DNA from: Clostridia bacterium
Lineage (GTDB): Bacteria > Bacillota > Clostridia > Christensenellales > Borkfalkiaceae
NCBI GenBank assembly: GCA_021202395.1
Contig: JAJQDC010000015.1
Coordinates: forward strand, 75,350 to 110,403
Reading direction: 5' to 3'
Length of the DNA: 35,054 bases
The notes under the pieces were generated by a model. It was not told where the DNA came from and did not search any database. It saw nothing but the letters and a program-made list of their open reading frames with translations. Every line of letters begins with the position of its first letter. Within the stretch, counting starts at the first letter, position 1. Of the stretch, positions 1-35,054 are shown piece by piece. The translations under genes were made by a program, and so were the position numbers.

Positions 1-1650
1 ACGCTTGTAAGCGATGTGCAATCAAAGAACGCATTCTCGCCGATAGAAGTTACGCTGCCGGGGATGGTTACGCTTTCAAGCGATGTGCAATCAAAGAACG
101 CATTCTCGCCGATAGAAGTTACGCCGCTGCCTATGGTTACACTTTCAAGCGATGTACAATACCAGAACGCATGGGTACCAATGGAAGTTACGCCGTTGCC
201 AATGGTTACACTTTCAAGCGATATGCAACCATAGAATGCATAATCGTTAATAGACGTTATATTTTCTATAGTTATATCCGTGGCAAGCGTTCCGCTAAGA
301 TATAAATTACCAGCGGAATACAAAGGATTGGCAGCATTATCACCAAACGAAATACTTGCCCACTGGGAAGCTGTGCCATTGTAATATACGCTTGTAAGCG
401 ATGTGCAACCATAGAACACAGAACTGCTGATAGAAGTTACGCTGTTGGGTATGGTTATGCTTGTAAGCGATATGCAACCATAGAACGCAGAAGTGTCTAT
501 GCTTGTGCAAACACTGTCGTCTTCGAATACAACGCTTGTTATATTAGGTGCATAACCTCTTGAAAAATAATAAAGATAGAACAGATAAGCAGGAATTTTT
601 GTTACGTTTGCGCCTATTGTTACCGTTATTCCGTCGCCGCTTTGCCCTGCGTAAGCGAATACATAATTATTTCCAGATAACTCATCCATTGCCGTTGCGT
701 TAAAGTTAATCACTGTTAGGGCGGTGCAACCATAGAACGCATAATCGCCGATAGAAGTTACGCTTGACGGTATAGTTATGCTTGTTCCCATATAGTAAGC
801 AAAAGCGTAACTGCCTATTTCCGTTATGGTTGGATTATTGTCCCATATTATTTCTGCCGTGCAACCATAGAACGCATAATTACCAATAGAAGTAACGCTG
901 TTTGGTATGGTAACGCTTGTAAGCGAGGTGCAACCATAGAACACATAATCATTAATAGCTGTTATACCTTCTAACGTTATATCGATAGCAAGCGTTCCGT
1001 TAAGATATAAATTACCCGTGGAATACAAAGGATTAGCATAACTATCATTAAATGTAATACTTGCCCACTGGGAAGCCGTGCCACTGTAGTATACACTTTC
1101 AAGCGAGGTGCATTTACTGAATGCCCCTTCACCGATAGAAGTTACACTGTCGGGTATGGTAAAACTTGTAAGCGATGTGCAATAATAGAACGAATATTCA
1201 CCGATAGAAGTTACGCCGTTACCTATAGTTACGCTTGTAATGTTTGTGCAGTTATAGAACGCGCCGTAAAGGATATTGCCGCCCGTTATTGTTACCGTTG
1301 TCAATGTAGTGGGTATATAATACGTTGTGTATTTAGAGCTACCACTATCATAATACTGCTTCGTTGAAGTGCCGCCCGTATAATTGCTTGTGCCAAAGAT
1401 ATAGCCGAATAATGTTGACTTTGACGCGCTTGTCGCGCTTGCGCTTGAACCTTCAAACGGCAGGGTTATGCTTACAAGAGAAGAACAGCCTGCAAAGGCA
1501 CCGCTGCCTATTGATGTTACGCTATCGGGAACATAAATGCTGATTATTTGCGTCTGTCCGCTGAATGCACTACTTGCTATTGCCGTTACAGGCAAATTAT
1601 TGTAAGTTGAAGGAATAACAATATCCGTATCGGTACATTCGCCTATACCG
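1..1650 (-). repeat. 69-bp (23-codon) LRR tandem repeats within the surface lipoprotein gene
   Basis: Period-69 repeats encode the LRR units. Bases 10-55 and 79-124 are identical over 46 bases. A larger block of about 165 bp (about 245-410) recurs at about 949-1115; both copies encode a NGTASQWASI/SGTASQWASI segment followed by NPLYS.GNLYL. This points to internal duplication, with potential for length variation by recombination. Confidence 0.85.
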
Positions 1651-3374
1651 CTTACGGTATAATATGTTTTGTCGGATGAAAGGGTAAATTTAAGCCCTTC
1701 GCTCGGTTTTTTCATACCGCAAACGGTGCATATATTATCTTCGCCGTAAGAATGTTCGCCGGTTGCCGTAATAGTTAATGTTTCTCTGCTGATTTCCTCG
1801 CCGCAAATAGAACAATAAACCACACTTTCGTATGAGCCGTTTTTACCGCAAGTACCTTCAACGATATTCTCAGCGACCGCTTCCGCGGGGGTATGACTTC
1901 CCAAGGCGTAAATAGTTTTACTTTCCCTACTTATTTGCTTGCCGCACACATAGCAATAAACTACGCTATCATACGAACCATCAACTAAGCAAGTTGCTTC
2001 AACAACATTTTCCTGCACCGCATCTGCAGGGGTATGTGATGCGGGTATGGTTGCTGCTTCACGGCTTAATTCTACACCGCAAACAGAACAATAAATTACA
2101 ATATCGTATGAGCCATCGGTAGTACATGTGGCTTCAACAAGATTTTCTGTTGCAGATATTGTTATAGGAACATGTTTTCCTGTAGCTGCAATAACTGTGT
2201 CGGCAAGCTCGATTTCGGTTGCGGCTTCGCTGTCAGAAAAATATTTTTCACAGCCGGAGCAGTACCAATAACCAATGTTACCGTCCGCGCCGCAAGTGGC
2301 AGACTGAGGCTCAACGTATGTTAAAGAATGGGTGTGCGTAGTACCGCTATCGCCGGAGCCGCCTTCGGTTGAGCCGCCCGATATGTCTGCCAACTTGCCG
2401 TACACTATATAAATATCCGTATCGGTATCGGTAGCGGAATAGCCTTCTATACCGTAAATATATAAACCGGAATCGTTATACCCAAAGGCAAGCATCGACA
2501 TATCTGTTGCCGCCTGTTCATCAGTCCTTGAACTAAGGCTATCTTCTAAATTATAAATATATTGTATGTATTTGCAGTTGCTGACAACTAATTTATAGCC
2601 AGAAAATTCTACACTGCCGCTGTATTGAATAGTACCATCATCATAATTTACCGCAAGCGAAGTGCACTCTGCTATGGTATAATTAAATGAAATTGTAACT
2701 GCATTTATTTCAATGCCGCTATAAGTAATGCCCTGAAAACATTCACCTGTACCATCAGAATTAAAAATAACGGTAAGTGAAACAGTAAAGCCTTCGGAAC
2801 TTAATTCATCCGACATTCCGCCAGATACTGTAGTACCATTTAAGTAGAATGTTATTTCACCGGAATAAAGGTCAAAGGTTTTATCAGCATAAGCAAAGGT
2901 AGTCTCTGTAGAGCCGCCTTCAGTTGAACCGCCTTCAGTGGAACCACCTTCTGTAGAGCCACTTTCAGTGCTGCCACCTTCTGTAGAGCCGCCTTCAGTA
3001 CTGCCACCTTCAGTACTGCCACCTTCAGTGCTGCCGCCTTCCGTACTACCACCTTCTGTAGAACTGTCGCCGGAACCGCTGCTGCCGGAATCAGTACTAC
3101 CAGTGCCAGTGGCGGGAATTACCGTTTCTGACTGGCTGATTTCGGTTTTACCGTTTGAGTCAGAAAAGTACTTACCGCAGCCTGCGCAATACCAGTACTC
3201 GGTGTTGCCGTCGGTCGTTTCTGTTGCGGCATTTTCTTCGTAATGGGTCAATGTGTGCGTGTGTTCATCTGTAAGTGTGGTTGTATTTGTAAACAAGTCG
3301 CACGCAGCAAAGCCGATACAAAGACACACAGCAGACATGATTGAAAGCAAGATAATTAAAATCTTTCTTTTCAT
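1..3374 (-). CDS. BspA-like leucine-rich-repeat lipoprotein (C-terminus beyond window)
   Basis: The frame is open from an ATG at 3374 to the left edge (1,124 codons, no stop seen), so the C-terminus is missing. Residues 1-25 form a lipoprotein signal (MKRK, hydrophobic core, GFAAC with Cys25). Next comes a Cys module (about 40-80, WYCAGCGKYFSDS), ten Ser-Thr-Glu-Gly-Gly repeats (about 105-154), a beta-rich segment (about 158-325), four more Cys modules with HxH/CxxC spacing (about 347-562), and from about 580 onward BspA-type LRRs of 23 residues (TSIGxxAFxGCTSLTSVTIP, LRR_5 type). AAGGAG lies 12 bases before this ATG; an in-frame ATG at 3395 overlaps that site and is less likely. Family knowledge: BspA-like proteins are surface adhesins or binding proteins. 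Inference: exposed on the outer face of the membrane. Ligand unknown. Confidence 0.9.
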   Translation of the reverse strand, partial: MKRKILIILLSIMSAVCLCIGFAACDLFTNTTTLTDEHTHTLTHYEENAATETTDGNTEYWYCAGCGKYFSDSNGKTEISQSETVIPATGTGSTDSGSSGSGDSSTEGGSTEGGSTEGGSTEGGSTEGGSTEGGSTESGSTEGGSTEGGSTEGGSTETTFAYADKTFDLYSGEITFYLNGTTVSGGMSDELSSEGFTVSLTVIFNSDGTGECFQGITYSGIEINAVTISFNYTIAECTSLAVNYDDGTIQYSGSVEFSGYKLVVSNCKYIQYIYNLEDSLSSRTDEQAATDMSMLAFGYNDSGLYIYGIEGYSATDTDTDIYIVYGKLADISGGSTEGGSGDSGTTHTHSLTYVEPQSATCGADGNIGYWYCSGCEKYFSDSEAATEIELADTVIAATGKHVPITISATENLVEATCTTDGSYDIVIYCSVCGVELSREAATIPASHTPADAVQENVVEATCLVDGSYDSVVYCYVCGKQISRESKTIYALGSHTPAEAVAENIVEGTCGKNGSYESVVYCSICGEEISRETLTITATGEHSYGEDNICTVCGMKKPSEGLKFTLSSDKTYYTVSGIGECTDTDIVIPSTYNNLPVTAIASSAFSGQTQIISIYVPDSVTSIGSGAFAGCSSLVSITLPFEGSSASATSASKSTLFGYIFGTSNYTGGTSTKQYYDSGSSKYTTYYIPTTLTTVTITGGNILYGAFYNCTNITSVTIGNGVTSIGEYSFYYCTSLTSFTIPDSVTSIGEGAFSKCTSLESVYYSGTASQWASITFNDSYANPLYSTGNLYLNGTLAIDITLEGITAINDYVFYGCTSLTSVTIPNSVTSIGNYAFYGCTAEIIWDNNPTITEIGSYAFAYYMGTSITIPSSVTSIGDYAFYGCTALTVINFNATAMDELSGNNYVFAYAGQSGDGITVTIGANVTKIPAYLFYLYYFSRGYAPNITSVVFEDDSVCTSIDTSAFYGCISLTSITIPNSVTSISSSVFYGCTSLTSVYYNGTASQWASISFGDNAANPLYSAGNLYLSGTLATDITIENITSINDYAFYGCISLESVTIGNGVTSIGTHAFWYCTSLESVTIGSGVTSIGENAFFDCTSLESVTIPGSVTSIGENAFFDCTSLTS
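2913..3062 (-). repeat. Pentapeptide STEGG linker repeat (10 units)
   Basis: Ten consecutive 15-bp units encode Ser-Thr-Glu-Gly-Gly (one reads STESG), followed by STETT. The low-complexity acidic linker sits between a Cys module and the beta-rich domain and probably acts as a flexible spacer. Codons differ between units, so it is not a perfect DNA repeat. Confidence 0.9.
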
Positions 3375-3511
3375 AAGCCAAAATTTCTCCTTCATAAATT
3401 TTTTTTGCAGACTTTGTCAGTTATTTGTGGTAACGTTTTACTTATGGTAAAAAGCATAAATAAAGCGCCCCAATCAGGGACGCCTGCACTAGTATCCCAC
3501 GATTGTTTTTT

Positions 3512-3601
3512 GGCGCTACAATATTTTCTGGAATGCAGATATAAGGATACTAATATGCCTGTATAGTATCCGCATTCTAAAAAATATTAACTTGTAGCAC
3601 C
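3512..3601 (-). promoter_or_regulatory. Long hairpin at the 5' end of the LRR lipoprotein leader
   Basis: The two arms pair through GGYGCTACAA, TATTTT, GAATGC and GGATACTA, with asymmetric bulges and a loop of about 11 bases. The hairpin starts at the predicted transcription start. The inner strand TTAGTATCC can alternatively pair with GGGATACTA at 3490-3498 further along the leader, which is followed by a GC-rich hairpin at about 3466-3484 (GCGUCCC/GGGGCGC with one G-U pair) and a U-rich stretch. This arrangement resembles a riboswitch or attenuator, but no known class is recognised. Confidence 0.5.
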
Positions 3602-3607
3602 AATTTG

Positions 3608-3636
3608 ATTTTACCACAACTTTAATTTAAATTCAA
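3608..3636 (-). promoter_or_regulatory. Sigma-A promoter of the LRR lipoprotein gene
   Basis: Minus strand: -35 TTGAAT (3631-3636), 17-bp spacer, TGTGG before the -10 TAAAAT (3608-3613). The predicted start near 3601 coincides with the base of the leader hairpin and leaves an untranslated leader of about 227 nt. Confidence 0.65.
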
Positions 3637-3709
3637 CAGTTTAAACGGAATTTATAGGTTACAGGTTAAAATAATATTACAAAAATTTGATACACCACGC
3701 TGTTCACGC

Positions 3710-3738
3710 TTTACTTTTTGGGTTTCATATGATAAAAT
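3710..3738 (+). promoter_or_regulatory. Promoter of the CDF transporter gene
   Basis: -35 TTTACT (3710-3715), 17-bp spacer, -10 TAAAAT (3733-3738), with a predicted start about 20 bases before the ATG at 3766. The same -35 hexamer is used by the rqcH and pyr promoters in this window. Together with the leader hairpin and the divergent promoter it accounts for the gene-free stretch 3375-3765. Confidence 0.55.
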
Positions 3739-3765
3739 GAGCGAAATATTTTTATGGAGATGCTG

Positions 3766-4929
3766 ATGAGCGGGCTTTTAATAAAATTTTTTATCCCCAA
3801 AAACGCCACGGAAGGCGAACGGCATGCAAGGTGCGGGATACTTTCCGGCGTGGTAGGAATTATATTAAATATCCTTCTTGTGTCGGGTAAGCTTACTCTT
3901 GGCATTGTAACCGGCTCTGTTGCGATGATTGCCGACGCAGTAAACAACCTGTCTGACGCAGCATCTTCTGCCGTAACGCTTGCAGGCTTTAAGCTTGCAT
4001 CGCAAAAGCCTGATAAGGAACACCCCTTCGGGCACGGAAGAATTGAGTACGTTACGGGGCTTATAGTTTCGGTACTCATAATTTTTATGGCTTTTGAACT
4101 GGGGTACTCTTCGGTAGAAAAGATTATCTCGCCCGAAAAGACGCAATTTTCTTACGTAGCCTTAGGCATACTTATTGCCGCCATTTTGATAAAACTCTGG
4201 CTGTTTTACTTTAACCGCAGGCTTGCCAAAATAATAAACTCATCATCTTTAAAGGCGACGGCTACCGACTCGCTTTACGACGTATTAGCAACTTCCGTTG
4301 TTTTAGCTTCGCTTATTGCAGGGCAATACACCGACTTCCCTATAGACGGCGTAGCAGGGCTTATTGTAGCGCTGTTTATATTAAAAGCGGGAATTGATGC
4401 GGTAAAGAGCACGCAGGCACCCCTTTTGGGCAGACCAATGAACAGGGAACTTGCAAAACAAGTAGACAATCTTGCGCTTGAGCACGAAAATATTTTGGGC
4501 GTGCACGACCTTGTTTACCACGACTACGGGCCTGGACGGGCGATAGTAAGCTTTCATATAGAAGTTCCAAGCGATATGACTCTGGTAGACGCACACTCGC
4601 TTGCCGACCATATAGAGCGTGAAATTAAAGAAAAATTCAATATAGACGCAGTTATACACGCCGACCCAGTTATTAAAGATGAAATGACAGAAAAGATGAA
4701 AAATCTTGCAGAAAAGGCGGCAAAATCACTTGATCCCAGGGTAGAAATTCACGATTTGCAGTATACCGAAGACGACGGCTTAAAAATTATTTACTTTGAT
4801 ATGATACTCCCCTTTGACTTAAAGCTGAGCGCAGACGTGGCTAAAAGCAAAGTAATTGAATTTATACGCAGGGAAGACGATACGGTAATAGCACAGATAA
4901 ACGTTGATTACCCGTTTATAGAAAGTTAA
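3766..4929 (+). CDS. Cation diffusion facilitator (CDF) metal exporter, likely Mn(II)-type
   Basis: Predicted proton-coupled divalent-metal exporter in the cytoplasmic membrane, 387 residues. Six TM helices lie between about 20 and 210. Metal-site signatures are NNLSD in TM2 and DSLYD in TM5, and the family motif HPFGHGRIEY follows TM2. The Asn-Asp/Asp-Asp set fits manganese-type CDFs better than Zn types, which carry His in TM5; the Mn assignment is inference. The cytosolic part appears to hold two successive ferredoxin-like domains (about 225-300 and 315-385), longer than the single domain of FieF. The ATG at 3766 is preferred because GGAG (3756-3759) precedes it by six bases; an in-frame ATG at 3754 overlaps that site. 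It stands alone, convergent with the next gene. Confidence 0.9.
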   Translation: MSGLLIKFFIPKNATEGERHARCGILSGVVGIILNILLVSGKLTLGIVTGSVAMIADAVNNLSDAASSAVTLAGFKLASQKPDKEHPFGHGRIEYVTGLIVSVLIIFMAFELGYSSVEKIISPEKTQFSYVALGILIAAILIKLWLFYFNRRLAKIINSSSLKATATDSLYDVLATSVVLASLIAGQYTDFPIDGVAGLIVALFILKAGIDAVKSTQAPLLGRPMNRELAKQVDNLALEHENILGVHDLVYHDYGPGRAIVSFHIEVPSDMTLVDAHSLADHIEREIKEKFNIDAVIHADPVIKDEMTEKMKNLAEKAAKSLDPRVEIHDLQYTEDDGLKIIYFDMILPFDLKLSADVAKSKVIEFIRREDDTVIAQINVDYPFIES

Positions 4930-4930
4930 A

Positions 4931-4958
4931 AAAACCGACCGTGTGGTCGGTTTTATTT
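4931..4958. terminator. Bidirectional intrinsic terminator between convergent genes
   Basis: Stem AACCGACC / GGTCGGTT with a 4-base loop, a T-rich run on the plus side and an A-run on the other, so it can end both the CDF transcript and the tig-clp-lon cluster transcript. Confidence 0.85.
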
Positions 4959-5718
4959 ATTGGTTATTGGTATTTGTATTAATGCGGTACTTTGCGCGTC
5001 CGGAGTCTAATATAGACTGCGTTTCGTTTTCTTCAGCTTCGGCGATGTCTTCTTTTGTGATTCTGCCCTGTTCAAGCAGTTCGTCTGAATAGCTTATTTT
5101 ACGGCAGGAAAGATCTATATTGTCTCCCCTTACTATGCAGAGCAATGTATACAGCACTACCCCGATATCTTTAAACAGTCCGTACTTCTTTGCGTAGCCG
5201 CACTCTAATTCAAACAGCTCGTCGTATTCCGGACGCTCTTTAACTTTTGTTATAGCGGGATTAATTATACCGGGGCGTACGTCAAAGCGGGCAAACTGTT
5301 CGTCATCTATAAAGCAGCTGTCTTTAACGCTTACCACGGCGGGACCTACTATAGAAAGTTTACCTGCAAGCACGCCGAAAAGATAAGGCAACCTTGCAAG
5401 GGACGAACCTGATATGCAGGAAGGCACGCCCTCTTCCTTTTCGTAATAATTAAAGGTATGCAGATAAATTACATTGCCGCCCTTACCCATGCAGTACTGC
5501 CGTGTAAGCACCTTGCCCGTTTTTACTTTTACTATTATAGCACAGACCGCCATGCAAGGTGAAAGTACTATGGTTGCTATAAGAGCTGACAAAAAGTCTA
5601 AAACGGCTTTGGCAAACGCGCGGTACCATACTGCAAGTACAAATAAAATTACCGCTATTGCTATTACGGTAAACAGAGCTATGCCCCACCCGCTGTTTAA
5701 AAATTGTATAAAAGACAT
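4957..5718 (-). CDS. Divergent bacterial sugar transferase (PglC/WcaJ-like), catalytic pair missing
   Basis: 253 residues. An N-terminal TM helix (about 13-32) is followed by a membrane-embedded segment ending in LSP (about 36-60), as in the re-entrant helix of monotopic phosphoglycosyl transferases. Then GSSLARLPYLFGVL (about 101-114), GKLSIVGPAVVS (about 119-130), FDVRPGI and a family-like C-terminal region. Active members transfer phospho-sugar to undecaprenyl phosphate, using the Asp-Glu pair of an S-x-DELP motif. Here that position reads SSLARLP, confirmed in the DNA near 5390-5410, and the KFRTM-type motif is replaced by LHTFN. It may be inactive, regulatory or chemically altered. It follows engB by 15 nt as the last gene of the cluster; no other glycosylation genes are nearby. 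Confidence 0.7.
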   Translation of the reverse strand: MSFIQFLNSGWGIALFTVIAIAVILFVLAVWYRAFAKAVLDFLSALIATIVLSPCMAVCAIIVKVKTGKVLTRQYCMGKGGNVIYLHTFNYYEKEEGVPSCISGSSLARLPYLFGVLAGKLSIVGPAVVSVKDSCFIDDEQFARFDVRPGIINPAITKVKERPEYDELFELECGYAKKYGLFKDIGVVLYTLLCIVRGDNIDLSCRKISYSDELLEQGRITKEDIAEAEENETQSILDSGRAKYRINTNTNNQ

Positions 5719-5733
5719 AAAATTACCTACCCT

Positions 5734-6357
5734 TCAGGTTTCTTCTTCCGATAAATCAGATATATTTTGTGCGTAAAGCTGGATAACGCCTTCTATCCTG
5801 TCAAGCACCGCTTCTTTGCCGTAACGGCTTTCTGACGAAGTTATTATTACGTTATCTACGCCGCACGCAAAGGTGTTGGCTATAAGTTTAGCGCCGTTTT
5901 GCGCTGCCGAACGGGAAACTTTATCTGCCTTGGTAGCAACAATGGTAAACGGTATAAGCGACGCATAAAGAAAATTTATCATATCTTTATCGTCCTGCGT
6001 GGGCGGATGGCGGATATCGCACAGCGCTAAAACGTGGGTTACGTTAGAGCTGTCCGCAAAAAAATCTTGCATCAGCTTTGCCCAGCGTAGTTTTTCTGCA
6101 TGGGAAACTTTGGCATAGCCGTAGCCCGGTAAATCTGCAAGAATAAAACTGCCGAAATCAAAGTAGTTTACCATCCTTGTCCTGCCGGGGTCTTTGGATA
6201 CCCTTGCAAGTTTTTTGCGGTTTGCAAGCATATTTATAAAGCTGCTTTTGCCCACGTTAGACTTTCCGCTTACGGCTATTACCGGTTTACCCGTTTTTAA
6301 AAACTGTGCTTTGCTTACTGCGCTTGTAAGGTATACAGCATCGGTTATTTTAAGCAT
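5734..6357 (-). CDS. engB: Ribosome biogenesis GTPase EngB (YsxC/YihA)
   Basis: 207-residue P-loop GTPase of the TrmE-Era-EngA-EngB-Septin class, acting in late 50S subunit assembly in the cytoplasm. Motifs in order: G1 GKSNVGKSS (about 31-39), G2 DPGRTRMVNYF, G3 DLPGYGYAKV, G4 TKADK, G5 TSS. The length is normal. It follows lon by 21 nt and precedes the sugar transferase by 15 nt; lon-engB adjacency is common in Bacillota. The start ATG has AAGGG about 10 bases upstream. Confidence 0.96.
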   Translation of the reverse strand: MLKITDAVYLTSAVSKAQFLKTGKPVIAVSGKSNVGKSSFINMLANRKKLARVSKDPGRTRMVNYFDFGSFILADLPGYGYAKVSHAEKLRWAKLMQDFFADSSNVTHVLALCDIRHPPTQDDKDMINFLYASLIPFTIVATKADKVSRSAAQNGAKLIANTFACGVDNVIITSSESRYGKEAVLDRIEGVIQLYAQNISDLSEEET

Positions 6358-6378
6358 ATGTGCCGCCCTTTTGTATTT

Positions 6379-8688
6379 TTAAAGCCCTATTATGGCGTTT
6401 TCAAAGACCGTTTTAACGGACGTAACAGGTATAAAGTTTAGCTCCTGCAAAACGTCTTTTGGAACTTCTTCTAAATCTTTTTCGTTATCCCTGGGAATAA
6501 TTATATTTTTAACCCCCCTGCGGTAGGCGGCAAGAGCCTTTTCTTTAAGCCCGCCTATGGGAAGCACATTGCCGAGCAGGGTAATCTCGCCCGTCATGGC
6601 TATATCGCCGCGGACGGGTTTTTTTGTAAAGGCAGAAAGTATAGCCGTAGCCATTGTTATACCTGCGCTGGGTCCGTCTTTGGGGGTAGCCCCTTCGGGT
6701 ACGTGGATGTGTATATCCGTTTTATCGAACACGTCGTCATTTATGCCGTACTCTTCTGAGTTGGAGCGTATATAGCTGATTGCCGCCCTGGCGCTTTCCT
6801 TCATGACGTCGCCGAGTTTGCCTGTAAGCTGTATGTCGCCCTTGCCGTGCATGGCAGAAACTTCTATGGTAAGCGTTGTGCCGCCTACCGCCGTCCAGGC
6901 AAGCCCTGTGGCTGCGCCTACTTCACTTTCTTTAGGCTTGTCTTTATCGCGCAGATAGCGTGGCGCACCCAGGTAATCGTGCAGATTTCCGGGTGTTACT
7001 TTATCGCCCGAAGCTTCGCCTTCGGCATGCTTTACAGCCGCTTTGCGGCAGATGCCGTCTATACGGCGCTCTAACGTACGCACGCCCGCTTCCATAGTAT
7101 AGCCGTCTATAACGCTTTGCAGCGCCTCGCCGGAAATTTCTATATCACCTTCTTTAAGCCCGTTAGCCTGCATGCGCTTGGGTATAAGATAGCGTTTTGC
7201 TATCTGCACCTTTTCTTCACGGGTGTAACCGCTTATTTCTATAAGCTCCATTCTGTCTAACAGGGGCGCGGGAATAGAATCTACGCTGTTTGCCGTGGTT
7301 ATAAACAGAACTTTGCTTAAATCGTAAGGAACTTCAAGATACCTGTCGCGGAACGTAGAATTCTGTGCGGGGTCCAATACTTCTAACAGTGCGCTTGCGG
7401 GATCTCCCCTCATATCGGAAGAGAGCTTGTCTATCTCGTCAAGAAGGAACACGGGGTTAATTGTACCCGCATTTTTAAGAGCATAAATGATTCTGCCCGG
7501 CATAGAGCCGATGTACGTGCGGCGGTGCCCCCTTATTTCGGCTTCGTCTTTAAGCCCGCCAAGGCTCATCCTTACGAACTTTCTGCCAAGGGCGCGGGCT
7601 ACGGAAGACGCTATAGACGTTTTACCTACACCCGGGGGACCTACAAAACACAGTATGGGCGCATTCATGCTCTGCGTAAGTTTTAATACGGCAAGGTATT
7701 CCGTTATGCGCTCTTTAATTTTTTCAAGCCCGTAATGGTCTTCGTTTAAAATGGCTACCGCATCCTTCAGATCTTCGGTATCGGTAGTCTGCTCCGTCCA
7801 GGGAAGGTCTATTAACCAGTCTATATAATTGCGTATTACAGTGTATTCGGGGGAAGAAGAAGGCATTTTGTCCATACGGGCAAGTTCTTTTAAAGCCTTT
7901 TCTTCTATCTCCTGCGGCATTTTTTTAGCTTTTACCTTGTCTTCTAACGCAAGGCGTTCGTCTTCGTCGTCGCCGAGTTCGGCATGTATAGCCTTTAGCT
8001 GTTCGCGCAGATAGTATTCACGCTGGTTTTTGTCTATGCTCTGCCTTACGGCGGCATTTATTTTGCGCTCTAAGCGGATAATTTCAAGCTCGTCATTAAG
8101 GCACTTTTCCAGCCTGCGCAGACGTTCGGGTACGAACTCTTCTTCTAACAGTTCCTGCTTTACCGCATCCTGCACGTTAAGGTTGTGTGCGGCAACGTTT
8201 ATAAATTCTTCTATGTCGCCGCAGCGCTCTAACCGTGATGCGGCATCCTTTGAAAAGTGGGTATCGCTTTGCGCAATATCGCGCATTATGTCTTTTGCCG
8301 TACGGAAGTAAGCTTCTTCTAACGTTTCATCCCCGTGGGAAGGTATAATTTCGTCGGCGTCGGCAAGAAAACATTCTTCTGAAGTAAAGGAATAAACCCT
8401 TGCGCGGTGAAGCCCTTCTGCCAATATTCTTATATTGTTTGACGGAAGGCGGGTTACCTGTTTTATTTTAAGCACCGTACCTGCGGTGGCAATGTCCTGC
8501 GCGGTGATTTCGTCTTTGGAAGAATCTGCCTGAAGGCATGCAAGAATTAACATATCGCCTTCGGAAGCACGCTTTACGGCAGACAGAGAAACAAGCCTGC
8601 CTGCATCAAAAGATACTGTGGTATTGGGGAACAATACCCTGCCGCGCATGGGTATTACGGGTATATTTTTATAATTTTTCTGTGGCAT
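6379..8688 (-). CDS. lon: ATP-dependent Lon protease (LonA type)
   Basis: 769 residues, the usual size for soluble LonA. The N-terminal substrate-recognition domain begins [14 protein letters not shown]; a coiled-coil middle includes the [19 protein letters not shown] region. AAA+ module: Walker [10 protein letters not shown] (about 349), Walker [10 protein letters not shown] (about 416). The C-terminal Ser-Lys protease domain has KDGPSAG (Ser about 673) and GGLKEKA (Lys about 712). It degrades misfolded and some regulatory proteins in the cytoplasm. AAGG lies six bases before the ATG. It follows clpX with a 74-nt gap containing a hairpin that may lower read-through. Confidence 0.98.
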
Positions 8689-8698
8689 ATTTTACCTT

Positions 8699-8733
8699 AA
8701 AAGCAGAGGGAAATTAATAAAACTCCCCTCTGC
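8699..8733 (-). terminator. Weak terminator-like hairpin between clpX and lon
   Basis: Minus strand: GCAGAGGG pairs with CCCTCTGC around an AT-rich loop of about 15 bases, followed by only four T residues, then the lon ribosome binding site. The short T-run suggests partial termination or a stability element. Confidence 0.45.
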
Positions 8734-8762
8734 CATAATATGTGCAATTTATGTCAGCCGTA

Positions 8763-9992
8763 TTATGCCGACTGTTTATAAATTATTATGGGTTCTGCGT
8801 TGCGGGTAACGCAGTCAGAAGTTACCACCACTTCTTCTACGTTCTTTTCGGAAGGAAGTTTATACATGACGGGTGTCATAAATCCTTCTATTATAGTACG
8901 CAATCCCCTTGCGCCCGTTTTAAGGCGGATAGCCGTGTTGGCTATTTCTCTTACTGCGGCGTCCTGTACGGTAAGCTTGATGCCGTCTAAGGCAATAAGC
9001 TTCTGGTACTGCTTTATAATCGCATTGCGCGGTTCGGTAAGAATGCTTACCAGCGCGTCTTCGTTAAGGGGATGAAGACTTACGACTATAGGTACCCTGC
9101 CTACGAATTCCGGTATAAGGCCGTATTTGGTAAGATCCTGAGGTTTTACGTCGGCAAGCATTTCGTACGAAACTTCGTTTTCGCCAAGTTTTACTTCGCC
9201 GCCGAAACCTAAAGACGTTGTATCTTTACGCTTTTGTACAATTTTATCCAGCCCTACAAACGCACCGCCGCATATGAATAATATGTCGGTTGTGTCTATG
9301 CGCAGGCACTCCTGCTGGGGATGCTTTCTGCCGCCCTGCGGTGGAACGTTTGCAACGGTGCTTTCTATTATTTTTAAAAGCGCCTGCTGCACCCCTTCGC
9401 CGGATACGTCCCTTGTGATGGAAACGTTTTCGCCTTTGCGGGCAATTTTATCTATTTCGTCTATATAGATAATGCCACGCTGGGCGCGCTCTATATTGTA
9501 GTCTGCATTCTGTATAAGTTTGAGCAAAATATTTTCTACGTCTTCGCCGACATAGCCCGCTTCGGTAAGCGTGGTTGCGTCGGTAGTTGCAAACGGTACG
9601 TTGAGTATTTTGGCAAGCGTTCTTGCAAGAAGCGTTTTGCCGCACCCCGTGGGGCCGAGCAAAAGTATGTTGCTCTTTTCTATTTCTATTTCGTCGTCAT
9701 GTGCAGAAGGCTTAGCCATATTGTTTATGCGCTTGTAATGGTTGTATACGGCAACGGACAATACTTTTTTAGCTTCGTCCTGGCCGACGATATATTTATC
9801 AAGCTCAGCCTTTATTTCGGCAGGTTTTTTAAGCGGCACAGGGGTAAAGGAATCTTCCCCTTCTTCCGCTATCATATCGTGGCTGATTTCTATACACTCA
9901 TCGCAGATGCAAGCGTCGTGCTGCCCGACGATAAGCCTTCTTACCTGGTCTTCTGCCTTACCGCAGAAAGAACAGTACTTTTTTTCTTTCAT
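8763..9992 (-). CDS. clpX: ATP-dependent Clp protease unfoldase subunit ClpX
   Basis: 409 residues. The N-terminal zinc-binding domain has CSFC and CICDEC, then AAA+ Walker A GPTGCGKT (about 114), pore loop GYVG, Walker [10 protein letters not shown], and the ClpP-docking loop as LGF (about 260, in [10 protein letters not shown]). ClpX unfolds tagged substrates and feeds them into ClpP. The ATG at 9992 is chosen because GGAGGTG precedes it by four bases; the reading frame extends 18 codons further upstream but without such a site. It is 89 nt downstream of clpP, across three palindromes. Confidence 0.98.
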
Positions 9993-10003
9993 TGACACCT
10001 CCC

Positions 10004-10080
10004 TGCGCGGGTTGCCCCGCGCAAATATGTAGCGGCGGAGCCGCATACAAAAGTTTATGGCGGCGCGCCGCCCTTAAACT
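10004..10080. repeat. Three GC-rich palindromes in the clpP-clpX gap
   Basis: TGCGCGGG/CCCGCGCA (10004-10023, 4-base loop); TATG..GCGGC/GCCGCATA (10026-10047); and GGCGGCGCGCCGCC flanked by AGTTTA/TAAACT (10052-10080). None is followed by a T-run on either strand, so they look like REP-like or mRNA processing/stability hairpins rather than terminators. Confidence 0.7.
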
Positions 10081-10081
10081 T

Positions 10082-10684
10082 TCAGCGCTTTACGAATACT
10101 TTGTCTATAAGTCCGTATTCAAGCGCCTGCTGGGCGGTAAGATAATTATCCCTGTCGGTATCCCTTTCTATCTGTTCAAGCGGTTTACCCGTGTTTGAAG
10201 AAAGAATTTCGTTAAGTTTACGCTTTGTGCGAAGAATGTGCTCGGCTGCAATTTTGATATCGCTTGCCTGCCCCTGGGCTCCGCCCAAAGGCTGGTGAAT
10301 CATAATCTCGCTGTTGGGCAGGGCGTAACGTTTGCCCTTTTGCCCGCTTGAAAGAAGGAATGCGCCCATAGAAGCCGCCATACCTATACATATGGTGGAT
10401 ACGTCGCATTTGATATAATTCATTGTATCGTAAATTGCCAGCCCTGCAGAAACTGAGCCGCCGGGGCTGTTGATGTAAAGGGAAATATCCTTGGAAGGAT
10501 CTTTCGCTTCAAGGTAGATAAGCTGGGCTACTACTGTATTTGCAGTAGCATCGTCTATTTCGCCGCTTAAAAAGATAATTCTGTCTTCTAAAAGGCGGCT
10601 GTAAATGTCATAAGAACGCTCGCCGCGCGAGGTCTGTTCTACGATGTAAGGGACAAGCGCGCCCCTTTCGTTAATGTTGTTCAA
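10082..10684 (-). CDS. clpP: ATP-dependent Clp protease proteolytic subunit ClpP (TTG start)
   Basis: 200-residue serine protease subunit that forms the tetradecameric chamber. Catalytic Ser105 lies in GMAASMGAF, His130 in EIMIHQP, and the Asp in IERDTDRDN; the oxyanion region [10 protein letters not shown] is present. The start codon is TTG (10682-10684, read on the minus strand), supported by AGGAG seven bases upstream and by N-terminal similarity to ClpP ([22 protein letters not shown]); no closer ATG exists. It lies 57 nt after tig and upstream of clpX, the usual tig-clpP-clpX order. Confidence 0.97.
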
Positions 10685-10741
10685 TTTATAGCTCCTGATA
10701 AAAATTAAATATTTTTATTGCTGAAAATATTACGGTTAAAA

Positions 10742-12040
10742 TTATTCTTCGGTATAAAGCTCGTTGTTGGCTTTAAGGAAGTCGAACAGCTTGCTTACTA
10801 TAATATCGCTTTCGATATAGTCTATCTGGCGGGGATCTATGCTCTTTTTGTATTCTTCCGCCGTTTTTTCTACAGAAGCAGCCTGCTCTGCTATTTTGGC
10901 GTCCACTTCTTCGGTAGAAGCTTTTAAGCCTTCTTCACGCACTATCTTATCTATTACAAGGGTAGACATAACGCGGGAAGTTGCCGTGCTTGTGAACTGC
11001 GCACGGAACTCTTTCATATCTATGCCAAGGTATTTAAGGTAGTCGTCCATGCTGATACCCTGGTACATAAGCCTGTAAGAAAAGTCCTGGGCAAGCTTAT
11101 CTATTTCTGATTCTATCATCGCCTGGGGGATTTCTGCCTTGGCTGTATCGCAGATTGCTTTTATAATGCTGTTTTCAGTTTCGTTCCTGCTGCGGTCTGC
11201 CGCCTGCTTTTCTAACCTTTCGCGGCACTTAGCGGTGTATGCTTCCACACTTTCGGCACCGGCGTTTACCTTTACAAACTCGTCGGTTATTTCGGGGTAA
11301 ACCTTGCCCTTGATGCCCTTTAAATTGATTGCAAACACTGCGGCTTTGCCCTTAAGGTCGTCTGCCTGGTAATCTTCGGGGAAGTTTACGTTGATATCCT
11401 TCTTTTCGCCTATTGCCATGCCGGCAACCTGCTCTTCAAACCCGGGGATGAATGCGCCGCTGCCAAGTTCAAGCTCGTAATCTTCTGCCGAGCCGCCTGC
11501 AAACGCAACGCCGTCTACCGTGCCTGCAAAGTCTATAATAACGGTATCGCCGTTCTGGCAAGGTCTGTCGGTTACTTCTATCGTCTCTGCCTTGCCTGCA
11601 GCAATCTTTTGCACTTCTTTCTTGACGTCTTCTTCCGTTACATTATACTCATAAGCTTTGATTTTTAAACCTTTGTAGCTTCCTATTTCTACATCGGGTT
11701 TAACGGGAACGGTAGCAATTACCACCACGCCGTTGTCGTCTATACTGTCTACCGCAAGGTCGGGATCGCCTACTGCGGTAAAATTGTCTTTTTCACTTTC
11801 TATAATGTTGGGATAGCTTGCTGAAAAAACAATGTTAAACGCTTCGTCAAAGAACACTCCCTTGCCGTAAAAATTTTCAAGGACGGCTTTGGGAGCCTTG
11901 CCCTTCCTGAATCCGGGAACAGTGTACTTGCCCCTGGTTTTGGCGTAAGCCTTATTTACGGCGTCGTCCCATTCTTCTTTTGAATAGGTTATGGTTACTT
12001 TTACCGTGCTCTTTTCTGAGGGTTCTGTCTTGTAGTTCAT
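10742..12040 (-). CDS. tig: Trigger factor, ribosome-associated chaperone and prolyl isomerase
   Basis: 432 residues, the normal length. The N-terminal ribosome-binding domain carries the signature VPGFRKGKAP (about 42-51) that docks at the exit tunnel. An FKBP-like PPIase domain (about 160-245) includes GDTVIIDFAGTVDG and GFEEQVAGM. The alpha-helical C-terminal arms run to the end. It shields and folds nascent chains at the ribosome. GGAG precedes the ATG by about nine bases. It is the first gene of the tig-clpP-clpX-lon-engB cluster and is transcribed divergently from rqcH. Confidence 0.97.
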   Translation of the reverse strand: MNYKTEPSEKSTVKVTITYSKEEWDDAVNKAYAKTRGKYTVPGFRKGKAPKAVLENFYGKGVFFDEAFNIVFSASYPNIIESEKDNFTAVGDPDLAVDSIDDNGVVVIATVPVKPDVEIGSYKGLKIKAYEYNVTEEDVKKEVQKIAAGKAETIEVTDRPCQNGDTVIIDFAGTVDGVAFAGGSAEDYELELGSGAFIPGFEEQVAGMAIGEKKDINVNFPEDYQADDLKGKAAVFAINLKGIKGKVYPEITDEFVKVNAGAESVEAYTAKCRERLEKQAADRSRNETENSIIKAICDTAKAEIPQAMIESEIDKLAQDFSYRLMYQGISMDDYLKYLGIDMKEFRAQFTSTATSRVMSTLVIDKIVREEGLKASTEEVDAKIAEQAASVEKTAEEYKKSIDPRQIDYIESDIIVSKLFDFLKANNELYTEE

Positions 12041-12133
12041 TGTAAATTTCTCCGTATAAAATTTTATTCTCTGTATTATTTATGCCCCTGTTATTGCCAA
12101 GGGGAGCAAAATTGCCATAATTGCGTATATTAC

Positions 12134-12162
12134 AGTTTACCACAATACTTTAATTTTGCAAA
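12134..12162 (-). promoter_or_regulatory. Promoter of the tig-clp-lon cluster
   Basis: Minus strand: -35 TTTGCA (12157-12162), 17-bp spacer, TGTGG followed by -10 TAAACT (12134-12139). The TGTGGTAAA core matches the LRR lipoprotein promoter, suggesting an extended -10 style. No CIRCE or CtsR-like operator was recognised nearby. Confidence 0.5.
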
Positions 12163-12204
12163 GCGTTTTAAAAGCAATTTGTTTGACTAATGCAAAATAT
12201 TTGG

Positions 12205-12233
12205 TTTACTTTTGGCTTGCGATAGGGTATAAT
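12205..12233 (+). promoter_or_regulatory. Promoter of rqcH
   Basis: -35 TTTACT (12205-12210), 17-bp spacer, perfect -10 TATAAT (12228-12233), about 47 bases before the ATG. It is divergent from the tig promoter, so the two ribosome-linked transcripts share one regulatory gap. Confidence 0.65.
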
Positions 12234-12286
12234 TTACGTAAAAAACAGCAACTCGGCGGCTTTAAGCCGCTTTTACGGAAAAATTT

Positions 12287-13966
12287 ATGCCGCAGGACGC
12301 ATTCACATTAAAACACGTTATAACTGAGCTTGACGCTTTGCTTACGGGCGGCAAAATATCCCGGATAAACCAGCCCGCCAAAGACGAGCTTACATTTTTA
12401 ATATACACCGCAAAGGGCAACGTTAAACTTGAAATTTGCGCGCAGGCGCAAAATTGCAGGGTAAGCATAGGTTCCGCCGTCAAGGAAAACCCGCAGAGCG
12501 CACCCAATTTTTGCATGCTTTTAAGAAAACATTTACAGAACGCACAGGTGCTTAAAGTTTACCAGATAGGTTTTGAACGCATAGCCGCCATAGACTTTTT
12601 ATTTGCGGACGAGTTTGAAAGCGCACAGCGCACGCTGTACTGCGAAATTATGGGCAAGTACAGTAACGTAATTTTAACCGAAAACGGTAAAATTTTAGGT
12701 GCGCTAAAAACTTCTGGCATAGACGACGGAACGCACAGACTGCTGCTTGCGGGAGCACAGTACCGCCTGCCGCCGCCGCAGGACAAAGTTAACCCGCTTG
12801 ACTGGCAGGCCCTTGAAGCCGTTATGCCGCAGTGCGGCGAAAACGCTGCAAAATTTATCTCTTCCCGAGTGCTGGGGATATGCTACTCTACCGCCCTTGA
12901 GATGGAAAAAACTTACGGCGGCACGGTTACGGCAGACGACGTTTACGGCTACGTAACAGGCAAAGATACCAGCCCGTGCGTTACATACGAAAACGGCGTA
13001 CCGTCTGATTTTAAGGTAAGAAGTTTAAGCGGCAATAAAAAGGACTACCCCACCCTTTTGCAGGCGCAGACGGCGTACTACAACTACGTTTACCGCAAAA
13101 AGAATTTTGAAGATAAAAAACGGCGGATGGACAGCGCGCTTAAAGCGGCTGAAAAGAAGTGCGAAAAGCGGCTTGCTGCCATATATTCCAAACGGACGGA
13201 ATGCGAAGATATGGAAGAAGTTAAGCTTAAGGGAGAACTGATTACCGCCAACATATATGCGATTGAACGGGGTATGGCGAGCTTTGAAGCGGTAAACTAT
13301 TACGACGAAAACTGCGGCAAAATAACCATTGCGTTAGACAGCAGGCTTACCCCTGCGCAGAACGCGCAAAGATACTACAAAAAATACGCAAAAATGAAGC
13401 GAACGGTTGCCGCCCTTGACGAGCAGCAAAGGGACGCCGAAAGGGAAAAAGCTTACCTTGCAAGCATACGCTGCCACATAGACGGCGCCGACGACGAAAA
13501 GGACTTTGACGGCATAGAGACCGAACTTGCGGCGGCAGGGCTGATAAAACTTGCCGTCGACAAAAAAAAGAAGAAAAAGCAGGACGAACCTGCCAACTTC
13601 AGGCAGTTTGCTTACGGCGGGTTTAAGATTATTGCAGGGCGGAACAACCTGCAGAACGAGCGGCTTACCAAAGGACTTGCCGAAAGCGACGTATGGCTGC
13701 ACACGCAAAAGTACCACTCTTCCCACGTGGGCATACTCAGCGGCGGCAAAACCGTTCCCGACGAAGTTATTAAAGTTGCCGCAGAGATCTGCGCCTACTA
13801 CTCTGAAGCAAGGGACAGCGGCAAAGTGCCCGTTGATTACACTTTAAAAAAATATGTAAAAAAGCCGAACGCAGCAAAAGCAGGCTTTGTTACCTACACC
13901 GATTACAAAACAGCCGTGGCGCAGCCCGACGCCCACACGGAACTTAAGGAAGAAACTTATGAGTAA
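12287..13966 (+). CDS. rqcH: RqcH / NFACT-family ribosome quality control protein
   Basis: 559 residues, typical for bacterial RqcH (older name FbpA, fibronectin-binding). The NFACT-N domain begins MPQDAFTLKHVITELD; a long charged coiled-coil lies around 260-400; the NFACT-R domain has SDVWLHTQKYHSSHVGI (about 464-480) and a Tyr-rich C-terminus. Family role: binds stalled 50S-peptidyl-tRNA and recruits tRNA-Ala to add C-terminal alanine tails that mark chains for ClpXP and other proteases. The N-terminal Asp-Arg pair needed in B. subtilis RqcH appears as Glu-Arg here (GFERIAAIDF). Only a weak GGA lies before the ATG. The adjacency to tig-clpP-clpX fits the function. Confidence 0.93.
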   Translation: MPQDAFTLKHVITELDALLTGGKISRINQPAKDELTFLIYTAKGNVKLEICAQAQNCRVSIGSAVKENPQSAPNFCMLLRKHLQNAQVLKVYQIGFERIAAIDFLFADEFESAQRTLYCEIMGKYSNVILTENGKILGALKTSGIDDGTHRLLLAGAQYRLPPPQDKVNPLDWQALEAVMPQCGENAAKFISSRVLGICYSTALEMEKTYGGTVTADDVYGYVTGKDTSPCVTYENGVPSDFKVRSLSGNKKDYPTLLQAQTAYYNYVYRKKNFEDKKRRMDSALKAAEKKCEKRLAAIYSKRTECEDMEEVKLKGELITANIYAIERGMASFEAVNYYDENCGKITIALDSRLTPAQNAQRYYKKYAKMKRTVAALDEQQRDAEREKAYLASIRCHIDGADDEKDFDGIETELAAAGLIKLAVDKKKKKKQDEPANFRQFAYGGFKIIAGRNNLQNERLTKGLAESDVWLHTQKYHSSHVGILSGGKTVPDEVIKVAAEICAYYSEARDSGKVPVDYTLKKYVKKPNAAKAGFVTYTDYKTAVAQPDAHTELKEETYE

Positions 13967-14267
13967 AAAGAAACATCTGCCCGAACCTATGGAAGAAACT
14001 CCCGTAACCACCAAAGCATACATTTACGCAGCCATTGCATGCGCATGCCTTGGGGCGGTGTTTTACGGTCTGATGTTTACGGTAATAAGCATTTACGGGC
14101 TTATTGCAGGCATAGTTTTTGAAATTGCAGCACTGGGCTTCAGCCGCACGCAGAAAAAGAAAAACCCCGTAAAATGGGGTAAATACGTAGATATAGCAGG
14201 CTACATACTGCTTATTGCGGGCGTTGCATTTATGGTGGCAGGTATCATATACGGCTCAGTTGCGTAA
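13959..14267 (+). CDS. Small membrane protein of unknown function
   Basis: 102 residues, starting MSKKKHLPEP. The ATG at 13959 overlaps the rqcH stop by 8 bp (ATGAGTAA) and AAGGA lies about ten bases upstream, so it is probably translated with rqcH. A charged N-terminal stretch of about 22 residues is followed by two hydrophobic segments (about 24-48 and 50-65), a basic loop (RTQKKKNPVKWGK) and a last TM helix (about 77-99). No family recognised. The co-transcribed position suggests, but does not show, a link to translation or membrane stress. Confidence 0.8.
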   Translation: MSKKKHLPEPMEETPVTTKAYIYAAIACACLGAVFYGLMFTVISIYGLIAGIVFEIAALGFSRTQKKKNPVKWGKYVDIAGYILLIAGVAFMVAGIIYGSVA

Positions 14268-14279
14268 AATAATTTTTTT

Positions 14280-14304
14280 AAAAGGCGGCGTTTGCCGCTT
14301 TTTT
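14280..14304 (+). terminator. Intrinsic terminator after the rqcH transcript
   Basis: GGCGGC / GCCGCT stem with a short loop, an A-run before and T6 after. The stem is short but well placed 13 bases past the stop. Confidence 0.65.
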
Positions 14305-14342
14305 AGTATAAAATTACTGTTTTTGCGCAAAAATTAAATATA

Positions 14343-14723
14343 ATGGACGCAATATATACTGCCGTATTTGAAAAAATTTTATCCTCTTGCAGCGGCGGGG
14401 GATACGCTATTATAGACAGCGCAGAGTTTTTTGACGCCATTCCAGACGGCGGGCGCAAAGCAATAGGCGAAGTGGAAAGCGCGCTTAAGTACTTACAAAA
14501 AACCGGCTGCATAGATTTAAAGTATGCCCGCGGTAACCTTTACTGCGTTTGCCCGCTTAAAGCGGCGCTGCCCGAAGAACCAAAAGCAGAAGAGCCGTGT
14601 ACCACCGTTATTCAGGTAAAGGAAAAGATGAACAAGCGCTGCCTTGCATTCTACTCCCTTTCTGCCTTTTTAGGCGGTGCGGCGGGCAGCCTTATTGTCT
14701 GCATTATAGCGGCGGCGCTGTAG
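14343..14723 (+). CDS. Predicted winged-helix protein with C-terminal TM anchor (first of a pair)
   Basis: 126 residues, no family recognised. The N-terminal part (about 1-75) reads like a winged-helix domain: helices around VFEKILSSC, DSAEFFDAI and IGEVESALKYLQKTG, then a beta wing (IDLKYARGNLYCVCPL). A Pro/Glu-rich linker (about 80-90) leads to a TM helix (about 101-125). No Shine-Dalgarno site is visible before the ATG. Its stop is one base before the next gene, which has the same architecture, so the two are probably co-translated and may act as a heteromeric membrane-bound regulator. That role is inference. Confidence 0.75.
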   Translation: MDAIYTAVFEKILSSCSGGGYAIIDSAEFFDAIPDGGRKAIGEVESALKYLQKTGCIDLKYARGNLYCVCPLKAALPEEPKAEEPCTTVIQVKEKMNKRCLAFYSLSAFLGGAAGSLIVCIIAAAL

Positions 14724-14724
14724 C

Positions 14725-15084
14725 ATGCTCGGCAAAAGGGAAAGCGAAGTAATGCGCGCTGTATACGAGCTTTGCGACGGGACTGACAGCTGCCTTGTTT
14801 CGGGTGCGGACATACTGTCTTTAATACCGCGTAAGTTCAAATGCGGCGCCGACGTGCTTGAAGACATACTTTTCGGGCTGCACTGCGACGGCTACTTTGA
14901 TATAATATCTTCTGAACGCAAGGGCGAAAAAATGTACGTAATAACGCTTACTGAAAGCGGTTACTCTTTTAAACGTACGCAAAAGCAGAAGCGGCGCGAT
15001 GTAAATTTTAAAATATTTCTTGCGTTTATAAGCGCGCTTGCGACGTTTATTTTCGGGCTTATGTTAAAGGGCATATTCGGCTGA
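14725..15084 (+). CDS. Predicted winged-helix protein with C-terminal TM anchor (second of a pair)
   Basis: 119 residues. The N-terminal winged-helix-like region (about 3-80) runs from ESEVMRAVYELC through VLEDILFGLHCDGYFDI to a wing RKGEKMYVITLTESGY. It ends in a basic juxtamembrane patch (KRTQKQKRRD) and a TM helix (about 97-117) that would leave almost nothing outside, so the DNA-binding-like domain stays cytoplasmic. The order wHTH-linker-TM matches the preceding gene, though sequences differ. The start lies 1 nt after the previous stop without its own ribosome binding site, implying translational coupling. Confidence 0.75.
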   Translation: MLGKRESEVMRAVYELCDGTDSCLVSGADILSLIPRKFKCGADVLEDILFGLHCDGYFDIISSERKGEKMYVITLTESGYSFKRTQKQKRRDVNFKIFLAFISALATFIFGLMLKGIFG

Positions 15085-15107
15085 GCGGCTGCCATAAACA
15101 AAAACTG

Positions 15108-15127
15108 CGCAGCACTTGCGATTTTTT
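15108..15127 (+). terminator. Possible weak terminator after the winged-helix pair
   Basis: A short stem CGCA/TGCG followed by ATTTTTT lies 24 bases after the stop. Four base pairs are marginal, so this is only a candidate. Confidence 0.3.
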
Positions 15128-15149
15128 GCACCGCCGTACTTAAAATGTA

Positions 15150-15178
15150 TTGCATTATTTAAATTAATCTGCTAAAAT
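15150..15178 (+). promoter_or_regulatory. Promoter of the membrane-anchored extracellular protein
   Basis: -35 TTGCAT (15150-15155), 17-bp spacer, -10 TAAAAT (15173-15178), about 30 bases before the TTG start. Confidence 0.6.
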
Positions 15179-15207
15179 TGTAATATAACACGTTACGGAG
15201 GTGCACA

Positions 15208-16266
15208 TTGAAAAAGCATCTTAAATTATGCGTCGCACTGATTGTTGTTGCGGCTATACTTATGTCGCTTGCAGCTTTTCTTATTTACTGGTTCTGCGGC
15301 GACAGGTATGAAGACTTTGAAGATTTCAATAAAGAATTTGCGATACCCGGCCTTGACGAAGGGTTTATACCGCAGGGGATGGGCAATTATACAAACAGCG
15401 ATTCCAGCTCTTCTTCTGACACGGTATTTCTGGTAAGCGGCTATATGAATAAAGGCGGCGCTTCAAGAATTTACGTTATAGAAGGCGGCGAAAGCATCGG
15501 CTACGTAACCGTAATGCTTGACGAAGAAACCACTTACGAAGGGCATGCGAGCGGCGTTGCCACCGACGGGATGAGAGTTTGGCTGTGTTCTGACGGAACT
15601 GTTTATGCAATGGCTTACGACGACGTTGTAGCCGCTGCGGCAGAAAACGGCACCGTTACCATAACGGGCAGCTTTGACGCCTATAACGAAGCAAGTTTTT
15701 GCTACTACGACGGAACTTATTTTTACGTAGGTGAATTTTACCGCGAAGGCAACTACGAAACGGATGAAATACACCACATTACAACGGATGCAGGCGACGA
15801 AAACAAAGCCGTTATAATGCGCTTTACGGCAAGCACTTCGGCTACGAGCACAACGGGAGTTTCTTCCACCACACCGGGAAGGGCTTATTCCATAACGGGG
15901 CTTATACAGGGCATGGCTATAACTTCGGGCAGCTCGTCTTCTACGACGTACATAACGCTTTCGCAAAGTTACGGGCTTTCTAATTCTCATCTGCTTACGT
16001 ATAAGTTCACCACTTCTTCGGTAAATTCTTCTACCATCACTTTCTATTCTACCGACGGAAGTGAAAGCAAAGCGCTTACCACATACCAGCTTGACAGCTC
16101 TTGCCTGGTAAACGATTACGAGATACCCAGCATGAGCGAAGGGCTTTGCACGGTTAACAACAAGGTTTACGTTTTATTTGAATCTGCAGGTGCAAAATAT
16201 AAGATGTTTGTGCGTGAAAGGTTGAGCAATGTTTACAGCATAAGAATAAACGGAGACAACTTTTAA
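15208..16266 (+). CDS. Membrane-anchored extracellular beta-rich protein (TTG start), unknown function
   Basis: 352 residues. The start is TTG, supported by GGAGGTG (15197-15203) four bases upstream. Residues 6-29 form an uncleaved signal anchor (no lipobox or clear cleavage site), and the rest is extracellular. The body is beta-strand rich and propeller-like, with recognisable blocks IPGLDEGFIPQGM, VFLVSGYMNKGGASRIYVI, GHASGVATDGMRVWLC and YFYVGEFYREGNY. Two Ser/Thr-rich loops (about 66-71 and 210-224) look like surface insertions. It resembles, from memory, uncharacterised Bacillota surface proteins with a PQGM...SGYM...GHASG pattern; no function is known to me. It has its own promoter and terminator, so it is monocistronic. 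Confidence 0.8.
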   Translation: MKKHLKLCVALIVVAAILMSLAAFLIYWFCGDRYEDFEDFNKEFAIPGLDEGFIPQGMGNYTNSDSSSSSDTVFLVSGYMNKGGASRIYVIEGGESIGYVTVMLDEETTYEGHASGVATDGMRVWLCSDGTVYAMAYDDVVAAAAENGTVTITGSFDAYNEASFCYYDGTYFYVGEFYREGNYETDEIHHITTDAGDENKAVIMRFTASTSATSTTGVSSTTPGRAYSITGLIQGMAITSGSSSSTTYITLSQSYGLSNSHLLTYKFTTSSVNSSTITFYSTDGSESKALTTYQLDSSCLVNDYEIPSMSEGLCTVNNKVYVLFESAGAKYKMFVRERLSNVYSIRINGDNF

Positions 16267-16280
16267 TATTTAATATTGTT

Positions 16281-16310
16281 AAAGGGGAGCAAGTGTGCTC
16301 CCCTTTTTTT
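16281..16310 (+). terminator. Strong intrinsic terminator
   Basis: AAAGGGGAGCA / TGCTCCCCTTT, 11-bp stem, 4-base loop, eight T residues; it ends the preceding gene's transcript. Confidence 0.92.
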
Positions 16311-16321
16311 TGTTATAAATT

Positions 16322-16502
16322 GGAGATCTCTCCACGCGTTCGCTCTGCTCACTTGGTCGAGATGACAGGCGGCAGCACCGCCTGTACAGCCCCACGGGGC
16401 TGTCATTTCGCGTGAGCGATAGCGCTACTTTGCGCACCTTAATATAAAAGGTTCTATATAATAACTGCGCAAAATGAAGCATAGCGTAATCGAGAAATCT
16501 CC
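16322..16502. repeat. MITE-like intergenic repeat with terminal inverted repeats
   Basis: A 181-bp element bounded by GGAGATCTCTC and GAGAAATCTCC (11-bp ends, one mismatch). It contains GAGATGACAGGCGG, a palindrome ACAGCCCC/GGGGCTGT and an inner hairpin TGCGCA...TTCTATATAATAACTGCGCA (16431-16471) that has a relative at 32304-32343. No open reading frame of its own. Elements of this GAGATGACA type are dispersed between genes in many Clostridia. Confidence 0.65.
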
Positions 16503-16644
16503 TACCCTTCTTCGCTCTGCTTTCGTGCAATGTAAATTGCAAATGCTTTTTTACCGCACTATAGCATTCCCCTTTAGGGGACGGCAAGATGTGGTAATGT
16601 GCTACCATACCCCACTGAGAAGGCTTAATTTTGGTTACAAATTA
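16503..16644. other. Gene-free tail between the repeat and pyrE
   Basis: Contains a short hairpin CCCCTTTAGGGG (near 16570) and repeat-like text but no convincing coding region and no clean T-tailed terminator for the pyr operon, so the operon may end through one of these palindromes. Confidence 0.4.
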
Positions 16645-17304
16645 TTACACGCCGTATTGGGTGCGGTATTCCTTCATTTTTGCAAGGTATTCTTTGCCTT
16701 CTATAACGCCGTTTTCTATAGCGGAGATAATATCTGCCATGGTTACTATAGAATATACCTTTACGCCGAATTCCTTATACACTTCCTGTACGGCAGAAAG
16801 GTCGCTGTTCAAACCCTTTTCCATACGGTCTACGCTGATTACCATGCCTGCCACCTTTACGTTGGCGGCAGCTTCAAGCTTGGGGAGCATCTCCCTTAAC
16901 GCTTTGCCGGAAGTCATTACGTCTTCTATCAGAATAACCCTTTCGCCGTCGGTAAGCTGTTTGCCCACAAACAGACCGCCTTCGCCGTGGTCTTTTACTT
17001 CTTTGCGGTCAAAGCAGTAATTAAGGTCTTTGCCGTGGTTGTTAGAAAGAGCTATTGCCGTGGCAACCGCAAGCGGTATACCCTTGTAAGCGGGTCCCAC
17101 AAGCGTTTCGCCTTCTATACCGTTAGAGATTATACATTCGGCGTAGTATTCGCCGAGCTTTGCAAGCTGGGCTCCCTTTTTATAGTTGCCCGTGTTTATA
17201 AAGTAAGGTGCCTTTCTGCCGCTTTTAAGCGTAAATTCACCAAAAGTGAGCACACCGTTTTCTACCATGAATTTAATAAATTTTTCTTTGTAAGTAAGTT
17301 CCAT
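16645..17304 (-). CDS. pyrE: Orotate phosphoribosyltransferase
   Basis: 219 residues, normal length. It converts orotate and PRPP to OMP in the fifth step of UMP synthesis. The PRPP-binding signature VILIEDVMTSGKA (about 126-138) and N-terminal FTLKSGRKAPYFIN (substrate loop) are present, as is the GPAYKGIPLA segment. GGGAG precedes the ATG. It is the last gene of the pyr operon, 16 nt after pyrD. Confidence 0.97.
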   Translation of the reverse strand: MELTYKEKFIKFMVENGVLTFGEFTLKSGRKAPYFINTGNYKKGAQLAKLGEYYAECIISNGIEGETLVGPAYKGIPLAVATAIALSNNHGKDLNYCFDRKEVKDHGEGGLFVGKQLTDGERVILIEDVMTSGKALREMLPKLEAAANVKVAGMVISVDRMEKGLNSDLSAVQEVYKEFGVKVYSIVTMADIISAIENGVIEGKEYLAKMKEYRTQYGV

Positions 17305-17320
17305 TTTTATATTGCTCCCG

Positions 17321-18232
17321 TTAGTTCATTTTTAAAGTATCTACTACTTCGTTTACAGAATTTATATTGTGGCTTGTAAGCCAGCTGTCCATCTCTTGCG
17401 CAATTCTTGGTATTGCGTAAACGTCGGTAAAGTTTGCAGTGCCCACCTGCACAGCCCTTGCGCCAGCCATCATAAAGGCTATTGCGTCCTGCCCCGTCGT
17501 TATACCGCCCATTCCTATCACGGGAATGTTTACGGCGTGAGACGCTTCGTAAACCATTCTGAGCGCGATGGGCATTATACCTGCACCCGACACGCCGCCG
17601 GTGTTGTTGGCTATTACGGGTTTACGTTTTTCTATGTCGATTACCATGCCCGTAAGCGTGTTTATAAGCGAAATGCAGTCTGCACCGCCATTTTGCGCAG
17701 CCTGGGCGTTGACGGCAATACTTTCTACATTGGGGGAAAGTTTTACAATCAGCGGCGTTTTATTTAACTTCTCTTTGCAAAGGGAAGTTACTTCCTGCAC
17801 GTTTGCCGGCTTTATACCAAGAGCCATACCGCCCGCACGCACGTTGGGGCAGGAGATGTTCAGCTCTATCATATCTACAAGACCGTCTAATTTAGCGCAG
17901 ATGTTCTGGTAATCTTCCAGCGTTCTGCCCGCCACATTGGCTATAATTACGGTATTTTTACTCTTTAAAAAATCAAGGTCGTATTTTATAAAATGGTCTA
18001 CGCCGGGGTTTTGCAAGCCTACTGCATTCAATATGACGCTGCTGCCTTCGGCAATGCGCGGAACGGGGTTGCCGTTCCTTGGTTCCATTGTAAGCCCTTT
18101 GGTGCTTATGCCGCCCGTAAGCGATATGTCGTACAGTTCGTTAAATTCCCTGCCGAAGCCGAATGTGCCGCTTGCCGCAATTACGGGATTTTTAAACTTT
18201 ACTCCGCAAATGTCTACGCTTAAATCAGCCAT
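17321..18232 (-). CDS. pyrD: Dihydroorotate dehydrogenase class 1B, catalytic subunit
   Basis: 303 residues. A flavoprotein that oxidises dihydroorotate to orotate; the class 1 catalytic Cys is in ELNISCPNV, and the FMN-binding regions ASGTFGFGREF, NNTGGVSG and GMGGITTG are visible. Class 1B is inferred from the PyrK partner encoded two genes upstream, which passes electrons to NAD+. The ATG at 18232 has AAGGGG six bases upstream; a GTG at 18247 in the same frame overlaps that site. The start overlaps the stop of the preceding membrane protein by 8 bp. Confidence 0.97.
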   Translation of the reverse strand: MADLSVDICGVKFKNPVIAASGTFGFGREFNELYDISLTGGISTKGLTMEPRNGNPVPRIAEGSSVILNAVGLQNPGVDHFIKYDLDFLKSKNTVIIANVAGRTLEDYQNICAKLDGLVDMIELNISCPNVRAGGMALGIKPANVQEVTSLCKEKLNKTPLIVKLSPNVESIAVNAQAAQNGGADCISLINTLTGMVIDIEKRKPVIANNTGGVSGAGIMPIALRMVYEASHAVNIPVIGMGGITTGQDAIAFMMAGARAVQVGTANFTDVYAIPRIAQEMDSWLTSHNINSVNEVVDTLKMN

Positions 18233-18689
18233 TTTGTTCCCCTTCACTCTTTTTAAGAGCTGAATTATTGTCTGCTTCTATAATTTCGGTAAGCCGTTCG
18301 TATGTTGACCTTATGTCTGCAACAAACTGGTATTTATGTTTTTTGCCGCCGTAATAAACTGTCAAGCTGCCGTTGTTCATGCCAAAATACCTGCTGCGGT
18401 AACTGCGGTAGTCTATCTTTTCTACTTCCTGCGGCTTGCAGGAAAAATTTTTAAAATAAAGCCTTCCGCCGTGGTAAAGCACAATATCTTCAGGCGTTGC
18501 CGCGTAAAAAATTATTACTGCTATACAGATTATAATGCACAATGAAAACACCACGGCAAGCAATACCGCCGTAACGATATTTGTGCTGTAAAATGCTGCC
18601 GCGATAAAAAAACATGCTGCGCTCAGAACAAGAAGCACAACAAATTTTGATATGATTTTATCCTGTTTGACTGCAACCAATTCTTCCAT
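18225..18689 (-). CDS. Two-TM membrane protein with PH-like cytoplasmic domain, inside pyr operon
   Basis: 154 residues, no named family recognised. A short charged N-terminus is followed by two TM helices (about 15-34 and 38-64) and a cytoplasmic domain (about 68-135) of short beta-strands (EDIVLYHGGRLYFKNFS, SLTVYYGGKKHKYQFV) ending in a helix (STYERLTEIIEA), a layout like small YcxB/bPH-type membrane proteins. It starts 3 nt after pyrK stops and overlaps pyrD by 8 bp, so it is certainly co-transcribed and probably translationally coupled. It is not a known pyrimidine enzyme. Anchoring PyrDK at the membrane would be speculation. Confidence 0.8.
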   Translation of the reverse strand: MEELVAVKQDKIISKFVVLLVLSAACFFIAAAFYSTNIVTAVLLAVVFSLCIIICIAVIIFYAATPEDIVLYHGGRLYFKNFSCKPQEVEKIDYRSYRSRYFGMNNGSLTVYYGGKKHKYQFVADIRSTYERLTEIIEADNNSALKKSEGEQNG

Positions 18690-18692
18690 TTA

Positions 18693-19454
18693 TTAAAGTT
18701 CAACCTCGTTAATATTGAACACGGGGCCGTCTTTGCACACCCTTGCGTTGGAACCGTCTGCCTTTTTGCATACGCACACAAGGCATGCCCCCACGCCGCA
18801 GCCCATTCTTTCTTCTAAAGACACAAGGCAGGGCGTTGTTATATTATTTTTTGTAAGCTGCTCCTTAAGTACCCTTAACATTACGGGCGGACCGCAGGCT
18901 ATAATAAGGTCTGCAGGTACGTCTTTTGCGCCTGCCATATAGGCAGATACTGCGTTGCCCTTTTGCCCGAAGCTGCCATCGTCGGTAGTTATGGTAAGCG
19001 ACTTGCTCTTTTTAAATTCATCCAGAAGGCATACCGCGTCCTTATTGCGGAAACCTATAAAGGAATAAAAATTTATATCGGGATGTCCGTTTATTACTGA
19101 AATAAGGGGAAAAATTCCCACGCCGCCGCCTATTACGGCAACGTTTTTTACGCCTTGCGGAATTATAAAGCCGTTGCCCAAGGGGAGCAAAATGTCAAGC
19201 CCGTCGCCGCATTTTGCCTGCGAAAGGGTTCTGGTGCCTTCCCCTTTAAGCTGGTAACAGAGCGTTATGTCTGAGCCGTTTACCTTGCAGATGCCAAGGG
19301 GGCGTTTAAGCAGAAATTTACCCTGCCCCACAGAGATGTTTGCAAACTGGCCGCCCGTTATTTTACCCGCATCCTTAGAGAGTGTTAACGTTATTGCGTA
19401 AATATTTTGCGCTATGGCGATATTTTCTTTTACTGTTGCACGTTGCTGGTTCAT
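18693..19454 (-). CDS. pyrK: Dihydroorotate dehydrogenase electron transfer subunit PyrK
   Basis: 253 residues. A ferredoxin-NADP reductase-like protein carrying FAD and a 2Fe-2S cluster; it takes electrons from PyrD FMN to NAD+. FAD region KRPLGICKV, NAD-binding IGGGVGIFPL, and cluster cysteines in RMGCGVGACLVCVCK and RVCKDGPVF. The usual length. It lies 18 nt after pyrF; its ribosome binding site is weak (GGGT). Confidence 0.96.
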   Translation of the reverse strand: MNQQRATVKENIAIAQNIYAITLTLSKDAGKITGGQFANISVGQGKFLLKRPLGICKVNGSDITLCYQLKGEGTRTLSQAKCGDGLDILLPLGNGFIIPQGVKNVAVIGGGVGIFPLISVINGHPDINFYSFIGFRNKDAVCLLDEFKKSKSLTITTDDGSFGQKGNAVSAYMAGAKDVPADLIIACGPPVMLRVLKEQLTKNNITTPCLVSLEERMGCGVGACLVCVCKKADGSNARVCKDGPVFNINEVEL

Positions 19455-19472
19455 AATTTTACCCGTGTGTAA

Positions 19473-20384
19473 TTAACCCATTTTGCCCAAAGTTTTGCGA
19501 AGGTCGTCCCTCATGTCAAGGCAGGCTGTACGGGCTGCCTCGTAATATTCCATACCGCTGTAGCGGGGTTTTTTGTAGGCGCAGAGTATGCCGCGTGAAT
19601 TGTTTACTATGCCGCCGAGACCGCGTCCGTCAAAGCAGCCGCGGAGCATTTCTGCCGTGCCGCCCTGTGCGCCGTATCCGGGGATAAGAAAGAACGTATT
19701 GGGAAGGCGCTTGCGAAGGGCTGCACCCTGTTCGGGATAGGTTGCCCCCACTACTGCGCCCACGTCTGAATAGCCGTATTTGCCTATTGTATCTTTACCC
19801 CAGCCTGCCACAAGGTCGCCCATGTGCTCGTAAACGGTTTTGCCGTTTTCAAGCTTTAAGTCCTGCACTTCGCCGCTGGAAGGGTTGGAAGTTTTTACAA
19901 GGACAAAAATACCTTTGTCGCTCTGTTTGCACTGGTCTGCAAAGGGCTGTATGCCGTCGGTGCCAAGGTAGCCGTTTACGGTAAGCATGTCGGCGGGGAA
20001 CGCCTTAATCTGTTTATCGTTTATTTTGGTCTTGCCCAGAAAGGCTGTAGCGTAGCATCCTGCGGTAGAGCCGATGTCGTTGCGCTTGCAGTCGGCAATT
20101 ACCATCATACCCCTGCCCATTGCGTAGTTTGCCGTAAGGTTAAATGCCCTTAAACCTTCGTAGCCGTACATTTCGTAGTAAGCTACCTGTATTTTTACGG
20201 CGGGAACGATATCGCAGGTTTTATCTATGATGTTCATATTGAACTCTGTGATGACTTCTGACACGCCTTCGAATGTGGCTATATCTTCCTTTAAATTGTC
20301 GGGGAGATAGTCAAAACTTGTGTCTAACCCGATGCAGGTCGGGTTTTGCATATCGATTATTTTTTTAATAAGTTTATCTATCAT
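19473..20384 (-). CDS. pyrF: Orotidine 5'-phosphate decarboxylase (long type)
   Basis: 303 residues, the longer OMP decarboxylase subfamily rather than the 230-residue form. Catalytic motif DCKRNDIGSTA (about 98-108), N-terminal CIGLDTS, and a late phosphate-binding IPGYGAQGG. It produces UMP. It lies 18 nt after pyrC with GAGGG before the ATG. Confidence 0.96.
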   Translation of the reverse strand: MIDKLIKKIIDMQNPTCIGLDTSFDYLPDNLKEDIATFEGVSEVITEFNMNIIDKTCDIVPAVKIQVAYYEMYGYEGLRAFNLTANYAMGRGMMVIADCKRNDIGSTAGCYATAFLGKTKINDKQIKAFPADMLTVNGYLGTDGIQPFADQCKQSDKGIFVLVKTSNPSSGEVQDLKLENGKTVYEHMGDLVAGWGKDTIGKYGYSDVGAVVGATYPEQGAALRKRLPNTFFLIPGYGAQGGTAEMLRGCFDGRGLGGIVNNSRGILCAYKKPRYSGMEYYEAARTACLDMRDDLRKTLGKMG

Positions 20385-20402
20385 AATAATTACCCTCTCA
20401 TT

Positions 20403-21674
20403 TTATTGCCGGCTGCAAAATTTAATTTCGCCGTCTACTATTGTATATACTATTTTGCCGTAAACTTCGGTGCCGTTGAACGGAGTATTTTTACCCTTAG
20501 ACAGGAACCGGTTTGAATCTATCACGTACTTTTCTTCAAGGTCGGCTATGGTTATATCAGCTACGCCGCTTTCTTCTATTTTGCCGCCGTCAAGATTCAA
20601 TATTTCTGCGGGTGCGGCGCTCATTCTTGCGGCAAGTTCGGGCAGGGTGAGTATGCCTGATTTTACAAGTTTTGTATAGCTCAATGCAAAGCTCGTTTCT
20701 ATCCCGCTTATGCCGAACGCAGCAAGGGCGTATTCTACCTGCTTGTCCTTTGCGGCATGGGGTGCATGGTCAGTTACTATGCAGTCAAGCGTGCCGTCTT
20801 TAAGACCTGCTATTACAGCCTGCCTGTCTATATCTTCCCTTATGGGCGGGTTGACTTTTGTATTTGTGTCAAAGTCCGTAATTATATCGTCGGTAAGCGA
20901 AAAATAATGGGGGCAGGTTTCTGCCGTAACTTTTACTCCCCTTGCTTTGGCTTCACGTATCAGCTGTACGCCGCTGTAAGTGGAAACGTGGCAGATGTGC
21001 ACGGGGACAGAAAGGCTTTCTGAAAGGCAGATTTCCCTTGCAATCATAATATCTTCTACCGCCCTTATGCTGCCTTTAAGACCTGTCAGCGTTGAATTGC
21101 GCCCTTCGTTTACAAGACCGCCGTCTACAAGGTTGGCGTCTTCGCAGTGGGCAAGGCACTTTAAACCGAAGTCATTTGCGTACTGCATTGCAAGACACAT
21201 TATTTTTGAATCCATTACCGACCTGCCGTCGTCGCTTAAAGCTACGGCACCGGCTTTTGCCATTTTACCGATGTCGGAAAGCTCTTCCCCTTTTTCTCCG
21301 CGGGAGATGCTGCCGATGGGGTTCACCTTGCAAAGGTTGACTTCCGCCGCGCGGTGCTTAACGTAAGTAACAACGACTGCGTTGTCGCATACAGGGTTGG
21401 TATTGGGCATGCAGCATACCTGCGTAAAGCCGCCCGCTACCGCCGCCTTGCTGCCGCTTTCGATATCTTCTTTACCTTCAAAGCCGGGTTCACGGAGATG
21501 GACGTGCATATCTATAAGCCCGGGAAAAACGTGCTTGCCGCTTGCGTCTATTACTGTGCAGTCTTCGGTAATTTTATTGCCGATGGCGGAAATTTTGCCG
21601 TTTTCTATTAAAATATCGCGTTTTTTTACCCCGTCGGGAAAAACCACGTTGCCGTTTTTTATTAAAAGTTTCAT
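20403..21674 (-). CDS. pyrC: Dihydroorotase (class I type)
   Basis: 423 residues. A zinc amidohydrolase that cyclises carbamoyl-aspartate. Metal ligands are DMHVHLREPG (about 57-66), ICHVST, CPHYF and the catalytic Asp in TDHAPH. Its start overlaps the pyrB stop by 4 bp (ATGA), showing translational coupling. Confidence 0.97.
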   Translation of the reverse strand: MKLLIKNGNVVFPDGVKKRDILIENGKISAIGNKITEDCTVIDASGKHVFPGLIDMHVHLREPGFEGKEDIESGSKAAVAGGFTQVCCMPNTNPVCDNAVVVTYVKHRAAEVNLCKVNPIGSISRGEKGEELSDIGKMAKAGAVALSDDGRSVMDSKIMCLAMQYANDFGLKCLAHCEDANLVDGGLVNEGRNSTLTGLKGSIRAVEDIMIAREICLSESLSVPVHICHVSTYSGVQLIREAKARGVKVTAETCPHYFSLTDDIITDFDTNTKVNPPIREDIDRQAVIAGLKDGTLDCIVTDHAPHAAKDKQVEYALAAFGISGIETSFALSYTKLVKSGILTLPELAARMSAAPAEILNLDGGKIEESGVADITIADLEEKYVIDSNRFLSKGKNTPFNGTEVYGKIVYTIVDGEIKFCSRQ

Positions 21675-22600
21675 AAATTGTTCTCCCTGTATTCATTAAG
21701 AAGGGTAAGTATTGCCATACGCACGGCAACGCCGTTTGTAACCTGCTCTTCTATACGGCTTGTTTCGCCGTCTATAAGCGTGGGTGTAAGTTCTATCCCC
21801 CTGTTTACGGGGCCGGGGTGAAGCACTATCGCATCCTTGGCGGCGTACTTTAACATACTGTCTTTTACGCCGTAGAACCTGCTGTATTCTGACAGAGAGG
21901 GGAATAGCCCGCCCTGCTGCCTTTCAAGCTGGATACGCAGCCCCATTACGCCATGGGCGCCGTCTATAGCTTCTTCCATAGAGCGGGCAACGTGGGCACC
22001 GAGCTTATCTATATCTTTAGGCATAAGCGTTGCGGGGGAATAAAGCCACACTTCAGCACCAAGTTTTGTAAGGCCGAACAGGTTAGACTTTGCCACCCTG
22101 CTGTGCTTTATATCGCCGAGAATTGCCACTTTTAAGCCGCTTAACGTGCCGAAGTGTTCACGCAGAGTAAACATATCTAACAGCGCCTGCGTGGGGTGTT
22201 CGTTCATGCCGTCGCCTGCGTTGAGCACAGATGCCTTTACGTTGCGGGCAAGAAGGTAAGGCGCACCCGACATGGGATGGCGCATTGCGATGTAATCTAT
22301 CTTCATTGCGTCTAACGTTTTACCCGTGTCTATAAGCGTTTCCCCTTTTTGGACGGAGCTTGAAGAAGCGGAAATATTTACTTCGTTTGCGCCAAGGTAT
22401 TTACCCGCAAGCTCGAACGAAGTGCGCGTACGGGTGCTGTTTTCGTAAAAGAGCGTGATGAGCGTCCTGCCCTTTAAACTGTCGGCACACTTTTTACCGC
22501 CGCACAAAAAGACCTTCAGCTCGGCAGCTTTATCTAAAATTTCGGTAATTTCCTGACCGTCGGTATGAAGCAGACCGAGCAAATCTTTACTTTTTAACAT
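21671..22600 (-). CDS. pyrB: Aspartate carbamoyltransferase catalytic subunit
   Basis: 309 residues. It joins carbamoyl phosphate and aspartate, the committed step. Carbamoyl-phosphate loop STRTRTSFE (about 55-63), HPTQALLD and LHPGPVNRG are intact. The ATG at 22600 is chosen for GGGGAG about nine bases upstream; the frame runs 23 codons further, into the attenuator tail, without support. First gene of the operon; no pyrI regulatory subunit gene follows, as usual in Bacillota. Confidence 0.97.
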   Translation of the reverse strand: MLKSKDLLGLLHTDGQEITEILDKAAELKVFLCGGKKCADSLKGRTLITLFYENSTRTRTSFELAGKYLGANEVNISASSSSVQKGETLIDTGKTLDAMKIDYIAMRHPMSGAPYLLARNVKASVLNAGDGMNEHPTQALLDMFTLREHFGTLSGLKVAILGDIKHSRVAKSNLFGLTKLGAEVWLYSPATLMPKDIDKLGAHVARSMEEAIDGAHGVMGLRIQLERQQGGLFPSLSEYSRFYGVKDSMLKYAAKDAIVLHPGPVNRGIELTPTLIDGETSRIEEQVTNGVAVRMAILTLLNEYRENNL

Positions 22601-22641
22601 TAAACTTTCTCCCCAAAAGGCAGATTTTGCTTTGTTTACAG

Positions 22642-22693
22642 AAAAAAAGCGGCTATGCTGCAATGGCAAAAGACCACGCAGTAAACCCGCTTT
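22642..22693 (-). terminator. Attenuator terminator in the pyr operon leader
   Basis: Minus strand: AAAGCGG pairs with CCGCTTT, with inner CTGC/GCAG and TGG/CCA pairing, then T7. It ends 41 bases before the pyrB ATG and after the operon promoter, the position of a transcription attenuator. An upstream hairpin (GGGGAA/TTCCCC, 22712-22726) could be part of the switch. Confidence 0.75.
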
Positions 22694-22702
22694 AATTATT
22701 TA

Positions 22703-22753
22703 TTATCTTTCGGGGAAGGGTTCCCCTGCCGCAACAGCCGAAAAATCCGCCAT
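22703..22753 (-). CDS. Possible 16-residue leader peptide in the pyr leader
   Basis: ATG at 22753 to a stop at 22703 encodes MADFSAVAAGEPFPER. The stop lies ten bases before the attenuator stem, close enough for ribosome position to affect folding. The ribosome binding site is poor (AAGAGA), and there is no obvious codon bias such as the U-rich run of enteric pyrL, so this is tentative. Confidence 0.25.
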   Translation of the reverse strand: MADFSAVAAGEPFPER

Positions 22754-22835
22754 AAAGTTATCTCTTGAATGGTAAGGGCACTATAATTTTGCCGCCGCAC
22801 GCGGGGCAAATGCCATACTTTTTATTCCGCAGATA

Positions 22836-22864
22836 AGTATAACATAAACGTACGGCAAAGTAAA
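22836..22864 (-). promoter_or_regulatory. Promoter of the pyr operon
   Basis: Minus strand: -35 TTTACT (22859-22864), 17-bp spacer, -10 TATACT (22836-22841). The start near 22829 gives a leader of about 230 nt carrying the attenuator; leader and promoter together fill the gene-free stretch 22601-22923. Confidence 0.7.
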
Positions 22865-22923
22865 GTATTTATTTAAAATTTAGAAAAATTTAATAAGCCT
22901 GCTTTAACAAATAAATAAATATG

Positions 22924-23619
22924 TTACGATATTCTTGTGAGCATAAATCCCGTTTTGTCGCAGGACGTAAGGTAGTATTCTATGCCGTTGCGCTCTGACT
23001 TTAACGGAAAGTACGCATCGCCGTGAAGGTGCCCGAAAATAACTTTGTTTACGCCGTTTGCTTCAAACTGTTCGGTAAATAAAGTGTCGGGCTGTTTAAG
23101 GCTGTACGGCGGATAGTGTATCAAAGCGTAAAGCTTATCCCCTTCGGTGCGCAGTTTTTCTGCCGAGCGGAAGCAGAGTTTAAAGCGCTCCGCTTCGCGA
23201 AGGTAAATTTTATTGTCCTGTTCGGTGTAGTCTGTACTGCCCGGGCACGTCCACCCGCGGGAGCCGCAAAAGACAATATCGCCGATTTTTACGCTGTCGT
23301 TCTGCAAAAAAATAAAGCTGTCGTCGGGGCGGCTGTCGCGAAGTTTGGTAATGCCGTTCCACCAGAAGTCGTGGTTGCCCTTTATAAATATTTTTGTACC
23401 CTTTAGCCCCTTAAGCCTGTTTAAATCGTAAAGCCCTTCCGAAAGGACGTTGCCCCAGCTGATATCTCCGCAGACAAGAACCACGTCCCCGTCGCATACC
23501 CTGCTGTTCCAGTCGGCGCAAATCTTTTCAAAATGGCCGAGCCACTTGTTGCCGAAAATATCCATAGGTTTTGTAACTGCGCCCGATAAGTGAAGGTCGC
23601 TTATAGCATAAACGTTCAT
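22924..23619 (-). CDS. Calcineurin-like metallophosphoesterase
   Basis: 231 residues, cytoplasmic. The full dimetal phosphoesterase motif set is present: ISDLHLSG (Asp8, His10), VCGDISWG, KGNHDFWW, an isolated His in LIHYPPY, and GHLHGD. Substrate not predictable; family members hydrolyse phosphomonoesters, phosphodiesters or nucleotides. The W-rich GDISWG/GNHDFWW variant is, as I recall, typical of a conserved Bacillota subgroup. It lies upstream of, and codirectional with, the pyr operon but separated by that operon's promoter. Confidence 0.92.
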   Translation of the reverse strand: MNVYAISDLHLSGAVTKPMDIFGNKWLGHFEKICADWNSRVCDGDVVLVCGDISWGNVLSEGLYDLNRLKGLKGTKIFIKGNHDFWWNGITKLRDSRPDDSFIFLQNDSVKIGDIVFCGSRGWTCPGSTDYTEQDNKIYLREAERFKLCFRSAEKLRTEGDKLYALIHYPPYSLKQPDTLFTEQFEANGVNKVIFGHLHGDAYFPLKSERNGIEYYLTSCDKTGFMLTRIS

Positions 23620-23789
23620 ACCTTTACTATAATATCATAACCTGCGGCAAAACAAAAGCGATTTTGTATTAATTTGCCGTTATCGCTTTGAAAAATTTTC
23701 AGCAGTATTTAGGTTAAAAATAAGCTTTTATGTCTGACATAGTACTATGATTATAGGTGTTATTTGTATATTATTTATAATATTTTACA

Positions 23790-23828
23790 GTAAACAGGCG
23801 ATGCAGGGTACACCTGCACCGCCTTTAC
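23790..23828 (-). terminator. Hairpin after the unknown conserved protein, probable terminator
   Basis: Minus strand: GTAAA-GGCGGTGCAGG pairs with CCTGCATCGCC-tg-TTTAC, one G-U pair. It lies 20 bases past the stop of the 23848-24501 gene. The downstream stretch is AT-rich rather than a clean T-run. The rest of 23629-23789 holds nothing recognisable. Confidence 0.5.
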
Positions 23829-23847
23829 AAATAGCAAAGCCTGCCCT

Positions 23848-24501
23848 TTATTTTTGACCGTTTTTACCCCGCGGATACAGCGGAAGTTCAAAAAAGCCTG
23901 CACACACTTCCTGAGAATAGTCCTGTGCGGGCGGAATTGTGCAGTACCCGTAACTTGGGATAAGAAGCTGTACGTTAGTGGAAACTTTTAAAATAATCGT
24001 TACGCAGGCGTTTACCGAAAAGGTGTTTGCGTCTTCATTAAAAGTACCTTCGGCGCAGACTGCGCTTACTTCTGCCGTTATTTTGTATGGCATTATGGAA
24101 GGCGCAGGTATAAACAGGAGCACATCCTGCTTTACGCTTATTACAGAAGACGCACTCCCTTCCGTACCACCGCCGTCGGTATACAGTACTTCAACGGGGA
24201 TGCTGACAGTAGCCTGCACCCTTGCGCAGCCCGGTTTATCTGCCAACCTGTCTACGCTTAAAGAAGTAACCGTTCCTTCGGAAGAGAGAGATTTTGCGCT
24301 TATGAAAGTAAGCGGGTATGTAGGGTCTTCTGGCTGAAGGTCTGTAAGGGTAAGCGTGTAATTTTCAAGCTGCACCTGCTTGATGCAGGCGTCAAAAATT
24401 TTTTGCGCCTGTATGCACACCTTTTCGCCCAGACCGTTAAGCGGGCTGCCGTTTATTGCACCCGGACATTTGTCTGACTGGAAATTAGAAAAAAATGACA
24501 T
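23848..24501 (-). CDS. Unknown protein, possibly SPOCS-like and sporulation-linked
   Basis: 217 residues, no signal peptide, beta-strand rich, eight Cys. The pattern KVCIQAQKIFDACIKQVQLE near residue 27 and IPSYGYCTIPPAQDY near 183 recalls proteins with SPOCS-like (DUF3794) segments in spore-forming Clostridia; I am not certain of that family. GGAGG nine bases before the ATG is a strong ribosome binding site. It follows a LysM protein by 84 nt, and LysM plus SPOCS-like domains co-occur in spore coat and SipL-type proteins, which supports but does not prove a spore role. Confidence 0.65.
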   Translation of the reverse strand: MSFFSNFQSDKCPGAINGSPLNGLGEKVCIQAQKIFDACIKQVQLENYTLTLTDLQPEDPTYPLTFISAKSLSSEGTVTSLSVDRLADKPGCARVQATVSIPVEVLYTDGGGTEGSASSVISVKQDVLLFIPAPSIMPYKITAEVSAVCAEGTFNEDANTFSVNACVTIILKVSTNVQLLIPSYGYCTIPPAQDYSQEVCAGFFELPLYPRGKNGQK

Positions 24502-24523
24502 TCTTTTTTACCTCCGTTAAAAT

Positions 24524-24541
24524 TGCGCAAAAGCTTGCGCA
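24524..24541. repeat. TGCGCAA palindrome between the LysM and unknown genes
   Basis: TGCGCAA / TTGCGCA with a 4-base loop (18 bp) lies in the 84-nt gap. On the minus strand it is followed by ATTTTAA, so it could be a weak terminator or a 5' mRNA stabiliser for the downstream gene. Confidence 0.45.
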
Positions 24542-24585
24542 CAAGTTTGCTTTTATTTTATTATATGTTTTAAGGGCAAATTAAT

Positions 24586-24864
24586 TTACCGCGGTATGTA
24601 AAGCCTGCAGGTGGGATAAACCGCTCTGTTGCCGTTTACGCTTTTAAGCAGCTCTTCATCCACCCCGAATTTTGCCGCTACCGATTTATAGGTGTCGCCC
24701 GCGGCGGCGCGGTAAACGGTAAAGGTTTGCTGCGGCAGGGCAATTATCATGCCTTCGTAAACATTGCCGTTAACGGGAACGGAAAAAGCTTTTTCTATCA
24801 TTAAAGCGGTCTGCCCCTTTTTTACCCTGTAGTATTTGCTTTTTTCTAAAACCAACTGATACAT
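24586..24864 (-). CDS. Small double-LysM protein
   Basis: 92 residues, no signal peptide or TM helix. The second half (about 48-92) is a good LysM domain (TVYRAAAGDTYKSVAAKFGV ... LYIP). The first half (YYRVKKGQTALMIEKAFSVP ... IALP) looks like a degenerate LysM. LysM binds N-acetylglucosamine polymers such as peptidoglycan; the absence of an export signal suggests a spore coat or cortex component acting from the mother cell, as in SafA-like proteins (inference). No clear ribosome binding site before the ATG. It is divergent from the SpoVB-like gene. Confidence 0.75.
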   Translation of the reverse strand: MYQLVLEKSKYYRVKKGQTALMIEKAFSVPVNGNVYEGMIIALPQQTFTVYRAAAGDTYKSVAAKFGVDEELLKSVNGNRAVYPTCRLYIPR

Positions 24865-24968
24865 TTATATAAGATATGCTGCCGTTTTGCCGTTAAGACG
24901 GTCTGCCAAAAATTTTATTTACGTAAAGCCGCTCATATTTAAAGCAAATAATTTGTAGAATATTGTTG

Positions 24969-26492
24969 ATGAACAATAATATTTACCGCACAACTGCCCA
25001 GGTTACCATATTTTCTATAATAGAAAAGTCAATCAGCTTTTTATACCGCATAGTGCTTTCGCGCGTGATCGGCGCGGAAGGCGTCGGCATTTACCAGATA
25101 GCGCTTTCGGTTTTTGCCGTATTCCTTACGGCGGCTTCAAGCGGGGTACCCGTAACCGTTTCAAGACTTATTACTAAGCAGAACGCCGTGGGCGGCGGCA
25201 GCAGGCACGCCGTTGTAACCGCAGGGATAGTGAGCACGCTTATGTTTACCGTGCCCGCCTGCATAATTATTTTTGCCGGAAGAAACTTTTTCGGCTTTTT
25301 ATTTTCTGACAGCAGGTGTTTAAACGTATTCCTTATTATTTTACCCGGGCTGATACTTACGTCTGTTTATTCGGTAATGCGTGGTACTTTCTGGGGCAAC
25401 AAAGATTTTTTGCCGTACAGCCTTATTGAACTTGCCGAAGACGCATTTATGGTTGTGCTCGGCTGCATCCTTATAACGGGTGCAACCGATGCGGCGGACG
25501 GTGCGTCGCGGGCTGCCATTGCCGTGTTTGTATCTTACATATTTTCTTTTATAGTTTCGCTGGGCTGGTATTTCCACAAGGGCGGAAGGCTTGTAAACCC
25601 AAAAAAACAGCTTAAGCCGCTGCTTGCAAGCTCGCTGCCCATTACGGCAATGCGCACTTCAACTTCGCTTTTAAACTCGCTTGTAGCCGTTTTAATGCCC
25701 TTTTTACTTGTAAGGATATGCAATATGACCAATAGCGACGCGGTAAGCTTATACGGCGTTGCGGCGGGGATGAGCATACCGATTTTATTTATACCGTCTT
25801 CTTTAATAGGTTCCATTGCCGTTGTGCTTGCACCCGAACTTTCGGAAAATTTTTACCGCAACAAGACGGAAAGACTGAAAGACGACGTAGAAAAATCTTT
25901 ACGGGCGGCGGTATTTATAGCCTTTTTGCTTATACCGCTTTTATTTTCTTTGGGAGTTACGATGGGGAACGTTCTGTTTTCTGACAGCCTTAGCGGAGAG
26001 ATTGTAAAAAACTGCTGTATAATTTTACTGCCGATGTGTATTTCTATGATAACAAACACTATACTCAACAGCATGAACAGGGAAAAGCAGACGCTTATTT
26101 ATTACTTTGCAGGGGCTGCCGCCATGATAGCCTGCATTGCGGCGTTTACTTCTTTTGCAGGTATATATTCTTATGTAACAGGTCTTGGAGCAAGTTTTGT
26201 TGTTACAGCAGCTTTGAATTTAAGGCTGCTGAAAAAACTTTGCAGGGGCGTAAAGATATTTAACTTTATATTAAAAGGAATTGCCGTGTGTGCGGCGTGC
26301 TGTGCGTTCGGCTGGCTGTTTGTAAGCCTTATACAAAAGTTCCTTCCGCAAATTGCAGTGCTCGCCGTGGGCGGGGTTGCGGTGGCTGCGTTTACGCTTG
26401 CCTTTATGTACATTGCAAAGATGTACACGCTTGAACCGCTTAAAGGTATTTTAAATAAAAGGAAAGGCAGAAAAGGTAAATCTGCTTTATAA
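24969..26492 (+). CDS. SpoVB/MurJ-family oligosaccharide flippase
   Basis: 507 residues and about 14 TM helices, of the MOP (multidrug/oligosaccharidyl-lipid/polysaccharide) exporter superfamily. It starts NNNIYRTTAQVTIFSIIEKS and has IVLSRVIGAEGVGIYQIA, a hallmark of the SpoVB group, which moves lipid-linked precursors for spore cortex or cell wall. The C-terminus is basic (KRKGRKGK). The ATG at 24969 has no visible Shine-Dalgarno; two in-frame TTG codons lie directly upstream. Its divergent LysM neighbour agrees with a sporulation or envelope role. SpoVB versus a general MurJ-like flippase cannot be settled here. Confidence 0.88.
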   Translation: MNNNIYRTTAQVTIFSIIEKSISFLYRIVLSRVIGAEGVGIYQIALSVFAVFLTAASSGVPVTVSRLITKQNAVGGGSRHAVVTAGIVSTLMFTVPACIIIFAGRNFFGFLFSDSRCLNVFLIILPGLILTSVYSVMRGTFWGNKDFLPYSLIELAEDAFMVVLGCILITGATDAADGASRAAIAVFVSYIFSFIVSLGWYFHKGGRLVNPKKQLKPLLASSLPITAMRTSTSLLNSLVAVLMPFLLVRICNMTNSDAVSLYGVAAGMSIPILFIPSSLIGSIAVVLAPELSENFYRNKTERLKDDVEKSLRAAVFIAFLLIPLLFSLGVTMGNVLFSDSLSGEIVKNCCIILLPMCISMITNTILNSMNREKQTLIYYFAGAAAMIACIAAFTSFAGIYSYVTGLGASFVVTAALNLRLLKKLCRGVKIFNFILKGIAVCAACCAFGWLFVSLIQKFLPQIAVLAVGGVAVAAFTLAFMYIAKMYTLEPLKGILNKRKGRKGKSAL

Positions 26493-26518
26493 TAACAAAA
26501 GGAATTTTGAGTTGTTAT

Positions 26519-26567
26519 CCCCTCATCCGTCCCTTCGGGACACCTTCCCCCACATAAAAGGGGAAGG
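26519..26567. repeat. CCCCTCATCCGTC intergenic repeat
   Basis: CCCCTCATCCGTC (26519-26531), then a small CCCTTCGGG hairpin, then CCTTCCCC / GGGGAAGG (26543-26567). The same units recur at 32409-32421 and 32553-32575, there separated by about 130 bp. This is a dispersed element type often seen between genes in Clostridia. The remainder to 26655 is a degenerate continuation with a further AAAAGGGGAAGG copy (about 26638-26649). Confidence 0.75.
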
Positions 26568-26660
26568 CAAGGGAAGGGCATTTTTACACTCACGCAAGGT
26601 GAAGGCAAGATTTTATGATATTAATCATCGGCTACTAAAAGGGGAAGGTATACGGGTGTT

Positions 26661-27035
26661 TTACTTTTGTTTTATGGCAGATTTTAAATCGTAAGTCTGT
26701 TTTATTGCAAGGGCGATAAGGAACGCACCGAAGAGCTTTTGCAGAGCGCCCGACGGTATAAAGGCGGCGAGCGCCGCGCCAAGGGCGGATATTATTACGG
26801 CGGGCACGATTACCGCAAGTATGCCTTTTGGCTTTATAAGCCCGTTATCTGCATGTATTTTAAGGCTTATTGCCGCCATAGGCAAAAAGGCGAACAGGTT
26901 TGCCGCCTGAGCAACGTGCTGCTCTATACCTAAAAATATTGTAATTGCGGGTATAAGAATGGTGCCGCCGCCCATACCCATACCGCCAAGCAGACCGGAT
27001 AAAAGCGCAAAAAGCAAAATAAGATTAAAGCTCAT
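26661..27035 (-). CDS. Half-size TauE/SafE (TSUP) transporter, second subunit
   Basis: 124 residues, about four TM helices, one repeat unit of the TauE/SafE fold, with the glycine motif GLLGGMGMGGGTILIP near the N-terminus. Full-length relatives have two such repeats in one chain of about 250 residues. It overlaps the upstream partner by 4 bp (ATGA), so the two are co-translated and most likely form a heteromer. Family members export or import sulfite, sulfoacetate or other small organosulfur anions; the substrate is unknown here. Confidence 0.85.
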   Translation of the reverse strand: MSFNLILLFALLSGLLGGMGMGGGTILIPAITIFLGIEQHVAQAANLFAFLPMAAISLKIHADNGLIKPKGILAVIVPAVIISALGAALAAFIPSGALQKLFGAFLIALAIKQTYDLKSAIKQK

Positions 27036-27394
27036 AAAACCATCCTTACGCCTGCGGCAAACATAACGGCTATAAAAATTACCTTTACAACCGTTAAAGG
27101 AAGTTTATTTAAAAGCAGTGCGCCCAGCGCGCCGCCAGCCGTCATACCCAGCGCCGCAGGGATGATTACCGAAAAATCTGCATAGCCTGCCGCCCAGTAA
27201 ACGGCTGCGCTTGCAAGGCAGACGGGGGCTATTACAGAAATTGCCGTTGCGTGGGCAGCTTTGTCTTTATAACCCAGAAAGCCTGAAAGCATTGGTACGG
27301 CTATCATTCCGCCGCCACCGCCGAAAAGCCCGTTTGCCGCACCCACCGCACCGCCGCAAACAATTTTGCGCATTGTTTTGTTATTTACTGCCAT
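27032..27394 (-). CDS. Half-size TauE/SafE (TSUP) transporter, first subunit
   Basis: 120 residues, about four TM helices, with the repeat motif GLFGGGGGMIAVPML and a second-half segment AALGMTAGGALGALL. It is the other repeat of the TauE/SafE fold, encoded separately from 26661-27035 by an ATGA overlap. Together the two equal one ordinary transporter. Both frames are intact and both start with Met and end near a helix boundary, so a natural split is more likely than a sequencing error. No Shine-Dalgarno site is close to the ATG. Confidence 0.85.
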   Translation of the reverse strand: MAVNNKTMRKIVCGGAVGAANGLFGGGGGMIAVPMLSGFLGYKDKAAHATAISVIAPVCLASAAVYWAAGYADFSVIIPAALGMTAGGALGALLLNKLPLTVVKVIFIAVMFAAGVRMVL

Positions 27395-27496
27395 AAAGTG
27401 TGCATTGCGCCCTTTTTAAGGCGCTCTCCTTTTAAGACATTTTGCGCAATAAAAATAAAATTAACTTTATTTTCTGCAAATTGTGCGAAAAATTGC

Positions 27497-27525
27497 TTGC
27501 GTATAACCTGCTTTTATATTAAAAT
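27497..27525 (+). promoter_or_regulatory. Promoter of the giant surface protein gene
   Basis: -35 TTGCGT (27497-27502), 17-bp spacer, -10 TAAAAT (27520-27525). Start near 27532, leaving a leader of about 60 nt. Confidence 0.6.
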
Positions 27526-27532
27526 AATAAAG

Positions 27533-27551
27533 TACGATTACGGTACGATTT
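27533..27551 (+). promoter_or_regulatory. Tandem TACGATT sites just after the predicted start point
   Basis: TACGATT occurs at 27533-27539 and 27544-27550, 11 bp apart, about one helical turn, right where transcription should begin. It may be an operator for a repressor binding one face of the DNA; no regulator is identified. Confidence 0.3.
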
Positions 27552-27592
27552 TAAATATAGATATATACACAAAAAATTTTGCAGGTGTTTTT

Positions 27593-30500
27593 ATGTACAG
27601 TAAAAGATATTACTTGAAATCAAAATTCAGAATGGCTATGATTATGCTGCTCAGTATAATTATGGCGATGTCGCTGTTTTTTGCGGCGGCTTGCTCTGAC
27701 GACGATGACGACGATACAGAGAAAACCACTTCTACCAGCGACACGCAGACTATTCTGAACGGCAATTTTGAATTCTTCTCGGACAGCGACGACGAAACTT
27801 ATATTATCTACACGCCGAACAGCTGGTCTTCTACCACGTCGGGTTCTACCAACTATGTAATGAACGGCATAGTTGACACGTCTGACGCAGGCTGGAGCAG
27901 GATAACCGACCCCGACCTTGCGGCAACGCTTGATTATAACAACAGCCTTGACGAAGACGACGATGACTACGACGACGAGTATGTAGACTACAACGGGATG
28001 AAGTCAAGAGATATACCTTATAAGAACACCTATGCAGGAATCAACGGGGAATCGCTTGACGGCAACGACACGTACTACACCCTTTACGGCGATGAAAAAA
28101 GCGGCTACTATGTTCTTAACGACAGCGACGAACAGGTTACCGTATTCTACGACGAAACTACGGGCGTTTGCACCGACGAAAACGGCGATGTTGTTTACAT
28201 TAAATCTATAGTGGACAACCCCCAGACGCACAACGTGATTACCACCGTTTCGGGTGAAGAATACGACGCATACTATGTGGCAGATACCGCCGAAACGCAC
28301 GCTAAAACTGATTATGAAGCGGGCGACAAAGTATTGCTTTATGCAGACGACGACGGCAACTACTACTACGACGCTGACTTTGAATATGAATACGAAAGCC
28401 ACGTTCTGATGATCCATAATTACGTTAACGACGACACCCGTTACGGCACGGCGCAGAGCTACACCTCTTCTACCAGCGTTTCGCTTGAGCCCAACACGGC
28501 GGCGGAACTGAGCGTATGGGTTAAGACAAGCGAACTTATTTACGACAGAAACGGCAGTGAAATTTATGAAGGCCGCGGTGCTTACATTGAAATTGAACAG
28601 ACGGTAGGCGGCTCGGCAGTAGATTCCTTATATATAGAAAATATAAGGACTGACGGCGTAACGGATAACAACGGCTGGGTTAAATACACAATTTACGTCA
28701 ACGGCTGCGACTTTGCAACGAGCACCGTTACCGTAACCGTAGGTTTGGGACAGGCTGAAAGCTCAAGCGATTACAGCGAAGTCTGCGAAGGTTACGCATT
28801 CTTTGACGACGTAAAGTGCACAGTATATTCCAGTCTTACAAAAACATCTTTAGCTGACACCGAAGACGCAGGATACACAATCAACTCCTGCGACCTTACC
28901 AGCGAAGAAGACGAAAAGATATTCAAGATAGAAGACAAGGTTGCAGACGACAGCACCAGCTACTACCTTATAGACCTTTCTTCGCAGGCGGATCACGTAG
29001 ACACCAAACTTAATTCAGGCTCCACTTCTACCGTTTCGGTTGATTACACAAGAGATTCCGATTATTATATTGTTTCTAACGATACAATAAACGGATACAA
29101 CATAGAAAGCAGTACAAAGTATACGGCAGGCAGCACATACAAATATAATCTTTTGACAACGGCTACGCTTAATACCGGATACGACGTTTTAGGCATATTT
29201 GATTTAAACGACCTTGAAACAGATATTAAAAACGCTTTTTCTTCGGGAGCGGGTTACAGCTATTACAGCGACACCATACAGTCTGTGCTTGAAGGGGCGA
29301 CAACGCTGCCCAACTACAGCGACGAAGACAACGACTACGCGCTTATGATTTTATCGGCTTACGGCGCGGCATACACCGCCACAGTAACCGATACGGATAA
29401 TTTTACCGTAAATTCAGGTGAATACAAGATTGTATCTTTCTGGCTTAAAACTTCTGACATGGCGGGCTTTACCGCCGCTACCGTATCGCTTTACGCTTAC
29501 AAGTACGATGCGGACGGCAACCTGTTAGACGCCGAAGGAAATATCACGACGGATATTACAAAGGCGGTTATAGATACAAGCATGGTATCTTCGCTGGCGC
29601 TGGATACATCGAGCGTAACGTTTGACGCAGGCGACGAAGAAGATATTTACGGCGGCTGGGTACAGTGCTTCTTCTACGTGGAAAACACCACCGATTACGA
29701 CATTACGTTTGAAATGCAGATCGGCTTCGGCAACACTACCATTAAGGACACCACCGCTTCTGACTACAAAGCAGGTTACCTTGCGGTAACTAATATACAG
29801 ACTATGGACGTAGACGAAGACATATTCAGCCTTGCATCCACAAGCGATTATGCAGCTTCGTTCACGATGTCTACAAGCGATTCAAGGGAAAATAACTACT
29901 TTGATACCACCGCTGCCGTTAACTCTAACGATATAGAGAGCAATATTACATCCACCACTTCTTACACGGGTGTAAACGGCGGAAGCGCATCGGTAGTTTA
30001 TAAGAGCGATATAGACAGCAGCGGCTTAGATTCAAGGAACAGCAACGGCAATTCCGGCCTGCTGAACCAGGACTACTGGGATAATTATGTTAATGGTCTA
30101 ACAAATGGTAGTTCAGGTTATGAATGGCTGAAGCTTATACTTGAATATAAAGGCTGCTACCTAAACGACGCTTTAATTTCAATAGCAAGTTGGAGCGACG
30201 TATTCGGCAGCACTTCTATACAGCCCCTTCTTATTGCAAACACAGTAAGGACATACGTAAACAGCGAAGATGAAACGTCTTACGCAATGAACTACGGCTA
30301 TATAGCTAACTCGGCTACCAGCGTATCTTCTGACAGCTACGAAATTATAACTGTTAAAGTTTATGTAAGCAAGGGTGCGGTTGCGTATGTATACCTTACC
30401 GAAAAGGACGGCAACAGCAGCGAAGTTATGTCGCTTGACCTGCCCGATTACAACCTGTGGTATGACAGCCAGGGCAACGTGCTTGACGGCGAACCCGACT

Positions 30501-32080
30501 ACGACGACGACAGCTACAAGGTAAGCGAACACATTGTTTACTACCTGCGCGACGACGGGCTGTATGAAGATAAAGACGGCAACCTGTTTGCAAACCTTAG
30601 CAACTACTCGCGTATGTACTACGACCAGCAGGCAACGTACTACGAAGAAGGCGCAACGCAGGCAACCCTTTACGAAGAACTTGACAGCGACACGATTTAT
30701 TACACAGACACCACCTACACCACCCAGTCGGCACACTACCTTATAGCTTACGACAGCGACGGCAGCTACACAAGGGTATTCCGTTACGACTACAGCTACT
30801 TTGGCGACAGCAGTTACCATTATATAATTACAGAGACGGACGACGATGACGAAGAATACGTAACATATTCTGACGCAGTTGCAAACTTTGACGTAACTGA
30901 TGAAATGATAAGGTACGACAACACCGCAGCCGATTCTGAAATGTACGTTGTGATAGACGCAAGGTATACTTCAAGCGGTGAGTTGGCTACTACTATTGCA
31001 GACGCTGGTTACGACAAAAACGGCAACTACGTTGCTGACACATGGCAGACCGTAAACTTCTATATCCACACGGGCGATACAAGTTACGATTACACGCTTG
31101 AACTCTGGAGCGGCGCAAGGACGACCACCGGCGTTGACGAAGACGGCAACGTGATTATAAGCGAAGAAAGTGAAGCGGCGAGCCTTGAAGGTTCGTTTGT
31201 GGTGTTTGATTACAGCAGCGTTACCGTAGACGAAGATTCTTACGCAGACCTGCTTGAAGAATATACCGACGAAATTATAGACGCTTACGTAAGGCTTTTG
31301 AATGCAACGGGCAACCTTAGCATTAAAGATAACGAACAGAACTTATCTTACTACAAGAACCTTTACGACGGACTTGTTGCCGACGGAACGATTGATGAAG
31401 ACGCACTGAAGTCTGACGAGAGCACATATTCTTACTGGAGAATAATAAACAACATAAGGAGCGTTGTTTACTACACCTACTCCCTTTACGACGACGCAGG
31501 CTACGTACCGTTTAACGCAGAGACAGCCGAAGACGACGAAACGGGCTACACCTATTCGGTGGACGATTATGAAGAAACTCTTTCATTCTTAAGCTACAGC
31601 ACAGGCAGCTATGCAGATGACAAATACAACACCTATACAGGAAACTATGTAACGTTTGTAGATTACAGCGCGGTAGACGTAACTGTAGAAAGCGGTGTTG
31701 CTGCCGACGAGGAAGAAGAAGACGAAGACAGCGATTCAACGCTTAACGTATGGCTGTTGGTAGCATCCATAATACTTGCAGTAGTGCTTATACTTACAAT
31801 GATCTCTATCCTTATCCGCGACATTGTTAAGAGAATACGCCGCAAGAGAGTTAACGTTAAGAATGTTTATTCCGGCAAGCGTAAGCACTATATAAGGAAG
31901 CTTGGTCTTACCGAAACAACCGAAGAGCCTGAAGAAGCTGAAGAAACTTCTGAACCTGAAAAGGAAGAAGAAGCTGAAGAAGCTGAACAGCCCGAAGAAA
32001 CTGCGGAACCTGAAGAAACTTCTGCCGAAGAAACACCTGCAGAAGATGACGGCACCGACGGCGAAGGCAAAACAGAATAA
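27593..32080 (+). CDS. Giant surface protein: lipobox, three CBM-like modules, C-terminal TM and acidic tail
   Basis: 1,495 residues. The ATG at 27593 follows AGGTG by seven bases; the frame is open to 27398 but that part reads as leader. The N-terminus has basic residues, a hydrophobic core and a lipobox FFAAAC, then an Asp run. The extracellular body is rich in Asp, Tyr, Ser and Thr. Three regions look like jelly-roll carbohydrate-binding modules: about 55-420 (NGNFEFF, AAELSVWVKTS, GYAFFDDVKC), 570-760 (EYKIVSFWLKTS, YGGWVQCFFYV) and 900-1215 (IITVKVYVSKG, TWQTVNFYIHTG). A helical stretch follows (about 1215-1310), then a TM helix (about 1384-1406), a basic patch (KRIRRKR) and an acidic Glu/Pro/Ala tail of about 70 residues that would be cytoplasmic. 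Inference: cell-surface glycan or protein binding. It has its own promoter and terminator. Confidence 0.85.
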   Translation: MYSKRYYLKSKFRMAMIMLLSIIMAMSLFFAAACSDDDDDDTEKTTSTSDTQTILNGNFEFFSDSDDETYIIYTPNSWSSTTSGSTNYVMNGIVDTSDAGWSRITDPDLAATLDYNNSLDEDDDDYDDEYVDYNGMKSRDIPYKNTYAGINGESLDGNDTYYTLYGDEKSGYYVLNDSDEQVTVFYDETTGVCTDENGDVVYIKSIVDNPQTHNVITTVSGEEYDAYYVADTAETHAKTDYEAGDKVLLYADDDGNYYYDADFEYEYESHVLMIHNYVNDDTRYGTAQSYTSSTSVSLEPNTAAELSVWVKTSELIYDRNGSEIYEGRGAYIEIEQTVGGSAVDSLYIENIRTDGVTDNNGWVKYTIYVNGCDFATSTVTVTVGLGQAESSSDYSEVCEGYAFFDDVKCTVYSSLTKTSLADTEDAGYTINSCDLTSEEDEKIFKIEDKVADDSTSYYLIDLSSQADHVDTKLNSGSTSTVSVDYTRDSDYYIVSNDTINGYNIESSTKYTAGSTYKYNLLTTATLNTGYDVLGIFDLNDLETDIKNAFSSGAGYSYYSDTIQSVLEGATTLPNYSDEDNDYALMILSAYGAAYTATVTDTDNFTVNSGEYKIVSFWLKTSDMAGFTAATVSLYAYKYDADGNLLDAEGNITTDITKAVIDTSMVSSLALDTSSVTFDAGDEEDIYGGWVQCFFYVENTTDYDITFEMQIGFGNTTIKDTTASDYKAGYLAVTNIQTMDVDEDIFSLASTSDYAASFTMSTSDSRENNYFDTTAAVNSNDIESNITSTTSYTGVNGGSASVVYKSDIDSSGLDSRNSNGNSGLLNQDYWDNYVNGLTNGSSGYEWLKLILEYKGCYLNDALISIASWSDVFGSTSIQPLLIANTVRTYVNSEDETSYAMNYGYIANSATSVSSDSYEIITVKVYVSKGAVAYVYLTEKDGNSSEVMSLDLPDYNLWYDSQGNVLDGEPDYDDDSYKVSEHIVYYLRDDGLYEDKDGNLFANLSNYSRMYYDQQATYYEEGATQATLYEELDSDTIYYTDTTYTTQSAHYLIAYDSDGSYTRVFRYDYSYFGDSSYHYIITETDDDDEEYVTYSDAVANFDVTDEMIRYDNTAADSEMYVVIDARYTSSGELATTIADAGYDKNGNYVADTWQTVNFYIHTGDTSYDYTLELWSGARTTTGVDEDGNVIISEESEAASLEGSFVVFDYSSVTVDEDSYADLLEEYTDEIIDAYVRLLNATGNLSIKDNEQNLSYYKNLYDGLVADGTIDEDALKSDESTYSYWRIINNIRSVVYYTYSLYDDAGYVPFNAETAEDDETGYTYSVDDYEETLSFLSYSTGSYADDKYNTYTGNYVTFVDYSAVDVTVESGVAADEEEEDEDSDSTLNVWLLVASIILAVVLILTMISILIRDIVKRIRRKRVNVKNVYSGKRKHYIRKLGLTETTEEPEEAEETSEPEKEEEAEEAEQPEETAEPEETSAEETPAEDDGTDGEGKTE

Positions 32081-32104
32081 ACGGCTTTAAGCTGAAAAAG
32101 AGAG

Positions 32105-32137
32105 CCAGCCCGAAACTAAGTTTCGGGCTGGTTTTTT
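32105..32137 (+). terminator. Strong intrinsic terminator after the giant surface protein gene
   Basis: CCAGCCCGAAA / TTTCGGGCTGG stem, short loop, T6. Confidence 0.93.
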
Positions 32138-32159
32138 CTATAACTAATTTTTACTTACT

Positions 32160-32600
32160 CTTTTTACAGTACGACTCTTCGCTTACGCTTCTCTATGACA
32201 GGCATCAACGCCGCCTGTTATTACAAGCGGTCATTTGTCCACTCTTGGCTTCCCCCTACGGGGGAAGCTGTCAACTTGTTGACTGCGTGAGCGTAGCGAA
32301 ACTCTGCGCACCACATTATAAATTGTTCTATAATATGGCGCAGATGAGGGGATATTCTGCCTTTCCTTATTTTTCTGTTATTGAGCTACTCAATGCGGTA
32401 AGAGTAGTCCCCTCATCCGTCGGCTATGCCGCTCTCAACGGCGGCAAAGTAAAAACCGCCGTTTCAGTCATCGCAAGCACCTTGCGAATGTGCTTGCTCT
32501 GCTCGCCAACCCAAACAGCGCATAAGTGCTGTTTGGGGAAATGTCGGCTCGCCCTTCCCCCATAAAAGGGGAAGGCAAGGGTGAGTGCATTGCGCCTTTA
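32160..32600. repeat. Composite intergenic repeat region
   Basis: This gene-free stretch holds several repeat units: a relative of the 16322-16502 element (CTTCGCTTACGCTT...ATGACAGG), a GCTTCCCC/GGGGAAGC palindrome (about 32250-32270), the covarying hairpin CTGCG...TTCTATAATATGGCGCAG (32304-32343), CCCCTCATCCGTC (32409-32421), an insert with a CCCAAACAGC/GCTGTTTGGG palindrome (about 32511-32537), and CCTTCCCC/GGGGAAGG (32553-32575). No believable protein-coding frame. Confidence 0.7.
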
Positions 32601-32640
32601 CAAAAAACAGCTTTATAAGCTACTGCCGTTTTATAAGGTA

Positions 32641-32673
32641 CAAAAACAGGAACTGCAAGCAGTTCCTTTTTTG
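32641..32673. terminator. Bidirectional terminator downstream of the RsmF-like gene
   Basis: GGAACTGC / GCAGTTCC with a 2-base loop, T6 on the plus side and TGTTTTTG on the minus side. It ends the minus-strand methyltransferase transcript and could also stop plus-strand read-through. Confidence 0.88.
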
Positions 32674-32691
32674 TAATTATTCTAAATCTTT

Positions 32692-33969
32692 TTATTTTGA
32701 TAAAATTCTTAAACCTTTGGGGTAATGGTTTTTGGCTACGCCGCCAGAACACTTGCCCCAGCCGAGCGGAAAGCCCTTGTAGGTTACCGCCTGCCAGCCG
32801 CTTGCAGACGGGCTGCAAGCTACTGTAAGCCCCTTTAAGTAGTCGTAAGCCTGCCCTTCAGAAAGCTCTACGCCGCTTACATTTCTGCCAAGGCACATTG
32901 CAAGTGAATGAGACGGGGTGAATCTGCCGTTTACAAACTCGCCAAGGCGAACGCCTGCACGCAGCGTCTGCACTTGCGGCACGGGGCAGCCGTACGGCAA
33001 GGAATACAATACGCCGCCAGCAAGGTACAAATTATCAAACCTTTCAGTAAGATAATCACTTTCAAAGGCGCGGTACAGCTTTTCTTTTTGTTTATCTTTA
33101 AAAACGGGGGCCGCGGTAAAGCTGTTTGTTTCGCCGCCGCATTTGCTCATTAAAGCGGCAAAATGCCCTTCCCCAAGAACCTTGTGCGGGTAAAGCTTTT
33201 CCTGCCGCTCAAGCTTGTATTCTGCGTGTTCAGACAAAAAGCTGTTTAGTTGCCACTCGTCTTCTTCTTCGGCAAACGTACATGTAGAGTAAACTATACT
33301 GCCGCCGTCTTTTAAAAGTTTATGTGCGCAATTTAAAATTTCACGCTGGCGGGCGGCACACATCTCTACATTTTTAAGGGACCATTCGCTTACGGCTGCT
33401 TCTTCCTTGCGGAACATGCCTTCACCCGAACAGGGTGCGTCCACAAGAATTTTATCAAAACAGCCTGCATACTTATCAGCAAGAGCGGCGGGGCTGGCAA
33501 CCGTTACAACTGCGTTGCGTATACCCATACGTTCTGCATTCTGCGAAAGAATTTTTGCGCGGGAAAAGTTGATTTCATTTAAAAAAATTATACCCTTGCC
33601 GCCCATAGACTGCGCAAGCTGCGTACCCTTGCCGCCTGGTGCGGAACATAAATCGAGCACGGCTTCGCCGCCCTTTACGTTCAACAGCGGCGCCGCACAC
33701 ATGGCAGAAGGTTCCTGCACGTAGTAAAGCCCTGCAAAATGCTCTATAAATTTACCGGGTTTTTCTTCGGTAATGTAAAAGCCGTCTTTCTCCCACGGAA
33801 CGGGAGCGACGGCAAACGGAGAGACTTTTGCAAACTCTTCTGCTGGAATTTTAAGCGTATTAACCCTTATACCGCGCACAGCAGGGTTGCCGTAAACGGC
33901 GGCAAAATCGCCGTATTCTGCCGGCATACGGGCTTTTATTCTGTTTAAAAAGTCCTGCGGTACGTTCAT
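32692..33969 (-). CDS. RsmF/NOL1-NOP2-Sun family RNA m5C methyltransferase
   Basis: 425 residues. SAM-dependent cytosine-C5 methyltransferase acting on rRNA or tRNA. SAM motif DLCSAPGGKGTQLA (about 107-120), motif IV DAPCSGEGMFRK and motif VI YSTCTF hold the two catalytic Cys. The N-terminus PAEYGDFAAVYGNPAVRGIRVNTLK is typical. The C-terminal 140 residues (LGEFVNGRFTPSHSLAMCLG ... GWGKCSGGVAKNHYPKGLR) match the RNA-binding tail of bacterial RsmF-like enzymes. The exact target base is not predictable. Its start overlaps the upstream exonuclease gene by 4 bp. Confidence 0.93.
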   Translation of the reverse strand: MNVPQDFLNRIKARMPAEYGDFAAVYGNPAVRGIRVNTLKIPAEEFAKVSPFAVAPVPWEKDGFYITEEKPGKFIEHFAGLYYVQEPSAMCAAPLLNVKGGEAVLDLCSAPGGKGTQLAQSMGGKGIIFLNEINFSRAKILSQNAERMGIRNAVVTVASPAALADKYAGCFDKILVDAPCSGEGMFRKEEAAVSEWSLKNVEMCAARQREILNCAHKLLKDGGSIVYSTCTFAEEEDEWQLNSFLSEHAEYKLERQEKLYPHKVLGEGHFAALMSKCGGETNSFTAAPVFKDKQKEKLYRAFESDYLTERFDNLYLAGGVLYSLPYGCPVPQVQTLRAGVRLGEFVNGRFTPSHSLAMCLGRNVSGVELSEGQAYDYLKGLTVACSPSASGWQAVTYKGFPLGWGKCSGGVAKNHYPKGLRILSK

Positions 33970-34916
33970 TTTAAAAGCTCCTGCAAGCCTTGCAGGCTCA
34001 AAATTTCTAACCCTTCGGTACTGAGCGCAATGCGCGTGCGGGTGGTTGAATCTTCGGCAGCAGGAACGTATATATTGCAGTCAGCAAGCCGCTGGGTGTA
34101 TACGCCGCCCTTGGAATAGATGGCGTCTAACAGCCCGGTAGAAAGGGTAAGGTCATCTTCTATATTGCGGGAAAAGTTGAATTTTTTACCGCTCAATACG
34201 CCGTTTGCCTTCTTTTTTTTGCGTGAAAGGTAAATAAAAAATTCTCTTCTTACTTTGGAACGCTCTTCCTTTTCTGCCTTTATCCTGGCAAGATATTCTA
34301 CCGAACCCTGCGAACGGGGTTTTGTTATACGGTAATCTTCTATACTGCCGCGGGTGATTTTTAAATTTTTTTCAAGCTGGGCAAAGGTACAATTTTCCGC
34401 CTTGCAAAACTCCTGCGCGATGCGCATTGTTGCGTAGGCATCGTCTGCCGCACGGTGGGGTGTGAACTCTATATTAAGGTCTTTGGTAATGTATTCAAGC
34501 CCGAACTGGCGCGCAAAGCCGCCTACTTTGGTCATATAAATAAGCTGTGTATCAGAAAATTTAAATTTGAAAGAAGGCAAAGAAAATCTTTTTGTTTCTA
34601 AATTTAAATAGTTTACGTCGTTGCACGTTGCATGCCCCGCCACTATGTTATCTTTATCTTCTAACAGGGCTTTGATTACGGGGTATGCCGAACGGAAATC
34701 GGGATGTTTTTTAAATTCGTTGTATTTATACGGAAGGACTATCCCCTTTTCCCCTTTGCTGTCGGTAAGGTGAAAGGCGCCGCGGGGGTTTATAAGGATA
34801 TCTTCCTTTTTGATTATATTGAATTGTTCGTCGCAAAGGACGTACCCGAATGCACAAATTTTAGCCATGGTTTTATATACGCTGGCGCACTCGATATCAA
34901 AAAATACAAGATTCAT
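33966..34916 (-). CDS. DEDDh 3'-5' exonuclease (DnaQ-like) with BRCT-like C-terminus
   Basis: 316 residues. The exonuclease domain (about 1-175) has FFDIECAS (Asp, Glu), GHATCNDVNYL (Asp) and PHRAADDA (His, Asp), the full DEDDh set. A basic linker (about 195-235, with KKKK) leads to about 80 residues reading LSGKKFNFSRNIEDDL ... LLDAIYSKGGVYTQRL ... CNIYV, resembling a BRCT fold (G-K-x-F, a GG turn and a closing hydrophobic strand). Probable DNA repair or RNA/DNA trimming nuclease; polymerase III epsilon itself is less likely given the context. It is co-transcribed with the methyltransferase through an ATGA overlap. Confidence 0.88.
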   Translation of the reverse strand: MNLVFFDIECASVYKTMAKICAFGYVLCDEQFNIIKKEDILINPRGAFHLTDSKGEKGIVLPYKYNEFKKHPDFRSAYPVIKALLEDKDNIVAGHATCNDVNYLNLETKRFSLPSFKFKFSDTQLIYMTKVGGFARQFGLEYITKDLNIEFTPHRAADDAYATMRIAQEFCKAENCTFAQLEKNLKITRGSIEDYRITKPRSQGSVEYLARIKAEKEERSKVRREFFIYLSRKKKKANGVLSGKKFNFSRNIEDDLTLSTGLLDAIYSKGGVYTQRLADCNIYVPAAEDSTTRTRIALSTEGLEILSLQGLQELLK

Positions 34917-34953
34917 AAAAGTCCGAATTTAAATTTAAGCAAATTACTTTTAA

Positions 34954-34982
34954 ATTATATCACACGGTGTTAAAAATATCAA
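34954..34982 (-). promoter_or_regulatory. Promoter of the exonuclease-methyltransferase operon
   Basis: Minus strand: -35 TTGATA (34977-34982), 17-bp spacer, -10 TATAAT (34954-34959), a near-consensus sigma-A promoter. Nothing recognisable from 34983 to the right end. Confidence 0.75.
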
Positions 34983-35054
34983 CAAATATAAGCTTTGATT
35001 AAATTTTTAGTATAAGGTTAAAACCAGATTTTAAATTATCGGGCGGCGCAATGC

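Follow-up and report, generated by a model that had tools for sequence, protein, structure and literature searches.

The minus strand of the window (the whole 35,054-nt stretch of Clostridia bacterium DNA that was analysed) carries, ahead of an LRR lipoprotein gene, a structured leader that probably (we put this at roughly 70%) belongs to an undescribed family of orphan, riboswitch-like transcription attenuators that act in cis and are found in its order mainly on surface-protein genes. That the leader is structured and covaries among homologues is well supported by sequence comparison; a function as a switch is inferred. Computation shows overlapping helices, conserved with compensatory changes (A:B being the weakest), as well as the promoter and the terminator; 'riboswitch' is used here as a candidate label.

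Architecture of the leader in the window

An earlier note on this DNA had described hairpin arms, three short strands (GGATACTA, TTAGTATCC and GGGATACTA) and a GC hairpin with a U-rich tail, all of which are present on the minus strand. Read 5′ to 3′, that strand holds a promoter-like site, a long hairpin, strand B, a terminator hairpin with its U-tract and an LRR_5 lipoprotein gene. The individual features are as follows, with the evidence in brackets:

3608..3636, minus: promoter-like site TTGAAT-17 nt-TAAAAT, with TG before the -10 (extended -10) (motif scan and homologues)
3510..3603, minus: leader hairpin P1-P2-P3 (folds; compensatory changes over 100 distinct homologues)
3593-3603 with 3510-3520, minus: P1 (fold prediction)
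3588-3592, minus: 5′ loop of the leader hairpin (fold prediction)
3572-3587 with 3521-3536, minus: P2, with a one-nt internal loop inside (fold prediction)
3564..3571, minus: A′, the P3 5′ arm GGATACTA (sequence; partner-swap test)
3545..3553, minus: A, the P3 3′ arm TTAGTATCC (partner is A′ or B, by sequence and energies)
3537-3544, minus: 3′ bulge, after A
3495..3505, minus: antiterminator 5′ strand CAATCGTGGGA (B:C hairpin energy; swap test 0/5000)
3490..3498, minus: B, GGGATACTA, which competes with A′ for A and also contributes to the antiterminator 5′ strand (swap, alignment-free and column tests)
3482..3488, minus: E, TGCAGGC, between B and C (alignment of own-genome copies)
3477..3483, minus: C, GCGTCCC, terminator 5′ arm (terminator scan, fold, covariation as helix 6)
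3471..3480, minus: antiterminator 3′ strand TCCCTGATTG, overlapping the terminator (fold energies)
3465..3471, minus: D, GGGGCGC, terminator 3′ arm (terminator scan, fold)
3456..3464, minus: U-rich terminator tract (sequence; U-run shared by homologues)
3456-3485, minus: terminator hairpin and U-tract as a whole
3406..3412, minus: F, GTCTGCA, ahead of the Shine-Dalgarno sequence; complement of E, one of the pairs being G-U
3387..3392, minus: Shine-Dalgarno sequence AAGGAG (sequence)
3..3374, minus: regulated gene, encoding BspA-type LRRs after a lipobox signal peptide, ATG at 3374, running off the window

The outer hairpin arms were checked as 3592-3603 with 3510-3521 (minus strand). Since the promoter-like site ends at 3608 and thus leaves 4 nt before the hairpin, the transcript should start at about the hairpin base, as the earlier note had proposed. 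The regulated gene has a lipobox signal peptide at its N-terminus and matches Pfam LRR_5 (E 9e-94); at 2900-3080 it also contains short near-repeats, seen by eye, that code for a Gly/Ser/Thr-rich linker (approximately residues 98-158).

The 201-nt leader has a minimum free energy of -64.2 kcal/mol, compared with -41.2 ± 4.1 in 200 dinucleotide shuffles (z -5.7, no shuffle being as low). Four helices compete within it, namely: P3, formed by A′:A (GGATACTA/TAGTATCC); A:B (TAGTATCC with the GGATACTA of GGGATACTA); B:C (CAATCGTGGGA/TCCCTGATTG); and C:D. Their computed energies are -8.3 (P3 hairpin), -9.3 (A:B duplex), -12.6 (B:C hairpin) and -15.1 kcal/mol (C:D hairpin). The B:C antiterminator pairing is an addition to the two helices and the terminator described earlier. 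The claim that strand A can pair either with the strand before it (A′) or with the one after it (B) is borne out by the duplex energies and by the swap and alignment-free tests presented below; the P3 tip is one of two equal predictions, given that the free fold of the window leader has the same energy as the C:D fold with P3 (-53.8 kcal/mol) and draws the tip otherwise than A′:A. An A:B fold without a pseudoknot is much worse (-35.7 vs. -53.8 kcal/mol), so A:B would require a pseudoknot. The GC hairpin with its U-rich tail (3463-3485) has 9 pairs, 6 of them GC, and is the one such site in a 601-nt region whose shuffles predict 0.4.

With P3 in place, the whole window leader comes to -51.2 kcal/mol with B:C and -53.8 kcal/mol with C:D, i.e. 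near balance, and among the transcript lengths sampled, those of 130, 134 and 138 nt fold with the antiterminator and those of 142 and 151 nt with the terminator. Such near-equal outcomes in the window leader, together with a hairpin at about the 5′ end, would suit an element with no dedicated signal, either a constitutive partial terminator (giving low or cell-variable surface-protein expression) or an mRNA-stabilising 5′ hairpin. We consider this unlikely, as the A-B complementarity is kept among homologues though a plain terminator needs none.

Homologous leaders and their pairings

A blastn search with the leader against 60 relatives returned no match outside the source genome (1/61) because the stems diverge, and a short pattern, then a covariance model, were needed. 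In the genus sample of 93 genomes (Ca. Coproplasma by inference), the short pattern matched 17 times in 7 genomes, and its reversed control 6 times in 5. The genus is named from loci of its genomes whose hit coordinates and scores coincide with those on contigs named Coproplasma (L062 with L197, L059 with L206). Of 13 places outside the source genome that were inspected, ten (in four other genomes) were kept, while L040, L043 and L048 were discarded by eye as chance. Model R1 was built on 12 leaders and model R2 on 103 matches. R1 matches at least 41 of the 93 genus genomes. R2 matches at least 92 of 396 order genomes (at least 32 of 142 genera) and at least 57 of 391 class genomes (at least 38 of 222 genera), 52 of the 57 lying outside the order. 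All these counts are lower bounds, as at most 35 candidates per genome were scored with R1 in the genus and at most 8 with R2 in the order, class and phylum. In the phylum sample (398 genomes, R2, up to 8 candidates scored per genome) the source genome alone matched; this sample includes at least 14 same-class genomes without a match. The covariance search of homologous leaders that the earlier note had suggested was thus successful in the genus, the order and the class.

Removal of five of the 99 genus matches (three were opposite-strand matches to hairpins already counted, and two repeated a single place) leaves 94, of which 93 are distinct. The leaders examined further comprise these 94, 53 that come either from other genera within the order or from named genomes of unstated kinship (the order set), and 31 from other orders. 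Of the 66 named stretches found by pattern scan, 60 were scored with R1, which matched 55 (9/10 and 46/50). Records of Ca. Borkfalkia and Ca. Gallimonas carry the pattern, and R1 confirmed leaders in L167, L170, L190 and L209 and none in the pattern-bearing record L174. One leader (L185, 991-1136) belongs to a contig whose title, Ca. Scatousia excrementigallinarum, would make for an unexpected host; the contig is perhaps misbinned.

In the source genome, where blastn finds partial paralogues, the covariance models identify six full copies, all of which precede genes for lipobox signal peptides as judged by reading the N-termini. The basal stems of these copies diverge in sequence and are still complementary; E is invariant in five aligned copies, while the sixth (L091) differs. 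The same genome also contains, at L006 (1501-1540), an isolated promoter-region copy that has neither hairpin nor terminator. Elsewhere, full-length leaders stand in tandem, 179-249 nt from start to start, at nine loci (L110, L121, L137, L176, L177, L183, L190, L193 and L207), and a subtype whose apical loop is A-rich and which has UUUUU downstream occurs at L114, L124, L262, L265, L270, L271, L284 and L295.

Across 100 distinct leaders, 93.1% of the cells of the nested structure are paired, compared with 64.9% after shuffling, in an alignment fitted to that same structure. In this set, 32 of the 33 nested pairs show double changes, double-changed cells number 890 vs. 277 in shuffles, and when the structure is shifted by 1-3 columns, no more than 50.4% of the cells are paired. 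The pairs of the covariance models do not include A:B and B:C. In a partner-swap test of 85 leaders below 75% identity, P1, P2, P3, A:B, B:C and C:D all pair better with their own partner (each 0/5000). The same result is obtained for five of the helices with 27 leaders below 55% identity and with 16 below 48%, A:B giving 2/5000 and 51/5000, respectively; A:B is the weakest of the six. Ten control pairings are mostly unremarkable (e.g. A with C, 261/5000 at the loosest threshold; the P3 5′ arm with B, 183/5000 at the middle one). The control of the P1 5′ arm with C gives 1/5000, 52/5000 and 423/5000 from the loosest threshold on, and because it reached 1/5000, the swap-test figures must be somewhat inflated by relatedness.

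An alignment-free comparison of the hairpin interior with B gives -11.55 for own and -8.91 for swapped partners (0/5000, 140 leaders), and A:B is also at 0/5000 with 80 leaders and with the 42 most diverse; when the letters of B are shuffled, z is 0.2, -1.7 and 1.5 (140, 80 and 42 leaders). By alignment columns, A:B is 81.8% paired vs. 79.2% shuffled and has 27 double-changed cells vs. 12 (0/500), while neither its pairs with double changes (182/500) nor its pair types (137/500) are unusual. For B:C, the values are 82.9% vs. 74.7% paired, with 299/500 for pairs with double changes and 231/500 for pair types. The variation of both helices probably lies largely in register and bulges, which columns miss. 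The weakness of A:B by columns counts against attenuation. On the whole, homologues keep both alternatives, with paired changes, in agreement with the riboswitch- or attenuator-type alternative pairing that had been proposed for the window.

Other pairings were considered. A second pseudoknot helix, between the apical loop and the stretch after B, is convincing by eye in some leaders and was rejected at 1491/5000, 1557/5000 and 247/5000 (140, 80 and 42 leaders); the apparent loop pairing of the A-rich-loop subtype likewise failed this general test. E:F gives 0/5000 with 85 leaders and is weak among diverse ones (72/5000 with 27 and 83/5000 with 16); F directly precedes the Shine-Dalgarno sequence in some homologues, and many have no adjacent F. 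By eye, P1 often retains ACACAA/UUGUGU although it is a stem, and the internal loop recurs beside the possible pseudoknot, the stem sequences being strongly variable.

Promoters, downstream genes and hairpin exchange

Promoter-like sites in the window region are not above chance (3 vs. 2.3 expected), and support for the promoter comes from homologues. Of 176 leaders (one further leader has no upstream sequence), 155 have an extended -10 (TGnTAnnnT) in the 20 nt that precede them, compared with about 8 in shuffles and 3 in a stretch farther upstream; by set, it is found in 85/92 (genus), 44/53 (order set) and 26/31 (other orders). For 151 of these 155, the distance from its end to the start of the model match is 2-3 nt, so that the RNA 5′ end would lie near the base of P1. 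At the leader 3′ end, a U-run (at least 6 T in 8) is present in 170 of 177 leaders. The first ORF starts within 130 nt downstream in 147/177 (86/94 in the genus, 38/52 in the order set and 23/31 in other orders).

Lipobox and hydrophobic-start calls, made with a simple custom rule, identify a lipobox in 56 of the 86 genus first ORFs and another hydrophobic N-terminus in 20. In the order set, 19/38 have a lipobox and 7 another hydrophobic start; in other orders of the class, the corresponding numbers are 1/23 and 3, and among 136 other ORFs of the same loci, 7 and 25. Pfam matches of 120 of the 142 first genes include LRR_5 in 29, zinc ribbons in at most 7, Listeria-Bacteroides repeats in 6 and LytTR response regulators in 2. 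The tie to lipoprotein genes is hence strong in the genus, partial in the order set and nearly absent in the other orders. The different downstream genes outside the order also weigh against the attenuator reading.

A hairpin scattered without context, which had been named as the mark of a mobile palindrome, was not seen. We regard it as highly improbable that the leader is such a palindrome, merely located upstream of genes: multiple copies, a near-identical leader stretch in two families and hairpin and tail histories that sometimes differ would fit it, but the extended -10, the U-run and the nearby ORF accompany most leaders, and B:C and C:D covary themselves. Narrow probes found no match in viral contigs (three exact leader patterns) or in phage and plasmid records (one probe, the L281 stretch).

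The near-identical stretch is that of L281 and L283 (1400-2600), where the leader and about 1.2 kb are approximately 99.5% identical in genomes of two families, reflecting recent transfer or misbinning. The hairpins of L055 (source genome) and L057 are 97% identical and their tails 72-74%, while several source-genome pairs show the reverse, with the hairpin less alike than the tail (e.g. 67% and 86%). In genomes with at least three leaders, the nearest tail lies in the same genome in 12/48 cases and the nearest hairpin in 4/48 (about 4% by shuffled labels). Strong similarity of hairpin over tail occurs in 2 of 4172 between-genome pairs, and the reverse in 8 of 106 within-genome pairs. These comparisons may lend mild support to a general exchange of hairpins between species. 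A bolder proposal is a Clostridia-wide portable promoter-plus-switch cassette, mainly on cell-surface genes in its home order, with the hairpin as an exchangeable sensor whose various alleles could adjust how individual surface proteins respond to one shared signal; we think this improbable as it stands.

Known RNAs, candidate signals and a possible mechanism

In line with the earlier note, the leader matches no class in Rfam 15. Gathering scores give 0 matches in the window and, in 38 homologous loci (18 and 20), just three tRNAs and one 5S rRNA, all outside the leaders. With permissive settings, the window leader and 11 loci yield nothing but sub-threshold matches besides tRNAs. Neither the T-box nor the c-di-GMP riboswitch model matches in any of these scans. 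Cyclic di-GMP is an unlikely signal, since 10 of 12 leader-bearing genomes, the source genome included, gave no GGDEF match (PF00990; the two others have it) in mostly incomplete assemblies, and its model does not match. A leader peptide starting at E was also rejected: NTG is present there in 69 of 93 genus leaders (24 lack it), and the ORFs from these 69 stop after 4 to 54 codons, the longest being limited by the stretch examined, so that ORF length is unconserved. This test covers ORFs that start at E.

A 2017 study is said to list 224 motifs. No description of the leader was found in the literature covered. The parts consulted of PMC8040213, PMC11109978 and PMC8632094 contain no labelled description of the leader, an unlabelled match in a motif list being possible.

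The leader combines an intrinsic terminator with a mutually exclusive antiterminator, both conserved, as is general for attenuators. SAM-I type riboswitches terminate transcription with anti-antiterminator logic, and the leader resembles them in that a sensor strand competes for the antiterminator strand, which itself competes with an intrinsic terminator; it differs in having one long hairpin rather than a junction, no Rfam match and no metabolic gene association seen. The ZTP, preQ1 and fluoride riboswitches are pseudoknots with strand-displacement platforms, and in the leader, too, termination may be decided by a loop or bulge strand that pairs farther downstream, although layout and sequence are different, no Rfam match is found and the pseudoknot is a predicted one. 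A long 5′ hairpin with internal loops followed by an antiterminator/terminator in Bacillota recalls T-boxes; unlike these, the leader has no cmscan match and precedes mostly surface-protein genes rather than aminoacyl-tRNA or amino acid genes. Competition of antiterminator and terminator is shared with amino-acid leader-peptide attenuators, to which the Phe_leader score is sub-threshold (17.9 bits vs. a gathering score of 55), but a conserved leader ORF at E is lacking.

We propose that transcription would start at about the base of the long hairpin, whose P3 tip holds strand A, and that strand B would emerge as RNA polymerase advances. In the ON state, A would be kept in P3, so that B pairs with C, the terminator is blocked and the lipoprotein gene is read. 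In the OFF state, A would pair with B and P3 would open, leaving C to pair with D and transcription to stop. With P1 and P2 retained, A:B would form a pseudoknot, and the unpaired 3′ bulge beside A could serve as a toehold from which B starts to displace P3. The hairpin would then act as the sensor and A:B as the anti-antiterminator, and the balance between P3 and A:B would be tipped by a small molecule, a protein or a mere folding race.

Two versions of attenuation invoke a dedicated signal. The leader could be a true small-molecule riboswitch, in which a metabolite or ion would be bound directly by a core of P1, the 5′ loop and P2 along with the pseudoknot made by A:B. This is plausible, if short of probable: an internal loop recurring by the possible pseudoknot, the nine tandem loci and the wide distribution favour it, whereas the regulated genes share the cell surface and not a pathway, the stems vary, no Rfam riboswitch matches and c-di-GMP is unlikely. 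Riboswitches are frequently arranged in tandem (PMC9481103, as far as the part consulted goes).

In the other version, an RNA-binding protein on the hairpin would tip the balance. TRAP, PyrR, ANTAR and LicT-type proteins act as RNA-binding attenuation regulators, and those of their RNA sites that are within Rfam gave no match. Set against this, the frequent retention of ACACAA/UUGUGU in P1 and the suitability of unrelated surface genes for a global regulator leave protein control conceivable, if somewhat doubtful.

Taken together, the leader is best read as a transcription attenuator that is present in multiple copies and in many Clostridia families. The named records are mostly of uncultured bacteria, and the targets in the home order include BspA-type LRR lipoproteins. 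Orphan RNA switches with strong covariation are a frequent route to new signals and biology, and if the leader is a true switch, it would offer a handle on surface change in these bacteria.

Follow-up and report, generated by a model that had tools for sequence, protein, structure and literature searches.

The locus described here raised the question of how a protein of 1,495 amino acids (aa), carrying a lipoprotein-like signal at one end and a transmembrane (TM) helix at the other, is attached to the cell, and what it might do there. In the window (the whole stretch of DNA analysed, 35,054 nucleotides, from a small-genome Clostridia lineage), the protein is encoded by a single ORF at 27593-32080 (+) with an ATG start. 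This ATG was favoured over a GTG at 27398 because AGGTG is located at 27583-27587; a chance ORF or a wrong start was ruled out, and the starts of the orthologues agreed with ATG 27593. Syntenic orthologues were found in 35 of the 36 other genomes of the genus that were searched, and all 35 full-length copies have both Cys34 and the TM helix, indicating that the layout did not arise by chance. The features of the locus are as follows.

24963..26492, +: SpoVB/MurJ-like polysaccharide (lipid II) flippase homologue (PF01943, E 7.7e-19; TIGR02900, E 5.4e-51, below its cut-off)
26661..27394, -: divergent neighbour, a pair of overlapping TauE/SafE (TSUP) genes, each of half size (Pfam PF01925, matched in its N-half and its C-half)
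27583..27587, +: possible ribosome-binding site AGGTG, 5 nt ahead of the ATG (sequence)
27593..27691, +: signal peptide, residues 1-33 (alignable in 35/35 genus copies)
27692..27694, +: Cys34 of the lipobox
27746..28828, +: module 1, residues ~52-412, CBM4/9/16/22-like jelly roll with inserts (AlphaFold2 model, Foldseek)
28880..29827, +: module 2, residues ~430-745, second jelly roll (model, tandem CBM22 match, hhalign to module 1)
29900..31228, +: module 3, residues ~770-1212, a beta-rich domain, probably the third jelly roll, carrying a long insert at ~940-1145 (model, weak Foldseek matches, hhalign)
31232..31672, +: residues ~1214-1360, membrane-proximal domain with helical and beta parts (model, conserved columns)
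31679..31744, +: acidic extracellular linker, residues ~1363-1384 (sequence, low pLDDT)
31748..31816, +: C-terminal TM helix, residues ~1386-1408 (Kyte-Doolittle maximum 3.05; model helix 1384-1416)
31817..31906, +: basic juxtamembrane stretch, residues ~1409-1438, with the motif KNVYSGKRKHYIRKL
31907..32077, +: disordered acidic Glu/Pro/Ala tail, residues 1439-1495 (composition, pLDDT < 50)
32692..33969, -: RsmF-type rRNA methyltransferase (PF01189/PF17125/PF13636; conserved synteny)

Membrane attachments and cytoplasmic tail

Only two hydrophobic segments were found in the protein, at residues 16-34 and 1390-1408. Between them lies an ectodomain of ~1,350 residues, preceded by the signal peptide and lipobox and followed by the C-terminal TM helix, the basic juxtamembrane stretch, and the acidic tail. 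This order had been proposed in a sequence-only reading of the locus, and the ORF, the hydrophobicity, and the 35 genus copies bore it out; the Glu/Pro/Ala tail itself was also confirmed, with ~57 acidic-tail residues instead of the ~70 claimed.

Cys34 directly follows FFAAA, and the window copy matches both the G+LPP and the PS51257-type lipoprotein patterns. The aligned position was Cys in 35/35 full-length genus copies, and the PS51257-type pattern matched in 33/35 (in 3, the regular expression stopped at an earlier Cys). Export and the FFAAAC lipobox, as first proposed, were thus upheld, and these patterns suggest that lipidation of Cys34 is probable. Among the ORFs in 294 kb sampled from this genome, 8 had a lipobox, and none of the 8 had a C-terminal TM.

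The sequence DEEEEDEDSDS directly precedes the TM helix, and RDIVKRIRRKRVNVKNVYSGKRKHYIRKLGLT directly follows it, succeeded by the acidic tail. In the 35 genus copies, the net charge after the TM averaged +9.8 in the initial 40 residues and -20.5 in the remainder; this post-TM region varied from 39 to 125 residues in length, and the tail composition was E 30%, A 15%, T 11%, and P 10%. The single C-terminal TM in all 35 copies and its positive-inside flank agree with the TM helix and cytoplasmic tail previously supposed, as a predicted topology. The protein is predicted to lie outside the cell, held by a probable N-terminal lipid and a C-terminal helix.

Short motifs recurred on the cytoplasmic side, all of which were defined post hoc from the same sequences and differ between families: N-x-[YF]...R..[YF][IVM][RK] in 33/35 genus copies (0.05 expected from shuffles; the count takes in the RKHYIRK variant) and, when a single sequence was taken from each family, [YF]D[RK] close to the membrane in 6/14 families (1.2 expected) and an aromatic-acidic C-terminal ending in 8/14 families (0.9 expected). 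Tail peptides include KNVYSGKRKHYIRKLGL in the window protein, YDRRATLH of the f31 type, and the C-terminal TDEFED.

Ectodomain modules

Comparison of modules 1-2 with solved structures by Foldseek gave a CBM22 tandem (probability 1.00, E 5.4e-7) and, for module 1, a CBM16 structure (E 2.9e-4, TMt 0.54); MAM-type structures were also among the matches. Module 2 aligned with module 1 by hhalign (97% probability, E 3.7e-11). The structure model thus supports CBM22/CBM16-like jelly rolls for modules 1-2. Module 3 was modelled with pLDDT mostly 80-95 and is probably a third jelly roll; hhalign gave a probability of 30% against module 2, and residues 770-1495 had weak lectin/CBM-like Foldseek matches (E > 0.01; none with E <= 0.001). 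Of the three jelly-roll-like modules originally predicted, two were accordingly recovered by structure matching, and the third is weakly indicated by sequence and fold comparison. The membrane-proximal domain contains columns conserved among the genus copies (Y1293-Y1294, D1300, P1306, N1308, and Y1319).

Pfam profile searches, including PF02018, detected no CBM family in the window protein by sequence; the best PF02018 (CBM_4_9) score, in one relative, was sub-threshold (19.9 bits against a cut-off of 25.9, E 0.001). No glycoside hydrolase domain was found in the window protein. Jelly-roll folds also serve in protein binding or as spacers, a point that counts against a glycan-receptor function.

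Distribution and exchange of the outer anchor

Order-wide profiles identified relatives in ~14 families and 79 of 121 genomes, including genomes of 0.8-1.2 Mb (f27). In a search of named genomes, the sole relative was a partial copy with the same synteny in the MAG 'Clostridia bacterium isolate BH.B1_2'. Complete relatives from the 14 families examined carry a single hydrophobic segment close to each terminus, with no other in between. All complete order-level relatives retain the C-terminal TM and basic flank, whereas the N-terminal anchor varies: the lipobox Cys is present in nine families (f1, f3, f6, f8, f10, f14, f16, f24, and f28), f18, f20, f27, and f31 instead have a signal peptide that lacks Cys and has an AxA-like site, and the N-terminus of f19 is an uncleaved-looking TM segment. 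On a tree of 39 proteins, the lipobox is the commonest N-terminal state, with one change to the uncleaved TM (f19) and one to the cleavable Cys-free signal peptide (f18, f20, f27, and f31 together). The lipid anchor has thus been swapped for a TM helix or a Cys-free signal peptide in other lineages. The basic tail of f19 is only ~10-20 residues, and therefore a long cytoplasmic tail is not universal. Consequently, anchoring at both ends holds for the window protein and its genus, in which lipobox, TM, and tail are kept together, but not as a family-defining trait: the N-terminal Cys, on whose conservation the sequence-only reading depended, is lost in five families of the order, where only the TM and basic flank are constant.

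Most genus loci retain the adjacent split TauE/SafE genes, as do 13 of the 20 loci from outside it and, in addition, L038. The SpoVB/MurJ-like gene is likewise conserved next to the family gene, both within the genus and in several families, which hints at an envelope role. The function of the RsmF-type neighbour is probably unrelated, and the other neighbouring genes are housekeeping genes.

Pfam and NCBIfam profile searches yielded no model covering the family, a PDB sequence search with the family profile gave nothing relevant, and literature searches found no described family of such layout, in agreement with the initial impression. Weak matches of AuxB, Syndecan, TMEM154, and Babuvirus_MP to the TM and tail look compositional. 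A second match in the protein's own genome (314 aa, C42) shares only a hydrophobic and an acidic stretch and is not a relative. Matches in the class outside the order, as well as that in f13, were rejected as CBM-like modules on polytopic PMT-like enzymes. The two-anchor proteins are a previously unnamed family across much of one bacterial order.

Possible function and comparison with known systems

At a confidence somewhat short of even, we favour a membrane-proximal receptor or scaffold for wall glycan, with conserved cytoplasmic motifs, that couples the wall to the cytoplasm. The protein would be exported via Sec, lipidated and cleaved at Cys34 by Lgt/LspA, and stopped by its C-terminal helix so that the C-terminus is left in the cytoplasm. 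Held in this way, the ectodomain would arch close to the membrane's outer face, within the inner zone of the wall. The jelly rolls, CBM4/9/16/22-like in fold, may bind glycan, the likeliest being polysaccharide of the cell's own wall, and the basic juxtamembrane motif and acidic tail may recruit a cytoplasmic or membrane-surface partner; glycan binding outside and recruitment inside would thus couple wall to cytoplasm, in principle as MapZ does but with the polarity reversed. As an accessory tether, the N-terminal lipid would have given way to a TM helix or been lost in other lineages.

With Ala in place of Leu at -3, FFAAA-C also qualifies as an SPase I site. The AxA that many copies have at -3/-1, and the Cys-free AxA-like signal peptides of four families, would fit an ordinary single-pass type I membrane protein cut between AAA and an unlipidated Cys. 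However, Cys stands exactly at +1 throughout the genus and in nine families whereas other signal-peptide Cys vary, and the same genome contains lspA (E 1.6e-30) and a solute-binding protein with a comparable AFAAC lipobox, making this quite improbable. A signalling receptor, Cache/CHASE-like in layout, whose tail passes ligand binding to a cytoplasmic regulator, also seems distinctly unlikely: the placing of the ectodomain between two points of membrane attachment (in f19 a literal TM-ectodomain-TM) and the conserved short motifs speak for it, but the tail lacks an enzymatic or dimerisation signalling domain, the ectodomain is far larger than usual sensor domains, and no regulator gene was found in the conserved neighbourhood at the examined loci.

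The CBM-like folds would also suit a plain adhesin or nutrient receptor catching external (dietary or host) polysaccharide, with the tail as no more than a stop-transfer and solubility element, and the low complexity of the acidic tail, the variable length of the post-TM region, and the near absence of a tail in f19 agree with this. A chain tethered at both ends, however, would stay by the membrane with poor reach through the wall, no glycan-utilisation genes adjoin the gene at the examined loci, the cytoplasmic motifs are conserved, and near-universality in the genus with retention in 0.8 Mb genomes fits a housekeeping role better; we consider this explanation unlikely.

Near-universal presence in many families, including ~0.8-1.2 Mb lineages, suggests an important, so far unnamed envelope function for the family. 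It is possible, though doubtful, that the family is an unrecognised core wall-to-cytoplasm linker in much of this small-genome order, in which the CBM-like modules recognise glycan of the cell's own wall, a conserved peptide in the cytoplasm recruits a protein of division or wall synthesis, and the outer anchor was exchanged between lipid, TM helix, and none in the course of evolution. Binding of such a protein by the tail would reveal how wall and cytoplasm are joined in these bacteria. The change of the outer anchor, with the C-terminal TM kept, provides a natural experiment.

The combination of lipid anchor and C-terminal TM had been regarded as unusual; the layout is indeed unnamed, but precedents exist in the SctJ family, CyoA, and YiaM. 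QoxA is a lipoprotein that also carries TM helices, and oxidase subunits II of the CyoA/QoxA type resemble the window protein in this respect while differing in their two TM helices, cupredoxin domain, and place in a respiratory enzyme. CyoA and YiaM are lipoproteins bearing a TM (PMC7139219), and the SctJ family typically has a C-terminal TM, which EscJ lacks (PMC5073101). SctJ/PrgK/YscJ likewise combine a lipid-modified N-terminal Cys (putative in the window protein) and a C-terminal TM in one polypeptide, but have small ring-building periplasmic domains of a Gram-negative secretion machine (the type III inner ring), without CBM-like modules or a ~1,350-residue ectodomain; Pfam and NCBIfam gave no match to SctJ/PrgK ring-building domains in the window protein. 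The PMT-like glycosyltransferases in other families of the class (named from sequence appearance, not a profile search) share the CBM-like extracellular module found by the family profile, but are polytopic, without the two-anchor layout. Modules 1-2 share the fold of CBM4/9, CBM16, and CBM22. In MapZ, a single TM separates an extracellular domain from a disordered segment in the cytoplasm, a conserved region of which binds a cytoplasmic protein (PMC7055233, PMC4931243). MapZ differs in its reverse polarity (cytoplasmic N-terminus), absence of lipid, and different ectodomain, and neither its FtsZ-binding N-terminal segment nor its extracellular domain matched the window protein in Pfam or NCBIfam. 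The single TM, extracellular domain, and disordered cytoplasmic segment are nevertheless common to both, and MapZ may serve as an analogy in manner of working only.

Architecture and conservation of the giant protein

The gene under study and its divergent neighbours are as follows.
27593-32080, + strand: giant gene, an ORF of 1,495 residues
26661-27035 and 27032-27394, - strand: a TauE/SafE (TSUP) exporter split between two half-genes that overlap and match the N- and C-halves of PF01925

The ATG at 27593 is preceded by AGGTG at 27583 and agrees with the starts inferred for the orthologues. The product has exactly two hydrophobic segments, residues 16-34 and 1390-1408. The first ends in FFAAA-C34 and satisfies the Gram-positive lipoprotein pattern; the second, a transmembrane (TM) segment, follows an acidic linker and is succeeded by RDIVKRIRRKRVNVKNVYSGKRKHYIRKLGLT and an acidic Glu/Pro/Ala tail of about 57 residues. 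An exported ectodomain with the C-terminus inside is well supported, and a lipid on the protein is probable; LspA is encoded in the genome. None of the eight lipobox ORFs in 294 kb of this genome had a C-terminal TM, and the giant is single-copy.

The protein was present in 35 of the 36 other genus members (61 genomes searched), one copy being a fragment. In the alignment of 35 full-length genus copies, including that of the window, Cys34 was invariant, every copy had the C-terminal TM, and the mean post-TM charge was +9.8 over the first 40 residues and -20.5 over the remainder. The motif N-x-[YF]...R..[YF][IVM][RK] occurred in 33 copies against 0.05 expected. The syntenic locus comprises, in order, a SpoVB/MurJ-like flippase, two half-size TauE/SafE genes, the giant, an RsmF-type methyltransferase, and an exonuclease. 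The protein is thus real and conserved, and its layout is confirmed.

Two further ORFs were observed in the window.
15208-16266, + strand: a protein of 352 residues, with a hydrophobic segment at its N-terminus, that matched nothing in Pfam or NCBIfam
2938-3243, + frame: an ORF with a PPSVLPPSVEPP repeat, a short-period DNA repeat; the ORF may lie antisense to another low-complexity gene

Ectodomain modules

AlphaFold2 models were obtained from 35-sequence alignments (mean pLDDT 78 and 80). Of the three jelly-roll modules proposed in the sequence-only reading, the first two held: the model of residues 35-815 matched a CBM22 tandem (prob 1.00, E 5e-7) and CBM16 (TMt 0.54), many lower-probability matches being vicilin cupins, and modules 1 and 2 (residues ~52-412 and ~430-745) were homologous by profile comparison (97%). 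Module 3 (~770-1212) was well folded in the model and weakly matched by fold and profile comparison. No Pfam or NCBIfam model covered the protein, and its family has no model in these libraries; one relative matched PF02018 below the cut-off.

Relatives across the order

A profile of the genus ectodomains picked up relatives in other families of the order (labelled f1-f32), from which a second profile was built. This matched in 79 of 121 order genomes, a few weak matches (e.g. f13) being module-only, on other proteins. Matches were concentrated in f1, f3, f6, f8, f10, f14, f16, f18, f19, f20, f24, f27, f28, and f31; the sampled f4, f5, f9, f15, f17, f21, f30, and f32 yielded none. Relatives at the fetched loci had about 840-1,790 residues, and their only hydrophobic segments were two, one N-terminal and the other C-terminal. 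The family is retained in f27 genomes of only 0.8-1.2 Mb (loci L107, L119-L122, L173, and L174). A divergent TauE/SafE gene or pair adjoined the family member in 13 of 20 loci outside the genus, plus one more locus, in f10, and several families of the order retain the pair of half-genes beside the giant gene.

Matches outside the order were rejected as members, being a CBM-like module on polytopic PMT-like enzymes. At loci L123-L132 and L134, from other families of the class, this extracellular module is fused to polytopic, PMT-like glycosyltransferases, in several cases behind a lipobox.

The N-terminus varied. Relatives in f1, f3, f6, f8, f10, f14, f16, f24, and f28 carried a lipobox; those in f18, f20, f27, and f31 had signal peptides without Cys and with AxA-like ends (e.g. 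AKA|DS, ALA|ED, ANA|ET); in f19 copies the N-terminus was short and basic, with a TM that looks uncleaved. On a 39-protein tree these three states need only two changes and the Cys-free relatives form one clade (SH-aLRT 96%); we infer the direction of change rather than observe it, because the tree was built by a quick method, with long branches and a midpoint root. Since the N-terminal anchor differs between families, the proposed anchoring at both ends applies to the window protein and is not the family's defining trait (f18, f19, f20, f27, and f31 lack the lipobox); the feature that stays constant is the basic-flanked C-terminal TM.

Cytoplasmic tails and possible function

In many families [YF]DR stands about 15-25 residues past the TM, and the chain has an aromatic-acidic ending (DEFED, DEFKD, DYDSFNE, DENDPYNE). 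When each family was represented by a single sequence, the former type occurred in 6 of 14 tails (1.2 in shuffles) and the latter in 8 of 14 (0.9 in shuffles), figures that are descriptive only, because the motifs were defined after inspection. The f27 tail is charged, about 150 residues long, and probably helical or coiled-coil; that of f19 has only ~10-20 basic residues. Other giant exported proteins were seen at L039 (genome G014, 1325-8017; 2,230 residues) and L040 (G006, 2234-6295; 1,353 residues). Both carry an acidic stretch and a C-terminal TM, and their cytoplasmic C-terminal domain, which is conserved (DKSF.ARLSQ...SWHFDSFNKGR.KCLKLQ.RGKSMYMYIAL), had no above-cut-off Pfam match.

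As to function, which we infer from these features, the window protein would form an arch held at both ends and staying close to the membrane, so that a wall-glycan ligand in the inner wall zone would be more plausible than a role as a long-range adhesin. Taken together, the near-membrane arch, the conservation of motifs in the cytoplasmic tail, and a neighbouring gene related to the envelope favour a wall-to-cytoplasm linker or scaffold. The combination of lipoprotein and TM is uncommon and not new, since the SctJ family (PMC5073101) and CyoA/YiaM (PMC7139219) are precedents. MapZ, without homology to the window protein, shows that a wall-to-cytoplasm arrangement can work (PMC7055233, PMC4931243).
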